In this document: piece after piece, positions 1 to 63,883 of the stretch
Layout: every line of letters begins with the position of its first letter
Numbering within the stretch: position 1 is the stretch's first letter
Source: Pseudolabrys sp.
GTDB lineage: Bacteria; Pseudomonadota; Alphaproteobacteria; Rhizobiales; Xanthobacteraceae
Assembly (NCBI GenBank): GCA_017849615.1
Contig: JAFIGS010000002.1
Location: 1 to 63,883 of the forward strand
Direction of reading: 5' to 3'
Length of the DNA stretch: 63,883 bases
Translations under genes and position numbers: made by a program
The notes under the pieces: generated by a model
The model's input: the letters and a program-made list of their open reading frames with translations, nothing else
What the model was told of the DNA's origin: nothing
The model's database searches: none

Positions 1-140
1 CATTGAAGGCAGAGCCCCGTAGTGGGCCCGGACGGCTACCCGCGGCCTCCCGGGAGCGGGGTTACGAGCCCCGCCCGCAGGCGCCACATCCTGCCCCGTC
101 ATCAAGACGTCTCTAGATGACGTCCCCGGCCGGGCCGAAC
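1..140 (-). ncRNA. GC-rich foldable non-coding stretch, possible structured RNA cut by the window edge
   Basis: No convincing reading frame covers this stretch. It holds several short perfect inverted repeats: GCGGGG at 56-61 with CCCCGC at 69-74, and CGTCATC at 97-103 with GATGACG at 116-122. On the minus strand a TTGACT hexamer lies at 176-171, but no good -10 follows at the right spacing. The minus-strand phrase GTGGCGCCTGCGGG, followed by a GC-rich hairpin, loosely recalls the middle of 6S RNA. That resemblance is from memory only and the identity is not established. It may equally be plain intergenic DNA downstream of tatC. The element continues beyond base 1. Confidence 0.22.
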
Positions 141-191
141 GAATGAAGCCTATCCTATCGTAGGAATAACAGTCAAGGACTATTTTCTACT

Positions 192-231
192 GTCATTCCG
201 GGGCGGCCTGAAAGGCCGAACCCGGAATGAC
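192..231. repeat. Palindromic repeat, family A (half element)
   Basis: GTCATTCCGGG at 192-202 is repeated in inverted orientation as CCCGGAATGAC at 221-231, with an inner GGCC-type stem. The same ends recur at 2343-2442 and 42991-43092, so this is a dispersed intergenic palindrome of the kind common in Hyphomicrobiales genomes. It lies downstream of tatC and could act as a transcript 3' hairpin. Confidence 0.85.
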
Positions 232-263
232 GAAGGAGCCCGCAACCCGGGACAACAATCACC

Positions 264-395
264 GTCGTCCCCGCGAAGGCGGGGACCCATAATCCAGGGC
301 GTCTAATCGGAAGCGGTTCAGGGGACCGCAATCTCCACTTTTTTGCCCCAAGCTGTCCGCTGCGGCGTATGGGTCCCCGCCTTCGCGGGGACGAC
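264..395. repeat. Palindromic repeat, family B, with perfect 28-bp inverted ends
   Basis: The 28 bases at 264-291 (GTCGTCCCCGCGAAGGCGGG and on) are perfectly inverted at 368-395. Each arm is itself a hairpin around CCCGCnnnnGCGGG, and about 76 bp lie between the arms. The right arm ends 8 bp before the tatC stop. No coding content is seen; it could serve as a 3' processing or termination structure for the tat transcript. Confidence 0.85.
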
Positions 396-402
396 CATGT
401 CC

Positions 403-1239
403 TCAATCGGGCCCGGCGGCGCCGACCTTGGCGGCGGCTTCGGCGTCGGCCTCGGCCTGGGCGTCTTCCTTGGCCTTGGCTTCGGCGGCGGCCTTCTTCT
501 CGACGAGGCGCACCGACCAGATCGAGCCCTCGTAGAGGATGAGCAGCGGGATCGCGAGCGAGAGCTGGCTGATGACGTCCGGCGGCGTGAGCACCGCGGC
601 GATGATGAAGGCGCCGACGATGAAATAGCGCCGCTTCTCCTTGAGCGTCTGCGAGGTCAGAACGCCGATGCGGCCGAGCAGCGTCAGGATGACGGGCAAC
701 TGGAACGCCGCGCCGAAGGCGAGCACCAGGGTCATCATCAGCGACAGATATTCGCCGACCTTGGGCAACAACGAGATCGAGGCTTCGCCCGGCCCCACCT
801 GCTGCATGCCGAGCGAGAAGCGCACCAGCATCGGCAGCACCAGGAAGTAAACGACCGCGCTGCCCAGCGCGAAGAAGAACGGAGTCGCGATCAGGTAAGG
901 CAGGAAGGCATTGCGCTCGTGCTTGTAGAGGCCCGGCGCCACGAACATGTAGATCTGCCCGGCCACCACCGGGAACGACAGGAAGGCCGCGCCGAACATG
1001 GCGAGCTTCAACTGGGTCAGGAAATATTCGAGCAGCGCCGTGTAGATGAATTTCGAATTCTCGACGCCCGCGACCCAGACGAAGGGCCAGACCAGCACGT
1101 TGTAGATGTCTTTCGCGAACACGAAGCACAGCGCGAACATCACGCCGAACGCGATCATCGCCTTGATCAGCCGCGAACGCAGCTCGATCAGGTGATCCAT
1201 CAACGGCGCCTTGGAGGCCTCGATGTCGTCGTGACTCAC
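403..1239 (-). CDS. tatC: Twin-arginine translocase subunit TatC
   Basis: Multispanning receptor of the Tat pathway in the inner membrane; it binds RR signal peptides with TatB and recruits TatA to export folded proteins. The 278-residue protein begins with the conserved [10 protein letters not shown] segment near residue 14, shows six hydrophobic stretches, and ends in a roughly 35-residue Ala/Glu/Lys-rich tail that is longer than in many homologues. The start codon is GTG and overlaps the tatB TGA as GTGA, implying translational coupling. It is the last gene of the scpA-scpB-tatA-tatB-tatC run. A Tat-type signal on the beta-lactamase at 9295 gives one likely client. Confidence 0.97.
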
Positions 1240-1820
1240 GCGGCGCCTCCGGCCTTCTTGTCGGCGGAAGGGATCCCGGCCTGCGCGGTCTTCACATCTG
1301 CTTTCGGCAGGAAATCTTCGGTCGTCGGCGGCGGCACCGGCTCGGGCAACGGCACGTCGATTTTGGCGAGATCAGCCGGCGGCGGCAGCGCCTCGTGCGT
1401 CTGTGGCGGCGGCAAGGCTTCCTGCGCGGCCGGCGGCGGGAGGGCTTCAGCCGTTTCGACCGGCAGCAGCGGCGCGGCGTCGGGCTTGTAGTCGGCGGCG
1501 GTCGAGGTCGGCGCGCCGGCGGGCGTGTCGAAGGCCTTCTCGATGTCGCTCTTGGTCTCGGACAACGGGTCGAACTTGGTGAAGTCGGTGACCTTGTCCT
1601 TGACCGACGAGGTCAGGTCCTCGGCCTGCTTCTTGAGATCGGCGATTTCGGCTTCGCGCAGGGCTTCCTGGAACTGGCCCTGGAATTCGGCGGCCATGCG
1701 CCGGACCTTGGCCATCATCTGGCCGACCGAGCGCAGAACGGTGGGCAGCTCCTTCGGCCCGATCGCGATCAACGCGACGATGCCGATGAGGACGATTTCG
1801 CCCCAACCGAAATTGAACAT
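1236..1820 (-). CDS. tatB: Sec-independent translocase protein TatB
   Basis: Partner of TatC in the Tat substrate-receptor complex. A single N-terminal membrane helix (residues 1-20, [17 protein letters not shown]) is followed by the hinge GPKELP, then an amphipathic helix to about residue 75. The GPKELP hinge with a conserved Glu before the membrane helix distinguishes TatB from TatA. Residues 110-194 are a Pro/Ala-rich low-complexity tail, so at 194 residues the protein is longer than E. coli TatB (171). It overlaps tatC by four bases and lies 116 bp downstream of tatA. Confidence 0.95.
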
Positions 1821-1936
1821 GATCCGACGGTCCCGAATGCGCCCCGGCGAGATGCCAGCGCGGCCTGTCTTCTAGCGCGACCTGCGGCCTGGTGCGACCC
1901 GCGTTCTAGTCAGACTTGCCGTCCGGCGAAAACGCG

Positions 1937-2173
1937 CTAGGAGCGGACGCCCTCGGCGCGGCGCTCGGCCTCGGTCTTCTGGCCGGCCTCGAGGGTCTTG
2001 ACCGGCTCGGCGGGCTTGACGTCGGCCTTGTCGTCCTCGGCCATGCCCTTCTTGAAGGCCTTGATGCCCTGGGCGAAGTCGCCCATCAGGCCGGAAATCT
2101 TGCCGCGGCCGCCGAACAGCAGCAGCACGACGACGGCGACGATCAGCCAGTGCCAGACGCTAAACGTACCCAT
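1937..2173 (-). CDS. tatA: Sec-independent translocase protein TatA
   Basis: Pore-forming or membrane-weakening subunit of the Tat system. The 78-residue protein has a short N-terminal segment, one hydrophobic helix ([15 protein letters not shown]), the hinge FGGRGK, then the amphipathic helix with [12 protein letters not shown]. The conserved Phe-Gly hinge and the length fit TatA. A palindromic repeat lies in the 275-bp gap upstream, between it and scpB, so tatA may be partly uncoupled from the scp genes. Confidence 0.96.
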
Positions 2174-2342
2174 AACAATTCCCTCCGCGGCAACGAGAAA
2201 TTGGGTTGAGCTTGAGGCCCCGAGGGCCTCTGCCCCGACGGCTCGTCCCGCCTCGTGTTTCGATCAGAAACTAGGCTGCGGGGGCGGCAAAAACAAGGAG
2301 TTAACCGGAGGTGGTTAAGGGCCAAATGGCGCGGGGTCTCTC

Positions 2343-2442
2343 GTCATTCCGGGGCGGCCGCAGGCCGAACCCGGAATCCAGCGAAGACCTCACGCGCCTC
2401 TGGATTCCGGGTTCGCGAACTGCGTTCGCGCCCCGGAATGAC
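2343..2442. repeat. Palindromic repeat, family A (full element) between scpB and tatA
   Basis: The outer ends GTCATTCCGGGGCG and CGCCCCGGAATGAC form a near-perfect inverted repeat. Internal CCCGGAATCCA and TGGATTCCGGG form a second nested pair. The layout matches the copy at 42991-43092. It ends 7 bp from the scpB stop codon and occupies much of the scpB-tatA gap. It is probably non-coding and transcribed as a stem-loop. Confidence 0.9.
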
Positions 2443-2448
2443 CAAGCC

Positions 2449-3282
2449 CTACTTTTCGCTCTCGCCCTCGCCCGACGCTTCCGGTTCGGCCGGCGCTTCG
2501 GCCACCGCCTCGGCGGAACTCTCAGCCTCCGGCGCGGGCGCCAGACCGAGGTCGAGATCGCCCGGCTCGAGCGGATCCTCGTCATCGCGCAAGGTGGAGT
2601 CGTCGGACGGCATCGGCACGGAGAAGCCCGCCGGCATCGAACCTTCGAGCAGGCCCGCGCCCTTGAGCTCGTCGAGCCCGGGCAGATCGGCGACTTCCTC
2701 GAGACCGAAATGCGACAGGAACGCCTCGTTGGTGCCGTAGGTGATCGGACGGCCCGGCACCTTGCGGCGGCCACGCGGGCGGATCCAGCCGGTCTTGAGC
2801 AGCACGTCGAGCGTGCCGGCGGCGGTGGCGACGCCGCGGATTTCCTCGATCTCGGCGCGCGTCACCGGCTGGTGATAGGCGATGATCGCGAGCGTCTCGA
2901 CGGCGGCGCGCGACAGCTTGCGCTGCTCCACGGTTTCCTTGGTGAGCAGCCACGACAGGTCGGACGCGGTGCGGAAGGTCCACTTCTTGCCGATGCGAAC
3001 GAGGTTGACGCCGCGCGTGGCGTATTCGGCCTGCAGCGCCGCGAGGCCGGCCTTCACATCGACGCCGTCCGGCAGCGCCCGGACCAGCGTCGGCTCGTCG
3101 AGCGGCTCGGAGGCGGCGAACAGCAGCGCCTCGAGAAGGCGCAGTTCCTCGGGACGCTCGACCGGCTCGATGGCCTCGGCCTCGACGATGATCGTTTCCT
3201 CGATGCGTGCGTCGGTCTGGACGGCAGCGGTGTCCGGCTCGTCGTTCGACACGATCACGAGCTTCTTGGCCGCGCTGGGCAT
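2449..3282 (-). CDS. scpB: Segregation and condensation protein ScpB
   Basis: Winged-helix partner of ScpA in the Smc-ScpAB condensin complex, which compacts and segregates the chromosome. Residues around 45-235 hold the two winged-helix domains (LLEALLFAASEPL near the start; RAEIEEIRGV and YGTNEAFLSHFGL later). The C-terminal 45 residues are an acidic Glu/Ala/Pro tail. The ATG at 3282 is chosen because AAGGAG lies nine bases upstream; that Shine-Dalgarno overlaps the scpA stop (TAAGGAG). An ATG at 3318 in the same frame has no ribosome-binding site. Protein length is 277 residues. Confidence 0.95.
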   Translation of the reverse strand: MPSAAKKLVIVSNDEPDTAAVQTDARIEETIIVEAEAIEPVERPEELRLLEALLFAASEPLDEPTLVRALPDGVDVKAGLAALQAEYATRGVNLVRIGKKWTFRTASDLSWLLTKETVEQRKLSRAAVETLAIIAYHQPVTRAEIEEIRGVATAAGTLDVLLKTGWIRPRGRRKVPGRPITYGTNEAFLSHFGLEEVADLPGLDELKGAGLLEGSMPAGFSVPMPSDDSTLRDDEDPLEPGDLDLGLAPAPEAESSAEAVAEAPAEPEASGEGESEK

Positions 3283-3295
3283 GGACTCCGTCTCC

Positions 3296-4129
3296 TTATG
3301 CGGTTTCTTGGGCGTCATGCGACGATGCGAACCCGTTCGCGCTCACACGCTTGCGCATGTAGATCGGCGAGAACGCATCCTTCTGATGAATTTCGGCGCG
3401 GCCATCGCGCACCAGTTCGAGCGCCGAGGCGAAGGACGAGGCGAACACGGTGGCGGCGAGCGCGGGCTCGACCACATACTGGATGAGGAATGAATCGATG
3501 CGCGACCAGTCGCTCGACGAACCGATCAGCCGCTCCAGAGTCTGGCGCGCCTCGGCGAGCGACCACACGGTGCGCTTCTTGAAGCGCACGCGCGACAAGG
3601 TGGTGCGCTGGCGCTGCACCGCATAGGCCGACAGCAGATCGTAGAGCGTCGCGGTGTATTCCGGCTTCTTGATCTCGGCGATCGGTTCGGGAAGGCCGCG
3701 CCCGAACACGTCGCGGCCGAGCTGCGGACGGTCCATCATCTTGCCGGCGAATTCGCGCAGCGCCTCGAGCCGGCGCAGACGATGCGCCAGCGCCAGCGCC
3801 ATGTCCTCGGCGGACGGCCCCTCGCCCGGCGCCGCTTCGGGCAGCAGCAGGCGCGACTTGAGATAAGCCAGCCACGCCGCCATCACGAGATAATCGGCGG
3901 CGAGCTCGAGCCGCACCTTGCGGGCCTGCTCGATGAAAACGAGATACTGATCGGCGAGCGCGAGGATGGAGATCTTGTGCAGATCGACCTTCTGCTGCCG
4001 CGCCAGCGTGAGCAGCAGATCGAGCGGACCTTCGAAGCCCTCGACGTCGACGATCATCGCCGGATCGGTGACGCCGCGATCCTCTTCCATCGCCGATACG
4101 AGCTTGTTGTCGAAATCCTCAGGCGCCAT
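3296..4129 (-). CDS. scpA: Segregation and condensation protein ScpA
   Basis: Kleisin subunit that bridges the Smc heads in the bacterial condensin complex. The 277-residue protein carries the family signature FEGPLDLLLTLARQQKVDL near residues 26-45 and the segment YLVMAAWLAYLKSRLLLP, and ends with a predicted C-terminal winged helix. The frame is open further upstream, but that part is Arg-rich and unlike the family, so the ATG at 4129 is preferred. It is tightly packed: nagZ ends 32 bp upstream and the scpB ribosome-binding site overlaps its stop codon. Confidence 0.95.
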   Translation of the reverse strand: MAPEDFDNKLVSAMEEDRGVTDPAMIVDVEGFEGPLDLLLTLARQQKVDLHKISILALADQYLVFIEQARKVRLELAADYLVMAAWLAYLKSRLLLPEAAPGEGPSAEDMALALAHRLRRLEALREFAGKMMDRPQLGRDVFGRGLPEPIAEIKKPEYTATLYDLLSAYAVQRQRTTLSRVRFKKRTVWSLAEARQTLERLIGSSSDWSRIDSFLIQYVVEPALAATVFASSFASALELVRDGRAEIHQKDAFSPIYMRKRVSANGFASSHDAQETA

Positions 4130-4161
4130 GAGCCTGCCAGTCCTTCGCTCGCGATGCCGCT

Positions 4162-5166
4162 TTACGCCACCATCGCATTGAAAATTCGCCGCGCCTCGGC
4201 GACGTCGAACGCCTCGCCTTGCGAGCGCATCGACAGCGCCCGCGCCGCGCGCGTCGCGGCGATGCCGGCCAGCTCCGGCGTGACGCTTGCGACTTCGCTC
4301 ATCTCGGCAAGATCGCCGTTGCAATGAAGCACGACATCGCAGCCGGCTGCGAGCGCCGCCTGACTGCGCTCGGCAATTGTCCCCGACAAAGCATTCATTG
4401 ACACGTCATCGCTCATCAACAAGCCATCGAAGCCGATGAAGCCGCGAATCACCTCACGCACCATTGTCACCGAAGTTGTGGCCGGGGCATGGGCATCGAT
4501 GGCGCTGAACACAACATGCGCGGTCATGCCGAGCGGCAGGCTCTTGAGCGGCCGGAACGCCGCGAAATCGGTTTGTTCCAAAGTGACGCGGTCGGTGTCG
4601 ACGACGGGAAGTTCCTTGTGGCTGTCGGCGCGCGCGCGGCCGTGGCCCGGCAGGTGCTTGAGCACCGGCAGCACGCCGCCGGCGCGCAGGCCCTCCGCCA
4701 CCGCGCCGGCGATGGCGGCGACCTTCATCGGCTCGGTGCCGTAGGCGCGGTCGCCGATGACCGGGTCGGCCTCGGAGACCGGAACGTCGGCCAGCGGCAG
4801 ACAATCGACGTCGATGCCGACAGCGGCGAGGTCGGCGGCGATCAGGTGAGCGCCCAGCCGGGCGGCGGCGAGGCCCGAGGCCGGATTGCGGTCGTAGAGC
4901 GCGCTGAAGGCCGCGCCCGGCGGATAGGCCGGCCAGTGCGGCGGGCCGAGGCGCTGCACGCGGCCGCCCTCCTGGTCGATCAGGATCGGCGCGGCGCGGC
5001 CGAGCGTATCGCGAAAGTCCATCGTCAGATCAGCGACTTGTTTTGGATCGCTGATGTTCCTCTTGAAGAGGATAAGGCCCCAGGGCTGCGCCTCGCGCAG
5101 AAACGCGCGCTCCAGCGGGGTGATGGTCAGGCCGGATAGCCCGGTGATGAATGCGCGGGAAACCAT
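4162..5166 (-). CDS. nagZ: Beta-N-acetylhexosaminidase NagZ (GH3)
   Basis: Cytoplasmic glycosidase that removes N-acetylglucosamine from GlcNAc-anhydroMurNAc peptides during cell-wall recycling. The single TIM-barrel, 334 residues, fits NagZ. The segment KHLPGHGRARADSHKELP contains the Asp-Ser-His loop typical of NagZ catalysis, and MSDDVSM carries the nucleophile Asp. IDQEGGRVQR near residue 65 is also conserved. In other bacteria NagZ products induce chromosomal AmpC; the beta-lactamase here is class A without an adjacent ampR, so no direct link is claimed. Confidence 0.96.
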   Translation of the reverse strand: MVSRAFITGLSGLTITPLERAFLREAQPWGLILFKRNISDPKQVADLTMDFRDTLGRAAPILIDQEGGRVQRLGPPHWPAYPPGAAFSALYDRNPASGLAAARLGAHLIAADLAAVGIDVDCLPLADVPVSEADPVIGDRAYGTEPMKVAAIAGAVAEGLRAGGVLPVLKHLPGHGRARADSHKELPVVDTDRVTLEQTDFAAFRPLKSLPLGMTAHVVFSAIDAHAPATTSVTMVREVIRGFIGFDGLLMSDDVSMNALSGTIAERSQAALAAGCDVVLHCNGDLAEMSEVASVTPELAGIAATRAARALSMRSQGEAFDVAEARRIFNAMVA

Positions 5167-5260
5167 ACCGGCGGCTTACCCCGCACTATCCGACGGGGCA
5201 AGCGAGCCTGTTGATGGCTGATCAAGGCGCGAGCGGCCTCAAAGCCGCTCGCCAACGCGC

Positions 5261-6727
5261 CTAGTTGCGCTGGATGATGCAGGAGCCGCCGGCCGCCTTC
5301 AGGCTGGAACACAGATCGCCGGCCTCGCTGTTGGAGCCGACAACGACCATGGCGCGATAGTAGACGCCCTTCTCGCCGAGATCGGCGCGCCGGATGACGG
5401 GCTGGCGGCCGCCGAGCTGGTTCGGAAACTTGCCCTGCAAGGTCTGGAAGGCGGCCTGGGCTTCCGCCTCGCTGCGCTGGGCCGAGACCTGCACGGCATA
5501 GCCGCCGGTCGTGGCGGCCGCCTGCGGCGCCGGTGCGGGCGTCTGCGTCGCCACACGGGCTGGCGCGGCGGACCGGGCTGCAGGGGCATTCGGACTGAGC
5601 GACAGCGGCGCATTCGAGGGCTGCGCTGCCGGCGGCGGCGTCTGCTGGGCGGGTGCGACCGCCTGCGGCGCCACGTTACGGGGCGGCTGAGCCTGACGCG
5701 GCTCGGCGACGGGCTGGGTATTTACGACGCGCACCGGCGGCTGCGCTGCCGACGGTTCCGGAGCCGCAGGCACTGCCGGCGCGGCCGCATTGGCGGCGTC
5801 GCCGTTCTGATCCGGCCGGATCGGGATGGTGCGGATCTTCCGGGGCTCGCCGACAATGCCACTGCCCATGGCAGGGGCAGCCGCCATGGTGCCGTTCCCC
5901 GGCGCGCTGACGGGAGGCGCGGACTGGTTCGGTTGCGTGGCCACCGGCACCGGCTGCTCTTCGCGCGACAACAGGCGCTCGATCTGCCCATTGGCGCCAA
6001 CGCGGTCGGTGACCTTGCCGGGCTCCTTGTTCGCCGCCGGCACCACCTTGCTCGGCGTCGCCTCGGCCTTGATTACCGGCGGCGTTGTCGGCACCGAGGA
6101 CGGCCCGAAGACCGCACGATAACCGAGCGCGCCTGCCGTACCGATCACGGCCAGCGCGAACACACCGGCGATCGCCATGACGCTGATGCGGCGCCGGCTC
6201 GGCGCGACATCGTCGTAATAGTCGTCGGTCGGCGCCGGGCCGAATTGCTGATGGACATCATGCAGCGGCTCCTGCGACGGCGGGAACGCCTGGTCGTAGC
6301 CGGCCGCGGCGCCATCCGCATAAGGATCGGCCTCGTAGCCCTGGGAGGCGTAGCCCGGCGCGTGCGCATTGACCGGATAGAGCTCCGATGAATCGGCCGA
6401 CAGCGGCGCGCTGCCATAGGCCTGCCGGCCAAAGCCGCCATTGGCATAAGACTGATCGGCATAGGCATTCGCGTCGGGCGCGACCTGCGGGTCCGCCGCG
6501 TAAGTGGCGTTGTCGTCCGGCCACGCAGCCGGGGCCTGTTGACCGGGCACGGTCGGCGCGCGCTGGGCGGTGTTGCGGCCATATTCGGCGAAAGGATCGG
6601 TCTGCCCGATCAGGCGTGCAAGCTCAGCCAACGGGTCGTTGCCGGAATTGCCGTTGCTGCTCGCGGCACCTGTGCGCGAGGACAGGTCGCCCCCACGATA
6701 AGCCCGCTGATTGTGGTCGTCCGCCAT
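5261..6727 (-). CDS. SPOR-domain membrane protein
   Basis: Predicted bitopic protein that binds denuded glycan strands at the division site. Residues 1-175 are a disordered Ala/Gln/Tyr-rich cytoplasmic part, a membrane helix lies near 180-205 (VMAIAGVFALAVIGTAGALG), a long Pro/Ala/Gln-rich periplasmic linker follows, and a SPOR domain occupies the last 75 residues (GGYAVQVSAQRSEAEAQAAF through YYRAMVVVG and SLKAAGGSCII). It sits between argS and nagZ, a position kept in related genomes. The function in cell division or wall maintenance is inferred from the domain, not from a named orthologue. Confidence 0.9.
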   Translation of the reverse strand: MADDHNQRAYRGGDLSSRTGAASSNGNSGNDPLAELARLIGQTDPFAEYGRNTAQRAPTVPGQQAPAAWPDDNATYAADPQVAPDANAYADQSYANGGFGRQAYGSAPLSADSSELYPVNAHAPGYASQGYEADPYADGAAAGYDQAFPPSQEPLHDVHQQFGPAPTDDYYDDVAPSRRRISVMAIAGVFALAVIGTAGALGYRAVFGPSSVPTTPPVIKAEATPSKVVPAANKEPGKVTDRVGANGQIERLLSREEQPVPVATQPNQSAPPVSAPGNGTMAAAPAMGSGIVGEPRKIRTIPIRPDQNGDAANAAAPAVPAAPEPSAAQPPVRVVNTQPVAEPRQAQPPRNVAPQAVAPAQQTPPPAAQPSNAPLSLSPNAPAARSAAPARVATQTPAPAPQAAATTGGYAVQVSAQRSEAEAQAAFQTLQGKFPNQLGGRQPVIRRADLGEKGVYYRAMVVVGSNSEAGDLCSSLKAAGGSCIIQRN

Positions 6728-6825
6728 GGCGTCCCCGGTAACGAGTTACAAATCGCGCAAGGCCCCCACGCGGCCCTCCCCGCTTCCCAAGCGAGTCCGC
6801 GTCATGCGCTCCGGCGGCGTCGAGC

Positions 6826-9174
6826 CTACCGCATTTCGTCTGGCGCTTCGACCCCGAGCAGATCGAGACCGCACGCGAGCACGGTCACGATGCCCTGCAC
6901 CAGGGCAAGCCGCGCCACCGTTGTTTGTGGATCATCCTGGATAATGAACCGTAAATGCGGCGATTCCTTGCCTCCGCGGGTCCACTGCGCGTGAAATTCG
7001 CTCGCCAGTTCATAGAGATAGAAGGCAACACGGTGCGGCTCATGGGCCAGCGCGGCGGCCTCCAGCATGCGCGGATAGAGCGCCAGCTTGCGAATGATCG
7101 ACAGTTCCCCGGGATCGGTCAGGCGGGCGAGATCCGCCTTCCTCAGCGCCGCCGGATCGGCGGGCAGCAGGCCCTGATCGGCCGCGGTGCGGAAGATCGA
7201 CTTGCCGCGGGCGTGACCGTACTGGACGTAGAACACCGGATTGTCCTTCGACTGTTCGATCACCTTGGCGAGATCGAAATCCAGCACCGCGTCGTTCTTG
7301 CGATAGAGCATGTCGAAACGGACGGCGTCCTTGCCGACCTCATCGACCACCTCGCGCAAGGTGATGTAATCGCCGGCGCGCTTCGACATCTTCACCGGCT
7401 CGCCGTTGCGCAGCAGGCGCACGAGCTGCACCAGCTTGATGTCGAGCTGGCCCTTGCCGCCGCTAACCGCCTTCACCGCGGCCTGCATGCGCTTGACGTA
7501 GCCGCCGTGATCGGCGCCCCAGACGTAGATCATGTCGGCGAAGCCGCGATCGAACTTGGACTTGTGATAAGCGATGTCGGTGGCGAAATAGGTGTAGCTG
7601 CCGTCCGACTTCAGCAGCGGACGATCGACGTCGTCGCCGAAATCGGTCGAGCGGAAGAGCGTCTGCTCGCGGTCTTCCCAGTCCTCGAGATTGCCGCTCT
7701 TGGGCGGCGGCAGACGGCCCTCATAGACATGACCGGCCGTGCGCAGAGCCGCGATGGTTTCGGCCACCACGTCGGCCGGCGGCCTGGGCGGCTCGGAGGC
7801 AAACGGATCGGGCTCCTCGCCCTCGATCAGCGAGCGCTCCGAGAAGAACACTTCCGGCACGATGCGCAGGCGCGCCAGATCGTTGCGGATTTCGGCCATC
7901 ATCATATCGGTGGCTCTACGGCGCACGATCGGCAGCCATTCGGCTTCCGGCATGGCCTTGAGCTTGTCGCCGTAATCGGCGGCGAGTTCGGCGCCGCATT
8001 CCTTCAGATAGTCGCCGGGATAAAGGCCTTCCGGGATGTCGCCGATGTCCTCGCCGAGCGCCTCGCGATACCGCAGGAAAGCCGAGCGCGCGAGCACATC
8101 GACCTGCGCGCCGGCGTCGTTGATGTAATATTCGCGCGTGACGTCGAACCCCGCGGCAACGAGCAGGCTCGACAGCGCGTCGCCGAACACGGCGCCGCGG
8201 CCGTGACCGACATGGAGCGGGCCGGTTGGGTTGGCCGACACGTATTCGACATTGACTTTCTTGCCGGCGCCAACGGTCCCGCGGCCATAGGTCTTGCCCT
8301 GCTCTAGCACGGCGCGCAGCGCGTCGGGCCAGACCTCGCCCTTCAAGGTGAGGTTGATGAAGCCGGGACCGGCGATATCGACCTTTTCGATCTTGGCGTC
8401 GGCGCGCAGCTTTTCGGCGATGGCTTCGGCGAGATCGCGCGGTTTCTGCCCGGCGTCCTTGGCCAGCACCATGGCGGCATTGGTCGCCATGTCGCCATGC
8501 GAGGCATCGCGCGGCGGCTCGACCACAATGCGCGTGAGATCGGCACCCGAGCCGAGCACGGCGCCAGCGGCGTCGCGAACGCGGGCCTGCATCTCGGCGA
8601 ACAGGTGCGGCCCCGGCGTCGAAGGCCCGAGCACGGCTTCCGCTACCGCGCGGACGCGTTCGACAACAGCGGTCAGCAAGCCGGCGGCGCCGGACGGCGC
8701 GCCGCTTTCGGTCACGACCGGCGTCGCGGCGGGCTTTGTGACGGTCTTTGTGACGGTCTTGGCCGCGGGCTTGCTGACAGCCTTGCGCGCCGGCTTGGCA
8801 ACCGCCTTCGCAACAGGCTTGACGGCGGGCTTCCGCACAGCGGCTTTGACCGAACGGTTTGCCTGTGCCGACACGGACTTCCTTGCTGTCTTTGTCGCGC
8901 CCTTCCGGCCGGCGCCCCTGGACGCAGATTTTGATTTGGCCAAGGTCTTGGCCTTGGACGTTGCTTTCGACTTTGCCGCCGAACTGACCTTGGCTTTGGT
9001 CTTTGCGTTGGCCTTCTTGGAGCCGGCCTTCTTTGCGCTGGATTTGCCCGGGTTTGTCTTGCGCGCCTTCTTGGCGCGCGCCGGCGCGGCCTTCGCCTTG
9101 CCGCCTGATTTGGAGCGCGCTTTGGATCGCGACGACGCCGCAGCCCGGGTTTTGGTGGAACGTTTTTTGGCCAT
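6826..9174 (-). CDS. argS: Arginyl-tRNA synthetase with lysine/alanine-rich N-terminal extension
   Basis: Charges tRNA-Arg. The catalytic protein begins at about residue 190 ([12 protein letters not shown]) and shows the class I motifs HVGHG and KMSKR, followed by the DALR anticodon domain to the end. About 590 residues match the usual ArgRS length. Ahead of it the frame runs a further 190 residues from the ATG at 9174 ([10 protein letters not shown]), dense in Lys, Ala, Ser and Pro with repeated KPAxKxV and AKxKA units like histone H1 or AlgP tails. No ATG lies directly before LFAEM; a GTG near residue 181 is the nearest alternative start. If the long start is used, the synthetase carries a basic nucleic-acid-binding tail. 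Confidence 0.95.
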
Positions 9175-9294
9175 GATGTTGCTGCGGGTAAGGGATTTCG
9201 GTGGGCGAGTCAAAGCGGAGTCATGATAGAGCCAAGAGCCTATAAGATATCGGAGATTCGCCCGGCCCGATCCGCCATATTGGAATTCCCTGCC

Positions 9295-10188
9295 ATGTCT
9301 GAAGGCCTTTCTCACGTCTCCCGCCGCCAAGCGGTCATCGGCCTCTCTTCCTTGCCTCTTCTCGGCCTCTCAGGACCCGCTTTGGCGCTCGATCCGCCGG
9401 GACAGCGTGTGGCCTCGCTGGAGACGAAGATCGGCGGCCGCGTCGGCGTCTATATCCGGGATATCACCGGCCGGGTGCTGGTGGCGCACCGCGCCAGCGA
9501 GCGCTTTCCCCTGTGCAGCACCTTCAAGTTTCTGCTCGCCGCCGCGGCGCTCAGGCGCGTCGATCAGGGCCAGATGTCGCTCGATCAGGTGCTCAGCTTC
9601 GACGCGTCCGATCTGCTCAGCTACGCGCCGGTGGCCAAGGCGAATGTCGCCAAAGGCGGCCTGCCGCTCGGCGAATTGTGCGCGGCGACCGTCACCGTCA
9701 GCGACAACACGGCGGCCAATGTCATCATGCGCAATATCGGTGGGCCGCAGGCAGTGACTGCTTTCGCGCGCTCCATTGGCGATCCGGACACGCGGCTCGA
9801 CCGAATCGAGCCCGATCTCAACTCGGCGATCCCGGGAGATCCGCGCGACACCACCACACCGCAGGCGATCACTGAAACGCTGATCCGCACGCTTTCGGGC
9901 AGCGCGCTGGCGCCGGCCTCGCAGCAGATGCTCGAGAACTGGATGGTCGCGGCGACGACCGGGCTCAAGCGGGTCCGCGCCGGCATGCCGAAAAACTGGG
10001 TGGTCGGCGACAAGACCGGTACCGGTGCCAATGGCAGCGCCAATGTGGTCGCCATCATTCGTCCCGAGAAACGCGCCACGCTGTTCGCTGCGATTTATCT
10101 GACCGGTTCGAATGCCGCGGCCGAAGAACTCGACGCCATCCATGCCGAAGTCGGGCGCATCCTCACCGATGTGGTGGTGCGGTCCTGA
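9295..10188 (+). CDS. Class A beta-lactamase with twin-arginine signal peptide
   Basis: Serine hydrolase that opens beta-lactam rings in the periplasm. All class A elements are present in the 297-residue protein: STFK (active Ser and Lys), SDN, EPDLN (the omega-loop Glu) and KTG. The N-terminus has SRRQAVIG at residues 9-16 followed by a hydrophobic run ending ALA-LD, a Tat-type rather than Sec-type signal. The ATG at 9295 is preferred over a frame opening at 9223 because it places the RR motif near the start. A Cys precedes the active Ser, but the residues after KTG are TG, so the carbapenemase-type disulfide is not expected. It is divergent from argS. Confidence 0.93.
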
Positions 10189-10429
10189 CCCCGGTCAGAC
10201 GCGCATCGGCCAGGGCAATTCGACGCTGCATATCGGCCCTTCACGGCGATAGTCGGCGTCAACCTCGTCGCCAAGGTCGTCCCTGAGGCTGCGCCGTCCT
10301 CCGCCCCGCCCCACACGCCGCAGCCGCGCACGGGGGCCGGCTTCGAACCGGTATCATGGTAAATATGTCTTAACCGTATTTCCGTAGGGTCGCCGCGCAA
10401 ATAAAGCTGAAGAAATACGGGCGAGACGC

Positions 10430-11863
10430 ATGGCCGCACGACTCCTGCGAATGCCCCTGCGGAGGGATAGCCGCGCATCGTCGTTTTCGGATATCGGCGA
10501 CCGCGCCGGGCGTTTGAGCGTGGAGATCGCCGACGCCGCCGGACTGATCGGCGACCTCACCGCTCTCGGACAGACCCAGGCGCAGCGCGCCGAAGGCGCC
10601 ATGGCGGCCGCCACGCAGATGGCCGAGACCAATGCCGTGCTGTCGTCGGCGATGACCGCCGCCCGGGCCTCCGCCGATGCCGCGGAAGAAACCCTGCGCG
10701 AAAGCTCGAGCCACGTCTCCACCGCGCTGACCAATTCCATCGAGAAAATCGAGGCGCTCGGCGACGGCGCCATCGCGCTGAAGGCGTCAATCGAGAAGGT
10801 GTCGGCGACCATCCAGCGCGTCCAGGAGACCAGCGCCGCGGTCCGCCGCATCGCCGACGAAACCGAGCTGCTGGCGCTCAACGCCACCATCGAGGCCGCC
10901 CATGCCGGCACGGCCGGCGCCGGCTTCGCCGTGATCGCCGGCGCGGTAAAGCGCCTCGCCGAGCAGTCCCGCCAGTCCACCAAGGACGCGCAGGCGCATC
11001 TCGAAACGCTGACGCAAACGCTGGCCGAACTGGTCGGCCGCGCCGACGTCAACACCCAGACCGCCATCGCCGCCAAGGCGGAATCGAGCGGCGCGCAGGC
11101 TTCCATCGCCGAGTTGCAGGCCCTGGTCGAGACCGTGCAGGGCATGACCCACGAGATCGGCACCATGGCCGCGCAGGTCGACAGCAACAACCAATGTTTC
11201 GAAAGTCTGCAGGAGGAACTGGGCGGGCTGGTGGGCGCCGTCGATGCCTGCGGCGGCAAGCTGAAGCAGGCCAAGGCGCGCACCGACTCCATCCTGACGA
11301 TCAGCGAAGACTTCCTGCTGTTCATCGCCGAGAGCGGCATCAAGACACCGGATACGCCGATCGTTACCTTGTGCCAGAAGACGGCGGCGCAGATTGCCTC
11401 GGCCTTCGAGCGCGCCATCGCCAAAGGCGCGATCACGGCGGAAGCGCTGTTCGATGAACGCTACGTGCCGGTGCCGGGCACCGATCCGCAGCAGATGATG
11501 TCGAAGTTCGTCGCCTTCACCGACAAAACACTGCCCGAATTTCAGGAGCCGCTTCTGGAGGCCGATCCGCGCGTCGTGTTCTGCGCCGCGATCGACCGCA
11601 ACGGCTTCCTGCCGACGCATAATCTCAAATACTCGCAGCCGCAGGGCGACGATCCGGCCTGGAACGCCGCCAACTGCCGCAACCGCCGCATTTTCAACGA
11701 CCGCACCGGATTATCCGCCGGCCGCAGCAAGCGCTCGTTCCTGCTGCAAACCTATCGCCGCGACATGGGCGGCGGCGAATTCGTGCTGATGAAGGACGTG
11801 TCGGCGCCGATCACGGTCAACGGCCGGCACTGGGGCGGCTTCCGCATCGGCTTCAAGGTTTAA
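10430..11863 (+). CDS. Soluble methyl-accepting chemotaxis-type receptor, signalling domain N-terminal
   Basis: The 477-residue protein has no clear membrane helix. Residues 30-290 are a long coiled coil containing the receptor hairpin tip (ELLALNATIEAAHAGTAGAG near 146-165). Residues 310-477 form a sensory domain ending VNGRHWGGFRIGF, similar to the Cache-like C-terminal modules of other cytoplasmic receptors. The usual order, sensor then signalling region, is therefore reversed. The tip differs from the consensus GRGFAVVAEEVR: the Arg and the Glu pair are replaced (GAGFAVIAGAVK), so coupling to CheA/CheW is uncertain. No che genes are nearby. Confidence 0.85.
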   Translation: MAARLLRMPLRRDSRASSFSDIGDRAGRLSVEIADAAGLIGDLTALGQTQAQRAEGAMAAATQMAETNAVLSSAMTAARASADAAEETLRESSSHVSTALTNSIEKIEALGDGAIALKASIEKVSATIQRVQETSAAVRRIADETELLALNATIEAAHAGTAGAGFAVIAGAVKRLAEQSRQSTKDAQAHLETLTQTLAELVGRADVNTQTAIAAKAESSGAQASIAELQALVETVQGMTHEIGTMAAQVDSNNQCFESLQEELGGLVGAVDACGGKLKQAKARTDSILTISEDFLLFIAESGIKTPDTPIVTLCQKTAAQIASAFERAIAKGAITAEALFDERYVPVPGTDPQQMMSKFVAFTDKTLPEFQEPLLEADPRVVFCAAIDRNGFLPTHNLKYSQPQGDDPAWNAANCRNRRIFNDRTGLSAGRSKRSFLLQTYRRDMGGGEFVLMKDVSAPITVNGRHWGGFRIGFKV

Positions 11864-11967
11864 TAAACATCTGTACCGGCCCCCGGTATTGGTCGACGGT
11901 ATTGCGCCAGATCAACGCGGAATCCGCGGCCCCGGTTCTGAATGTCACGGCATTCAGGAGATCAGCC

Positions 11968-12168
11968 ATGCTCAAGATCGCAGCGCCTGTCTGGATGGTG
12001 ATCGGCACGACGTTGGCCGGCGTCGCCGTTATGACCGTTCTCAGTGTCCCGTCGTTCGCCGCGCATGACCGACAGTTGATCCCGATTGTCGCCATTGCCG
12101 GTTATCTCGGCGCCATCCCGATCGCGCTCGCCGTGGCGGTGAGGATGCGCGATGCGTTCGCCCGCTGA
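11968..12168 (+). CDS. Small two-helix membrane protein, function unknown
   Basis: The 66-residue protein starts at an ATG preceded by CAGGAG at 11954-11959. Two hydrophobic segments (residues 7-30 and 39-58) flank a short loop with AAHDRQ, and the C-terminus is basic (RMRDAFAR), predicting a hairpin with both ends cytoplasmic. No named family is recognised. It lies between a chemoreceptor gene and a phosphate-transporter gene, with about 100 bp on the upstream side. Confidence 0.6.
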   Translation: MLKIAAPVWMVIGTTLAGVAVMTVLSVPSFAAHDRQLIPIVAIAGYLGAIPIALAVAVRMRDAFAR

Positions 12169-12246
12169 CACCTGTCAGGTATAGACCTGCGGCGTAATGG
12201 AACTACACTCGGTGCCCAGGATTGCCGTCAACCGGAGACGGACAAT

Positions 12247-13938
12247 ATGGGCACCCTGGTGCTGCTCGATTTGCTTGGCGGCGTCGCGCTGCTGCTCTGG
12301 GGCCTGCACATGGTCCAGAGCGGCATCCTGCGCGCCTTCGGTCCTGACCTGCGACGCGTACTGGGCAAGGCCTTGGGCAACCGTTTCACGGCCTTTGCCG
12401 GCGGCCTCGGCCTCACCGCGCTCCTGCAAAGCAGCACGGCCACCGGCCTGATGACGGCCTCGTTCAGCGCCGAGGGCGCCATCGCGCTAGTGCCGGCGCT
12501 CGCGATCATGCTCGGCGCCAATGTCGGCACCACGCTGATCGTCAAGCTGCTGTCGTTCAATATCTCTGCGGTGGCGCCGGTGCTGTTCGTCATCGGCCTC
12601 GTCTCCTTCCGCAGCGGCGGACGCAGCCGCCTCAAGGATCTCGGCCGTGTTTCGATCGGCCTCGGCCTGATGCTGCTGGCGCTGCACATCCTGCTCAATA
12701 CGCTGGCGCCGGCCGAGAACGCCCCGACCATGCGCGCGCTGTTCAACGCGCTGACGGACGATCCAGTGCTGTGCGTGTTGATCGCGGCGGCGCTGACCTG
12801 GGCGGCGCATTCGAGCGTCGCCACAGTGCTGCTGTTCATGTCGCTGGCCTATTCGCATTTTGTCACGGCGGAAGCGGCGCTGGCGCTGGTGCTCGGCGCC
12901 AATCTCGGCAGCGCCATCAACCCGGTGCTGGAGGGCGTCCGCCGCGGCGACCCGGCGAGCTATCGCCTGCCGGTCGGCAACCTGATCAACCGCGCCGCCG
13001 GCATCGCACTGCTGCTGCCGTTCCTGCCGGCGCTGGCGAGTTGGTGCGCGGCTTTCGAACCGAACGCAGCGCAGATGACAGCGCTATTCCACGTTGCCTT
13101 CAACGTCGCCATGGCGGTCCTGTTCATCGGCCTGCTCAATCCGCTGGCCGCTCTGCTTGTCCGCCTCTTCCCGGCGCGGCCTGCGGCAGCCGACGATTCC
13201 GCGCCGCGCTATCTCGACGAAGCCGCGCTCGACACCCCATCGCTCGCCCTCAGCGACGCCGCGCGCGAGGCGCTGCGCATGGGCGACACGGTTGAGGACA
13301 TGCTGCGCAAGGTCATGCAGGCGATGATGACCAACGACGCCGCGGTCGCGGCGCAGGTCTCGCGCATGGACGATAAAGTGGACCGGCTCGATGAAGCGGT
13401 GAAGCTCTACATCACCAAGCTGACGCGCGGAAACCTCGACGACCGCGAGGCGGCACGCGCCATGGAGATCGTATCCTTCACCATCAATCTCGAGCATATC
13501 GGCGATATCGTCGACAAGAACCTGACCGAACTCGCCGTCAAGAAGATCAAGCGCGGCCTCGCGTTCTCGCCGGAAGGAGCCGCCGAACTGGTGGCGTTTC
13601 ATGGTCGCGTGCTCGACGCCTTCAAGACCGCCTTCGCTGTTTTCATGTCGGGCGATCTCGGCGCCGCGCGCCGGCTCATCGCCGGCAAGGCCGAACTCAA
13701 GCGTGCCGAACTTTCCGCCGCCGATCGCCACATGTCGCGGCTGCGCGAGGGCCGGCCAGAAACCCTCGAGACAACTTCGCTGCACCTTGACGTGCTGCGC
13801 GACCTGCGCCGCATCCACTCGCACATCTGCGCCGTTGCCTACGCCGCGCTGGCCGCCGCCGGCGAAGCGGCGCCGCAGAAAGCGGGCGAGATCGTGCCGG
13901 CGGGGCTGTCGGTCCAATCGCCGCCCGTGCGGTCTTAA
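12247..13938 (+). CDS. Na/Pi cotransporter family protein with C-terminal PhoU-like domain
   Basis: Predicted inner-membrane sodium-dependent phosphate carrier of the NptA/YjbB group. Two inverted repeats carry the signature QSSTATG plus GANVGTT (about residues 60-95) and HSSVATV plus GANLGSA (about 180-225). A PhoU-like helical domain follows from about residue 335 to 545. In E. coli YjbB exports phosphate and the PhoU part is thought to be regulatory. Its TAA stop is read on both strands: the palindrome TTAA at 13935-13938 also supplies the stop of the convergent dgt gene. Confidence 0.92.
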
Positions 13939-15143
13939 CGCAGCTCCGGCGTCGTCTTGAAGAAGCGCGCGTGCTCGGCCAACGCATAACGGTCGGTCAT
14001 GCCGGCGATGAAGTCCGCGATGCGGCGCTCCTTGCCGACGCTGTCGAGCGCGGCGAAGCCTTCGCACCACTCATCCGGCAGATCGCCGGGCGTGGCGCTG
14101 AAGTGCATGAACAGATCGGCGACCACGCCTTCGGCGTCGCGCATCACCCGCATGACGCGGTTGTGGCGGTACATCCGCGGATAGAGGAAGCCCTTGATCG
14201 CCTCATCCACCGCCGTCATCTCTTTCGAAAAGCCGACCACCGGCCCGGGCGCATTGCGGATATCGGCGACGCTTTGCGGCTCGAGCGCCGCGATGCGGCG
14301 CTCGCTCTCGGCGATGACGTCCTCGATCATCCGCGTGATCACGCGGCGGCTCACCTCGTGGACGCGTCTCGTCGGCTCCAGGCTGCGATAGCGATCCTCG
14401 ATCTCGCGGACGATGCCGCTCAGGAACGGCACGCTGGACAGATCCCCGAGGGTGAACAGGTCGGCGCGCAGGCCGTCATCGATGTCGTGGGCGTCGTAGG
14501 CGATGTCGTCGGCCACCGCCGCGATCTGCGCCTCGGCCGAGGCCTGCGACCACAATTCAAGATCGTGCCGCCGGTTATAGGCCAGGATCGGCTTGGGCAC
14601 GCCATGCTCGGCATAGCGCGCGGTCGGCGCGCCATCGCGCGTCATCAGCGGGCCGTTGTGCTTGACCAGACCCTCGAGCGTTTCCCAGGTCAGATTGAGG
14701 CCGTCGAACTCGGCATAGCGGCGCTCCAGATCGGTGACGATACGCAACGCCTGCGCGTTGTGATCGAAACCGCCGGCATCGCGCAGAATGCGGTCCACCG
14801 CGCGCTCGCCGGCGTGGCCGAACGGCGTGTGGCCAAGGTCGTGGCTCAGCGCCACCACCTCCGCCAGGTCCTCATCGCAGCCCAGCGCCCGCGCCAGCGA
14901 GCGGGCGATCTGCGCCACTTCCAGGGTGTGGGTCAGCCGCGTGCGATAGTGATCGCCCTCGTGGAAGACGAAGACCTGCGTCTTGTAGGCGAGCCGCCGG
15001 AACGCCGCCGAATGGATGATGCGGTCGCAGTCGCGGCGGAAATCGTTGCGGGTCGGGCTCGCCGGCTCGGCCACCAGCCGGCCGCGGCTTTGGCGAGGAT
15101 TGGCGGCATAAGGGGCGCGAGGACGGCCGCTATCGATGGCCAT
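13935..15143 (-). CDS. dgt: Deoxyguanosinetriphosphate triphosphohydrolase-like protein
   Basis: HD-domain enzyme expected to cleave dNTPs to the nucleoside and triphosphate. It shows SRGR and [11 protein letters not shown] near the N-terminus, [15 protein letters not shown], and the metal site [14 protein letters not shown]. At about 400 residues it is the short alphaproteobacterial type rather than E. coli Dgt. The ATG at 15143 is chosen; a GTG at 15194 and an ATG at 15173 in the same frame lack a ribosome-binding site, and the start remains uncertain. In many relatives dgt directly precedes argS; here 4.8 kb of plus-strand genes lie between. Confidence 0.94.
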
Positions 15144-15251
15144 GGGGCGTTTTTCCGGCGAATCGGGCTGCATTGACGGAGCGGCCCGGCGCACTTAACT
15201 ATCGGTCACAGCCTATGGCAACGCCGTATAGGAACCTATTTGGGAACTGAA

Positions 15252-15599
15252 ATGGACGCAGTCACCGATAGCGCCACCCCGGTTACGGTCAGCGAACGCG
15301 CCGCCCGGCGGATCGGCGAAATCCTGAAGACCGAGCCCGCCGGCACCATGCTGCGCGTCTCGGTCGAAGGCGGCGGCTGCTCCGGTTTTCAGTACAAGTT
15401 CGACATGGACCGCGAGCGCGCCGACGACGACCTCGTCATCAGCCGCGACGGCGCCACCGTGCTCATCGACCAGGTGTCGGTCAACTACATGGCCGGCTCC
15501 GAGATCGACTTCGTCGACGACCTGATCGGCGCCTCGTTCAAGATCAAAAATCCGAACGCCACCGCGGCCTGCGGCTGCGGCACCAGTTTCGCGCTTTAG
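15252..15599 (+). CDS. erpA: A-type iron-sulfur carrier protein (ErpA/IscA family)
   Basis: Scaffold or carrier that passes Fe-S clusters to apo-enzymes. The 115-residue protein has the three conserved cysteines: GGGCSGFQY near residue 46 and ACGCG near the C-terminus. It is divergent from dgt. The ATG at 15252 is used; an in-frame TTG twelve bases upstream is less likely. The divergent dgt/erpA pairing is common in this order, which favours ErpA over SufA, but sequence inspection alone does not separate them. Confidence 0.9.
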   Translation: MDAVTDSATPVTVSERAARRIGEILKTEPAGTMLRVSVEGGGCSGFQYKFDMDRERADDDLVISRDGATVLIDQVSVNYMAGSEIDFVDDLIGASFKIKNPNATAACGCGTSFAL

Positions 15600-15642
15600 G
15601 GCGGCTTGAGTCACGTAGAAGCGCATACCGTGCGCACTGCGG

Positions 15643-15763
15643 GCTCCCTCTCCCCTGCGGAGAGAGGGGTTGGGGTGACGGGGAAAGTGCCTCTCGATAA
15701 TTTGTGACCCCTCACCCGGCGCGCTGACGCGCGTCGACCTCTCCCTATGGGAGAGGTGAAGTG
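15643..15763. repeat. Palindromic repeat, family C (CCCTCTCCC...GGGAGAGG)
   Basis: The element opens with CTCCCTCTCCCC, contains GGGGTTGGGGTGACGGGG and CCCCTCACCCGG, and closes with CCCTATGGGAGAGGTG, giving nested inverted repeats. This is a repeat type widespread in proteobacterial intergenic DNA. It fills the gap between the convergent erpA and nfeD genes and could act as a bidirectional 3' structure. Confidence 0.8.
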
Positions 15764-15797
15764 AGCGCGTGGCCGGTCAATATAGCGCTATGACGCT

Positions 15798-16241
15798 TTA
15801 AGTCTTCCTTCGCACCATCAGCGACGTCCCGTGCACGCCGACGATGGTCAGCGCCGTGCCGGCGGGGAAGTCCTCGTCGCCTTCCGCCAGCCACAACGTG
15901 TCATTGAGCCGAACGCGGCCGTGGCCATTGACGAAGGCTTCGCCGGCCAGACCCGACTGCCCGACCAGGTCGAGATCGCGGCGGTTGACGGCGTCGGTGT
16001 CAGGCCCGCGCGAGGCCAGCCGGCGGTAGACGAAATAGCCGGCGATGCAGCAGCCCATGCACGCGAGCGCGAAAAAGGTTAGCTGGGCGTTGAGCGACCA
16101 GTCGATGGTAAAGCCGACCAGCGCCGTCAGCGCCGACGCAGCGGCGATCCAGATCAGATAGTTGCCCGGCATCGGCAATTCGCACAGCGCGACGACAGCC
16201 GCCACGACCGCCCAGAACCACGGCGAGAGTGTCTCGGTCAT
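15798..16241 (-). CDS. NfeD family membrane protein
   Basis: Short NfeD-type partner of stomatin-like proteins. The 147-residue protein has three hydrophobic segments in residues 8-70 and a C-terminal OB-fold domain (LVGQSGLAGEAFVNGHGRVRL; the final strand is LMVRRKT). Its ATG overlaps the stop of the upstream SPFH gene by four bases (ATGA), so the two are translationally coupled, as is typical for the QmcA/YbbL-type pair. Confidence 0.9.
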   Translation of the reverse strand: MTETLSPWFWAVVAAVVALCELPMPGNYLIWIAAASALTALVGFTIDWSLNAQLTFFALACMGCCIAGYFVYRRLASRGPDTDAVNRRDLDLVGQSGLAGEAFVNGHGRVRLNDTLWLAEGDEDFPAGTALTIVGVHGTSLMVRRKT

Positions 16242-17158
16242 TTGGCGTCACCCAGCTTGGCGTTGCGGGTCAGTTCGGCGATACCGGACACCGCGCCGAC
16301 AATTCCGCTCATTTCCATCGGCATCAGCAGCAGCTTGGAATTGCCGGACTGGCCGATCTGCCCCAGCGCGTCCACGTATTTCTGCGCGACGAAATAATTG
16401 AGCGCCTGCACATTGCCGTCATCCACCGCCTTGGATACGGCGCGTGTCGCCTCGGCTTCGGCATTGGCCAGCCGTTCGCGCGCTTCGGCGTCGCGGTTGG
16501 CGGCAGCGAGCCGGCCTTCGGCCGCGAGGATCTGCGACTGCTTCTCGCCCTCGGCCTTGAGGATGGCCGCCTGCTTGACGCCTTCGGCGGCGAGGATGGC
16601 GGCGCGGCGTTCGCGCTCGGCGGTGAGCTGCAGCGCCATCGACCTCACCACGCTTTCCGGCGGGCTGATGTCCTTCAACTCGACCCGCGTGATCTTGGTG
16701 CCCCAGGGCTGCGTCGCGTTGTCGAGCACATGCAGCAGCCGGTCGTTGATCTCGTCGCGCTTGGACAATGTCTCATCCAGATCGAGCGCACCGATCGCCG
16801 TGCGGATATTGGTCATCGCCATATTGATCACGGCAAGCCGCAGGTCCTGCACCTCGTAGGCCGCCCTCGCCGCCTGCAGCACCTGAAAGAACACGATGCC
16901 GTCCACCGTCACCGAGGCGTTGTCCTTGGTGATGACGTCCTGGCTCGGGATTTCGAGCACGGCCTCCTGAACGTTGATCTTGTGGCCGATGCGGTCGATG
17001 AAGGGGACGATCAGGTTAAGGCCCGGCATCAGGGTGGTGCGATAGCGGCCAAAGCGCTCCACGGTCCATTGATAGCCCTGCGGCACCGTTTTCACACCGG
17101 CGGCGACCACCGCCAGCGCCAGCACCACCAGTGCGATCAGAAATACCAGGGATTCCAT
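16238..17158 (-). CDS. SPFH/stomatin-like membrane protein (QmcA type)
   Basis: Predicted scaffold of membrane microdomains. The 306-residue protein has an N-terminal membrane anchor (LVFLIALVVLALAVVAAG), then the SPFH domain beginning VPQGYQWTVERFGRY and including LNLIVPFIDRIGHKINVQE, then an Ala/Glu-rich coiled coil (residues 170-260) with repeated AEGEKQ/AEG units, and a short C-terminal segment. The ATG at 17158 removes a cysteine-rich leader unlike the family. It forms an operon with nfeD. Confidence 0.92.
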   Translation of the reverse strand: MESLVFLIALVVLALAVVAAGVKTVPQGYQWTVERFGRYRTTLMPGLNLIVPFIDRIGHKINVQEAVLEIPSQDVITKDNASVTVDGIVFFQVLQAARAAYEVQDLRLAVINMAMTNIRTAIGALDLDETLSKRDEINDRLLHVLDNATQPWGTKITRVELKDISPPESVVRSMALQLTAERERRAAILAAEGVKQAAILKAEGEKQSQILAAEGRLAAANRDAEARERLANAEAEATRAVSKAVDDGNVQALNYFVAQKYVDALGQIGQSGNSKLLLMPMEMSGIVGAVSGIAELTRNAKLGDAK

Positions 17159-17278
17159 GTTGCCTCCGTTGGGCCTGTGCCTTTGCCGGTCATCATAGCA
17201 CCAAACGTGACACGGCAATGGCCGGGCGCAGGCCCGGCCATTCAGGGGGATAACGTGGTTACGCGTTCCGGAACGGAC

Positions 17279-20200
17279 CTACTCGGCCGCCACCTGCGCC
17301 GACGCGTCCTTGACCTCCTCGAGTTGCGGCTCGAGGCGGCGCTTGAGCATGCGGTCGAAGCGGTCGAGATAGAGGTAAATCACCGGCGTAATGTACAGCG
17401 TCAGGAATTGCGACACGCACAGGCCGCCGACCACCGCGATGCCGAGGGGCTGACGCAGCTCCGCGCCGGCGCCGGCGCCGAGCGCGATCGGCAAGGTGCC
17501 GAAGATGGCGGCGAAAGTCGTCATCATGATCGGACGGAAGCGCAGCAGCGCCGCCTCGCGGATCGCCGCCTCCGCTGACAGGCCGATGCGGCGGCGCTCG
17601 ATGGCGAAGTCGATCATCATGATGGCGTTCTTCTTGACGATGCCGACCAGCATGACGATGCCGATCATCGCAATCACCGATAGGTCCATCTTGAACAGCA
17701 TCAGCGTTAGGATGGCGCCGATGCCGGCCGATGGCAGGCCGGAGATGATCGTGATCGGGTGGATGAAGCTCTCGTACAGAATGCCGAGCACGATATAGGC
17801 GGCGAAGATGGCGGCGAGGATCAGGACGCCCTGCCCCTTCTGCGCCTCCTCGAACACCTGCGTGGTGCCCTGGAACGTCGCGGTGATGCTCGCCGGCAGG
17901 CGCTCCTCACGCTCCAGCCTGCGGATGGCGTCGGTCGCCTGGCCGAGCGAGGTGCCCTGCGCCAGGTTGAACGAGATCGTCACCGAGGGCTGCTGGCCCT
18001 GATGGTTGACCTGCAGCGGCCCGACCGTGCGTTCGAAGCGCGTCACCGCCGACAACGGCACCGACGTGCCGCTCGCCGTCTTCAGGTAGATGTTGTTGAG
18101 CGCGTCGGGGCCCATTTTCTGGACCTCCGGCAGCGCCTGCAGGATCACCTGATAATCGTTGGACGGCGTGTAGATGGTGGCGACCTGACGGGTGCCGAAG
18201 GCGTTGTAGAGCTCCTGGCGCACCTGATCGATGGTGACGCCGTAAACCGCCGCCTTCTGCCGGTCGACCTCGACCGAGACCTGCGGATTGGTCACGTAAA
18301 GATCGGTGGTGACGTCGAGGAGGCCGGGCAGCTGCGATATCTTCTCGCGCATGTCCGGCGCCAGACGATACAGCGCCTCGGTATCGTTCGATTGCATCGT
18401 GTACTGGTACTGGCTCTTCGACGGCCGGCCGCCCAGATTGATGTTCTGGATCGGCTGGAAGAAGATGCGGATGCCCGGCACCGCGTTGGCCGTGCGCCGC
18501 AGCCGGTCGATGACGACACGCAGCTCGTCGCGCTCTTTCTTCGGCTTGAGCGCCACCAGCATGCGGCCGCTGCTGACGATCGAGTTCGGACCGCCGATGC
18601 CGACGGTCGAATTCACGTAAGCCACCGCCGGGTCGGCGCGCACGATATCCGCCAGCTTGCGCTGATGCTCGACCATCGCCGAATAGGAGATATCGGTCTT
18701 GGCCTCGGTGATGCCGGTCAGGAAGCCGGTATCCTCGGTCGGGAAGAAGCCCTTGGGCGCCACGGCGTAGAGCCAGATGGTGCCGATCAGCGTCAGGAAG
18801 GTCACGCCGAGCATGATGGGCTTGCGCGCGAGCACGCGGTCGAGCGTCCATTCATAGGCGCCGAGCAGGCGCGAGAACGCCCACTCGAAGCCGCGCAGAA
18901 TGAAATTCTGCTTTTCCTCTTCGCCGGGATGATGGCCCTTGAGCACGCGGGCGCACAGCATCGGCGTCAGCGTCAGCGCCACGAAGCCGGACACCACGAT
19001 CGCGACCGCCACCGTCACCGCGAACTCCCGGAACACGCGGCCGACCATGCCGCCCATCAGCAGCACCGGTATGAACACCGCGATCAGCGAGAAGGTGATC
19101 GATACGATGGTGAAACCGATCTCGCGCGAGCCCTTCAGCGCCGCCTCGTAGGGCCGCATGCCGCCTTCGACATGGCGCACGATGTTCTCGAGCATGACGA
19201 TGGCGTCGTCCACCACGAAGCCGACCGACAAGGTCAGCGCCAGCAGCGTCATGTTGTTGATGGAGAAGCCGAACATGTACATGGCGGCGAACGTGCCGAC
19301 CAGCGACATCGGCACCGCCAGCGACGGGATCACGGTCGCCGACAGCTTCCGCAGGAACAGGAAGATGACCAGGATGACCAGCACCACGGCGATCGCCAAG
19401 GTCTCCTTCACGTCATGGACGGCGTCGCGGATCGAGGTCGAACGGTCGAACAGCGGCGTCAGCTCGATGGCCGCCGGAATCTGCGCGCGCATGCGCGGGA
19501 TCAGGTTGAGCGCGGCGTCCACCACCTCGACCGTATTGGCGTCGGGCTGGCGCTGGATCGCGAGCACGATGGCGCGGTCGTCGTTGAACCAGGTGGCGAC
19601 CTTGTCGTTCTCGACGCTGTCGACGACGCGCGCAACCTCGCTGAGCTTGATCGGCGCGCCGTTGACGTACTTGACGACGACGTCGGCATAGTCGGCAGCG
19701 CGTTTCATCGACGACGTCGCGACCAGGGTCAGCGACTGCTTGTTGCCATCGAGATTGCCGACCGGCGCCGCCGAGTTGGCGCGCGAGACAACGGTGCGGA
19801 TTTCATCGAGCGAGACGTTGCGGGCGGCGGCCGCGACCGGATCGACCTGCACGCGGACCGCGTAGCGCTGCACGCCATAGACCGCGACCTGCGCCACGCC
19901 GGGCAGTTGCGAGAGCTGCGGCGACAGCACGGTCTCGGCGAAATCGTTGATCTCCGAGAGCGGCATGGTCGGCGACCGCATCGAGAAGAAGATCACCGGG
20001 AAGTCGCCCGGGTTGACCTTGCGGAACGACGGCGGCGTCGTCATTTCGACCGGCAGGCGCCGCTGCGCGATGGACAGCGCCGTCTGCACGTCGAGCGAGG
20101 CGCCGTCGATATTGCGGCCGAGATCGAACTGGACGGTGATGTCGGTGTTGCCGAGCGACGAGGACGAGGTCAGCGTCGTGATGCCGGCAATTGTCGACAA

Positions 20201-20410
20201 CTGGCGCTCGATCGGCGAGGCCACCGACGCCGCCATGGTTTCGGGCGAAGCGCCGGGCAGCGTCGCCGAGATGCGGATGGTCGGGAAGTCCACCGCCGGC
20301 AGCGCCGCCACCGGCAAAAGCCGATAGCCGAAGATGCCGAGCACAATGATGGACGCCATCAACAGCGTTGTCAGGACCGGACGGCGAATACAGACTTCTG
20401 AAATATTCAT
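17279..20410 (-). CDS. RND multidrug efflux transporter, inner-membrane permease
   Basis: Proton-driven trimeric exporter of the AcrB/MdtB-like HAE1 family. The 1043-residue protein has twelve predicted membrane helices with two large periplasmic loops. The proton-relay Asp pair is seen in VGFVVDDAIVMLENI, and the partner Lys in LVGIVKKNAIMMIDF. The start MNISEVCIRRPVLTTLL is typical. It lies 82 bp downstream of its membrane-fusion partner gene. No outer-membrane factor is in this operon; the TolC gene at 31.8 kb is a candidate partner. Confidence 0.96.
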   Translation of the reverse strand: MNISEVCIRRPVLTTLLMASIIVLGIFGYRLLPVAALPAVDFPTIRISATLPGASPETMAASVASPIERQLSTIAGITTLTSSSSLGNTDITVQFDLGRNIDGASLDVQTALSIAQRRLPVEMTTPPSFRKVNPGDFPVIFFSMRSPTMPLSEINDFAETVLSPQLSQLPGVAQVAVYGVQRYAVRVQVDPVAAAARNVSLDEIRTVVSRANSAAPVGNLDGNKQSLTLVATSSMKRAADYADVVVKYVNGAPIKLSEVARVVDSVENDKVATWFNDDRAIVLAIQRQPDANTVEVVDAALNLIPRMRAQIPAAIELTPLFDRSTSIRDAVHDVKETLAIAVVLVILVIFLFLRKLSATVIPSLAVPMSLVGTFAAMYMFGFSINNMTLLALTLSVGFVVDDAIVMLENIVRHVEGGMRPYEAALKGSREIGFTIVSITFSLIAVFIPVLLMGGMVGRVFREFAVTVAVAIVVSGFVALTLTPMLCARVLKGHHPGEEEKQNFILRGFEWAFSRLLGAYEWTLDRVLARKPIMLGVTFLTLIGTIWLYAVAPKGFFPTEDTGFLTGITEAKTDISYSAMVEHQRKLADIVRADPAVAYVNSTVGIGGPNSIVSSGRMLVALKPKKERDELRVVIDRLRRTANAVPGIRIFFQPIQNINLGGRPSKSQYQYTMQSNDTEALYRLAPDMREKISQLPGLLDVTTDLYVTNPQVSVEVDRQKAAVYGVTIDQVRQELYNAFGTRQVATIYTPSNDYQVILQALPEVQKMGPDALNNIYLKTASGTSVPLSAVTRFERTVGPLQVNHQGQQPSVTISFNLAQGTSLGQATDAIRRLEREERLPASITATFQGTTQVFEEAQKGQGVLILAAIFAAYIVLGILYESFIHPITIISGLPSAGIGAILTLMLFKMDLSVIAMIGIVMLVGIVKKNAIMMIDFAIERRRIGLSAEAAIREAALLRFRPIMMTTFAAIFGTLPIALGAGAGAELRQPLGIAVVGGLCVSQFLTLYITPVIYLYLDRFDRMLKRRLEPQLEEVKDASAQVAAE

Positions 20411-20492
20411 CGACCTCGACCTGCCCCTCTCAGCCCGAAACGTCGCCCATCATCCGGCGCGCGCCCGCCTCGCCGGCTCGTCGTCCCGAAAT

Positions 20493-21647
20493 TCACGTTC
20501 CCGCCGGCTTGCTGGCAGGCGCCGGGCGACCGCCCTGAACCCGCACGCGCGTGCCGTTCGACAGGAAGGACTGGCCATCGGTCACCACCGTCTCGCCGCC
20601 CTTGAGGCCCGACGAAATGACAGAGTCATCGCCGACCTGCCGGTCGACGACGATGGCCTGAACCCGCGCCTTGCCGTCTTCGACGACGAAAACGAAATTG
20701 CCGGTCTGACTGACCGATACCGCATTCGCCGGCACGGTCACCGCGTCCTGCACGCGCAAGGTCATGCGCGCGCTGACCAGCGTGCCGGGCCAAAGCAATT
20801 CATCGTCGTTCGGCATGGTGGCGCGGATCATCGCGGTGCCGGTGGATGCATCAACCGAGTTTTCGATCATGGTCACCGCGCCGTCGGCGCGCTTGGCGTC
20901 ACCGGGGATGCCCGCCTGAACCGTCGCGGTTTCCGCGGCGATGGCCTCGCGGATCGCCGGCAGGTTCTTCTGCGGCACCGGGAAGCTCACATAGATCGGC
21001 GCGGTCTGGATGATCGTCGCCATAGGCGACGTGTCGGCCGGGCGCACGAAGTTGCCGACCTTGACGTTCGCCATGCTGATGCGGCCGGCGATCGGCGCGC
21101 GGATCGAGCAGTAGCCCAGTTGAACCTTCAGATTCTCGAGCTGGGCGCGGTTCGATTCGGCCGTGGCGCGCGATACGTTCACCGCGGTCTGGGCGTTGTT
21201 GAGAGTGACGATCGGCGTCGCATTGCGATCGACCAGATCCGAATAGCGCGACACATCGCGCTGCGCCTGTTCGAGCGACGCCTGCGCGCCGTCGATCACG
21301 GCCTGGATGCGCTTCATGTCGGCTTCGATCTGGCGGCAGTCGAGCGTGAACAGGAGTTCGCCCTTATCGACGTGGGCGCCGTCGCGGAAATGCACCGCCG
21401 TGATCGTCGTCTCGAGCCGCGCCTTGAGGGCGACGTTGGCGATCGGCGTTACGGTGCCCAGAGCGTCAAGATTGACCGGCACCTTCTTCTGCTCGGCTTT
21501 GGCGACCTCCACCGGCACCAAGCGCTCGCCGCCGCCTTGCTGCGCGCGCACGGCCACGGGTTCGCCCGTGAAATAGCCACGTGCGAAATAGACGGCACCA
21601 GCCACGGCCAGTACCAGAACGAGAAGCAGCAACTTTCGACTTTTCAT
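20493..21647 (-). CDS. RND efflux periplasmic adaptor (membrane fusion protein)
   Basis: Links the RND pump to the outer-membrane channel. From the ATG at 21647 the 384-residue protein has an N-terminal membrane anchor (KLLLLVLVLAVAGAVYFARG), the barrel-sandwich half motif FRDGAHVDKGELLFTLD, a coiled-coil hairpin around residues 110-175, the returning lipoyl half CSIRAPIAGRIS, and beta-barrel and membrane-proximal domains to the end. The open frame extends upstream to 21785 but that part is low-complexity and unlike the family. First gene of the efflux pair. Confidence 0.94.
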   Translation of the reverse strand: MKSRKLLLLVLVLAVAGAVYFARGYFTGEPVAVRAQQGGGERLVPVEVAKAEQKKVPVNLDALGTVTPIANVALKARLETTITAVHFRDGAHVDKGELLFTLDCRQIEADMKRIQAVIDGAQASLEQAQRDVSRYSDLVDRNATPIVTLNNAQTAVNVSRATAESNRAQLENLKVQLGYCSIRAPIAGRISMANVKVGNFVRPADTSPMATIIQTAPIYVSFPVPQKNLPAIREAIAAETATVQAGIPGDAKRADGAVTMIENSVDASTGTAMIRATMPNDDELLWPGTLVSARMTLRVQDAVTVPANAVSVSQTGNFVFVVEDGKARVQAIVVDRQVGDDSVISSGLKGGETVVTDGQSFLSNGTRVRVQGGRPAPASKPAGT

Positions 21648-21917
21648 CGTCTGCAGACGGTCCGGGTCCGTGGGCCCCCCATTACCCGGACGCTCCTTTT
21701 TCGCGGTTTCCGGCCCGTCGGCCGGGTCGACCGCAACGGCGGCCTGATAAAAGCGGTACTTAGCATATAACGGGCCAAACTGCACTTACCTGCGCGGGTC
21801 TGCTAAACACTGGCGTCACACGCTGCTTCGCCCGATTCTGGCGCATAAATTCTTGTTTATTGGCCGCCGGCGCCCTTCCCGCCCCTGCCCGCAGCCCTTG
21901 CCTCACGGACCTTGCCC

Positions 21918-22709
21918 ATGCGTATCGCCACCTGGAACGTCAACTCCATCCGCCAACGCCTCGACAGCTTGCAGGCCTGGCTCAAGGAGCGGGCACCGGA
22001 CATCGTGTGCCTGCAGGAAATCAAATGCCAGGACGACGCCTTCCCGCGAGAGCCCTTGGAGGCCCTGGGCTATAATGTCGCCGTCCATGGCCAGAAGACA
22101 TTTAACGGCGTGGCGCTGTTGTCCAAGCTGCCTTTCGACGAGGTCGCCCCGGGCCTGATCGGCGACGAAGCCGACGTGCAGGCTCGCTTCCTCGAAGCGC
22201 TGGTCTCCACGCCCACCGGCGTCGTCCGGGTCGTGAGCCTGTATTTGCCGAACGGCAATCCGGCCCCCGGCGACAAGTATGACTACAAGCTGCGCTGGAT
22301 GGACCGGCTTCACGCCTTCGCCGCCGACCGCCTCAAGCTGGAGGAGCCCCTGGTCCTCGCCGGCGATTATAATGTCATTCCCCAACCGATCGACGCCAAG
22401 CGGCCCGAGATCTGGGTCAACGACGCGCTCTTCCTGCCGCCGACCCGGGAGCGCTTCCGCGCGCTGACCAATCTCGGCTTCACCGACGCGATCCGCGCCG
22501 TGACCGACGACAGCGGCGTCTACTCATTCTGGGATTATCAGGCCGGGGCCTGGCAGAAGAACGAAGGCATCCGGATTGATCACCTGCTGCTGTCGCCGCA
22601 GGCGGCCGACAAGCTCACCGATGCCGGCATCGACAAGCATGTCCGTTCCTGGGACAAGCCCTCGGACCACGTGCCGGTCTGGGCCGATCTCGCCATCGAC
22701 GGGCGATAA
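21918..22709 (+). CDS. xth: Exodeoxyribonuclease III
   Basis: AP endonuclease and 3'-5' exonuclease of base excision repair. The 263-residue protein has the full EEP fold signature: IATWNVNSIRQRL at the start, CLQEIKCQDD (metal Glu), LVLAGDYNVIP, and the terminal RIDHLLLSP and SDHVPVWADL (catalytic His). The ATG at 21918 fits the family; an in-frame TTG six bases upstream is ignored. It stands alone, divergent from the efflux operon. Confidence 0.96.
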   Translation: MRIATWNVNSIRQRLDSLQAWLKERAPDIVCLQEIKCQDDAFPREPLEALGYNVAVHGQKTFNGVALLSKLPFDEVAPGLIGDEADVQARFLEALVSTPTGVVRVVSLYLPNGNPAPGDKYDYKLRWMDRLHAFAADRLKLEEPLVLAGDYNVIPQPIDAKRPEIWVNDALFLPPTRERFRALTNLGFTDAIRAVTDDSGVYSFWDYQAGAWQKNEGIRIDHLLLSPQAADKLTDAGIDKHVRSWDKPSDHVPVWADLAIDGR

Positions 22710-22777
22710 CGCACTTTTCAAATTTATTTGCGCGACTGCAGAACGAATATTGCAAGTGCAAGGTTGCCGAATCCGGA

Positions 22778-23077
22778 TTGGGGGTCGCCGGCAGCGATTT
22801 CTATCTGATGCCGTCGCGCTTCAAGCCGTGTGGGCTGAGCCAGATGTACGCGCTGCGCCTTGGCTCGCTGCCGATCGGCCGGACGACCGGTGGCCTCGCA
22901 GAGACCATCAATGACGGCAGCACCGGCTTCCTGTTCCAGGACTCGTCGGCGGAATCGCTGCGGGGCGGCATCTGCCGCGCTTTCGCGGCCTTCGGTCAGA
23001 AGAACAAAAGCTACGGCTGGGGAAAATCGGCCGGCAGCTACCGCTCGCTCTACGGCAAACGCGCGGCCGCCGCGTGA
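22778..23077 (+). pseudogene. glgA: Remnant of glycogen synthase (C-terminal fragment of GlgA)
   Basis: About 95 codons match the C-terminal part of bacterial glycogen synthase: DFYLMPSRFKPCGLSQMYAL, LPIGRTTGGLAETI, then STGFLFQDSSAESL and SAGSYRSLYGK. A full GlgA is near 480 residues, so roughly four fifths is missing. Within the fragment the stretch between AFAAFGQKN and YGWGKSAGSY is shortened against the usual helix. The frame continues upstream to about 22709 but without GlgA similarity, and no start or ribosome-binding site fits. It ends one base before the exoR stop on the other strand. Confidence 0.85.
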
Positions 23078-23078
23078 G

Positions 23079-23933
23079 CTACTCGCGCCGCGACTCCATC
23101 CAGCGCTTGAGGTACTTGAGCGCCAGGGCCCGCTCGTCTTCGATCGACTGCTGATAGGCGCCCTCGTAAAGCTGGGCGACCCAGGCTTCATCGGGACCGG
23201 ACCGGCAGGCATCGCGCGCCAGGGTCAACCACATCAGGCCCCGTGCCGCCTGCCGCGGCACGTGATCGCCGGCAAACAACATGGCCCCAAGCATCGCCTG
23301 CGACTGGCACTGGCCCTTCTGCGCCGACAGCCCGAACCAGCGCGCTGCCGTGCGCGGATCGTGCGGCGCCCCGGTGCCGTTGAGATAAAGCCGCGCCAGA
23401 TAATACTGCGCCTCGGCGTCGCGGAAGTATGACGCGGCGTAGTCGAACATTTGCCGCGCCCGCTCCGGCTCCGCCTTGACCTGCGTCTTCGGGATGCCCT
23501 CGAGATAATAGTGGCCGAGCGCGACGAAAGCGGACGCCACGAAGCGCGACTGCGGGCCGTCCGGATTGTCGTCGGCGTGATTGGCCGCGACGCTGCGGAA
23601 ATATTCGAACGCCTTGAGGTCGTCCTGCGTGACGCCGTCGCCCGACTGATACATGCGGCCGAGCTTCCACTGCGCCACGGCATGGCCGCGCTCGGCGGCG
23701 TATTCGAGCGAGTGAACGGCCTTTTCCTTGTCGCCGCTCTTGAGCCACTTGGCGCCGGAGCGGAACGCTTCATCCATGGATTTCAGAGTCGGCGGCCCGC
23801 CCGCGACGACGTCGTCGGACTTGCTGCCGTCGAGCGCGAGCGCGGGGCCGGCCAAAACCAGGGGGGCCATGATCGCGAGGATCAGGCCGGCGCCCAGCGT
23901 TGCCAAACGCAAATATGCGTCAGCTGTCCGCAT
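23079..23933 (-). CDS. exoR: Sel1-repeat protein of the ExoR type
   Basis: The 284-residue protein has a signal peptide (hydrophobic residues 10-33, cleavage near ALA-LDG) and at least four Sel1 repeats (AAERGHAVAQWKLGRMYQSG, YFRDAEAQYYLARLYLNG, SAQKGQCQSQAMLGAMLF and another). Rhizobial ExoR is a periplasmic Sel1 protein that restrains the ExoS/ChvI two-component system and so exopolysaccharide synthesis; overall layout and length agree. No exoS or chvI is in the window. Its ATG overlaps the end of ilvD by 14 bp, so translation is probably coupled to ilvD. Assignment to ExoR rather than another Sel1 protein is moderately sure. Confidence 0.75.
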   Translation of the reverse strand: MRTADAYLRLATLGAGLILAIMAPLVLAGPALALDGSKSDDVVAGGPPTLKSMDEAFRSGAKWLKSGDKEKAVHSLEYAAERGHAVAQWKLGRMYQSGDGVTQDDLKAFEYFRSVAANHADDNPDGPQSRFVASAFVALGHYYLEGIPKTQVKAEPERARQMFDYAASYFRDAEAQYYLARLYLNGTGAPHDPRTAARWFGLSAQKGQCQSQAMLGAMLFAGDHVPRQAARGLMWLTLARDACRSGPDEAWVAQLYEGAYQQSIEDERALALKYLKRWMESRRE

Positions 23934-25644
23934 AGCACTCCTTCTCCGCCGCCCCGCCCGGATGGGTCACGGCACCGTCGACGGCCGGACCGACCTGTTG
24001 CGCATACTTCCAGAGATAGCCGGAGCCGAAATGCGTCTCGCGCGGCTTCCAGTCTTTCTTGCGCGCGGCGAGTTCATCGTCCGACACTTTCACATCGATG
24101 GTGCCGTTGACGGCGTCGATGGTGATCATGTCGCCGTCCCTGACCAACGCGATCGGGCCGCCGACCGCCGCTTCAGGGCCGACATGGCCAATGCAGAAGC
24201 CGCGCGTGGCGCCGGAGAAGCGGCCGTCGGTGATCAGCGCCACCTTGCCGCCCATACCCTGGCCATAGAGCGCCGCCGTGGTGGACAGCATCTCGCGCAT
24301 GCCGGGGCCGCCGCGCGGACCTTCGTAGCGGATGACGAGGACTTCGCCCTCTTTGTAGGTCTTGTTCTTGACGGCTTCGAAGCAGGCTTCCTCGCCATCG
24401 AAGCACCGCGCCGGACCGGTGAATTTGAGTTCGGTCATACCGGCGACCTTTACGATCGCGCCTTCCGGGGCAAGGTTGCCCTTGAGGCCGACGACGCCGC
24501 CGGTGACGGTGATCGGCTTGTCGGCCGGACGCACGACGTCCTGGTTCGGATTCCACTTCACCGACTTCAGGTTCTCGGCAATGGTACGCCCGGTCACAGT
24601 CATGCAGTCGCCGTGGAGATGACCGTTGTCGAGAAGCGTCTTCATCAACAACGGAATGCCGCCAACCTCGAACATGTCTTTGGCGACATAGCGGCCACCC
24701 GGTTTCAAATCCGCGATATATGGTGTCTTTTTGAAGATTTCGGCGACATCAAAAAGCGTGAATTCGATACCGCATTCATGGGCGATGGCCGGTAGATGCA
24801 GTGCAGCATTAGTGGAACCGCCGCTCGCCGCGACCACGGCCGCCGCGTTCTCCAGCGCCTTGCGCGTGACGATGTCGCGCGGCCGCAGGTTGAGCTGCAG
24901 CAACTCCATGATCTTTTCGCCGGCCAGCGTGCAGAATTGATCGCGGATTTCGTAGGGCGCCGGAGCGCCGGCCGAATACGGCAGCGCAAGGCCGATGGCT
25001 TCCGACACGGTGGCCATGGTGTTGGCGGTAAACTGGGCGCCGCAGGCGCCGGCCGACGGACAGGCCACCTGCTCCATGGCGTCGAGATCTTCGTCCGACA
25101 GCGAGCCGACCGAGTTCTTGCCGACGGCCTCGAACATGTCCTGCACGGTGATCGGCTGGCCCTTCCAGGAGCCGGGCAGGATCGAGCCGCCGTAGATGAA
25201 GATCGACGGCACGTTCATGCGCACCATCGCCATCATCATGCCGGGCAGCGACTTGTCGCAGCCGGCGAGGCCGATGAGCGCGTCATAGCCGTGGCCACGC
25301 ATGGTCAGTTCGACCGAGTCGGCGATCAGGTCGCGCGAGGGCAGCGAGGCGTACATGCCGGCATGGCCCATGGCGATGCCGTCGGTCACGGTGATGGTGC
25401 AGAACTCGCGCGGCGTGCCGCCGGCGGAGGCGACGCCCTTCTTGGCGGCCTGGGCCTGGCGCATCAGCGAAATGTTGCAGGGCGCGGCTTCGTTCCAGCA
25501 GGAGGCCACGCCGACGAACGGCTGGTGGATCTGCTCCTTGGTCAGGCCCATCGCGTAATAATACGAGCGATGCGGCGCGCGGGCCGGACCTTCGGTCACG
25601 TGCCGGGAAGGAAGTCGGTTCTTGATGTTGGTCTTGGCGTCCAT
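23920..25644 (-). CDS. ilvD: Dihydroxy-acid dehydratase
   Basis: Fe-S dehydratase making 2-keto acids for valine, leucine and isoleucine synthesis. The 574-residue protein carries the cluster cysteines in ASCWNEAAPCN, GCDKSLPGM and CPSAGACGAQFTANTM. It is shorter than E. coli IlvD (616) and belongs to the 570-residue group found in alphaproteobacteria. The ATG at 25644 starts MDAKTNIKNRLPSRHVTEGP; upstream codons in frame are unlike the family. A visibly AT-richer patch occurs near 24700-24790 (25 of 60 bases are G or C at 24721-24780). Confidence 0.96.
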   Translation of the reverse strand: MDAKTNIKNRLPSRHVTEGPARAPHRSYYYAMGLTKEQIHQPFVGVASCWNEAAPCNISLMRQAQAAKKGVASAGGTPREFCTITVTDGIAMGHAGMYASLPSRDLIADSVELTMRGHGYDALIGLAGCDKSLPGMMMAMVRMNVPSIFIYGGSILPGSWKGQPITVQDMFEAVGKNSVGSLSDEDLDAMEQVACPSAGACGAQFTANTMATVSEAIGLALPYSAGAPAPYEIRDQFCTLAGEKIMELLQLNLRPRDIVTRKALENAAAVVAASGGSTNAALHLPAIAHECGIEFTLFDVAEIFKKTPYIADLKPGGRYVAKDMFEVGGIPLLMKTLLDNGHLHGDCMTVTGRTIAENLKSVKWNPNQDVVRPADKPITVTGGVVGLKGNLAPEGAIVKVAGMTELKFTGPARCFDGEEACFEAVKNKTYKEGEVLVIRYEGPRGGPGMREMLSTTAALYGQGMGGKVALITDGRFSGATRGFCIGHVGPEAAVGGPIALVRDGDMITIDAVNGTIDVKVSDDELAARKKDWKPRETHFGSGYLWKYAQQVGPAVDGAVTHPGGAAEKECYADS

Positions 25645-25715
25645 CGTACTTTTCGGGCCCCCGCCCCATTTCAGCGCCGCCGGTTTGAGCCCGGCCGGCT
25701 TTGTCGACACTTACG

Positions 25716-25818
25716 CGAAGGCCTCCGGTTCCGCTTCGGCGGCCCCGGAAAGGGACAGCCGCAGGGAAGGAAATCCGGAACCCCCGCAACGGTTTGCACC
25801 GCAATCTGGAGGCCTTCG
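25716..25818 (+). promoter_or_regulatory. Structured element closed by an 11-bp stem, with a cobalamin-riboswitch-like core
   Basis: CGAAGGCCTCC at 25716-25726 pairs perfectly with GGAGGCCTTCG at 25808-25818. Inside, on the plus strand, are GGTTCC, AGGGAA and the run AATCCGGAACCCCCGCAACGG, which resembles the conserved core of cobalamin riboswitches (GGGAA, AATCCGG, CCCCGCAAC). The stem that normally follows GGGAA is missing or very short, so this may be a degenerate riboswitch, a different structured leader, or an intergenic palindrome. Downstream on the plus strand is the DNA glycosylase gene; on the minus strand the element would lie in the ilvD leader. Confidence 0.35.
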
Positions 25819-25944
25819 ATGTGGTTGAAGGGTATGGCCAAATCGCGGCGTGGCGAGCCATCATTGGCTGGCAGAACTTGATTGTTCCTTAAGTGTTGCA
25901 GCCCGGACACAGAAACTATCGCCGCCCCCGGCTCCAGAGAACGA

Positions 25945-26511
25945 ATGCCCCCTCGCCTGACCCGCAAATTCTTCGATCGCTCCGTCCATGAGGTCGCGCC
26001 CGAGCTGATCGGGGCGACGTTGCTATTTAACGGCGCCGGCGGGTTGATCGTGGAGGTCGAGGCCTATCACCACACCGATCCGGCCGCGCACAGCTACAGA
26101 GGCCAGACGCCCCGCAACGCCGTGATGTTCGGCCCGGCGGGCTTTGCCTATGTCTATCGGTCCTACGGCATCCACTGGTGCGTGAACTTCGTCTGCGAGG
26201 AAGCGGGCTCGGCCAGCGCCATCCTGATCCGGGCCGTCGAGCCGACCGAGGGGCTCGCCGCCATGCGCCGGCGGCGCGGGCTCCCGGAGGCGCGCGACCT
26301 CTGCTCCGGCCCCGGCAAGCTGTGCGAGGCACTCGGCGTCACCATCAAGCACAACGGCCTGCCGCTCGACCGGCCGCCCTTCGAGCTGCGCGCCCGGGCG
26401 GCCGCGCCGGAGATCGTCACCGGCCCGCGCATCGGCATCACCAAGGCGGCCGATTACCCGTGGCGGTTCGGGCTCAAGGGCTCGAGGTTTCTCAGCAAGG
26501 CGTTTCGGTAA
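25945..26511 (+). CDS. DNA-3-methyladenine glycosylase (AAG/MPG family)
   Basis: Excises alkylated and deaminated purines. The 188-residue protein matches the single-domain AAG fold: LTRKFFDRS at the start, [20 protein letters not shown] with the catalytic Glu, [20 protein letters not shown], and the final [16 protein letters not shown]. The ATG at 25945 is chosen because upstream codons lack similarity. It converges on valS, with only five bases between the two stop codons. Confidence 0.93.
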
Positions 26512-26516
26512 GAAAC

Positions 26517-29471
26517 TTACGCCGCTCCCTTGAGCCGCTCGATGGCCTCGGCGATCTTGGCCTTGCGGGCGAGCGCTTCCTCGCGCTTGGCTCGCTCCTC
26601 CTCGACCACCTCGGGTTCGGCGCGCTCGACGAATTTCGGATTGCCGAGCTTCTTCTCGACCCGGTCGATGTCGTCCTCGGCCTTCTTCATTTCCTTGGCG
26701 AGGCGCGCGCGCTCGGCGGCAATGTCGATGACGCCGACCAGCGGCAGCGCGACGAGATCGCCGCGCACCACGAGCTGCGCCGAGCCCTGCGGCGGCGACG
26801 CCGCCGACGACATCTCCGACACGCGGGCGAGCCGCTTGATGAACTCGGCCCAGCGCTCGGCGCGCGCGGCCGTTTCCGCCGGCACGCCCGCAAGCACCAG
26901 TGGAATATTGACGTTGATGTTCATCTCGGCGCGGATCGAGCGGATCGCGGTGATGAGGTCGATCACCCAGCCGATCTCGGCTTCCGCCTTGTCGTCGGTG
27001 AGCCCCTCGAGCTTCGACCACGGCGCCAGCGCCAGCAGCGTCTCGCGTTGCGGCCCCTGCTCCGCCGTCACCCGCCACAGCTCTTCGGTGATGAAGGGCA
27101 TGAACGGATGCAGCATTTTTATAATTTCATCGAGCGCCCAGGCCGCACAAGCGCGGGTCTCGTCCTTGGCCGCGCCGTCCGGCCCGGTCAGAAGCGGCTT
27201 CGACAGCTCGACATACCAGTCGCAATAGACATTCCAGACGAAGCGATAGGCCGCATTGGCGGCTTCGGCGAACTTGAACTCGCCGAGCGCGGCGGTGACT
27301 TCGCTCAGCGCTTTTTGCGTCTCATGCGCGATCCAGCGGTTGAGCACTTCCTGCGCGGATTTCGGATCGAAGCCGGCGACGCGCGCGGCGCCGTTGAACT
27401 CGACGAAGCGCGCCGCGTTCCAGAGCTTGGTCGCGAAGTTGCGGTTGTTCTCGACGTCCTGCGGCCCGAGGCGGATATCGTGCGACGGCGCGACACTGCG
27501 CATCAGGGTGAAGCGCAGCGCGTCGGCGCCGAACTCGTCGATGATGCCGAGCGGATCGACCACATTGCCCTTGGACTTCGACATCTTGGCGCCGGAGGCG
27601 TCGCGCACCAGGCGGTGAATGTAGATATCCTTGAACGGAATCTCGGGCTCGCCCTTCTCATCCTTCATGAAGTGCAGGCCCATCATCATCATGCGGGCGA
27701 CCCAGAAGAAGATGATGTCGAAGCCGGTGACCAAAGTGTTGGTCGGATAGAAGCGATTGAGCTCGCGCGTCTCCTCCGGCCAGCCGAGCGTCGAGAACGG
27801 CCACAAAGCGGACGAGAACCAGGTGTCGAGCACGTCCTCGTCGCGCCAGATTGGCATTCGCTCAATTGGGGTTACTGGATGCGCGGCAGCGGCATTCCAA
27901 ACAGCAACCGCACCTTGCTCACCTGCAACAACCTGAACTTCTCGGCCATAATAGTCACGAGCGGCTGCCAGAGCATCCGTTTCGCTAGTAGCGACAAATG
28001 TTTCCCACGGACCGTACACAAATTCGCCGTCTTGTTTCTTCGGCCCATACCAGGCCGGAATTTGATGCCCCCACCAGAGCTGGCGCGACACGCACCAGGG
28101 CTGGATGTTTTCCATCCAGTTGAAGTAGGTATTCTCCCAGTTCTGCGGCACGAACTTGGTGCGCCCGTTACGCACCGCCGCAATCGCCGGCTTCGCCAGT
28201 TCGTGGGCGTTGACGTACCACTGGTCGGTCAGGAACGGCTCGATGACGACGTTCGAGCGGTCGCCATGCGGCACTGCGAGACCATGCGGCTCGATTTTTT
28301 CGACAAGCCCCATCTCCTCAAGCCGCGCGACGATCTGCTTGCGGGCGACAAAGCGATCCGCGCCATCCAACTCGCCGACCGTCTTCGCAAGCTCAATAAA
28401 ATCATACTTTGCTAGAAGTGCGGCAACTTGCTCACGTGAGAATTTCGAGCTCGTAGTTCTCAAATAGAGATATTCATCGGCAAATTTAGACAGAGCGGGA
28501 ATTGGGCCAAATAGAAAATCGAGGTTGTCCTTCAGCGCCAGCTTCGCCTCGACGCTGAAGATATTGATCTGCGCCAGATTGTTGCGCTTGCCGACTTCGA
28601 AGTCGTTGAAATCGTGCGCCGGCGTGATCTTCACCGCGCCCGAGCCCTTCTCCGGATCGGAATACTCGTCCGCGACGACCGGCATCTTGCGGCCGACCAG
28701 CGGCAGGATGACGTTCTTGCCGACCAGCGCCTTGTAGCGCTCGTCGTCGGGATGCACGGCAACGCCGCTATCGCCCAGCATCGTCTCGGGCCGCGTCGTG
28801 GCGACGACGATGTAAGTCGATGGGTCTTCCGGATTGAAAGTCTTGCCTTCGAGCGGATAGCGCAGGTGCCAGAGCGAGCCCTTGGTCTCGACCGGCACGA
28901 CTTCCAGATCGGAGATCGCGGTCAGGAGCTTCGGGTCCCAGTTGACCAGTCGCTTGTCCTTGTAGATCAGCCCCTCGTTATAGAGCTGCACGAAAACCTT
29001 GGTGACGGCCTTGGACAGGCCTTCGTCCATGGTGAAGCGCTCGCGCGACCAGTCGCAGGACGCGCCGAGGCGCTTCAACTGATTGACGATGGTGCCGCCG
29101 CTCTCGGCCTTCCACGCCCACACCTTCTCGAGGAACTTGTCGCGGCCGATGTCGCGGCGCGACGGCTCCTACCGTTCCATCATCTGGCGCTCGACCACCA
29201 TCTGCGTCGCGATGCCGGCATGGTCGGTGCCCGGCTGCCACAGCACGTCCTTGCCGCGCATGCGCTCGAACCGGCACAACACGTCCTGCAGCGTGTTGTT
29301 GAGCGCGTGGCCCATGTGCAGCGAGCCGGTCACGTTCGGCGGCGGGATGACGATGGCGTAAGTCTCCGCCCCGGAGCGCTCGGGCCGGCCGGCCTTGAAG
29401 GCCTGCGCCTGTTCCCAGGCCTGCGCGATGCGGCCTTCGACTTCGGACGGCTGATAAGTCTTGTCGATCAT
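26517..29471 (-). pseudogene. valS: Valyl-tRNA synthetase gene interrupted by an in-frame amber codon at position 101
   Basis: Read from ATG 29471 the frame gives a complete ValRS except for TAG at 29169-29171, where related proteins have Gln in ER-Q-EPSRRD. The part before the stop (100 residues) has the class I motif HMGHALNN; the part after has KMSKSKGNVVDP, the editing domain, the anticodon domain and the C-terminal coiled coil. The reading frame does not shift across the stop, so one base change (CAG to TAG) explains it. ValRS is normally essential and single-copy, so possible explanations are a base-call error, a recent mutation, a second valS elsewhere or amber suppression. Two AT-richer patches lie inside (about 27850-28070 and 28380-28520). 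Confidence 0.9.
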
Positions 29472-29541
29472 GCGTTTTTGGGGGTCGGAATTCGTTTCAT
29501 GCGGTGCGATTGGGCGGCTACAAAGCCTGCCACACTGCCGG

Positions 29542-30771
29542 GTGTCAACTTTGAACGAACCTGCCTCTCCTGCCTCGCCGCAACCGGCCGGCAGCGCCAC
29601 CACCGCCATCGTCCTTCTCGCCACCGCGTCCTTCGCGGCGCAGGCCATGGTGCGCTCGACCGACTCGCTGTTGCCGCAGATCGCCGCCGATCTCGACGCC
29701 ACGGTCGGCGCCACCTCCATGATCGTCACCTTGTACCTGCTGGCGCACGGCTCGGTGCAGCTCATCATCGGCCCGATCGGCGACCGCTACGGCAAATACC
29801 TGTGCGTCACCCTCGCTGCCGGTTTCGCGGCGCTGATGGTGGTGGCCTGCGGGCTGGCCACCAGCCTGCCGGCGCTGGTCGCGGCGCGGCTGGCCTGCGG
29901 CGTCGCCACCGGCTGGATCATTCCGCTGTCGCTGGCCTTCATCGGCGATGTCATTCCGGCGGAACGCCGCCAGCAGGTGCTCGGCTCGTTCCTCTCCGGG
30001 CAGATCCTCGGCCAGATGTTCGGCCAGGCCGCGAGCGGCGTGCTCGGCGACTATTTCGGCTGGCGCAATGTGTTCTTCATCCTCGCCGTGCTGCTGGCCG
30101 TATCGGCGGCCTGCCTGGTCTTCGAACTGATCCGCAATCCGCTGACGCGCGCGCATGGCGCCTCGGGCAAAGGCGGCCCCGGCTTCGTCGAGGGTTACAG
30201 GATCGTGCTGCGGTCGCCCTGGGCGCGGCGGGTGATCTTCGCCGCCTTCGTCGAAAGCGCCGCGATGTTCGGCGCGCTGACTTACGTCGGCGCCTATCTG
30301 CACAGCCGCTTCGACGTATCCTTCACCCTGGTCGGTCTGTTCGTCGCCGCCTTCGCCATTGGCGGTCTCGCCTACAGCCTCTCGGTGCGCGCGCTGGTGC
30401 CGCGGCTCGGCCAAAGCGGGCTGTCGCGCACCGGCGGCTATCTGCTGTGCGGCTCGTTCCTGCTGCTGGCGGTGACGCCGTTCTACGGGCTGGCGCCGCT
30501 CGCCACCGCCGGTATCGGGCTCGGCTTCTACATGCTGCACAACACGCTGCAGATGAACGCCACGCAGATGGCGCCGCAGGCGCGCGGCACCGCCGTCGCC
30601 ATCTTTTCGTCCGCGCTGTATCTCGGGCAGACCGCGGGCGTCGCGGTGTTCGCGCTGATCTATGACCGCTTCACCGCGGTGCCGACTTTCGTCGTCGCGG
30701 CGGCAATGCTGCTGTGGCTGGGATCATGGATCGCGCGGCATCTGACGCGCCGCGCGGCGGCAGGCGTCTAA
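29542..30771 (+). CDS. MFS transporter (Bcr/CflA drug-resistance type)
   Basis: Twelve-helix exporter. About 409 residues; the segment [20 protein letters not shown] followed by [13 protein letters not shown] is typical of the Bcr/CflA subgroup of major-facilitator drug:H+ antiporters (motif A is GDRYGK). A second-half motif [20 protein letters not shown] near residue 355 also fits. The start is uncertain: GTG at 29542 gives [13 protein letters not shown]; no strong ribosome-binding site was seen. It is divergent from valS. The substrate is unknown. Confidence 0.88.
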
Positions 30772-30785
30772 CGGCTCATTTCTTT

Positions 30786-30858
30786 GCGCATGATCTTGTC
30801 CGAAAACCGGTTCCCACCCCCGATCAAGTCGAGGGCAGGCTTTTTCGGGATCATGCGC
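30786..30858. repeat. Palindromic repeat, family D (GCGCATGATC...GATCATGCGC)
   Basis: The perfect 10-bp inverted ends at 30786-30795 and 30849-30858 flank TTGTCCGAAAACCGGTTCCCA, the core of a repeat common in Hyphomicrobiales genomes; a short insertion separates the core from the right arm. It fills the gap between the convergent MFS and popZ genes and its right end touches the popZ stop codon. It probably forms a 3' hairpin for one or both transcripts. Confidence 0.8.
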
Positions 30859-31568
30859 TAGCGCCCGCCGCGGGAGACGCGCTCGATCTCGGCGCGCACG
30901 ATGCGCTCGACAAGGCCCGGCAGGTTGTCGTCCAGCCAGCTCTTGAGCATCGGCCGCAGCATTTCCTTGACCAGATCTTCCAGCGTGCGGGCATTGTTGC
31001 CGAGCACAGTGTTAGCCAGCGAGCTGAAAGCCTGATCGACGGCCGTCTGCGTCGCGTTCGAAATCAGGCCGCGATCGAAGACCGGCGGCGCCGGCGGCGC
31101 CGGCGCGCGCGGCGACGCAGCCACGGGCTCAGGCGCATTGTCGGCGAACACCACATCCGAGGCGGCGTCGATGGTACGGAAGCTTTGCACCGGCGGAGGT
31201 GGCGGCGCCGCGGCCATCGCTTCGGTGAGATCGAGGACGTCGGCGACCGGCGGTGCCACCGGCTTCGGCGGCGGCGCGGGAGGCGGCGGCGCCTTGGCGA
31301 CGGGCGCGACATCCACACTCGCCAGCATTGCGTCGATGTCGGCCTGATTGTTGGCGACTTCCGGCGGCTTCGGCGGTGCTGGCGGCGGCGGAACGGGCGC
31401 AGGCTTGGCCGCGGCCGGCGGCGGTACCGGAATCGGTTTCGGCGGCGCTGGCGCAGGCGCAGCGGCCGCAGGCTTGGCCTTGCCGGTGTCTTCGTCGGCA
31501 ATGATACGCCGGATGGAGGCGAGGATTTCCTCCATCGAAGGCTCTTGGGCCTTGGCCGGTTGATTCAT
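30858..31568 (-). CDS. popZ: Polar organizing protein PopZ (DUF2497 family)
   Basis: Polymerising pole-organising protein that tethers the centromere complex and cell-cycle regulators in alphaproteobacteria. The conserved N-terminal helix EPSMEEILASIRRIIADE (residues 9-26) and the C-terminal oligomerisation region (LEDLVKEMLRPMLKSWLD, then LVERIVRAEIERVS) are both present. Between them residues 30-150 are an extreme Pro/Ala-rich disordered linker with acidic patches. The pcm-tolC-popZ-valS order supports the call. Total 236 residues, longer than Caulobacter PopZ (177) because of the linker. Confidence 0.9.
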   Translation of the reverse strand: MNQPAKAQEPSMEEILASIRRIIADEDTGKAKPAAAAPAPAPPKPIPVPPPAAAKPAPVPPPPAPPKPPEVANNQADIDAMLASVDVAPVAKAPPPPAPPPKPVAPPVADVLDLTEAMAAAPPPPPVQSFRTIDAASDVVFADNAPEPVAASPRAPAPPAPPVFDRGLISNATQTAVDQAFSSLANTVLGNNARTLEDLVKEMLRPMLKSWLDDNLPGLVERIVRAEIERVSRGGR

Positions 31569-31771
31569 TCGCTATCCCCGAACGCCGTCACCCACAGACG
31601 ACACGCTGCCGATTCCCGATGACGCCCGCGCACAGGCAACGACGAATCGGCACAGTTCAACCTTTATACGACACGGGGGCTATGCGAGGCAGCCGGAAAA
31701 AGCCGACAGGTCAATGATCTGTGGACATGAGCGCCGTCGCAAGGCGCCGTCCGTTCACGCTTCCAGATCGT

Positions 31772-33172
31772 TCAGCGACCGTCCGGCGTGCGCACGCCGG
31801 CCCAGCTGTCGCGGACCTGCTCGTAGTGCACCTTCGGATTGTAGGCCGGCGCGCGCAGGCCGAGCACCTCAGCCGACAAGCGGCCGACCGACGACAGCAA
31901 CGCGTAGGACGCAACGACCCGGTCGCGCTGCGCCGAGACGAGCGACACGCGCGCGTTCACCAGCGCCTGCTGCGCGTTCAAGACGTCGAGCGTGGTGCGC
32001 TGACCGACGCGCGCCTCCTCGCGCACACCGTTGAGCGCGATTTCCGAGGAGCTCACCTGCGCCTGCGTGGCTTCGATGTTGCCTTTCGCCGCTTCCAGTT
32101 GGCCCCAGGACTGCACCACCGATTGGCGCACCTGCTCGCGCGCGGTGTCCATCTCGATGCGGCGCTGGCCGAGCGTTTCCTTGGCCTGACGGATCAGCGA
32201 GTATTCGGAGCCGCCCTGATAGACCGGAATGGTCAAGGTGCCGAGCACCGAGGCGTTGTATGACTCCATGGTCGTCAGCGACTGGCTCGACAGGTAGTTC
32301 TTGGTGAAGTTGCCCTGCACGCCGACGGTCGGATACAGCGCGCCTTCGGCGACCTTCACCGCGTGCAGCGCGGTATCGATGTTGAACTGCGCGCCGGTGA
32401 TCGACGGATGGATGGCGCTGCCGGTCGAGATCGCGGAGGCCAGCGAGGTCGGCGAGTAGCGATCGACCGGCGACGCCGCGGCGAGCTTGCCGGGATCAAC
32501 GCCGATGACCTGGCGATAGACGGCGACCGAGGTCTTGTAGTTCGACTCGGCCGTCAGCACCGACGAGCGGCCGCCGGCGAGACTGGATTCGGATTGCGCA
32601 ACGTCGGTGCGCGTGACCTCGCCGACATTGAAGCGGTCGCGGGTCTGGCGCAGCTGCTCCTGCAGCACTTCGACGTTGCGGCGCTGCAGGTCGAGAATGG
32701 CGGTGTCGCGCAGCAGGTTCATGTAGGCGGTGACGGCGTTGAGCAGCGTGCTCTGCTCGGTCGAGCGCAGGCTTTCGCGCGCCGCCAGCACTTGCGCCTC
32801 GGCCTGGCGGGTACGGTTGGCGGTCTGGAAGCCGTTGAACAGAGTTTGCGTGACCGTGGCGCCGACCGAGACCGGCGAGTTGTAGCCGCTGAGCGTCGCG
32901 TAGGTGGACGGCGTGGTCGTGGTCACCTTCGTGATGGTGCTGGACGACACCTGGCCGCCGGTCGCGGTGATCGACACGCGCGGACGGTAGCCGGCGAGCG
33001 CCTGCGGCACGTTTTCGTCGGTGGCGCGCACCAGCGCGCGCTGGGCGTTGAGCGTCGGGTTGTTGATGTAAGTCTGCGTCAGCGCCGCCTCGAGCGTATC
33101 TGCGAACGCAGGGACCACGCCGAAGGCGGGCAACACCGCCAACATCAAACCAACTGAAAAACGACCACGCAT
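31772..33172 (-). CDS. tolC: TolC family outer-membrane efflux channel
   Basis: Trimeric outer-membrane and periplasmic tunnel for type I secretion and RND pumps. The 466-residue protein has a signal peptide cleaved near AFA-DTL, then the two repeated helical-barrel halves (LEAALTQTYINNPTLNAQRA and later SITGAQFNIDTALHAVKVAE) and the closing LDVLNAQQALVNARV segment. The ATG at 33172 fits the signal peptide. It follows pcm by about 220 bp. It may serve the RND pair at 17.3-21.6 kb. Confidence 0.93.
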   Translation of the reverse strand: MRGRFSVGLMLAVLPAFGVVPAFADTLEAALTQTYINNPTLNAQRALVRATDENVPQALAGYRPRVSITATGGQVSSSTITKVTTTTPSTYATLSGYNSPVSVGATVTQTLFNGFQTANRTRQAEAQVLAARESLRSTEQSTLLNAVTAYMNLLRDTAILDLQRRNVEVLQEQLRQTRDRFNVGEVTRTDVAQSESSLAGGRSSVLTAESNYKTSVAVYRQVIGVDPGKLAAASPVDRYSPTSLASAISTGSAIHPSITGAQFNIDTALHAVKVAEGALYPTVGVQGNFTKNYLSSQSLTTMESYNASVLGTLTIPVYQGGSEYSLIRQAKETLGQRRIEMDTAREQVRQSVVQSWGQLEAAKGNIEATQAQVSSSEIALNGVREEARVGQRTTLDVLNAQQALVNARVSLVSAQRDRVVASYALLSSVGRLSAEVLGLRAPAYNPKVHYEQVRDSWAGVRTPDGR

Positions 33173-33393
33173 TCTCAAATCCAAATTATAGAGCACACCC
33201 GGCTGCGACGCCGAGTGCAATCTGCCCGATTCACCTCGCCCCGCCTGCCTGTGAAACGATTTGTCCCCAGTGCCTTAGGCTGAGGCCACGAACAATAGGC
33301 ATTGCGGTATTGGGAGGAAACCCCTCGGCCTCTTGGCCGCCACAGAATGACAGAACATGGGGCATTTTCGCCACGCTTCTGTAGCGGATTGGT

Positions 33394-34053
33394 TCAAAAG
33401 GCGAATTCGGCCGCCTTGGCAAAGCCGGGTAGCAAGGCGGCGCTGGCATCGAAAATCGGCCGGCCGCCCAGCTCCGCGCCGCTGCGGCGATAGATCATGG
33501 CCGCGCCGGCTGGCGCCGCGCCGAGGATGCAAACGAGCCGCCCACCCTCCTTCACCTGCACGCGCAAAGCATCAGGAAGGGTCTCAACGGCACCCTCGAC
33601 CAGGATGGCATCATAGGGCGCACCCGCAGTGTAACCGGCTGTCAGTGGGCCGGAAACAACCTTCACATTGGCGATGCCCGACAGCCCGGCTGTGGCCACC
33701 CGCACGAGAGCTTCGTCCTGCTCCAGCGCAACGACCTCGCCGGCCATGCGGGCGATGAGCGCGGCAGAGTATCCAGTGGCGGCGCCGACGATGAGCACCT
33801 TGTCAGTCGGCTCGATGTCGAGCGCCTGAATGAGCTTGGACAACACCATCGGCTTCATCAAGGCTCGGGCCGGCTCGCCAGCAGCGCCAAGCCCCAGATC
33901 GAGATCCAGATAGGCTAGCGCCCGCGCTTGGTCAGGCACGAAATTCTCCCGCGGCACGTCGAGCATGGCGCTGGTGATGCGCAGATCGGTGACATCGGCG
34001 GGACGAATCTGGCCATCGACCATGTGACGGCGCGCGCTGGCAAAATCGGTCAT
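33394..34053 (-). CDS. pcm: Protein-L-isoaspartate O-methyltransferase
   Basis: SAM-dependent repair enzyme acting on isomerised Asp residues. The 219-residue protein has the family start MVDGQIRPADVTD, LDVPRENFVPDQ, and the SAM-binding motif VLIVGAATGYSAALIARMAG followed by the acidic end of strand 2 (VVALEQDE). The C-terminal part lacks the extra strands of longer PCMs. It is the first gene of the pcm-tolC-popZ-valS minus-strand group. The ATG at 34053 is chosen; in-frame sequence upstream is not family-like. Confidence 0.88.
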   Translation of the reverse strand: MTDFASARRHMVDGQIRPADVTDLRITSAMLDVPRENFVPDQARALAYLDLDLGLGAAGEPARALMKPMVLSKLIQALDIEPTDKVLIVGAATGYSAALIARMAGEVVALEQDEALVRVATAGLSGIANVKVVSGPLTAGYTAGAPYDAILVEGAVETLPDALRVQVKEGGRLVCILGAAPAGAAMIYRRSGAELGGRPIFDASAALLPGFAKAAEFAF

Positions 34054-34240
34054 CGCAAACCTCGATGCATGGCCTTTATCGCGCCATGAGAGGCGCCGGC
34101 CAAGGTCGCGGCTTTGTGCGGCAAGGCCGGTCAAAAGGCAAGCTGCGCAGGACTGTCATAGAGACGTTGTCGACCGCGTTATCGTCCTGTATAGGCTCGG
34201 CCTTCGGAAACGCTGACCGTGCCGGTACGCGCTTCCGAAT

Positions 34241-34314
34241 GGCCTCGTGGCGGAGTGGTTACGCAGAGGACTGCAAATCCTTGCACCCCGGTTCGATTCC
34301 GGGCGAGGCCTCCA
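34241..34314 (+). tRNA. tRNA-Cys (GCA)
   Basis: Acceptor GGCCTCG pairs with CGAGGCC, the discriminator is T as expected for tRNA-Cys, and CCA is encoded. The anticodon loop CTGCAAA gives GCA, and the T-arm is CCCGGTTCGATTCCGGG. It lies 126 bp upstream of tRNA-Asn on the same strand. Confidence 0.97.
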
Positions 34315-34440
34315 CCTTTTTCAAGATCGTCTGGCGGGCGATCTTCCGGCTCCACAGCTGGAACCCGCCTCATGGCCTTGAGACTTGCAAATCGGGGCGG
34401 CTTTGTTATAGCCCCACCTCGTCAGGCGGAAACGCCCTGG

Positions 34441-34515
34441 TCCCGAGTAGCTCAGCGGTAGAGCATTCGACTGTTAATCGAATGGTCGCTGGTTCGATCC
34501 CAGCCTCGGGAGCCA
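34441..34515 (+). tRNA. tRNA-Asn (GTT)
   Basis: Acceptor TCCCGAG pairs with CTCGGGA; the discriminator is G and CCA is encoded. The anticodon loop CTGTTAA gives GTT, and the T-arm is CTGGTTCGATCCCAG. A run of five T follows four bases after the CA end (CCATTTTTCC), possibly part of the end of transcription. Confidence 0.97.
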
Positions 34516-34648
34516 TTTTTCCAATAAATTCATAGACTTGCGAGGATTTCCGGATGCGGCGGTTGAGGCGGATGACCGCCCCTCGCCGGCATCGCATTGT
34601 TTGTGCGAAGGTCCATCGCGAAATGTCCCCGTGCCGCACGAGCCCGCA

Positions 34649-36010
34649 ATGACCCTGCCGACTTCTGCTTCCTCGCTCCCCGTCAGCGCCCTGACCACCG
34701 ACCTCTACGAACTCAACATGGTCCAGGCCTATCTGGACAAAGGCGAGATCGGCGAAGCGGCGTTCGAATTCTTCGTGCGGCGGCTGCCTTCGCGGCGCGG
34801 CTTCCTGCTCGCGGCCGGGCTGGAGGATGCGCTCGACTACATCGAGAATTTGCGCTTCACGCCCGGGGATATCGACTGGCTCAAGGGCACCGGACGATTC
34901 CGCGACAACTTCCTCGACTATCTGCGGGACTTTCGCTTCACCGGCGACGTTCACGCCATTCCCGAAGGCACGGCGTGTTTTCCGAACGAGCCGCTGATCC
35001 GCATCACCGCGCCGCTGCCGCAAGCCCAGCTCGTCGAGTCGCGGCTGATCAACATCCTGCATTTCCAGACGCTGATCGCCTCCAAGGCGGCGCGCATGGT
35101 GCTGGCCGCGCCCGGCAAGATCCTGTCCGACTTCGGCCTGCGCACGGCGCATGGCGCCGAGGCCGGGCTCTATTCGGCGCGCGCCAGCTACATCGCCGGC
35201 TTTGCTGGCGCCGCCAATGTGGTGGCGGGCCACCGCTACGGCATTCCGGTGATGGGCACCATGGCGCATTCCTACATCCAGGTGCATGACGACGAACTCA
35301 CCGCCTTCGACACCTTCGCGCGGGCGCGGCCCAATGACGTCATCTTCCTGATCGACACCTACGACACCGAAGCCGGCGCGCGCAAAGTCGTCGCGCTGGC
35401 GCCACGGCTCAAGGCCGACGGCATTGTCATTCGCGGCGTGCGCATCGATTCCGGCGACCTCGCCGCCTCGGCGCGCAAGGTGCGCGCCATCTTCGACGAT
35501 GCCGGCCTCACGGACGTCATCATCCTGGTCAGCGGCGGTATCAATGAAGACGTGCTGCAGGTGATGATGAAGGAAGGCGCGCCGATCGACGGCTTCGGCA
35601 TCGGCGTCAATCTCGACGCCTCGATCGACGCGCCGTCGCTCGACTGCGCCTACAAGCTGCAGGAATACAAGGGCGCACCGAAGCGCAAACTGTCCGAGGG
35701 CAAGCAGACCTGGCCGGGGCGCAAGCAGGTCTGGCGCAGCTACGGCGCCGACGGCCGCATGAGCGGCGATGTGCTGTCGCTCGAGGCCGATACGCAAGCC
35801 GGCGAGCCGCTGATCGAACAGGTGATGCGCGGCGGCGAGCGTCTCAAGCCGGCGCCGACGCTGGCGCAAATTCGCGAGCGCGCGGCGCGCGATCTTGCCC
35901 GCCTGCCCGAACCGCTGCGGCAATTGACGCCGGGCACGGATTATCCGGTGAAGGTCGCGGACAGGCTCGTCGCGCTGGCGAAGGAAGCCGATACGAGGAC
36001 CCGGCGGTAG
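34649..36010 (+). CDS. pncB: Nicotinate phosphoribosyltransferase
   Basis: Converts nicotinate and PRPP to nicotinate mononucleotide in NAD salvage. The 453-residue protein has the family blocks TTDLYELNMVQAYLDKG at the start, AHGAEAGLYSARASY, the signature IPVMGTMAHSYIQ, DTYDTEAGARKVV, and VRIDSGDLAASARKVR lining the active site. The ATG at 34649 follows the tRNA pair by about 130 bp; in-frame sequence upstream is not family-like. Confidence 0.95.
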   Translation: MTLPTSASSLPVSALTTDLYELNMVQAYLDKGEIGEAAFEFFVRRLPSRRGFLLAAGLEDALDYIENLRFTPGDIDWLKGTGRFRDNFLDYLRDFRFTGDVHAIPEGTACFPNEPLIRITAPLPQAQLVESRLINILHFQTLIASKAARMVLAAPGKILSDFGLRTAHGAEAGLYSARASYIAGFAGAANVVAGHRYGIPVMGTMAHSYIQVHDDELTAFDTFARARPNDVIFLIDTYDTEAGARKVVALAPRLKADGIVIRGVRIDSGDLAASARKVRAIFDDAGLTDVIILVSGGINEDVLQVMMKEGAPIDGFGIGVNLDASIDAPSLDCAYKLQEYKGAPKRKLSEGKQTWPGRKQVWRSYGADGRMSGDVLSLEADTQAGEPLIEQVMRGGERLKPAPTLAQIRERAARDLARLPEPLRQLTPGTDYPVKVADRLVALAKEADTRTRR

Positions 36011-36015
36011 CGCTC

Positions 36016-36167
36016 TTGTCCCGGGCGCGGTGCGCCAGTGACGCACCGCAGAACCGGGACCTTCGCAAACTCCAAGTCTGCAACGGCCCCGGCTCAGCGG
36101 CGCACCATGCGCCATAAGCGCGTCTTTGCCGCGCCTATGGCTTCATGCTGCGCCGCGTCCGGGGCAA
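36016..36167. repeat. Palindromic repeat, family E (TTGTCCCGGGCGCGG...CCGCGTCCGGGGCAA)
   Basis: The outer 15-base ends are inverted with two mismatches. Inside are further inverted pairs such as GGTGCG/CGCACC and CCGGGACC/GGCCCCGG. The element lies between the convergent pncB and M24 peptidase genes and ends just beside the peptidase stop codon. It is another intergenic palindrome class, most likely non-coding. Confidence 0.75.
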
Positions 36168-36168
36168 G

Positions 36169-37371
36169 TCATATCCCCGCCCGGTTCCAGCCGCGCAGGC
36201 CCTCGCCGTAAATCTCGAAGCCGGTATCGGTGACGACCACCGTATCCTCGAGCTTGATAAAGCCGCGCTTGGCGTGCGGCAGCGTGGTCTCGACCGAAAT
36301 CACCGTGCCGGCTTCGAGCGGCAGATCGGCATCGGTCGCCGGATAAGGGATCGGCCCGCTGGCGGTGAGATGCGGCGCTTCGTGGCTGACGAGCCCCATG
36401 CCGTGCGCGAGGAAATCGAGCGGCTGGAATTTCGATTTCGCGCGCAGCGGCTCCGCCGCTTCATAAATGACGCGGCCCGGCGCGCCCGCCTTGATCGGCT
36501 TCATCGCCGCGCGCTGGATCATTTCAATCTCGCCCAGCATGTCCTCCAGTTCGGCATCCGGCTCGCCCTGGATCGCCATGCGGCAAATGTCGCCGATATA
36601 GCCGCGATACTGTCCGCCGGAATCGATCGACATGATCTCGCCCTTCTCCCAGCGCTGCGCGGTCGGCGCGCGGTTGAGATTGGTGCCGGCGGTGATCAGG
36701 CAATATTCGAACGTGAGACCGCGATTGACCTCCTCGCGGCGTAAGGCCTCGGCGACCTCGGCCTTGGTGGCGCCCGGCGCGGTGCCTTCGATGACGGCCT
36801 GCATCGAGGCCAGCACCTTTTCCGAAGCGGCCTTGAGCAGCGCGAGTTCGGCCGGCGACTTCTTGAGGCGCTGGCGCTCCAGCACATGCACGGCGTCGAC
36901 CCAGTCGGCGTCGGGGAAGGCATCGCGCAGCACGCGGGCGGAGTCATAAGGCAGGAAGGCCAGTTCGGCGGCGATGCGCTTCGGCTTGAGCCCGGCCTTC
37001 GCCATATAGGCGACGGCCTTCTGGACGGCATCGATCGAGGTGCCGGAGCTGGCCTGCACCTCGGGCACCCAGAGCGGCTCGGCTTTCACCTGGAAACCTT
37101 CGAGGCGGTGGCCGATATAGGCCGCCTTCTCAGGCGCGCCTTTGACATAGACGAACACCGGCAGATAGCGGCTCAGGCCCGACGCATCCATGTAGTCGAA
37201 GAAATTGGCGCGGTGGCCGCCGGTCAGATACTGCGCGTTATGCTTGGAGGTGACGACGACGACATCGATGCCGGCGTCATCCATCAGGCGGTCGAGCCGC
37301 GTGTGATCGAAGGGAATAGCAAGGCCGGACGCGCTCGGCGCGGTGACGTTCATCGTGACGTTCATGGGCAT
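36169..37371 (-). CDS. M24 family metallopeptidase (Xaa-Pro peptidase-like)
   Basis: Creatinase/prolidase-fold protein of 400 residues: an N-terminal domain with TSKHNAQYLTGGHRANFFDY and a C-terminal pita-bread domain. The five dinuclear-metal ligands appear in order: SIDSGGQYRG (Asp), GDICRM (Asp), HGMGL (His), SVETTL (Glu) and LEDTVVV (Glu). The same scaffold is used by non-peptidase members such as creatinase and DddP, so the substrate is open. The start MPMNVTMNV at 37371 is one of several close ATGs. It follows the MetE-like gene by 109 bp. Confidence 0.88.
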   Translation of the reverse strand: MPMNVTMNVTAPSASGLAIPFDHTRLDRLMDDAGIDVVVVTSKHNAQYLTGGHRANFFDYMDASGLSRYLPVFVYVKGAPEKAAYIGHRLEGFQVKAEPLWVPEVQASSGTSIDAVQKAVAYMAKAGLKPKRIAAELAFLPYDSARVLRDAFPDADWVDAVHVLERQRLKKSPAELALLKAASEKVLASMQAVIEGTAPGATKAEVAEALRREEVNRGLTFEYCLITAGTNLNRAPTAQRWEKGEIMSIDSGGQYRGYIGDICRMAIQGEPDAELEDMLGEIEMIQRAAMKPIKAGAPGRVIYEAAEPLRAKSKFQPLDFLAHGMGLVSHEAPHLTASGPIPYPATDADLPLEAGTVISVETTLPHAKRGFIKLEDTVVVTDTGFEIYGEGLRGWNRAGI

Positions 37372-37480
37372 GCTCCCGGGCTTCGGCTTTGATGCCGCCG
37401 ATTGCGAGGAGAGTCTAGCGCCGCGGGTGGCCGTTTGGCCACCCACCGACTTTGTCGCAGATGGAGCGCGCGGGCCGCCG

Positions 37481-38659
37481 TCAGGCGGCGGCGCGGCCCC
37501 AGAGTTCCGCGCTCGCCAGCCGCGCGCCCGCAACCAGCGCCTCGAGCTTGGCCCACATCACCGTCGGGTGGACGCGCCGGTAGAACGGGCCCTGCGCGAA
37601 ACCGCAATCGGTGCCGCCGATGACGTTCTCGCGGCCGACCAGGTTGGCGAGGCGCACGATGCGCTCGGCCACCAGTTCGGGATGCTCGACCACATTGGTG
37701 GCGTGGCTGATGACGCCGGGGATGAGCACGCGGCCGTCGAGCCTGGCGTTCTTCCACACCTTCCATTCGTGCTCGTGACGCGGATTGGCGCCCTCGATGA
37801 CGAAGGCGCCGACTTTGGCCTTGAGGATGATGTCGACGATGTCCTTGAGCGGCACGTCCGACACATGCGGGCCCGGCCACGAGCCCCAGCAGACGTGATA
37901 GCGGATCTGCTCCTGCGGCAGGCCCTTGACCGCCTCGTTCATGATCTCGATCTGCTTTTCCAGCCAGCTCTTGTAGTCGTCGAATGTGCCCGGCGGCACC
38001 ATGCGGTCATAGGTGACGGCGGAGCGCGCGTCGTCGAGCTGCACGACGAGGCCGGCGTCGATGATCGCCTTGTACTCGGTGCGCATGGCGCCGGCGATGG
38101 CGGCCTGCAATTCCTCGTCGGTCTTGTAGAACTCGTTCTTGCGGTCCGGGATGACGCTGGCCGGCGCCGCGACCGGCAGGAAGCCTTCCGCCACGTTGAC
38201 CTTGCCGAGAGCGGCCTTGAAGTTGGCAATGTCGCGATTGAGTTCGCCAAGGCCGCTATAGGAGATCGGCCCGGTGCAAATGGCTTCGGTCGTCGTCGAC
38301 ACCGCTTCCTTGGCGTCGAGCTCGGCGTAGAACTCGGCGAAGCGGGTACGGTCGGCGCCGCGCTTGAATGGATTGGCCTTGTCTTCCCTGATCGGCCGGC
38401 GCTCGAAGCCGGACAGGCGCGTGAGCGCGTACTGCGCCCAGGAGATCGACTTGCCGAACTCGCCGTCGCTCGGCACGTCGATGCCGGTGTCGGCCTGCTG
38501 CTTCACCACGGCGGCGACGGTATCGGTAAGGCACTGCTGGTAGGCATTCTCGTCATAGGGCTTGCCGCCCTGCACCGCGCGCAGGAACTCCTGCAACTCG
38601 GCCGGCCGGATCAGGCTGCCGACATGGGTGGTGAGGATGCGATCGGTGCTGCGCTTCAT
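37481..38659 (-). CDS. Cobalamin-independent methionine synthase II-like protein
   Basis: Single-barrel relative of the catalytic half of MetE (COG0620), 392 residues against about 750 for full MetE. Zinc-site residues are visible: YHVCWGSW (His, Cys), IEGANPRHEHEW (Glu) and GGTDCGF (Cys). The start RILTTHVGSLIRP matches the family. Such proteins act as thiol methyl- or alkyltransferases and often do not make methionine, so the substrate is unknown. A 9-bp stem in the leader includes the bases just before the ATG (see 38661-38700). Probably co-transcribed with the M24 peptidase gene. Confidence 0.88.
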   Translation of the reverse strand: MKRSTDRILTTHVGSLIRPAELQEFLRAVQGGKPYDENAYQQCLTDTVAAVVKQQADTGIDVPSDGEFGKSISWAQYALTRLSGFERRPIREDKANPFKRGADRTRFAEFYAELDAKEAVSTTTEAICTGPISYSGLGELNRDIANFKAALGKVNVAEGFLPVAAPASVIPDRKNEFYKTDEELQAAIAGAMRTEYKAIIDAGLVVQLDDARSAVTYDRMVPPGTFDDYKSWLEKQIEIMNEAVKGLPQEQIRYHVCWGSWPGPHVSDVPLKDIVDIILKAKVGAFVIEGANPRHEHEWKVWKNARLDGRVLIPGVISHATNVVEHPELVAERIVRLANLVGRENVIGGTDCGFAQGPFYRRVHPTVMWAKLEALVAGARLASAELWGRAAA

Positions 38660-38660
38660 G

Positions 38661-38700
38661 GCCGTGCCTGCCCTTCGTGACGTTTTCTGTAAGGCACGGC
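38661..38700 (-). promoter_or_regulatory. Leader hairpin next to the start codon of the MetE-like gene
   Basis: GCCGTGCCT at 38661-38669 pairs perfectly with AGGCACGGC at 38692-38700, with a 22-base loop. On the minus-strand transcript the 3' arm ends one base before the ATG, so the nearest AGG ribosome-binding bases are inside the stem, while GAAGGGC lies in the loop. This could limit ribosome access. No known riboswitch consensus was recognised. Confidence 0.45.
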
Positions 38701-38785
38701 TATGCGGTGTCAGGCCCGGAATTGCAACGGTGGGCAGCGGTGGGCTCAATCCGGCGTGGCAGCGGGCGGCGATGAACGCGCAGGT

Positions 38786-40018
38786 TCAGGCGGCGCTGGC
38801 CTGCGCCGGTGCCGCTCCGGCGAGCGGCGCCATGGCCGCGTCGGCGCGCTTGAGCAGCACCTCGAGCGAGGCGACCTCGACGCGGTTGCGGCCGTTCTCC
38901 TTGGCGGCGTAGAGCGCCTGGTCGGCCTGCGAGAGCAGCTCGGCGATGTCGAGCACGTCGCCGTCGCAATGCGCCACGCCGATGCTCACGGTGGCGTTGA
39001 CCGGCCGCCCGTCGACCGCCTGCGCGACATGGGCAAAGGTCTCGCGGATGCGCTCGGCCACGGCCACCGCCTCGACGGATTTGATGTCGTGCAGCACGGC
39101 GGCGAATTCCTCGCCCCCGATGCGGCCGATCAGGTCGTTGGGACGGATGGTCTCGGTGACCGCCGCGGTGAACACCTCCAGCACGCGGTCGCCGACGGCA
39201 TGGCCGAAGCGGTCGTTGATCGACTTGAAGTGGTCGAGATCGAACAGCATGATCGCGCTCGGCCGCGGATCCGCGATGTGGCGTTTGGCCGTCTCGGCGG
39301 CCTCATGCAGAAACGCCCGGCGGTTGGCGATGCCGGTCAGGGGATCGACCATCGCCGCGGTGCGGTGGCGCAATTCGGTGCGCTCCTTGGCCATCGCCAG
39401 CAGGATGAAGGCGATGGAGATCGTGAACAGCAATGCCTCGAAGCTGAGAACATTCAGCCACACGCTGCCGAAAATCTTGTCGCTGGTCGTGGAGAACGGC
39501 AGCATCGCCACCAGCGGCGTGCGCAAAAGAAACAGCGCGCCGTGCGCGAACAGCATGAAGATGGCGGGCCAGCGCGAAACCAGTTGCTCCTTGCGGCCGC
39601 GCCAGAACTCCCAGGCCGTGAGCCACGTATAGCCCGTGATGATGGCGGAGGCGATGAGCGCCCGCAGTTCGGCGGCGTCGGTCAGCACCGGCAGGCGGCA
39701 GACCAAGAGCCACAGCACCGCGCCCGTGATGAGATAGACCGGCTCGACCGGCCGGCCATCGAACACGCGCGCGCCGGTCCACGTCACGGCAAAGGCGGTG
39801 AAGAGCAGCGCGTTGGCCAGATCGATGCTGACATAGTCGGGCGCCGAGCCGTACAGCCCGAACAGGACGATGGAAGCGGCGCGGATGAGATGGGCAAAAC
39901 CCCACCAGGCGACGGCGCGAATCGCCATGTTCTGAGCCCACGCGAACAGCAGCAGCAGTCCGAGGATTGCTTCCACGTAGATCGTGACCAGAAACAGCGT
40001 ATTGACGTCGAGGTTCAT
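38786..40018 (-). CDS. Membrane-bound diguanylate cyclase (GGDEF)
   Basis: Makes c-di-GMP from GTP. The 410-residue protein has about six hydrophobic segments in residues 1-215, a short coiled linker, then a GGDEF domain (DPLTGIANRRAFL; DLDHFKSINDRFGHAVGD). The active site reads GGEEF, a competent variant. The inhibitory site RPND lies exactly five residues before it, so product feedback is expected. A short Ala-rich tail ends the protein. It is divergent from cysK and separate from the REC-EAL gene at 60.4 kb. Confidence 0.94.
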   Translation of the reverse strand: MNLDVNTLFLVTIYVEAILGLLLLFAWAQNMAIRAVAWWGFAHLIRAASIVLFGLYGSAPDYVSIDLANALLFTAFAVTWTGARVFDGRPVEPVYLITGAVLWLLVCRLPVLTDAAELRALIASAIITGYTWLTAWEFWRGRKEQLVSRWPAIFMLFAHGALFLLRTPLVAMLPFSTTSDKIFGSVWLNVLSFEALLFTISIAFILLAMAKERTELRHRTAAMVDPLTGIANRRAFLHEAAETAKRHIADPRPSAIMLFDLDHFKSINDRFGHAVGDRVLEVFTAAVTETIRPNDLIGRIGGEEFAAVLHDIKSVEAVAVAERIRETFAHVAQAVDGRPVNATVSIGVAHCDGDVLDIAELLSQADQALYAAKENGRNRVEVASLEVLLKRADAAMAPLAGAAPAQASAA

Positions 40019-40310
40019 CGGCGAAAGCGCCCCGTAAACGCGAGGGGCCCGGCTCTACGCGCCCCTCGCCACAATTAGCGTTCGCGGGGAAAAAACTGGT
40101 GAATAGCCGTTGAATTGTGTGGCGAAACACAAACATGGTTTCGAACCCCTTGACGGGACTTCCCGTTTCTATCCCGCGGGAGCATTCCCCAGGCATTTCC
40201 GACTAAAATGCGCCGCAAAACGACAAAAAACGCCTCGTCCGGATGCCCGCTTGTGGCCCTTGGACGCCTCCACTAGGCTCGCCGCCGCTTCGCCAACCCT
40301 TGGAATAAGA

Positions 40311-41345
40311 ATGCAAATCCGAAACGGCATCATCGATACCATCGGCCATACGCCGCTGATCCGCCTCAAGCGCGCCTCGGAGGCCACCGGCTGCGAGATC
40401 CTTGGTAAAGCCGAGTTCATGAATCCCGGCGGCTCGGTCAAGGACCGCGCCGGGCGGCAGATGATCCTCGAGGCGGAGAAGCGCGGCGAGTTGCGCCCCG
40501 GCGGCCTCATCGTGGAGTCGACCGCCGGCAACACCGGCATCGGCATCGCCGTGGTCGCCGCGGCGCTCGGCTATCGCACGCTGATCGTCATTCCCGAAAC
40601 GCAGAGCCAGGAAAAGAAAGACATGCTGCGCCTCGCCGGCGCCGAGCTGGTCGAGGTCCCGGCCCTGCCCTTCGCCAATCCGAACAATTATCAGCATGTC
40701 GGCCGCCGCCTCGCCGAAGAACTCAGGAAGACCGAAAAGAACGGCGTCCTGTTCGCCGACCAGTGGAACAACCTCGACAACAGCAAGGCGCATTACGTCT
40801 CCACCGGCCCCGAGATCTGGGACGACACGGCGGGCAAGGTCGATGGCTTCATCTGTTCGGTCGGCTCCGGCGGCACGCTTGCCGGCGTCTCGTTGTATCT
40901 CAAGGAGAAGAAGCCGGGCGTGACGATCGGTGTCGCCGATCCGCGCGGCGCGGCGATGTACCACTACTTCAAGGACGGCAAGCCGACCGTCACCGAAGGC
41001 GGCTCGATCACCGAGGGCATCGGCCTTGCCCGTGTCACCGCGATTGTCGAACAGATGAAGGTGGACAAGGCCTATCTCATTCCCGACGAGGAGGCCGTGC
41101 CGGCCGTGTTCGATCTGCTCGAACACGAGGGCCTGTGCGTGGGCGGCTCGACCGGCGTGAACATCGCCGGCGCCGTCAAGCTGGCCAAGGACATCGGCCC
41201 CGGCCACACCATCGTGACCGTGCTGTGCGACGGCGGCGCACGCTATCAGTCCAAGCTGTTCAATCCCGAATTCCTGCGCTCCAAGAAATTGCCCGTGCCG
41301 GAATGGCTGACGCGCAAGACCGACATCAAGCCGCCCTTTGTCTGA
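40311..41345 (+). CDS. cysK: Cysteine synthase A
   Basis: PLP enzyme forming cysteine from O-acetylserine and sulfide. The 344-residue protein has the PLP-lysine motif NPGGSVKDRA, the substrate loop STAGNTGIG, and SVGSGGTLAGVS binding the phosphate. The ATG at 40311 follows GGAATAAGA. The open frame extends 200 bp upstream without similarity. Its stop lies 10 bp before the ATG of alaX, indicating a cysK-alaX-sseA operon. The 290-bp gap to the divergent GGDEF gene should hold its promoter. Confidence 0.96.
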   Translation: MQIRNGIIDTIGHTPLIRLKRASEATGCEILGKAEFMNPGGSVKDRAGRQMILEAEKRGELRPGGLIVESTAGNTGIGIAVVAAALGYRTLIVIPETQSQEKKDMLRLAGAELVEVPALPFANPNNYQHVGRRLAEELRKTEKNGVLFADQWNNLDNSKAHYVSTGPEIWDDTAGKVDGFICSVGSGGTLAGVSLYLKEKKPGVTIGVADPRGAAMYHYFKDGKPTVTEGGSITEGIGLARVTAIVEQMKVDKAYLIPDEEAVPAVFDLLEHEGLCVGGSTGVNIAGAVKLAKDIGPGHTIVTVLCDGGARYQSKLFNPEFLRSKKLPVPEWLTRKTDIKPPFV

Positions 41346-41355
41346 GACCGCCGCC

Positions 41356-42072
41356 ATGCCGACCGACTGCCTGTTTCGCGAAGACGCCTATCTGAAGGAT
41401 TGCAATGCAACCGTCGTCGCAATCACCGACCAGGGCGGCATCGTGCTCGATCGCACGGTCCTGTACGCCACGTCGGGCGGCCAGCCCGGCGACACCGGCA
41501 CGATTACATTGCCCGATGGGACGCCGGTGGCCATTGCCAGCGCCGTCTATACCGACGTGCAAAAAACCGAGATCGCCCATGTGCCGGCGGGCCCGGCCCC
41601 GCCGGTCCGCATCGGCGACGTCGTGCGCGCCGCAATCGACTGGGAGCCGCGCTACGGGCGCATGAAAATCCATACCGCCCTTCATCTTCTCTCTGTGGTT
41701 CTGCCCTTTCCGATCACCGGCGCATCGGTCGGCAATGCCGACGGCCGCGCCGACTTCAACATTCCCGACGCCGGACACGACAAGGAAGCCATCGCCGCCA
41801 GGATCGCGGAGATGATCGTCAGCGATGCCGCCGTCGCGAGCCGCTGGATCAGCGACGCCGAGCTCGAGGCCAACCCGGGCCTCATCAAGTCGATGTCGGT
41901 GAAGCCGCCGATGGGCACCGGCCGCGTGCGCCTGATCGAAATCGAGGGGCTCGATCTGCAGCCCTGCGGCGGCACCCATGTGCGCCGCCTCGGCGAGATC
42001 GGCGCCATCGCCGTCACCGGCATCGAGAAGAAGGGCAAGCAGAACCGCCGCGTGCGCATCGCGCTGGGCTAG
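41356..42072 (+). CDS. Free-standing tRNA-editing protein of the AlaX family
   Basis: Homologue of the alanyl-tRNA synthetase editing domain that hydrolyses mischarged tRNA-Ala in trans. The 238-residue protein has the zinc/catalytic motifs HTALH (within MKIHTALHLLS) and CGGTH, plus the N-terminal barrel with TSGGQPGDTG, making it an AlaX-M type. It sits between two cysteine-metabolism genes, so its natural substrate could be Ser- or another mischarged tRNA tied to amino-acid supply; this is inference. The ATG at 41356 is used. Confidence 0.9.
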   Translation: MPTDCLFREDAYLKDCNATVVAITDQGGIVLDRTVLYATSGGQPGDTGTITLPDGTPVAIASAVYTDVQKTEIAHVPAGPAPPVRIGDVVRAAIDWEPRYGRMKIHTALHLLSVVLPFPITGASVGNADGRADFNIPDAGHDKEAIAARIAEMIVSDAAVASRWISDAELEANPGLIKSMSVKPPMGTGRVRLIEIEGLDLQPCGGTHVRRLGEIGAIAVTGIEKKGKQNRRVRIALG

Positions 42073-42130
42073 GCGCACGTTGGAACTTTTGGCGAAACCG
42101 CCGCATTAACAGCGACAACGAAGGATCACC

Positions 42131-42982
42131 ATGGCCGGCACACCCAACAGCAAATGGCTCAAATCGACCGAATGGCTCGCCGGCGAACTCGGCAAGCCGA
42201 ATGTCGTGGTCGTCGATGGCTCGTATTACCTTTCGACGCAGAAGCGCGACGCGAAAGCTGAATTTCTCGAAGGCCACATTCCCGGCGCCGTGTTCCTCGA
42301 CATCAACGAAGTCGCCGACCATTCGACCGACCTTCCGCACATGATGCCCGGCCCGGCGCAATTCGGCGAGGCCGCCGGCAAGCTCGGCATCGCGGAGACC
42401 GACACGATTGTCGTCTATGACGGTCTCGGCCTGTTCTCGGCACCGCGCGTATGGTGGAGCTTCCGCACTTTCGGCGCCAGGAATGTCTACATTCTCGACG
42501 GCGGCTTGCCCGCCTGGAAGGCCGAGGGCCGCGCCGTAGAAGCCGGCGAAGCCAGGCCGAAAGCCAAGACCTTCAATGCCGAGATGGCGACCGGTGCGGT
42601 GGCCATGACCGACGACGTCTCGATGGCACTCACCGGCGATGACGTCCAGGTGATCGATGCCCGCTCCGCCGGCCGCTTCGCGGGGCGCGATCCCGAGCCG
42701 CGGCCGGGCCTGCGCCCCGGTCACATGCCGGGCGCCTTCAACGTACCGTCGAGCGAACTGATCGACAACGGCCGCCTCGCCGCGCCCGACAAGATCAAGG
42801 CCGCATTCGAGAAGGCCGGCGTCGATACCGACAAGCCGATCATCACCACCTGCGGCTCCGGCGTTTCCGCCGTCATCCTCGCGCTCGGCCTCGACGCCAT
42901 CGGCAAGAAGCTGCCGGCGGTCTATGACGGCTCGTGGTCCGAATGGGGCGCGCGGCCGGATCTGCCGGTGGAGAAGGATTAG
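42131..42982 (+). CDS. sseA: 3-mercaptopyruvate sulfurtransferase (tandem rhodanese)
   Basis: Transfers sulfur from 3-mercaptopyruvate to thiophilic acceptors. Two rhodanese domains: the first inactive ([14 protein letters not shown], then [18 protein letters not shown]), the second active with the loop [14 protein letters not shown], where CGSGV is typical of mercaptopyruvate rather than thiosulfate enzymes. The ATG is preceded by AAGGA seven bases away. Third gene of cysK-alaX-sseA; 283 residues, normal for the family. Confidence 0.93.
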
Positions 42983-42990
42983 GAGACGCC

Positions 42991-43092
42991 GTCATTCCGG
43001 GGCGCGGCTGAAAGCCGCGAACCCGGAATCCATAATCTCAGCGCTGCGGCGTATGGATTCCGGGCCCGGCCTTTCGGCCGTCCCGGAATGAC
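42991..43092. repeat. Palindromic repeat, family A (full element) between sseA and aapP
   Basis: GTCATTCCGGGGC at the left and TCCCGGAATGAC at the right form the outer stem. CCCGGAATCCATA and TATGGATTCCGGG form a nested perfect stem. It is the same family as 192-231 and 2343-2442. It lies between convergent genes and comes within two bases of the aapP stop codon, so it probably forms the 3' end structure of both transcripts. Confidence 0.9.
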
Positions 43093-43094
43093 GC

Positions 43095-43871
43095 TCAGTG
43101 CAAAATCTGGCTGAGGAACAGCTTGGTGCGCTCGTGCTGCGGGTTCGAGAAGAACTCGTTCGGCGTGTTCATCTCGACGATCTGTCCGGCATCCATGAAG
43201 ATGACGCGGTCGGCGACCTGACGGGCGAAGCCCATTTCGTGGGTGACGCACAGCATGGTCATGCCCTCCTCGGCCAGCGTGACCATGGTGTCGAGCACTT
43301 CCTTGACCATTTCCGGGTCAAGCGCCGAGGTCGGCTCGTCGAACAGCATGATCTTCGGGTTCATGCACAATGCGCGCGCGATCGCGACGCGCTGCTGCTG
43401 GCCGCCCGACAACTGGCCGGGATACTTGTGCGCCTGCTCGGGGATCTTCACGCGCTTGAGATAGTGCATGGCGATCTCTTCGGCCTGGCGCTTGGGCATC
43501 TTGCGCACCCAGATTGGCGCCAGCGTGCAGTTCTCAAGGATGGTGAGATGCGGGAACAGGTTGAAGTGCTGGAACACCATGCCGACTTCGCGCCGCACCT
43601 CGTCGATCTTCTTCAGATCCTCGGTCAGCTCGACGCCATCGACGATGATCTGACCCTGCTGATGCTCTTCCAGATGGTTGATGCAGCGGATCATGGTGGA
43701 CTTGCCGGAGCCGGACGGGCCGCAGATCACGATGCGCTCGCCGCCGGTGACGCGCAGATTGATGTCGCGCAGCACGTGGAAATCGCCGTACCACTTGTTC
43801 ATGCCGATGATCTCGACAGCGACCTTGTTGGTCAACTGCGTCGGTTTGATCTTGAGCGCGGTCTCGGCCAT
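43095..43871 (-). CDS. aapP: Amino-acid ABC transporter, ATP-binding subunit (AapP type)
   Basis: Energy-coupling ATPase of the general L-amino-acid transporter. The 258-residue protein has Walker [11 protein letters not shown]-loop [13 protein letters not shown], signature LSGGQQQR, Walker [13 protein letters not shown] and the switch His in VTHEMGF, all in order. The ATG at 43871 directly follows an in-frame GTG. It lies 74 bp downstream of aapM and is the last gene of the aapJQMP operon. Confidence 0.95.
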
Positions 43872-43945
43872 CACGGCACCTCTTTAAAGAATCCGTTCTT
43901 CATCCCGAACGCCGCGGAGACTGGACGCCGCCGCGGCGATATTGT

Positions 43946-45112
43946 TCAGCGGCGATCGGCCTTGGCGAGGCGCTTTTCGGTCGCCTGCGCATAGCGCGAC
44001 ATTCCATAGCAACAGATCAGATAGAACACCGCCGCCACCGCGTAACCTGTCGGCGACGTGCTCGGCGCCGCCCACTTCGGATCGATGCGCGACACCTCGA
44101 CGGTGCGCAACAGATCGAAGATGCCGACGATGAATACCAGGGTAGTGTCCTTGAACAGACCGATATAGGTGTTGACGATATTCGGGATCGTGATCTTGAG
44201 CGCCTGCGGCAGGATGATCAGCCGCATCATCTGCCAGTAGCCGAGGCCGACGGCCTGGGCGCCCTCGTATTGTCCCTTCGGGATCGCGGCGAGACCGGCG
44301 CGGACCACCTCGGCCATGTAGGCGGAGGCGAACATGGCGATACCGATCAGCGCACGCAGCAACTTGTCCGGCGACAGATTCTCCGGAACGAACAGCGGCA
44401 GCATCACGCTCGCCATGAACAGCACGGTGACCAGCGGCACGCCGCGCACGAACTCGATGAACATCACCGAGAACAGCTTGACGGCGGGCATGGTCGAGCG
44501 GCGGCCGAGCGCCAGCAGGATGCCGAGCGGCAGCGAAATCACGATGCCGACGGCGGACACCACGATCGTGACCAGCACGCCGCCCCACAGCACGGTGTCG
44601 ACCCGCTCCAGCCCGATGAGCGGCCAGCCGCGCAGCAGGATGAAGGAGGCGATCGGCGTGAAGATGAAGGCATAGACGACGGCAAGGTCGCGCCGCGGCG
44701 CGTTGAGCCAGAGCAGCCAGACGATCGCCACCGCCAGGATCACGAAGAATACGTCGACGCGCCAGCGCTCCGAAATCGGATAGGAGCCGTAGATAAAATA
44801 CGGCAGGCGCTCGAAGGCGAACGGCCAGCAAGCGCCGACGACCGGACGCTGGGCGGTGATGAGACAGGCCTCGCGGTCGGCTCCGCTCCAGACGGCGTCG
44901 AAAATGAGGAAGCGCAGCAGATCGGGCACGATCCAGAGGATCAGCAGCGAGATCAGGACGGTCAGGCCGATATTGAACGGCGTCGAGAACAGATTTTCGC
45001 GCAGCCAGCCGACGGCGCCGGTCATCGACGCCGGCGGCGGCTGCGCCGGCAGCGTCTCGCGGCGCACGAAGTTGATCTGGGTGACGGCGAGATCGCCTTC
45101 CGACATGGTCAT
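43946..45112 (-). CDS. aapM: Amino-acid ABC transporter, permease (AapM type)
   Basis: Second inner-membrane permease of the AapJQMP complex. The 388-residue protein has hydrophobic segments from residue 45 on and the ABC-2-type permease loop MAEVVRAGLAAIPKGQYEGA, which contacts the ATPase. The long N-terminal part with several extra helices before the permease core is typical of AapM. It starts ten bases after the aapQ stop. Polar and basic amino acids are the usual substrates; specificity cannot be read from sequence. Confidence 0.93.
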   Translation of the reverse strand: MTMSEGDLAVTQINFVRRETLPAQPPPASMTGAVGWLRENLFSTPFNIGLTVLISLLILWIVPDLLRFLIFDAVWSGADREACLITAQRPVVGACWPFAFERLPYFIYGSYPISERWRVDVFFVILAVAIVWLLWLNAPRRDLAVVYAFIFTPIASFILLRGWPLIGLERVDTVLWGGVLVTIVVSAVGIVISLPLGILLALGRRSTMPAVKLFSVMFIEFVRGVPLVTVLFMASVMLPLFVPENLSPDKLLRALIGIAMFASAYMAEVVRAGLAAIPKGQYEGAQAVGLGYWQMMRLIILPQALKITIPNIVNTYIGLFKDTTLVFIVGIFDLLRTVEVSRIDPKWAAPSTSPTGYAVAAVFYLICCYGMSRYAQATEKRLAKADRR

Positions 45113-45122
45113 GGCGCGCGCC

Positions 45123-46313
45123 TCACCGTTCCACCAGCTTCATGCGGCTGTTGTAGAGATTCATCAGGAACGACGTGCTCAGACTGATGGTGAGATAGAC
45201 CGCCATGGTGATGGCGACGACCTCCACCGCCTGGCCGGTCTGGTTGAGGACGGTGCCGGTGAAGACCTGCACGAGGTCGGGATAGCCGATGGCGACCGCA
45301 AGCGAGGAGTTCTTGGTCAGGTTGAGGTACTGGCTGGTCAGCGGCGGGATGATCACGCGCATGGCCTGCGGCACGACGATGAGGCGCAAGGTCGGCCCCG
45401 GTTTCATGCCCAGCGAATAGGACGCTTCGGTCTGGCCGTGCGACACCGCGAGAATGCCGGCGCGCACCACCTCGGCGATGAAGGCCGCCGTGTAGATCGA
45501 CAGGCCGAACAGCAGCGCCGCGAACTCCGGCACGATTTCGAGGCCGCCGGAAATGTTGAAGCGTCCCGCCTGCGGATAGTCGAAGGTCAGCGGCATGCCT
45601 GCAATCAGGAAGACGACGAGCGGCAGGGCGACGATCAGCCCGAGCGACACCAGCAGCACCGGCGCCTGCTGCCCGGTCTGCTCCTGGCGCTTGCGCGCCC
45701 AGTAGCTGTAGGCGATGGCGGCGAGAACGCCGAACAGGAAGGTCAACTCGACAAAGCCGAAGCCGGCTTGAGCCTGCGGCGCCGGCAGGAACAGGCCGCG
45801 ATTGTTGACGACCAGCCCGCCCGGGATCTTCAGGCTGTCGCGCAGGTCGGGCAGCGCCTTGAGCACGGCGTTGTACCAGAACAGCAGTTGCAGCAGCAGC
45901 GGCAGGTTGCGGATGATCTCGACGTAGAATTGGGCCGCCTTGCTGACCAGCCAGTTCTTCGACAGCCGGGCAATGCCGACAATGAAGCCGAGGATGGTCG
46001 CGAACACGATGCCGAGCGCGGCGACCAGCAATGTGTTGAGTAGGCCGACCCAGAAGGCGCGGCCATAGGTCGACACGTTGGAATAGGAAATCAGCGTCTG
46101 GCTGATATCGAAGCCGGCGACATTGTTCCAGAAGCCGAAGCCGGATGCGATGCGCGCGCGCTGCAGGTTCTCGATCGCGTTCGACGCGGCGCCATAGACC
46201 AGCGCGGCGACGATCAGACACAGAGCCACCTGATAGGCGATGCTCCGGACCTTCGGGTCATTGTAAAAAGGCACGCTGGCGGGGGGAGACCCCGCTTTGA
46301 GCTCAGTCGACAT
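45123..46313 (-). CDS. aapQ: Amino-acid ABC transporter, permease (AapQ type)
   Basis: First permease of the general amino-acid transporter, 396 residues. It shows PFYNDPKVRSIAYQ at the start, GLLNTLLVAALGIVFATILG and EIIRNLPLLLQLLFWY in the permease core, and the ATPase-contact loop IAEVVRAGILAVSHGQTEAS. A central insertion with two further helices (residues 175-235) separates the halves, as in other AapQ proteins. Two strong hairpins lie between it and the upstream aapJ gene. Confidence 0.94.
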   Translation of the reverse strand: MSTELKAGSPPASVPFYNDPKVRSIAYQVALCLIVAALVYGAASNAIENLQRARIASGFGFWNNVAGFDISQTLISYSNVSTYGRAFWVGLLNTLLVAALGIVFATILGFIVGIARLSKNWLVSKAAQFYVEIIRNLPLLLQLLFWYNAVLKALPDLRDSLKIPGGLVVNNRGLFLPAPQAQAGFGFVELTFLFGVLAAIAYSYWARKRQEQTGQQAPVLLVSLGLIVALPLVVFLIAGMPLTFDYPQAGRFNISGGLEIVPEFAALLFGLSIYTAAFIAEVVRAGILAVSHGQTEASYSLGMKPGPTLRLIVVPQAMRVIIPPLTSQYLNLTKNSSLAVAIGYPDLVQVFTGTVLNQTGQAVEVVAITMAVYLTISLSTSFLMNLYNSRMKLVER

Positions 46314-46370
46314 CTACCCCTCATCCGGGCGTTAAAGCCGCCCGTTCTGTCGCCCTCGCTCCCGGCCCTG

Positions 46371-46458
46371 CCGGTGGCGGCCTTCCCTCAAAAGCCGCCA
46401 CGGCCGGAACGCTGGCTCACTTTGTCCAGGCCGCCGCGGAGACCCGGTCCGCGGCGGC
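46371..46458 (-). promoter_or_regulatory. Two intercistronic stem-loops between aapJ and aapQ
   Basis: GTGGCGGC at 46374-46381 pairs with GCCGCCAC at 46394-46401, and GCCGCCGCGGA at 46430-46440 pairs perfectly with TCCGCGGCGGC at 46448-46458 with a seven-base loop. No T-run follows on the minus strand. In binding-protein operons such hairpins stabilise the upstream mRNA and raise the binding-protein to permease ratio; that role is inferred from position here. Confidence 0.6.
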
Positions 46459-46493
46459 TCGGCATTGCTTCATGCGCGCGAGCGCGGACCGGT

Positions 46494-47510
46494 CTAGCGG
46501 ACCGGCGGCGCGTATTGCAGGCCGCCCTTGTTCCACAGCTTGTTGAGGCCGCGGTCGATCTTGAGGTTCGAGCCGGCGCCGACGTTGCGGTCGAACACTT
46601 CGCCATAGTTGCCGACCATCTTGACGATGTTCAGCGCCCAGTCCTTGCCGAGGCCGAGCTGCTCGCCGAAGGCACCTTCGGCGCCGAGCAGGCGCTTCAC
46701 GTCCGGGCTGCTCGACTTGAGCATCTCGTCGGTGTTCTTCGAGGTGATGCCGAGCTCTTCGGCGTTGATCATCGCGAACAGGGTCCACTTGACGACGTCG
46801 AACCACTGGTCGTCGCCGTGACGCACGGCCGGCCCGAGCGGTTCCTTGGAGATGATCTCGGGCAGCACGATGTGGTCGCCCGGCGTGGCCAGACGCAGGC
46901 GCTCGGCATAGAGGCCCGAGGCGTCGGTGGTGAACGCGTCGCAGCGGCCGGAGTCGTAAGCCTTCACGGCTTCGTCCGACGAGGCGAAGGTCACGGTCTT
47001 GAGCTTCATGTTGTTGGCGCGGAAGTAGTCGGCCAGGTTGAGTTCCGTCGTGGTGCCCTGCTGCACGCAGACCGAGGCCTCGTTGAGCTCGAGCGCCGAG
47101 TTCACCTTGAGCCCCTTGCGCACCAGGAAGCCCTGGCCGTCGTAGTAGTTGACCCCGGTGAAGTTCAGGCCGAGCTGGGTGTCGCGCGACGAGGTCCAGG
47201 TCGTGTTACGCGCGAGCAGATCGACTTCGCCGGACTGCAGCGCGGTGAAGCGGTCCTTGGCGGAGAGCGGAACGAACTTGACCTTGTTGGGATCGCCGAG
47301 CACCGCGGCGGCAACCGCGCGGCAGGTGTCGACGTCGAGGCCGGTCCACTTGCCCTGCGCATCCGGCAAGCCGAAACCGGCAAGACCGGTATTGGAGCCA
47401 CAGTTGAGAATGCCGCGGTCCTTGACCTGCTTCAGCGTCTGCGCCGACGCGCTTTGCACGGCGAAGATCGCCGCGGTCAAAGCAACAACACTGAGAACTC
47501 GTTTCATCAT
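46494..47510 (-). CDS. aapJ: Amino-acid ABC transporter, periplasmic binding protein (AapJ type)
   Basis: Periplasmic substrate receptor of the AapJQMP system. The 338-residue protein has a signal peptide (VLSVVALTAAIFAVQSASA, cleaved before QTL) and the class 3 solute-binding fold with GILNCGSNTGLAGFG, GLDVDTCRAVAAAV and EVDLLARNTTWTSSRDTQLG. The last segment YGEVFDRNVGAGS is characteristic of AapJ. It is the first gene of the operon; the 373-bp region upstream should contain the promoter. Confidence 0.95.
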   Translation of the reverse strand: MMKRVLSVVALTAAIFAVQSASAQTLKQVKDRGILNCGSNTGLAGFGLPDAQGKWTGLDVDTCRAVAAAVLGDPNKVKFVPLSAKDRFTALQSGEVDLLARNTTWTSSRDTQLGLNFTGVNYYDGQGFLVRKGLKVNSALELNEASVCVQQGTTTELNLADYFRANNMKLKTVTFASSDEAVKAYDSGRCDAFTTDASGLYAERLRLATPGDHIVLPEIISKEPLGPAVRHGDDQWFDVVKWTLFAMINAEELGITSKNTDEMLKSSSPDVKRLLGAEGAFGEQLGLGKDWALNIVKMVGNYGEVFDRNVGAGSNLKIDRGLNKLWNKGGLQYAPPVR

Positions 47511-47825
47511 CCAGCCTCATGCAATAGGTGTTGAATTGTTCTGAATCGTTGGGGCCTCTCGGGAGCTGGCTCTTAAGTTCCCCTCAATAAGGATGCATTG
47601 GCGCGCAATTAGCCAAGGCAGTCCCAAAGCCATCCCCCCAAGCTTTGCTCCTGGAAGGCATCACAGAACGATTGCGGCGCAAGGTCAAGGGTTTAAACAC
47701 CTCCGCGCTGCACAAAGGGGGCCCGCCCTGCCCGTTTAGGAGCAGGCGTTTGCATCCTTTTTTCTCAAACCTGCGCTTGCAGAAGCAGCCCGCTGCGACA
47801 AATTCGCTATCCGGGGAATGCCATT
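47511..47825. other. Intergenic region upstream of aapJ
   Basis: About 315 bp without a believable gene, less GC-rich than its surroundings. It contains CTGC/GCAG stems near 47730-47752 followed on the plus strand by a run of six T at 47758-47763. The aapJ promoter should be here on the minus strand, but no clear sigma-54 (TGGCAC-N5-TTGC) or sigma-70 pair was identified by eye. Confidence 0.6.
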
Positions 47826-47875
47826 ATTCTTTCGTCGGATGAATGCCGATATTCTTTCGTCGGATGAATGCCGAT
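47826..47875. repeat. Perfect 25-bp tandem duplication
   Basis: ATTCTTTCGTCGGATGAATG plus CCGAT occurs at 47826-47850 and again, identically, at 47851-47875. A partial degenerate third copy (TCCGGGGAATGCCATT) precedes them. It ends eight bases before the stop of the LAB_N gene on the minus strand. It may be a slippage product or a small protein-binding site array. Confidence 0.9.
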
Positions 47876-47883
47876 CGCGCCGG

Positions 47884-48213
47884 TCAGGCGGCGGCGCCCT
47901 CGCCGCGGCCGCGCATGACAAATTGCAGATTGCGAATGTAGACGAAGACGCCGAAAGCCTGCCCGATGATGAAGACGGGGTCCTTGCGATACAGCGCATA
48001 GCCAAGCAGCATGAGGCCGCCGCCGATCGAGAACACCCAGAACGCGGTCGGCACCACACTGCGGCCCGCGCGCTCGGACGCGATCCATTGCACCACGAAG
48101 CGCATCGCGAAAAGAATCTGCGCGACATAGCCGATGATGACGCCCCAATCGGCATTGCCGACGAATACGTCGTGCAGATAGCCGCCGACCGCGCCCGTGA
48201 TATCGATCAACAT
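47884..48213 (-). CDS. Lipid A biosynthesis N-terminal domain (LAB_N) membrane protein
   Basis: The 109-residue protein has three hydrophobic helices and the family core GYVAQILFAMRFVVQWIASE followed by SVVPTAFWVFSIGGGLMLLGYALYRKDPVFIIGQ. LAB_N proteins resemble the N-terminal extension of some LpxB proteins and often sit beside GT2 and GT39 genes of lipid-sugar pathways; their exact role is not known. The ATG at 48213 is used. It is the last gene of the five-gene cluster, 60 bp after the GT2 gene. Confidence 0.9.
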   Translation of the reverse strand: MLIDITGAVGGYLHDVFVGNADWGVIIGYVAQILFAMRFVVQWIASERAGRSVVPTAFWVFSIGGGLMLLGYALYRKDPVFIIGQAFGVFVYIRNLQFVMRGRGEGAAA

Positions 48214-48273
48214 TGATTGCTTCCCTCGTTCTCGGGCGACGCATCGCCGCAAGGCGGCGCGCGAGGCCCTGCA

Positions 48274-49002
48274 TCAATCTTCGACGATGTCCGGAATGCG
48301 CTTGCGACGCCGGATAAGCCACCACACCCCGGCAAGGTCGAGAATGCCGACCCAGAGCCGGTCCCAGAGACCGTAGTTCGACACGCCGGAGCCGCGCGTC
48401 CGATCGACGACATCGACATACCCGATGGCGAGGCCCTCGCGCTTGACCAGCGCCGGCATGAAGCGGTGCAACGCATCGAAATACGGCAGACGCAGATACA
48501 CATCGCGGCGGAACGCCTTGAGGCCGCAGCCGGTGTCGCGCGTGCCGTCGCGCAGCACCGCGCCGCGCACCGCATTGGCGATACGCGATTGAATGCGCTT
48601 GAAGGCGCCTTTGCGCGCGAGGCGCTGCCCGGCAACAATGCCAACCGCCGGCGCGCCATCGCGCAGCACCCTCAGCAGCGCGGGGATGAAAGCCGGATCG
48701 TTCTGTCCGTCGCCGTCGATGGTGACGATCACCGGCGCGCGCGCGGCAAGCACGCCGCTGCGCACGGCCGCCGACTGGCCGCAGGACTGGCGATGGCGAA
48801 CGCGGCGCAGATGCGGGTTGAGCGCCATCAGCCGCTTGAGCTCGGCGTCGGTGCCGTCGCTCGAGCCATCGTTCACATAAACGATTTCGAACGGTTCATG
48901 GCCGGCCAGCGCCGCGGTGATCTCGGCGATCAGCGGCGCGACGTTGCCGGCCTCGTTGCGGACGGGAACCACGACGGCCACGGCCGGGTCGTTGCTGCTC
49001 AT
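48274..49002 (-). CDS. Polyprenyl-phosphate sugar synthase, glycosyltransferase family 2 (DPM1/ArnC/RgtE-like)
   Basis: Predicted to move a sugar from a nucleotide donor to undecaprenyl or longer polyprenyl phosphate on the cytoplasmic face. The 242-residue GT2 domain shows VVVPVRNEAGNV, YVNDGSSDGT (nucleotide binding), TIDGDGQNDP (the metal DxD-type motif) and DTGCGLKAFRRDVY. No C-terminal membrane helices follow, unlike ArnC; a hydrophobic-aromatic segment (WVGILDLAGVWWLI) could bind the membrane. The donor sugar cannot be read from the sequence; mannose and galacturonic acid are both plausible in this order. Confidence 0.88.
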   Translation of the reverse strand: MSSNDPAVAVVVPVRNEAGNVAPLIAEITAALAGHEPFEIVYVNDGSSDGTDAELKRLMALNPHLRRVRHRQSCGQSAAVRSGVLAARAPVIVTIDGDGQNDPAFIPALLRVLRDGAPAVGIVAGQRLARKGAFKRIQSRIANAVRGAVLRDGTRDTGCGLKAFRRDVYLRLPYFDALHRFMPALVKREGLAIGYVDVVDRTRGSGVSNYGLWDRLWVGILDLAGVWWLIRRRKRIPDIVED

Positions 49003-49098
49003 GACTTCCGCTCACAACCGTTTGAATTCACGAGAGAATATCGGACGCGCCGGAGCGGCACCACCCCCCGCCGGCCCGGGTCCCCTCCCTGCTCTTTA

Positions 49099-49947
49099 TT
49101 AAGCCAAAAGGTCGCGGGCAACTGCTTTGATGCGGCGCTTCGAGGGACCCGGATACTGGATGATGCCGCCGTCCGGGCCGAGCGCGAAGCCCAAATGCAG
49201 GGCCGCGAACCAGCGCCGCACCAGGATCACCCCGACGATACCGAACGCCGCGGAGACCATCACGTCGCTGACGTAATGGGCGCGCAGGACGATGCGGGTG
49301 ACGCCGATGATCACGGCATAGATGAGCAGCGCGGTGCGCGCCCGGGGAAACAGCGTGCCGAACGCGGCCAGCACGGCGAAGACCGTGGTGCCGTGCCCCG
49401 ACGGAAAACTGGCATAGGCCGGCGCCCAGTGAAGCGGCTCGAACAGGAACGGATTGATCGAGCCGCCGACGCCGGGCCGCGCGCGTCCGATGATGTTCTT
49501 GACCAGGCTGACCGACAATCCCGTCAAACCGATCGACGCGAACAGGAAGCCGGCCCGCACCATGATCGCGGCATGAACCAGTTGCGCCATGCGCGTCGCC
49601 GGACGCGGCAGAGCGGCGAGGAAAAGATAGAACAGGCCGAGCGGCCACAGCACCCAGGCGCCCTTGCCGAAATCGGTGAGGAAATTGGCGAGGTCCAGAA
49701 ACCAGACCGGCAGGCGCTGCACCGCGCGGGTGACCGGAGCGTCGATCAGGGCCATCACAACCAGCGCCGCGCCCAGCACGACGGCAAGGCCGATCAGCAC
49801 CGGCGCCGGCTTGACGATCCAGGGAAACGCCCTGCGCCAGTCGATCGGCCGCCCGAGGCGCCTGAACGAGGCGACGACATTGGCCAGGCAACGGCGCGGC
49901 GCGCCCAGGAGGCTGCGGTCAGCGATGTCTGTCGAGGCAATGCTCAT
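49099..49947 (-). CDS. PAP2 superfamily lipid phosphatase (LpxE/LpxF-like)
   Basis: Membrane phosphatase with the three PAP2 active-site motifs: KNIIGRARP, PSGHG and RIVLRAHYVSD. About six hydrophobic segments and 282 residues from the ATG at 49947. LpxE and LpxF, which remove the 1- and 4'-phosphates of lipid A, share this architecture; undecaprenyl-pyrophosphate phosphatases do too. The neighbouring GT39 and LpxO-like genes favour a lipid A role. Its ATG overlaps the GT39 stop as ATGA, and the GT2 gene follows after 96 bp. Confidence 0.85.
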   Translation of the reverse strand: MSIASTDIADRSLLGAPRRCLANVVASFRRLGRPIDWRRAFPWIVKPAPVLIGLAVVLGAALVVMALIDAPVTRAVQRLPVWFLDLANFLTDFGKGAWVLWPLGLFYLFLAALPRPATRMAQLVHAAIMVRAGFLFASIGLTGLSVSLVKNIIGRARPGVGGSINPFLFEPLHWAPAYASFPSGHGTTVFAVLAAFGTLFPRARTALLIYAVIIGVTRIVLRAHYVSDVMVSAAFGIVGVILVRRWFAALHLGFALGPDGGIIQYPGPSKRRIKAVARDLLA

Positions 49948-51668
49948 GGCACCTCCGAGTGGAAAATCGCCATCGCGAAGCGCTTGCCGTTGCTGATGTT
50001 GAATCCGTCGACGCGGTTGAGCAACGTAAAGCGCACATTGAGCGAATTGGCCCGCTGCACGAAAGCCCGCTCGCTGCGCGCGTCGACCAGCGCGAACCGG
50101 CACGGCCCGCCGTGGAGAAACTCAGCAACGCCCGGCCCGTCCGAGAACTTGGTTTCGGTACCGAGCAGGAAGACAAGGCTCGGCTCCTGGTAGTTGAACG
50201 TCGAGGCCAGATGCGGATCGGCACAGGCCTTGGCGCGAACCTCGCTCGCCACCACCTGGCTCGGGAACAGCGACGGCAGCATCGGGAAAGTGACGGCGTA
50301 CACCGTGATGGAGATGGAGACGGACGCCACCATGCCACGCAGCAATGCGCGCTCGGCGCCGTCCACGCCGAACAGCCGCCAGGCGAACAGGCCGAAGATC
50401 GCCGCCGCCCCGGCAAACGGCCAAGCGATCAGGCCGAGATCCTTGCTCATGGTGACGAAGATGATGGGCACGCCGATCGCGATCGCGCTCGGCAGCAGGA
50501 ACCAGCCAATGGTGCCGTGCTCGATCCACTTGTTGCGCCACAGCGCGTTCTTCTCGACGATGCCGGCGATCAGAATGGCGATGGCCGGATAGAGCGGCAG
50601 CACGTAATGCGGCAGCTTGGTCATCACCAGTTCGAAGACGATCCATGACGGGATCACCCAGGCCAGCAGGAAGCGCGCGCCGGGCTCGGCCCGCGCCTTC
50701 CAGATCGTCGGCGCGGCAAGGCCGGCCAGCACGGCGCCCGGCCAGAAGGTGATCCAGAACAGCAGCAGGTAGTAGCCGGGCGGCGCGCCATGCGCCTCCT
50801 GCCCGCTCGTCACCTTGGCCAGCATGTCGTCGCCGACCGACTTCATGAAGAAGTCGTCGCCCGTTTTGGCGACGATGGCGATGAACCACGGCGCGACCAG
50901 CAGCAGCATCCACAGGAAGCCGGGAACCGGCCGCAGATCGCGCACCCAGCGCAGTGAGCGATCGGCAATGCCGAGCGCCAGGATCGTCAGCGCCACGAAC
51001 ATCAGGACAAGCGGCCCCTTGATCAGCACGCCGCCCGCAATCGCGGTCCACAGCAGCGCCGGCATGCGCCAGCTGGCCGGATGCGGCGGCTGGTGCCGAC
51101 TGCCGAGATAAACACGGGCGAGCGCGCCCATCGCGGCGATGCTCATCAGCAGCAGCGTGGCGTCCGTGGTGGCAAGGCGCGCCTCGACGCCGAGCAGCAA
51201 CGACGTCGCCGTCATCAGCGCCGCCAGCACCGCCGTGCGGCGCGCGACGAAGGCCAGAGCCGTCCAATAGGTCAGCAGCACCGCGCCGATCGCGGCCAGC
51301 AGCGACGGCAGGCGATAGAGCCAGATGGTCCGGTGCGCGTTGGGCACGCCGAGCGCGTCGCCGGCCTTCGCGGCGACCGACTGCAGCCAGTAGATGCCGA
51401 CCGGCTTCTTGTAGCGGACCTCATCCTGGAAACGGATGTCGATATAGTCGCCGCTCTCCACCATCTGCTTGGAGGCCTGCGCGAAGCGCGACTCGTCGCG
51501 ATCGACCGGCGGGATCTGGAAGAAACCCGGCAGGAAGGCAATCAGACACACCACCACCAGCAGCGCCGCCGCACGGCGATGCGACAGCACGGCAAAGTCG
51601 AGCAGCGCGCCAAGCCCGGGGCCGACGCGGCGCTGCGGCGCTGCGGTTTCTACTGAATGACTTTCCAT
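49944..51668 (-). CDS. GT39-type membrane glycosyltransferase (ArnT/Rgt-like)
   Basis: Periplasm-facing transferase using a polyprenyl-phosphate sugar. The 574-residue protein has about twelve membrane helices and the family's first-loop signature PPVDRDESRFAQASKQMVES followed by RYKKPVGIYWLQ, where the Asp-Glu pair is catalytic in ArnT-type enzymes. A soluble C-terminal domain of about 120 residues follows. ArnT adds aminoarabinose and RgtA-D/RgtF add galacturonic acid to LPS or lipid A; which sugar is used here is open. Its start overlaps the LpxO-like gene by 19 bp and its stop overlaps the PAP2 gene by four. Confidence 0.9.
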   Translation of the reverse strand: MESHSVETAAPQRRVGPGLGALLDFAVLSHRRAAALLVVVCLIAFLPGFFQIPPVDRDESRFAQASKQMVESGDYIDIRFQDEVRYKKPVGIYWLQSVAAKAGDALGVPNAHRTIWLYRLPSLLAAIGAVLLTYWTALAFVARRTAVLAALMTATSLLLGVEARLATTDATLLLMSIAAMGALARVYLGSRHQPPHPASWRMPALLWTAIAGGVLIKGPLVLMFVALTILALGIADRSLRWVRDLRPVPGFLWMLLLVAPWFIAIVAKTGDDFFMKSVGDDMLAKVTSGQEAHGAPPGYYLLLFWITFWPGAVLAGLAAPTIWKARAEPGARFLLAWVIPSWIVFELVMTKLPHYVLPLYPAIAILIAGIVEKNALWRNKWIEHGTIGWFLLPSAIAIGVPIIFVTMSKDLGLIAWPFAGAAAIFGLFAWRLFGVDGAERALLRGMVASVSISITVYAVTFPMLPSLFPSQVVASEVRAKACADPHLASTFNYQEPSLVFLLGTETKFSDGPGVAEFLHGGPCRFALVDARSERAFVQRANSLNVRFTLLNRVDGFNISNGKRFAMAIFHSEVP

Positions 51669-52441
51669 TTGTTATAGAAGATGTGGTTGGCCCTGCGGAA
51701 AACCTGATTGACCATGGCGATTGCCGGCCGCAACAGCGCGGTGAACATCGACGGCCGCACCATGTCCACGAACAGGCAGTAGCGCACCTTGTCGGTCTCG
51801 TTGATCGACTGATGCATCAGCGTGTCGTCGAAGATGAACAGCTTCTCGTCCTGCCAGTAATGCGCATGGTCGCCGACGGTGATGTAGGCGGAACGGTCGG
51901 TGATGTCGTTGAGATTGTACAGAACGCGTAAGGTCGGCCGCAGCGGGCCGAAGTGCTTCGAGGTCGAGACCTTCTTGCTGAAGATCGACACCCCGATGGT
52001 CTGGATGTAGTTCCATTGCTCATGAAATTCCGGAACGTTGATGAACGTGTCCCGGTTCTCGCCGTACCATTTGAAGAAGATCATGGTGCGCCCGTCGGTG
52101 GCGCGCTGCTCAAGTTGCTCGACCAGTTTCTCGCGCCGCGCAATATCGATGAGACGCGTCACTTCGTCCCGCCACGGCCCCGGCAGGTCGTCGAGCTTGT
52201 AGATGCCCTTGTTGATGTAGGGCAGCGACAGGATGTCGAGCAGGATGTTGATCGGCGACAGGAGCCAGGTCAGCACGCCGTTGCCGACGAAATACTGCTT
52301 GAGCAGGAAGCCGTTGATCGGGCGGTTGCGGCCGACGTCGTAAAAGCCGCAGGCGGCATAGAACAGCGTCAGCTTCGGGAGGAAGTAGAGCAACCCGACG
52401 CCCGCGCCGAGCATGGCGCCATACTTGATGGTTTTCTTCAA
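51650..52441 (-). CDS. lpxO: Aspartyl/asparaginyl beta-hydroxylase family, LpxO-like lipid A hydroxylase
   Basis: Fe(II)/2-oxoglutarate oxygenase. Residues 1-30 contain a membrane helix (LGAGVGLLYFLPKLTLFYA), and the catalytic part includes TSKHFGPLRPTLRVLYNL and FDDTLMHQSINETDKVRYCL with the metal His residues. The layout and about 263-residue length fit LpxO, which 2-hydroxylates a lipid A acyl chain. The start is read as TTG at 52441, preceded by GGAG eight bases upstream; the first in-frame ATG (52414) would cut into the conserved N-terminus. First gene of the five-gene envelope cluster, 152 bp after pbpC. Confidence 0.82.
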   Translation of the reverse strand: MKKTIKYGAMLGAGVGLLYFLPKLTLFYAACGFYDVGRNRPINGFLLKQYFVGNGVLTWLLSPINILLDILSLPYINKGIYKLDDLPGPWRDEVTRLIDIARREKLVEQLEQRATDGRTMIFFKWYGENRDTFINVPEFHEQWNYIQTIGVSIFSKKVSTSKHFGPLRPTLRVLYNLNDITDRSAYITVGDHAHYWQDEKLFIFDDTLMHQSINETDKVRYCLFVDMVRPSMFTALLRPAIAMVNQVFRRANHIFYNKWKVIQ

Positions 52442-52593
52442 AGGCCGTTCTCCGGTCAATCCGCGCCGCGCGCCGGGCCAACCGTCGCAGCGGACCTGGC
52501 CACGGGTAGCGCGGCCGATCCGAGTCCGACAATAGGGAAACGGGCTTGCCCACGAAAGCGCCGGCGGACCTGCCGCCGCGACTTTGCCGCCAG

Positions 52594-54645
52594 CTATTGT
52601 ATTCTGATCACTACGCTATCGGCCGCGCCGCGGGCGTCCATAACGGTCAGGCGGACGAATCCGGGGCCGTCCGGGTGGACGAACAGGGTGCGGCGGTGGC
52701 CGGGAACCCCGACCGGCACGCCATTCACCATGACCGTGAGCGGGCCCGCGCCGCCGGCGATCTTGAGCGCCAGCGGATCGGGAGAGCCCCCGGTCGCCAT
52801 TTCGAGCCGGGCGCCATTCGGCGGGAACATGATGCGGGGCGCCTCGGCCGCCGCGCCATAGGCCAGGGCGCTGAAACGCTGCAGCGGCGGCGGTAGCTTG
52901 GCGGAGGCCGCCACGATGACACCCTTCGGCGCGGCCGCCAACGGCGCCGGCGTGACGCCGGAGCGGGCAAAGGCATCGAACAGGATCGGCGCCGCGGCCG
53001 AGCGCCCGACCAGCCCCGGCACCGGCGCGCCATCCGCCCGCCCGACCCACACGCCCATGGTCATGCGGCCGTCGAACCCGACCGCCCAGGCGTCACGGTA
53101 GCCGTAGGAGGTGCCGGTCTTGAAGGCGAGCCGGTTGTGCGGGGCATTGTCTGGCGGCGGCGCGCCCATCAGGACATTACCGATGTACCAGGCGGCGACC
53201 GGATCGAGCAGTCGGCGGGACGCCGCGCTCGCCTGCCCGGCGCGCTCGGTGAGCGGTTCGGCCTCGCCGCCCCGCGCCAGCGCGGCATAGAGCATGACCA
53301 GATCGTTGAGCGTCACGCCGACGCCGCCGAGCCCCATGGCGAGGCCCGGGGCTTCGCCCGTCGGCAGCACCAGCGCCGCGCCGGCTTGCGTGAGCCGCGC
53401 GCTCAGGCGGTTGACGCCGACCTTGTCGAGCACGGCGATGGCCGGCACGTTGAGCGAGAGTTGCAGCGCGCGGCGGACCGTCACGGTGCCCTGGAAGGTG
53501 AGGTCGAAATTCTCCGGCGTGTAGCCGCCGTAACGCTGCGGCCGGTCGTCGATCAAGGTCTCGGGATGAATGAGGCCATCCTCGAAACCGAGGCCGTAGA
53601 TGAACGGCTTGAGCGTCGAGCCCGGCGAGCGCAGCGCCGCGGTCATGTCGACCTGCCCGGCCCGGCGCGCATCGAAGTAATCGGATGAGGCGACACGCGC
53701 CCTCACCTCGCCGGTTTCGTTATCGACGGCGAGAATGGCGACGGAGATGTTCGGGCCGAGCGCCTCGGCGCGTTCCTTCGCCAATATTTGCAGCTTGGCC
53801 TGCAGCGGCTGATCGATGGTGAGGCGGTGAATGCGCCGGTCTGGTTCGGCGACGGCGATGCGGTCGGCCGAATGCGGCGCAAACACCGGCATTGGCCGCC
53901 GCTCATGCGGCACGATCTCCGCCTTCGCGCGCGCGATCTCGTCGCGCGGCACCGCGCCGGCCTGCGTAACGCGATCGAGCACACGGTCGCGCGCCGCCTG
54001 CGCGCGGGCGCTGTGGCGATCGGGCCGCCGCGACTCCGGCGATTGCGGCAACGCCACCAGCAGCGCGGCCTCGCCCAATGTCAGCCGCCGCGGCTCCTTG
54101 CCGAAATATGCCAGCGACGCGGCGCGGATGCCTTCGAGATTGCCGCCGTAAGGCGCCAGCGTGAGATAGAGCGACAGGATTTCCGGCTTGGTCAGCGCGT
54201 ATTCGAGCTGCAGCGCGCGCGTCACCTGCCGCAGCTTGGCGGTGAAGGTGCGATGCTCGCGCGGCTCCAGCAGGCGCGCGACCTGCATGGTGAGCGTCGA
54301 GCCGCCGGAAATGATGCGATGCGCGGAGCCGAGCTGCCACGCCGCCCGCGCCATCGCCAGAGGATCGACGCCGTGATGACCGAGGAAGCGCTTGTCCTCG
54401 TAGGCATAGAGCAGTTTGAGAAAGCGCGGATCGACATTCTCGACGCCCGCCGGCAAGTGCCAGCGGCCATCCTTGGTGGCGTAAGCGCGCAACAGCCGGC
54501 CCTCGCGATCCAGCACGACATGCGACAGTTCGACGTCCTTGCCGAGCGGCGCCGGGCCGAGCGAATACACCCATCCGGCACAAGCGGCCGTCACCAGCGC
54601 GACCGCGCCGGCGAGCGCCGCGACGATGCGTTTGATGCGCCTCAT
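52594..54645 (-). CDS. pbpC: Penicillin-binding protein 1C
   Basis: Bifunctional class A PBP. The 683-residue protein has an N-terminal anchor (residues 5-25), a glycosyltransferase domain with catalytic Glu83 in AYEDKRF and GGSTLTMQVARLLEP, a transpeptidase domain with STLK (GSTLKPFIYG), SLN and KTGTS, and a C-terminal PBP1C module (IMFPPNGARLEMATGG). Its ATG overlaps the stop of the alpha-2-macroglobulin gene (ATGA). The pair matches E. coli yfhM-pbpC, where wall repair is thought to be combined with protease trapping. Confidence 0.96.
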   Translation of the reverse strand: MRRIKRIVAALAGAVALVTAACAGWVYSLGPAPLGKDVELSHVVLDREGRLLRAYATKDGRWHLPAGVENVDPRFLKLLYAYEDKRFLGHHGVDPLAMARAAWQLGSAHRIISGGSTLTMQVARLLEPREHRTFTAKLRQVTRALQLEYALTKPEILSLYLTLAPYGGNLEGIRAASLAYFGKEPRRLTLGEAALLVALPQSPESRRPDRHSARAQAARDRVLDRVTQAGAVPRDEIARAKAEIVPHERRPMPVFAPHSADRIAVAEPDRRIHRLTIDQPLQAKLQILAKERAEALGPNISVAILAVDNETGEVRARVASSDYFDARRAGQVDMTAALRSPGSTLKPFIYGLGFEDGLIHPETLIDDRPQRYGGYTPENFDLTFQGTVTVRRALQLSLNVPAIAVLDKVGVNRLSARLTQAGAALVLPTGEAPGLAMGLGGVGVTLNDLVMLYAALARGGEAEPLTERAGQASAASRRLLDPVAAWYIGNVLMGAPPPDNAPHNRLAFKTGTSYGYRDAWAVGFDGRMTMGVWVGRADGAPVPGLVGRSAAAPILFDAFARSGVTPAPLAAAPKGVIVAASAKLPPPLQRFSALAYGAAAEAPRIMFPPNGARLEMATGGSPDPLALKIAGGAGPLTVMVNGVPVGVPGHRRTLFVHPDGPGFVRLTVMDARGAADSVVIRIQ

Positions 54646-57600
54646 CGCGCCGGCATGACCTCCACCGTTCCGGTCGCGGTGCGCGCGAAGCGCTCGGGCC
54701 GGTACATGTCCTCCACCGTCGCCTGCGGCAGCACGTAGCGGCCGGGCGAGATGGCGCGCACCACATAGGCCGCCGTGAACACCGGCTTGTCGTTGTTCGG
54801 ACGCCGCTCATAGGCCGCGGTGAACCGGTCATCGCGGAATTCCGTGCTCGCGGCCGGCGCGCCGTCGGCGATCCAGCCAAGCGAACCGGTTTCGCCCGAC
54901 GACACCAGTTTCGGATTATCGATCTCGAAACCGGCCGGCAGATAATCGGCCACCATGATGCGGCCGAACTGCACCTGCGGCTCGGTCACCTTGAGCACCA
55001 CGACGAAGCGGTCGTTCTGCTTCGCCTTGGAGGGATCGGCCGGCTCACCGGCCAGGGTGTAGTAGTTGCGCTCGAGCTTGAAGCCCGCTTCGGTCGCGGG
55101 CTCCGGGTTGAGCGGCGCTCCCGACACCGAGACCACCACCTGCACCGCGCCCTCGCCGCTATTGGTGACGCGGAACGGCGATGCGAGCTGATCCGGGTTG
55201 AAGCGCCGATAGTAGGCGCCCTTCTGCGCGTTGCCGTTGACGTTGAGCGCGATGGCGTTGAGCTCGCCCGCCAGCGCCTTCGCCGCCATCACCAGCCAGG
55301 CGTCCTCCTGCGTCGAGGTTTGCTTGACGGCAGCACGCGCGGAGTCGATGCGCGCCACCGCCTGCGTGATGGTCCCCGCCGGCGCGCGGCCCTCGGAGGC
55401 GAGCGTCACCAGCGCGGCGGCGTCGCGCAGCGCCGAGCCGAAGTCCTCGCGGCCAATCTCCAAAGTCGGCTTGGCCGGGATGGCGTCGAGCGCGGCGCGA
55501 TAGACGCGGTCGGCCCGCGTCTTGTCCCCGAGCATGGCGAGCGCCGCGGCCACCTGCGCCTTGGCGATCGGCGTCGCCAAGGCGTCGAGCTTGACGTCGG
55601 CGATATAACGCAAGTCGCCAACCGGCGCCGCGCCATTGCGCGCCAGAACATAGAACGCATAAGCAAGCTCACGGCCGCCATTCTTGTCCGGCTCCGGCGC
55701 GGTCGCGACGTAATTGCGCAACCGGTCGATGGCCAATGTCATCGCAACCTGCGGCACCTCGAACTTCTTCTCCCGCGCACGGGTGAGGAAATCCGTGATG
55801 TAGGCGTCCAGCCACGGATCGCCGCCGCCGACCGACCACAGGCCGAACGAACCGCTCGAGCTCTGTCGTGCCGTCAGCCGCGCAATGGCATCCCTGATGC
55901 GGGCATCGACGTCGCCGTCCGGCGCAAGGCGCGCCTGCGCGGCAAGATCGTTGATGTACAGCATCGCCACGGCGCGGCTGGCGATCTGCTCGGAGCAGCC
56001 GAACGGATAGCGGTCGAGCTGGTTGAGCAAGGTCGCCGCGTCGAGCGAGGTCGAGACCGCGACCGACAACCCGGCACGTCCCGTGCCGGGCACGAAATCC
56101 GCGAACACGTCATTCGACAGCGTCAGCGTCTCGCCCTTGGCGAGCGAACGCACCGAGCGGCGGGTCAGGATCTGCGTCGCCGGGCGCACATCGAGATTGT
56201 AGCTGCGCGCCAGCCTGAAGCCGTTCGGCCCTTCGACATTGACCGCGACCGTGCTTGCGCCGGAGCCGGACGCCGATACCGGCACCGACAGACGGCCCCG
56301 CGCCCTGGCGGCCAGGGTCAGCGCCGGCGGCGCATCGCCCTCGCGCTTCACGGCGCCGGCGGTGTCAACGGCAAGCCTGTAATCACCGGCAACGCCGTCA
56401 ACATTGTCGAGCTCGACCTGAATGGTGCCGCGATCGCCGGTGCGCAGGAAGCGCGGCAGCGTCGCCGTCAGCACCACCGGATCGCGCACCACGACATCGC
56501 CGGACGCCTTGCCGACCTTGTCGTTGCTCCAGGCCACCGCCATGACGCGAACGGTGCCCGCGAAACCCGGAATGTCGAAAGAGACATTGACCGTACCGCC
56601 GGGGCCGACCGTGACGATGCCCGAATACAGCGACAGCGGCGCCTGCGCCGGAGGCGAGCCGGACAGTTCGGCGCCGCCCATATCGCCGCCGGAGCGGATC
56701 TGGCCACGCGCGCCCTGCATGCCGTCAATGAGCTGGCCGTAGAGGTCGCGCACTTCTGCGGTCAGACGGCGCTGGCCGAGGTAATAGTCGTCCGGCGCCG
56801 GCGGCTTGTAGTTGGTGAGGTTGAGGATGCCGACGTCAACGGCGGCAACAACCACGCGCGCTTGTTCACCCGCGCCAAGACCGCCGATCTTGATCGGAAT
56901 GTTGAGCGCGCCTTCGGGCCGCATGGTTTGCGGCAAGGTCATGGCAACGCCAAGCGTGCGCTGGCTGCGATCGATGTTGAACCACTGCACGCCGATGGCG
57001 CGGCCCGGCATGCGCTGCGCCGGCGCATCGAGCGGACGGCGCAAGGTGGCGACGAGATAAGCGCCCGTGCCCCAGTCCTTGGCCACCGGCATCGCAATCT
57101 TCACGGTGCCCGCGGCGCTCACATCCTGCGACTGACTCATGACCAGTTTGTCGGTGAACACGTTGAGCGTCAGGCGGCCGGCGCTGCGCGCCGTCACCGC
57201 GACATTCATGGTGTCGCCCGAGGCATAGCCGGGCTTGTCGAGCGCGATGTCGAGCAGATCCGGCGTGTCGGCGCTCGACTCCGCATAGAATCCGGCATCG
57301 AACGACATCGACGTGATCATACCGCCGGCGTTGCCATCGGTGACTTCAAGGCGATAGCGGCCCCAGTTAACCGGCAGCGACAGCTTGCCGGGCTGGGCAG
57401 TCGACACATCGACGGTGCCGCTCGCGACACGCTGCGTGCGCTTGACCGGCTCGTAATTCCACTGCCCGTTCTGGCGGTACCACTGATAGGTGGTCTCGAC
57501 GCGCAGCAGTTCGTACTTCAGCCCCTTGCGATCGAGCGTCTTACCGTCGGGAGCGGCGACAATGACGTCAAACTCCGCATTGGCGCCGTCGGCGAGCGAC

Positions 57601-59879
57601 AGGCCGTTGAAGTTCGGCTTGACGCCGATCATGTCGCCGTCCGGCGCGATCGGCAGCGTCAGCTTGCGCTCGACGCCGCGCCCGCCGGACTCCAGCAGGT
57701 CGATGGCGATCAGCGCCTCGAGCGGCCGTGTCGTATCCGGCAGATTGCCGAGTTCGATCGGCACGGTCGCCCTGCCCTTGTCGTCGGTCTGCGGCAGGTC
57801 GGTGAGTTCCTGGCGGTCCGCCGTCGCCGGATCGTCGTAGAGGCCGAAGCGATAGCCGGGGAAGCCGGCGCGCTCCTTAGCGGCCTGGATGGTCACGGTG
57901 CCGTTGAGGTCGAGGTTCGACGCCGCAGCGCCGTAGAGGAAGCGGCCATCCACGTTCAGATCGATTGAGCCCTTGCGCGGGATCGCCTTGGCCTGCGTGG
58001 TCAGGTCGAATTCGACGCGGTCGGGCACGTAATCCTCGACCATGAAGGTCGTTTCGCCGACCGCCGGGCGCTTCGGATCGGTGTAGGCGCGCACGCGCCA
58101 GGTGCCGGTCGAGGCGGTCGCGACGATCGGCACTTCGAGGCTGCGGCCGCCGAGGCCCTGATCGCCGACAACGACGCGCTTGTAGTCAACGCCATCGGGG
58201 CGTTCGACCACCAGAGTCAGCGCCGCGTTCGGCGCGGCGACGCCGCGCGCATCGCGCAAGAGCGCCGTGATCGCCACCGTTTCGCCGGTGCGATAGACGC
58301 CGCGCTCGGTGTAGACGAAGGCGTCGAGCCCGGCGGGCGTCGCGCGCCCGGCGACGCCGCGATCCGACAGGTCGAAGGCGTTCGACTTGAGGCTGAGGAA
58401 GGCATAGTCGTTCTTGCCGGAGACGATCACCGCGGCCGGCGACTGCCCGCCCTCGCCGCGCGACAGGTCCGCCTCGAAATGGGCGCGGCCATTGGCGTCG
58501 GTGGTCTTGCTGCCGAGCCCTTCATTGTTGCGCGCCATCAACCGCACCTCGACGCCGTTGAGCGGCTGCGCGCTGGCGAGCGAATGCACGAAGACGTCGA
58601 TGCCGTCCTGGCCCGAATAGGCGGTCAGGCCGAAATCGGAAACGATGAACCACTGCGTCGGCGCCTGCTCGTAGTCATTGGCGGCGATGGCGTCCTTCGG
58701 CGTCGCGGTCATGGCGTAGACGCCGGGCTGGAGGTCCGGGAGCGCCTCCTCCACGGGGAAGGCGGTGACCACCTCGGTGTTCAGCTTCTGCTCGACGGCA
58801 AGCTCGCCGCTCCACACCTTGGCGCCACGTTCGGAGGCAAGCTGCTCGCCCTCGAAGGGGCTGAGGTTGCGCTGGAAGTCGTAGCCCAGCACGGTGTCAA
58901 TCAGATTGCGGTCGCCAATGCGATAGACGTTGAGCTTCACCGCCGAGGTATTGACGCTGAGCACCGGAATGCCGCGCTGGCCGGTCTTGGGCAGCACATA
59001 GGCCTTGCCGGAGAAGCGCGCGAAGGGTTTGCGGTCGCGCACGAAAACGGTGAACTCGGACGTCCGCGTCAGCGTCTCGTGCACCGTGGACGGCAGGCCG
59101 GCGCGCAAGGTGATGGCGTAACGCTCGCCGTGCCTGAGGCCGTCGACGCAAAGCTGCCGGTCGGAGACCGAAATCGCCGGCTTGTCCTGCCCCGCGACGG
59201 CCACGAAGGGCGAGAAATCGGTGCGCTTTTCCGGCAGCGGCTCGGAGAACTGGAAACAGGCGCGCGGCGACACCGCATCGGAATCGACGGTGTAATCGAG
59301 CATGCGGAAACCGTGTTCGACGCGCAGCCGCTCATATTGCCCCCGCAACTCGGCGCTCTCGCGCAAGGTCAGCGCCAGCCTCATCGTGTCGAGCGCCGGC
59401 CGCCATTCCTTGCGCGCGGCGAAAGCCTGCCCCAACACCGCGAGGCCGTCGGCCTCGGGCGCCGGCTGCGTCGCGCGCGTGTAGGCGATGTATGCGGCGG
59501 TCGTGGCGCGCTCATTCAACGTCGCCTGCTCGTTGGCATCGCGGGTGCGGATCTGCAGCACGGCGCGGGCGAGCCGCAGCCAGGCGTCGGCATCATTCGG
59601 CGCCGCGGCGACCAACTGGCCGAGCAGCAGCATGCCGTTGCGGACGTCCTTTTTCGCGAAAGCGGCGTCGGCCTCGCGGCGCAGCACCTGCGGTGTCTTG
59701 GTGACGTTGCCGGCGTCCTGCTTGATCTGCTCCTCGAGCGTGACCGCGGCCTGATCGAGATCGGGATTGGTGTAGGCCTTGTCGGCCGCGTGGGTCCGCG
59801 AGGCAAATGCCAAAAGGCTCAGCGTGACCACGACCGCCGCGAATGCGGCGGAGACACCAGCGCGCATCAACCGTGACAT
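54642..59879 (-). CDS. Bacterial alpha-2-macroglobulin (YfhM-type)
   Basis: Very large periplasmic protease-trap homologue, 1745 residues. A signal peptide (about residues 1-31, ending HA-ADK) is followed by repeated MG domains, a bait region, and the thioester motif CSEQ with Cys at residue 1295 in YPFGCSEQ, then the thioester-domain helices. E. coli YfhM is a lipoprotein; here there is no Cys lipobox after the signal, so the protein should be soluble. Translationally coupled to pbpC. Homologues trap host or competitor proteases that enter the periplasm. Confidence 0.95.
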   Translation of the reverse strand: MSRLMRAGVSAAFAAVVVTLSLLAFASRTHAADKAYTNPDLDQAAVTLEEQIKQDAGNVTKTPQVLRREADAAFAKKDVRNGMLLLGQLVAAAPNDADAWLRLARAVLQIRTRDANEQATLNERATTAAYIAYTRATQPAPEADGLAVLGQAFAARKEWRPALDTMRLALTLRESAELRGQYERLRVEHGFRMLDYTVDSDAVSPRACFQFSEPLPEKRTDFSPFVAVAGQDKPAISVSDRQLCVDGLRHGERYAITLRAGLPSTVHETLTRTSEFTVFVRDRKPFARFSGKAYVLPKTGQRGIPVLSVNTSAVKLNVYRIGDRNLIDTVLGYDFQRNLSPFEGEQLASERGAKVWSGELAVEQKLNTEVVTAFPVEEALPDLQPGVYAMTATPKDAIAANDYEQAPTQWFIVSDFGLTAYSGQDGIDVFVHSLASAQPLNGVEVRLMARNNEGLGSKTTDANGRAHFEADLSRGEGGQSPAAVIVSGKNDYAFLSLKSNAFDLSDRGVAGRATPAGLDAFVYTERGVYRTGETVAITALLRDARGVAAPNAALTLVVERPDGVDYKRVVVGDQGLGGRSLEVPIVATASTGTWRVRAYTDPKRPAVGETTFMVEDYVPDRVEFDLTTQAKAIPRKGSIDLNVDGRFLYGAAASNLDLNGTVTIQAAKERAGFPGYRFGLYDDPATADRQELTDLPQTDDKGRATVPIELGNLPDTTRPLEALIAIDLLESGGRGVERKLTLPIAPDGDMIGVKPNFNGLSLADGANAEFDVIVAAPDGKTLDRKGLKYELLRVETTYQWYRQNGQWNYEPVKRTQRVASGTVDVSTAQPGKLSLPVNWGRYRLEVTDGNAGGMITSMSFDAGFYAESSADTPDLLDIALDKPGYASGDTMNVAVTARSAGRLTLNVFTDKLVMSQSQDVSAAGTVKIAMPVAKDWGTGAYLVATLRRPLDAPAQRMPGRAIGVQWFNIDRSQRTLGVAMTLPQTMRPEGALNIPIKIGGLGAGEQARVVVAAVDVGILNLTNYKPPAPDDYYLGQRRLTAEVRDLYGQLIDGMQGARGQIRSGGDMGGAELSGSPPAQAPLSLYSGIVTVGPGGTVNVSFDIPGFAGTVRVMAVAWSNDKVGKASGDVVVRDPVVLTATLPRFLRTGDRGTIQVELDNVDGVAGDYRLAVDTAGAVKREGDAPPALTLAARARGRLSVPVSASGSGASTVAVNVEGPNGFRLARSYNLDVRPATQILTRRSVRSLAKGETLTLSNDVFADFVPGTGRAGLSVAVSTSLDAATLLNQLDRYPFGCSEQIASRAVAMLYINDLAAQARLAPDGDVDARIRDAIARLTARQSSSGSFGLWSVGGGDPWLDAYITDFLTRAREKKFEVPQVAMTLAIDRLRNYVATAPEPDKNGGRELAYAFYVLARNGAAPVGDLRYIADVKLDALATPIAKAQVAAALAMLGDKTRADRVYRAALDAIPAKPTLEIGREDFGSALRDAAALVTLASEGRAPAGTITQAVARIDSARAAVKQTSTQEDAWLVMAAKALAGELNAIALNVNGNAQKGAYYRRFNPDQLASPFRVTNSGEGAVQVVVSVSGAPLNPEPATEAGFKLERNYYTLAGEPADPSKAKQNDRFVVVLKVTEPQVQFGRIMVADYLPAGFEIDNPKLVSSGETGSLGWIADGAPAASTEFRDDRFTAAYERRPNNDKPVFTAAYVVRAISPGRYVLPQATVEDMYRPERFARTATGTVEVMPAR

Positions 59880-60144
59880 CAGATACCTCCCGGATTCGAC
59901 GTGCCAATCCTACCGCAGTCCGTGCGCCCCCCGGATGGTGTCTTTGCCTTGGCGCGCGGTCTTTGCGGCAGATCATGGAGCGGCGAGCGAACCGTCCAAA
60001 AACGGAACCTAGGCTCAGCCGATTCTGAGAAAACACTTCAAGAACGCGAAACATTCCGCTCAACCAATTGATATTCCACAACTTAATAGAGGCGCTGCGC
60101 GATGCCTTTCAAATCGCCGTTGAGGTCGCTAAAGCTTAGGCCAA

Positions 60145-60221
<77 letters not shown>

Positions 60222-60408
60222 GGGTTATTCGGCTGCATGACGACGCGCCGGAGCCGATCATCCGGCCTGCAACGAGCGCTGCGGTCTCATCCTCCTCGCT
60301 GCAAGACGACACATTTTCACAACTCAAATTTAACGGCTCTTGGTTCACTGATACCTTCCACCTTTCAGTCGCTCATGCGCTGAAATTCCCTTTTTACGCG
60401 AGCCGTCG

Positions 60409-61653
60409 ATGACCGAGACGCCCGCCCGAACCGTCGGCAACGAAGCGATGATCGCCTCGCCGCCGCTCTCGCCGGGCGGCGCGCCGGTCTGCTTCGTCGT
60501 CGAAGACGAGCCGAGTATCCGTCACTACCTGTCATTGATCCTTCACGGCGCCGGCGTCGATACGACCGAATTTACGGACGGCGCGGCCATGCGCGGAGCT
60601 CTGACGCAGCGCGTTCCCGCCCTCATCTTTCTCAACATCGCGCTGGATTCGCGGGACGCCATCGACGCGATCCTCGCGCTCGGACGCGTTTCATTCGGCG
60701 GCGCCGTGCAGTTGATGAGCAGCCGTGGCGGCGCGGTGCTCGAGCATGTGCGCAAGATCGGCGTCGAGCAGAACCTCCACATGCTGCCGGTGCTCAAGAA
60801 GCCATTCGAGACCGACGCGGTCCTGCGCACGCTGCAGGCGCTGAAGCTCGGCACCATCAAGGTTTCGACCACGCCGATCGATCTTGGCGAGGCAATCAAT
60901 GCGGGCTGGATCGAATTCTGGTTCCAGCCGAAAATCGACCTGCGCAAGCGGCGACTGGCCGGCGCCGAAGCCTATGCCCGTGCGATCCATCCGACCACCG
61001 GCGTCGCCCTGCCCGGCTCGTTTGTCCCGGCGGCGGACCTCGCCAGCGTCGTAAGGCTGTCCGAGCTGGCGCTCATGAGCGCGCTGCGCACGGCGCAGAG
61101 CTTCGCCCAACTCGGCCTCAATCTGCCGGTCACCGTCAATATCCCAGTGACCGCGCTGGAGAAGCTCGACGTCGAAGGCATCATTCGCGCCAACCGGCCG
61201 CGTATCCGGAATTGGGCGGGTCTCATCATCGACGTGCCGGAGGAGCAGATCATCGCCGATCTGCCGCTGGCCAGCCTTCTGGCGGAACGCCTGCAGCGGT
61301 GTAGCGCGCGCCTTGCGATCGACGATTTCGGCCGCGGCATGTCTTCGCTGGCCAAACTGGGCAACATGCCGTTCGCCGAGCTCAAGCTCGACCGCTCATT
61401 CGTGACCGATTGCGGAGCCGGCAGGATCAACGCGCCCTTGTGCAAGACCGTGATCGACCTCGCTCATAACTACGGTCAGGTCGCGGTCGCGATGGGCATC
61501 GAGAAGGCGGCTGACATGATGGCGCTTGTCGGCATGGGATGCGACTACGGCCAGGGATATCTCCTCGGCCAGCCCATGCCGGAAGATCGCTTCATATCGC
61601 TGCTGCGGCAACGCACCGGCGCGAGCCGCATGCAAAGCGAGGCCGCGCGTTAG
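60409..61653 (+). CDS. REC-EAL protein with altered active sites
   Basis: The 414-residue protein has an N-terminal receiver domain (residues 26-150) and a C-terminal EAL domain (160-405). The receiver keeps the acidic pair E32/D33 and the Lys at 131, but the phospho-acceptor position reads Asn76 (LIFLNIALD). The EAL signature reads AEAYAR (EAY), the IAEGVE motif reads VAMGIE with the first Glu lost, while DDFGRG and LKLDRSF are kept. Phosphorylation and c-di-GMP hydrolysis are therefore both doubtful; a c-di-GMP-binding or protein-interaction role is likely. No partner kinase is adjacent. Confidence 0.88.
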   Translation: MTETPARTVGNEAMIASPPLSPGGAPVCFVVEDEPSIRHYLSLILHGAGVDTTEFTDGAAMRGALTQRVPALIFLNIALDSRDAIDAILALGRVSFGGAVQLMSSRGGAVLEHVRKIGVEQNLHMLPVLKKPFETDAVLRTLQALKLGTIKVSTTPIDLGEAINAGWIEFWFQPKIDLRKRRLAGAEAYARAIHPTTGVALPGSFVPAADLASVVRLSELALMSALRTAQSFAQLGLNLPVTVNIPVTALEKLDVEGIIRANRPRIRNWAGLIIDVPEEQIIADLPLASLLAERLQRCSARLAIDDFGRGMSSLAKLGNMPFAELKLDRSFVTDCGAGRINAPLCKTVIDLAHNYGQVAVAMGIEKAADMMALVGMGCDYGQGYLLGQPMPEDRFISLLRQRTGASRMQSEAAR

Positions 61654-61674
61654 CCGCGACTGCGTCGACGCCGG

Positions 61675-61980
61675 TCAGTGCGTCCAGGCGTCGCGGCGCT
61701 TGAAGGCGAAGTTGTCGGAATAGGACATGACCCGCCGCGGCGAGGTCTTGGTCTCGAACACCTGATACGGAATGCCGTTGCGCTCGCAATAGGCCACCGC
61801 CTCGGCCTCGGTGTCGAAGCGCAATTTGACCTGCTGGCGCGTGTCGCCGGACGAAGTCCAGCCCATCAGAGGCTCCACCGTGCGCGGCTCGGCAAGGTCA
61901 TACTCGACGACCCATTTCCGGATGTTGGCGACGCCGGACTGCATGGCGGTCTTGGACGGACGGTAGATGCGCGCGGTCAT
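61675..61980 (-). CDS. ETC complex I subunit, NDUFS4-like
   Basis: The 101-residue protein matches the alphaproteobacterial and mitochondrial 18-kDa accessory subunit of NADH:quinone oxidoreductase: ARIYRPSKTAMQSG, WVVEYD, PLMGWTSSGDTRQQVKL and the final YSDNFAFKRRDAWTH. It is normally encoded away from the nuo operon, as here. The ATG at 61980 is the first in a family-like position. The 21 bp to the REC-EAL stop on the other strand hold nothing else. Confidence 0.93.
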   Translation of the reverse strand: MTARIYRPSKTAMQSGVANIRKWVVEYDLAEPRTVEPLMGWTSSGDTRQQVKLRFDTEAEAVAYCERNGIPYQVFETKTSPRRVMSYSDNFAFKRRDAWTH

Positions 61981-62095
61981 GGCTTTCGGGCCTGTCTGGC
62001 AAACGGCTTGGTGCCAATCCGTATAAGCCGCCGCCCCTGGGCTGGCAACGCCACCCGTTTCGAACGCACCGAAGTTCGTGAAAGTTCCGGGCCGC

Positions 62096-62470
62096 TCAGG
62101 ACCGGTATCCGGCAGGTGGGACGTGAGCCCTCTGGCCCCGCGGCCGGCGTGCCGGCGCCGCGGCCTCGAATGCCTCGGAGCGGACCACAACGCGGAAGCC
62201 GCCGTCGCCCAGATCCTCGAACTCGATGCCCTGCTCGCGCCACAGCATTTCGAGCGCACCGACGGTGGCCCGGCGCGGCTCGGTGCCGCCCTGCTCAAGC
62301 TTGTGAATAGAACGCTGGGTCATGCCGATGCGCGCCGCCAGTTCGCTCTGGCTGAGGCCGGCGACGGCGCGCGCCATGCGCACTTTCGCGGCAAAGGCCA
62401 GCCGCTCCATCCGCATGAGATGGGCGAGATCGACTGCATTATCGGGCGCGATACGAGCCGGCATCGGCAT
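62096..62470 (-). CDS. XRE-family helix-turn-helix regulator
   Basis: The 124-residue DNA-binding protein has a Cro/C1-type HTH from about residue 28 to 80 (VRMARAVAGLSQSELAARIG, then TQRSIHKLEQGGTEPRRATV). The C-terminal part (IEFEDLGDGGFRVV and a basic tail) is short, and no ligand-binding domain is seen. Targets are unknown; it lies between the NDUFS4-like gene and the porin terminator. The 115-bp gap to the NDUFS4-like gene shows no clear palindrome other than GAAC/GTTC with unsuitable spacing for LexA. Confidence 0.85.
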   Translation of the reverse strand: MPMPARIAPDNAVDLAHLMRMERLAFAAKVRMARAVAGLSQSELAARIGMTQRSIHKLEQGGTEPRRATVGALEMLWREQGIEFEDLGDGGFRVVVRSEAFEAAAPARRPRGQRAHVPPAGYRS

Positions 62471-62513
62471 TCTCGCTACGCACGAAAGCCCACGAAGGGC
62501 GAATACTCGTTAG

Positions 62514-62547
62514 CAAAAAGCCCCCGGCGATTGCTCGCCGGGGGCCT
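62514..62547 (-). terminator. Rho-independent terminator of the porin gene
   Basis: CCCCCGGCGA at 62521-62530 pairs perfectly with TCGCCGGGGG at 62535-62544 around the tetraloop TTGC, extended by one more G-C pair. On the minus strand the stem is followed by five T (from 62519 to 62515). It begins 18 bp after the porin stop codon. Confidence 0.9.
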
Positions 62548-62564
62548 TTAGTCACGCTATCCGA

Positions 62565-63848
62565 TCAGGGATAGAAGTTGCGCTGGGCGCGGAACATGCC
62601 CGACCACCAGCTGTTGTCGCCGATGCCGACGCCAGTGAAGCCAGTGTTCATCTTATTGTACATCACTTCAACGCTCAGATCGAGGTTGGTGACGGGCGTC
62701 CAGACGGTGCGCGAACCGACCTGCCAGTACGACCAGTTGGCCGAACCGCCGGTGGCGGTGTTCAGGCCCGCACCGTTGGCGGCGAGGAGCAGCGAAGCGC
62801 TCGCAGCCGTCGAGTACTCGAGCTTGCCGTACGCGCCGTACAGCGAGGTCTTCCAGCCGGGGACCCAGTTGTGCTCGAGGCCCGCGGTGAGCGACCAGCC
62901 GGTCGTCAGGTCGGCCGTGGTGCCGGTGCCGGTGAGCACCGAATCCCAAGCCGGGCCGTACGAGGTGATGCCGCCACGCTGAACGGTCTGCGCCTGGCCG
63001 AGGCCCGAACCGACATAGTCGATCGCGCCAACGCCGTAGGTGAACTGACCGATGATGTAGTCACCCTTGCCGAGCATCGGCAGGTTCACGCGGAGACCCG
63101 CGCCGAACGCCCAACCGGACTTATCGCTCGGGTTGCTGGCCACGCCGTAGTTGACCTGGTGGTAGGCACCCATGACCTGGGCCGAACCCCAAGCCTGATC
63201 GATGCGGAGGTTGCCGACGATGTCGGGCATCGACTGACCAGCCGCGGCGTTCGAGGCGCCCGCGATGGTCGCAACACCGACGCGACGGCCGTTGTTGTTT
63301 TCAGCCGAGATCGAGGCCGACAGACCGTTGCCGAGCTGAGCGGTGTAGGCCCAGACTTCGATACCGTTGCCGCCCTGCGCCGAACCCCAGACGTTCGACT
63401 GGTTCGAATAGCCCATGCCATCGAAGTCGAAGAACGAACCGGTACGGCCCATGGTGAAGCCAGCGAACTGGATGAAGGCCGCCGGCGAGTACAGACGGTC
63501 GTACGCGTCAGCGCCGGTGCCGTTGTTCGGCGAAGCGCCGATGTAGCCAGCGCCACGCGAGTTGTCCGACGTCGCGGCGAGGTAGGCGTAGCCACGCAGG
63601 GTGCCGTAGGCGGTCTGCGAGCGGGCGTCAGCCGTGATGCCGGCGCGGGTACGCCAAGCCTGGGTGTTCGCGGTGCGCAGGTCGTAATTGATGAACGACG
63701 CAGCGAACGAGCCGCCCGCGTTGAAGTTCACCTCGGCGCGCGCGAAGCCGCCGATCTTGATGCAGGTATCGGTGCCCGGCATGTAATAGAAGCCGGCTCC
63801 GTAGAGCGAGCAAATCTTCACGTACTGGACCGATTTGACGATCGACAC
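62565..63848 (-). CDS. Alphaproteobacterial porin, N-terminus abnormal or cut
   Basis: Outer-membrane trimeric channel of the rhizobial/Brucella Omp2 type: VQYVKICSLYGAGFYYMPGT, TCIKIGGFARAEVNF, alternating beta-strands, and the C-terminal FRAQRNFYP. The usual beginning (signal peptide, then a mature ADLP-like start) is absent. A GTG at 63848 gives MSIVKS joined directly to VQYVKIC, and the same frame stays open to the window edge (TPAIEAIAGFIV). So the start may lie outside, or the signal-peptide region may have been lost by recombination or misassembly. A 10-bp near-perfect hairpin lies at 63856-63878. Confidence 0.85.
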   Translation of the reverse strand: MSIVKSVQYVKICSLYGAGFYYMPGTDTCIKIGGFARAEVNFNAGGSFAASFINYDLRTANTQAWRTRAGITADARSQTAYGTLRGYAYLAATSDNSRGAGYIGASPNNGTGADAYDRLYSPAAFIQFAGFTMGRTGSFFDFDGMGYSNQSNVWGSAQGGNGIEVWAYTAQLGNGLSASISAENNNGRRVGVATIAGASNAAAGQSMPDIVGNLRIDQAWGSAQVMGAYHQVNYGVASNPSDKSGWAFGAGLRVNLPMLGKGDYIIGQFTYGVGAIDYVGSGLGQAQTVQRGGITSYGPAWDSVLTGTGTTADLTTGWSLTAGLEHNWVPGWKTSLYGAYGKLEYSTAASASLLLAANGAGLNTATGGSANWSYWQVGSRTVWTPVTNLDLSVEVMYNKMNTGFTGVGIGDNSWWSGMFRAQRNFYP

Positions 63849-63883
63849 GATGAATCCCGCAATTGCTTCAATCGCGGGCGTTC

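Follow-up and report, generated by a model that had tools for sequence, protein, structure and literature searches.

The five-gene set of the Pseudolabrys contig is probably an rgtF-lpxE-rgtE module in which the small LAB_N protein is the membrane partner of the donor branch, most likely as a translocase. Judged by its sequences, the set appears to be the form that the rgtF-lpxE-rgtE module for lipid A glycosylation takes in Pseudolabrys, with a galacturonic acid (GalA) type as the best reading. GalA, lipid A and its position 1, and likewise sugar, linkage and acceptor, are taken from published relatives and are assigned here by analogy. In the available excerpts of the papers, the rgtF-lpxE-rgtE cluster is described for Mesorhizobium loti (PMC5644692, citing Brown 2013) and for Oligotropha carboxidovorans as OCA5_c19730-19750 (PMC7663294). 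Since the core corresponds to this published cluster adding GalA to lipid A, the set cannot be called undescribed, as the original prediction had it. The GalA-type lipid A module and the types of its GT39 and GT2 survive from that prediction, while the self-contained set including LpxO does not. The core gene set is thus largely known and the role of LAB_N is the new part of this analysis.

The window is the whole stretch of DNA that was analysed, 63,883 nucleotides in length. Five open reading frames were confirmed on its minus strand, with the expected Pfam domains (Table 1) and with the expected overlaps of 19 bp between the LpxO-like gene and GT39 and 4 bp (ATGA) between GT39 and PAP2. Gaps of 96 bp and 60 bp separate PAP2 from GT2 and GT2 from LAB_N, and 152 bp lie between PBP1C and the LpxO-like gene, which starts with TTG behind a GGAG. 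The first start codon of the LAB_N frame (TTG, 48252) is probably wrong. An alternative ATG at 48213, behind GAGGGAAG, gives a product of 109 aa, and the LAB_N frames in four other genomes of the genus (L033-L036) have the same size of 330 bp. No promoter turned up in a scan of the sequence, and with 7 terminators, where shuffled sequences gave 5.8 on average, their number is close to that expected by chance.

Table 1. Genes of the locus in the window; all five Pfam matches exceed the curated cut-offs.
Gene product	Position	Strand	Pfam match
LpxO-like, Asp/Arg-beta-hydroxylase-fold dioxygenase, accessory member	51650..52441	-	PF05118, 3.8e-15
GT39/ArnT-related GT-C transferase (RgtF-type)	49944..51668	-	PMT, 3.3e-11
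PAP2 lipid phosphatase (LpxE/PgpB-like)	49099..49947	-	PAP2, 2.6e-20
Short GT2, polyprenyl-phosphate-sugar synthase (RgtE-type)	48274..49002	-	Glycos_transf_2, 1.2e-23
LAB_N, small membrane protein, SemiSWEET-like predicted fold	47884..48213	-	PF07578, 1.3e-32

The order of GT39, GT2 and LAB_N on one strand, with or without PAP2, is kept in 117 of 120 neighbourhoods, some genomes being counted twice and one of the three non-conforming neighbourhoods being cut by a contig end. The arrangement is therefore not due to chance. The core GT39-PAP2-GT2-LAB_N is conserved across the family; in the proposed survey of all five gene families together, PAP2 is sometimes missing and LpxO is not conserved. 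PBP1C is a conserved neighbour of the module.

Both an ArnT-related GT-C transferase and an adjacent polyprenyl-phosphate sugar synthase, as in RgtF-LpxE-RgtE, are present. GT39 was found in 107 of the 119 family genomes (E<=1e-30). Its only PDB match at E<=1 is ArnT (E 1e-20), and a protein mannosyltransferase, the grouping that was to count against the original prediction, was rejected on this basis. The GT2 was rightly named a polyprenyl-phosphate sugar synthase: its profile matches ArnC most closely (1e-47), with ArnC, sll0501 and DPM synthase as the best PDB relatives, and D96 and D98 are invariant in 22 aligned sequences. In PAP2, K150, R157, P158, S183, H185, R218, H224 and D228, the catalytic residues among them, are invariant in 32 aligned sequences. 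PAP2 resembles PgpB as well as LpxE by profile (9e-13 and 8e-10), and structure prediction with a fold search did not separate the two (Foldseek: Bacillus subtilis PgpB best, 5e-4; LpxE third, 2e-3, TMt 0.74). It is not indispensable, as 12 of the 120 neighbourhoods have no PAP2 at the locus and no window-type PAP2 above 46 bits was found in the 14 other genomes searched, Nitrobacter included (the window's own PAP2 scores 340).

LAB_N, which had been set down as a protein of unknown role, is the most informative gene of the set. Its distribution follows that of the short GT2, which has no anchor, and not that of GT39. The short and long forms of GT2 were separated by profile score (at least 259 bits against about 220 or less), with length checked in the fetched loci; the 230 bits of genome G015 come from a fragment at a contig end. 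In the order sample (n=199), 75 genomes have the short GT2 and LAB_N, 4 the short GT2 only, 2 LAB_N only and 118 neither, and in the two with LAB_N only the contig ends are 78 and 200 bp away. In the family sample (n=119) the corresponding numbers are 94 with both, 6 with GT2 only, 1 with LAB_N only (G020) and 18 with neither; eight family genomes keep GT39 and lack both. Fisher tests were applied to these tables, and their values overstate independence because the samples contain related genomes. A scripted recount of the tables gave the same numbers throughout. A GT2 lies on the same strand within 2.2 kb of 231 of 244 LAB_N frames, a count that includes some genomes twice, or of 189 of 199 distinct LAB_N sequences. 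Where the GT2 is in front, 181 of 182 distinct pairs are at most 120 nt apart. The pairing is tight across the phylum and is also seen on plasmids and in a Gram-positive. GtrA is present in two copies in the Pseudolabrys genome itself, each with another GT2 at its locus and not with that of the module.

None of the 231 GT2s adjoining LAB_N extends more than 44 residues beyond the profile, and a simple hydropathy scan recognised no transmembrane helices in the GT2 of the module. LAB_N is absent from five genomes in which the best RgtE-type GT2 is of the long kind and carries two C-terminal helices, and one of these genomes shares its genus with two genomes that have the short GT2 and LAB_N. Mutual exclusion of the long GT2 and LAB_N was nevertheless rejected, since the long type occurs as an extra copy in four genomes with the short GT2 and LAB_N (G011, G040, G117 and G142).

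The slot of LAB_N can be taken by another membrane protein. A VTT protein is directly behind the GT2 in all four genomes of the order sample with a short GT2 and no LAB_N (G156, G189, G200 and G310), and one is behind the GT2 in three of the family sample (G044, G074 and G096), at a spacing of -4 to +5 bp in the seven. All six of the seven proteins that were scanned have a VTT Pfam match above cut-off. Another genome of the genus of G200 and G310, G288, has LAB_N at the position that the VTT protein occupies in these two, in which a search for a remnant of LAB_N found none. Among the frames of the fetched loci, relatives of the exchanged VTT proteins (E<=1e-5) are found only in LAB_N-less genomes. 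NCBIfam did not place these proteins; with the UptA model (cut-off 250 bits), one of four scored 20 bits and three had no match. They possibly belong to a DedA subfamily whose members are regarded, in the available part of PMC10127716, as unlikely Und-P flippases.

Some loci depart from the pairing. In G020, a genome that is 80% complete, the genes run PBP1C-GT39-PAP2-LAB_N with LAB_N directly behind PAP2, so that the missing GT2 is not a contig-end effect. The short GT2 of G075 and the second one of G189 stand without LAB_N and lack an obvious neighbour of the VTT kind. No such GT2 is near the LAB_N gene at four distinct loci (L160, L264, L265 and L276), and at L266 LAB_N is clustered with a long GT2 that bears three hydrophobic segments.

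The AF2 model of LAB_N (pLDDT 86) has a predicted three-helix SemiSWEET fold. In Foldseek the first 14 of 51 matches are all SemiSWEET (E 0.015-0.24, TMt up to 0.87, probability 0.97-1.00), and all E-values are above 0.001. A profile search of the PDB gave nine matches, of which the best six are likewise SemiSWEET, weak at E 0.016-0.24. Pfam has placed Lab-N in the MtN3-like clan, according to an excerpt of PMC4499210. Genes for UDP-glucose dehydrogenase and/or epimerase are beside LAB_N and GT2 in Cetobacterium, Paracoccus, Phocaeicola and the Gram-positive Paenibacillus; the stretch of Paenibacillus DNA has no recognised GT39.

LAB_N is probably the membrane partner, and a putative translocase, of the polyprenyl-phosphate-sugar donor; the flippase role is suggested by its co-occurrence with GT2 and its exchange with VTT proteins. 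A scheme can be drawn from the observed gene content, order, co-occurrence and exchange, and from the predicted fold. The cytoplasmic GT2 would load a sugar, with galacturonic acid as the likeliest one, onto polyprenyl phosphate. In the donor branch the membrane component would be LAB_N, a SemiSWEET-fold protein of three helices and probably a dimer. It would receive the product of the anchor-less GT2, perhaps by direct contact, and most likely flip the polyprenyl-phosphate sugar, or else the spent carrier, to the other side of the inner membrane. A lipid A phosphate would be removed by PAP2 and GT39 would put the sugar on the freed position, with the LpxO-like gene possibly adding an optional hydroxylation to a presumed target.

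It is extremely unlikely that the locus is, as first proposed, a new self-contained five-gene module with LpxO hydroxylation as a required step. The LpxO-like protein has an Asp/Arg hydroxylase domain with conserved histidines (H163, H210 and R220 are invariant in 5 aligned sequences), and it scores 48 bits against an NCBIfam LpxO equivalog cut-off of 500 and 49 bits with the OlsC model against 450. Five of the nine family genomes with an LpxO of this type carry it at the module, which speaks for the proposal, but those nine are out of 119 (E<=1e-48), the linked genes are in three arrangements on either strand, once inside the module, and most loci, including those of three of five genomes of the same genus, are without it. 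A core role was rejected on account of this rarity and variable placement, and by its sequence the gene is an occasional, distant LpxO relative at the locus. A slightly better but still very small chance can be given to an ordinary rgtF-lpxE-rgtE module in which LAB_N is merely carried along and performs no step itself. LAB_N is indeed missing from 14 of the 107 GT39-bearing family genomes; its wide and tight pairing with GT2, and their joint absence, argue against this.

DPM2 and DPM3 serve as anchor and activating subunits of DPM1, and LAB_N could act likewise on the soluble GT2 without flipping anything. The company of LAB_N and the short GT2, the long, helix-bearing GT2 of the five genomes without LAB_N, and the abutting genes would all fit such an anchor. 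Its replacement by proteins with a lipid scramblase/flippase fold would be odd for a mere anchor, however, and neither the unaccompanied short GT2 of G075 nor the pairing at L266 with a GT2 having its own hydrophobic segments is in its favour. This reading is rather unlikely. It is improbable that the target of GT39 is not lipid A but, for instance, a different glycolipid in the periplasm. The GT2/LAB_N pair of Paenibacillus, the neighbouring PBP1C and the lack of a window-type PAP2 in Nitrobacter and others are consistent with this, while ArnT as the sole PDB relative of GT39 points to lipid A, as does Oligotropha, where GalA was found chemically in lipid A and homologous genes are clustered alike, according to the available text of PMC7663294.

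With the translocase reading preferred, a wider proposal can be made tentatively, and it may well prove wrong. LAB_N could correspond in bacteria to MPDU1, as a translocase of SemiSWEET fold that is specialised on polyprenyl-phosphate-linked uronic acids, and it would be the third component of widespread extracytoplasmic glycosylation systems and interchangeable with a VTT/DedA-type lipid scramblase. If so, a SWEET-type fold would translocate lipid-linked sugars, a family annotated after lipid A disaccharide synthase would gain a function, and its 'lipid A biosynthesis' name would be a misnomer. In many glycosylation pathways, the step by which polyprenyl-phosphate sugars cross the membrane is still an open question. 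In an excerpt of PMC3281891, MPDU1 is described as required by the mammalian reactions known to use dolichol-phosphate sugars, through a mechanism unknown at that time (2012). Were LAB_N a translocase or an obligate partner, a 109-residue protein with a replaceable operon slot, filled by LAB_N or a VTT protein in species of one genus, would make both questions testable. Among the open-access matches listed, no proposal of a LAB_N role in donor translocation was found in the text available.

The Pseudolabrys set can be compared with several known systems. Like SemiSWEET, SWEET and MPDU1 (MtN3-like, PQ-loop), LAB_N has the predicted fold, the clan, and both three-helix and fused longer forms, the latter as proteins with two fused LAB_N units, in which the hydropathy scan shows 6-7 hydrophobic segments. 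It differs in having VQ in place of PQ (Q42 is invariant and V41 nearly so in 68 rows), in its invariant R38 and R94 in the same rows, and in its glycosyltransferase operon partner. The Ara4N pathway, to which ArnE and ArnF belong, supplies with ArnT and ArnC the closest solved structures to GT39 and GT2. GT39, however, scores 88 bits against the NCBIfam ArnT equivalog cut-off of 567, and the Pseudolabrys GT2 is without the C-terminal helices that ArnC has. As in the three-component systems of GtrABC type (polyprenyl-phosphate synthase, flippase and GT-C), there is a synthase, a GT-C and one small membrane protein, which has a SemiSWEET-like predicted fold where the third component described in the available part of PMC11127046 is of GtrA, SMR or MATE type. 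With the RgtF-LpxE-RgtE clusters of M. loti and O. carboxidovorans the likeness is by gene types and locus-tag order. LAB_N is unnamed in the available accounts of them and LpxO is extra in Pseudolabrys, whereas the same three enzyme types are clustered and, by the O. carboxidovorans locus tags, rgtE, lpxE and rgtF are consecutive in the same order as in Pseudolabrys.

The five genes of the original prediction, encoding an LpxO-like protein, a GT39 glycosyltransferase, a PAP2 phosphatase, a short GT2 and a LAB_N protein, are all present on the minus strand of the window, with overlaps of 19 and 4 bp as had been described, and Pfam confirms the expected domain in each. For LAB_N, the ATG at 48213 is the better choice of start codon and yields a protein of 109 residues. 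Two tandem direct repeats of 25 bp, 92% identical, lie just behind this gene.

Features around the module in the window and at other loci
Locus	Feature	Coordinates	Remark
Window	Amino-acid ABC transporter-like frames	43095-47510, including 46494-47510	Downstream of module
Window	Tandem direct repeats	47816-47865	Just behind LAB_N
Window	PBP1C	52594-54645	Upstream of module
Window	Large frame, 1745 aa, presumably alpha-2-macroglobulin	54642-59879	Directly upstream of PBP1C
L276	LAB_N	6246-6725	Alphaproteobacterial
L324	Long GT2 and PF03706 protein	3924-5743	Overlapping
L329	Weak VTT-like frame	3198-3935	Genome G011

Among all PDB sequences the GT39 profile matches ArnT alone (E 1e-20), which rules out a protein mannosyltransferase, and the protein lies below the ArnT equivalog level (88 bits against a cut-off of 567). 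The closest solved relatives of the GT2 are ArnC, sll0501 and DPM synthase. The catalytic residues of the PAP2 protein are invariant in the alignment, and profile and fold searches do not tell whether it is nearer to LpxE or to PgpB. The LpxO-like protein has an Asp/Arg hydroxylase fold and scores far under the LpxO and OlsC cut-offs. Published chemical analyses and gene tables for Oligotropha (PMC7663294), Rhodomicrobium (PMC7795004) and Phyllobacterium/M. loti (PMC5644692) link genes of this kind to alpha-GalA at position C-1 of lipid A. The module as such is therefore already known, and the suggestion that it was undescribed cannot be maintained.

Nor is the LpxO-like gene a fixed part of the set. 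It was found at E<=1e-48 in 9 of the 119 genomes of the family sample, two of them with a fragmented gene (G030, loci L304 and L314; G085, loci L305 and L313), and 7 further genomes gave weak matches only. In five of the nine it is at the module: upstream on the same strand in the window, G110 and G076, on the opposite strand in G005, and between PAP2 and GT2 in G030. For three of the other four, gene and module are on different contigs and may yet be linked. Further loci have the gene on the same strand (L078) or the opposite strand (L088, L132). Its recurrence at the locus suggests that gene and module are functionally linked, yet the gene is optional, being missing there in three genomes of the same genus (G034, G070 and G091).

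Gene order was compared in 120 neighbourhoods, 40 from family-sample genomes and 80 others, with certain genomes counted twice. By far the commonest order, in 90 of these, is PBP1C-GT39-PAP2-GT2-LAB_N, followed by the solute-binding gene SBP3 in 75 and without it in 15; it spans Bradyrhizobium, Tardiphaga and Pseudolabrys. PBP1C adjoins the module in most family loci examined, and the solute-binding gene is kept downstream in most loci examined. PAP2 was unrecognised at the locus in 12 neighbourhoods, including Nitrobacter. A genome-wide search of 14 other genomes (12 with a PAP2-less locus, and G027 and G038, also without GT2 there) gave 46 bits as the best score for a module-type PAP2; the window's own PAP2 scores 340. 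Record L117, titled Frankia sp. RB7, is Bradyrhizobium-like in locus order and identity and is probably mislabelled or mixed.

LAB_N co-occurs with GT2 rather than with GT39. In the family sample LAB_N is present in 95 genomes, GT39 in 107 and short GT2 in 100; LAB_N and GT2 occur together in 94, LAB_N alone in 1, GT2 alone in 6 and neither in 18. The sole LAB_N-only genome, G020, has PBP1C-GT39-PAP2-LAB_N and is 80% complete. GT39 is found without LAB_N in 14 family genomes, and short GT2 is also missing from 8 of them (G003, G022, G027, G038, G039, G049, G092 and G103). Of these, G049 is a highly fragmented assembly, and G003, G022 and G103 have weaker matches to GT39. The order sample of 199 genomes has both in 75, GT2 only in 4, LAB_N only in 2 (contig ends) and neither in 118. 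Across the loci examined, 231 of 244 LAB_N frames (189 of 199 distinct ones) have a same-strand GT2 within 2.2 kb. The 10 distinct exceptions comprise 2 contig ends, three cases in which the short GT2 is on the opposite strand, a few kb away at most (L013/L054, L212 and L267), one with a long-type GT2 farther away (L266), and four with no such GT2 near LAB_N (L160, L264, L265 and L276). In L276 LAB_N is directly behind PBP1C (phmmer, 646 bits).

Five genomes (G141, G300, G542, G553 and G221), in which no LAB_N was detected, have a long form as their best RgtE-type GT2: it measures 338-361 residues and carries two hydrophobic segments at the C-terminus. The published Rhizobium RgtE, RL1470, is given as 338 residues in part of one report (PMC7795004). 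Two congeners of G221, G186 and G251, combine LAB_N with a short GT2 of 244 residues that has no such segment. A strict either-or of long GT2 and LAB_N is contradicted by G011, G040, G117 and G142, where a long GT2 of 336-374 residues, with two segments, is encoded elsewhere in the genome in addition to short GT2 and LAB_N. None of the 231 LAB_N-adjacent GT2s extends more than 44 residues beyond the profile; a scan found a single hydrophobic segment near the C-terminus of that in G344 (L256, L271). In L324 a PF03706 protein (lysylphosphatidylglycerol-synthase TM region), perhaps another type of membrane partner, overlaps at its start with a long RgtE-type GT2.

Where a short GT2 lacks LAB_N, a VTT-domain (DedA-type) membrane protein often follows it. 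Among the six such family genomes, a VTT protein is 3 bp behind GT2 in G044, G074 and G096, the GT2 is at a contig edge in G015 and G048, and nothing is evident behind it in G075. All four in the order sample (G156, G189, G200 and G310) have a VTT protein at -4 to +5 bp; a second short GT2 of G189 is without one. Six of these seven proteins were scanned and all exceed the Pfam VTT_dom cut-off; the seventh, in G074, is a close relative of that in G044 (453 bits). G200 and G310 have GT39-PAP2-GT2-VTT-SBP3, whereas their congener G288 has GT39-PAP2-GT2-LAB_N-SBP3 (solute-binding frames assigned by eye and alignment). Their GT2s are 82-85% identical, and no trace of LAB_N was seen in the G200 and G310 loci. 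By sequence the VTT proteins fall into two groups, with identities of 53-89% inside one group and 41% inside the second; among the frames of the loci examined their relatives occur only in LAB_N-less genomes. A weak VTT-like frame (22.8 bits) lies 1.9 kb behind the long GT2 of G011 (L329). DedA/VTT proteins include scramblases and, in part of one report, candidate undecaprenyl-phosphate translocases (PMC9876793). One analysis, in the part concerned, confines undecaprenyl-phosphate flipping to a single DedA subfamily (PMC10127716); the GT2-adjacent proteins may belong to another.

Of the 299 genomes sampled from the phylum, 44 encode a LAB_N protein above the Pfam threshold. GT2 is present, sometimes non-adjacent, in 16 of 20 chosen LAB_N stretches, mostly distant matches; in one of the four without it, L268, the LAB_N match is itself sub-threshold. 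The 19 plasmid records with LAB_N are from Alphaproteobacteria, Fusobacteriota, Bacteroidota, Paenibacillus and Aeromonas, with GT2 nearby in 13 of the 14 inspected. One record in the plasmid collection, Aeromonas caviae L161, resembles a chromosome or a co-integrate in its size of 4.94 Mb. In Cetobacterium, Paracoccus, Phocaeicola and Paenibacillus, LAB_N has genes for an epimerase, a UDP-glucose dehydrogenase or both beside it, as would fit a uronic acid donor; the epimerases presumably make UDP-GalA. Paenibacillus is Gram-positive, which argues that LAB_N serves the donor and not lipid A, although its LAB_N stretch contains no recognised GT39.

Overall, the module is known, its hydroxylase is optional, and the role of its LAB_N gene can now be put as a testable hypothesis: LAB_N would be a membrane partner, likely a translocase, of the polyprenyl-phosphate-sugar synthase. 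The predicted LAB_N model (pLDDT 86) has SemiSWEETs as the first 14 Foldseek matches (target TM-score up to 0.87, probability 0.97-1.00, best E 0.015). Against the PDB, the six best profile matches are SemiSWEETs (E 0.016-0.24) and the other three an unrelated enzyme (0.34). Parts of published accounts place Lab-N in the Pfam MtN3-like clan (PMC4499210) and group MPDU1 with SWEETs (PMC3281891). Fused double LAB_N proteins are found in Hymenobacter, Phocaeicola and a Pseudomonadota genome. LAB_N differs from SemiSWEETs in keeping Q42 alone of the PQ motif, and the double fusions in L160, L162 and L267, with 7, 6 and 7 hydrophobic segments respectively, match the expectation for a fusion of the SemiSWEET-to-SWEET type.
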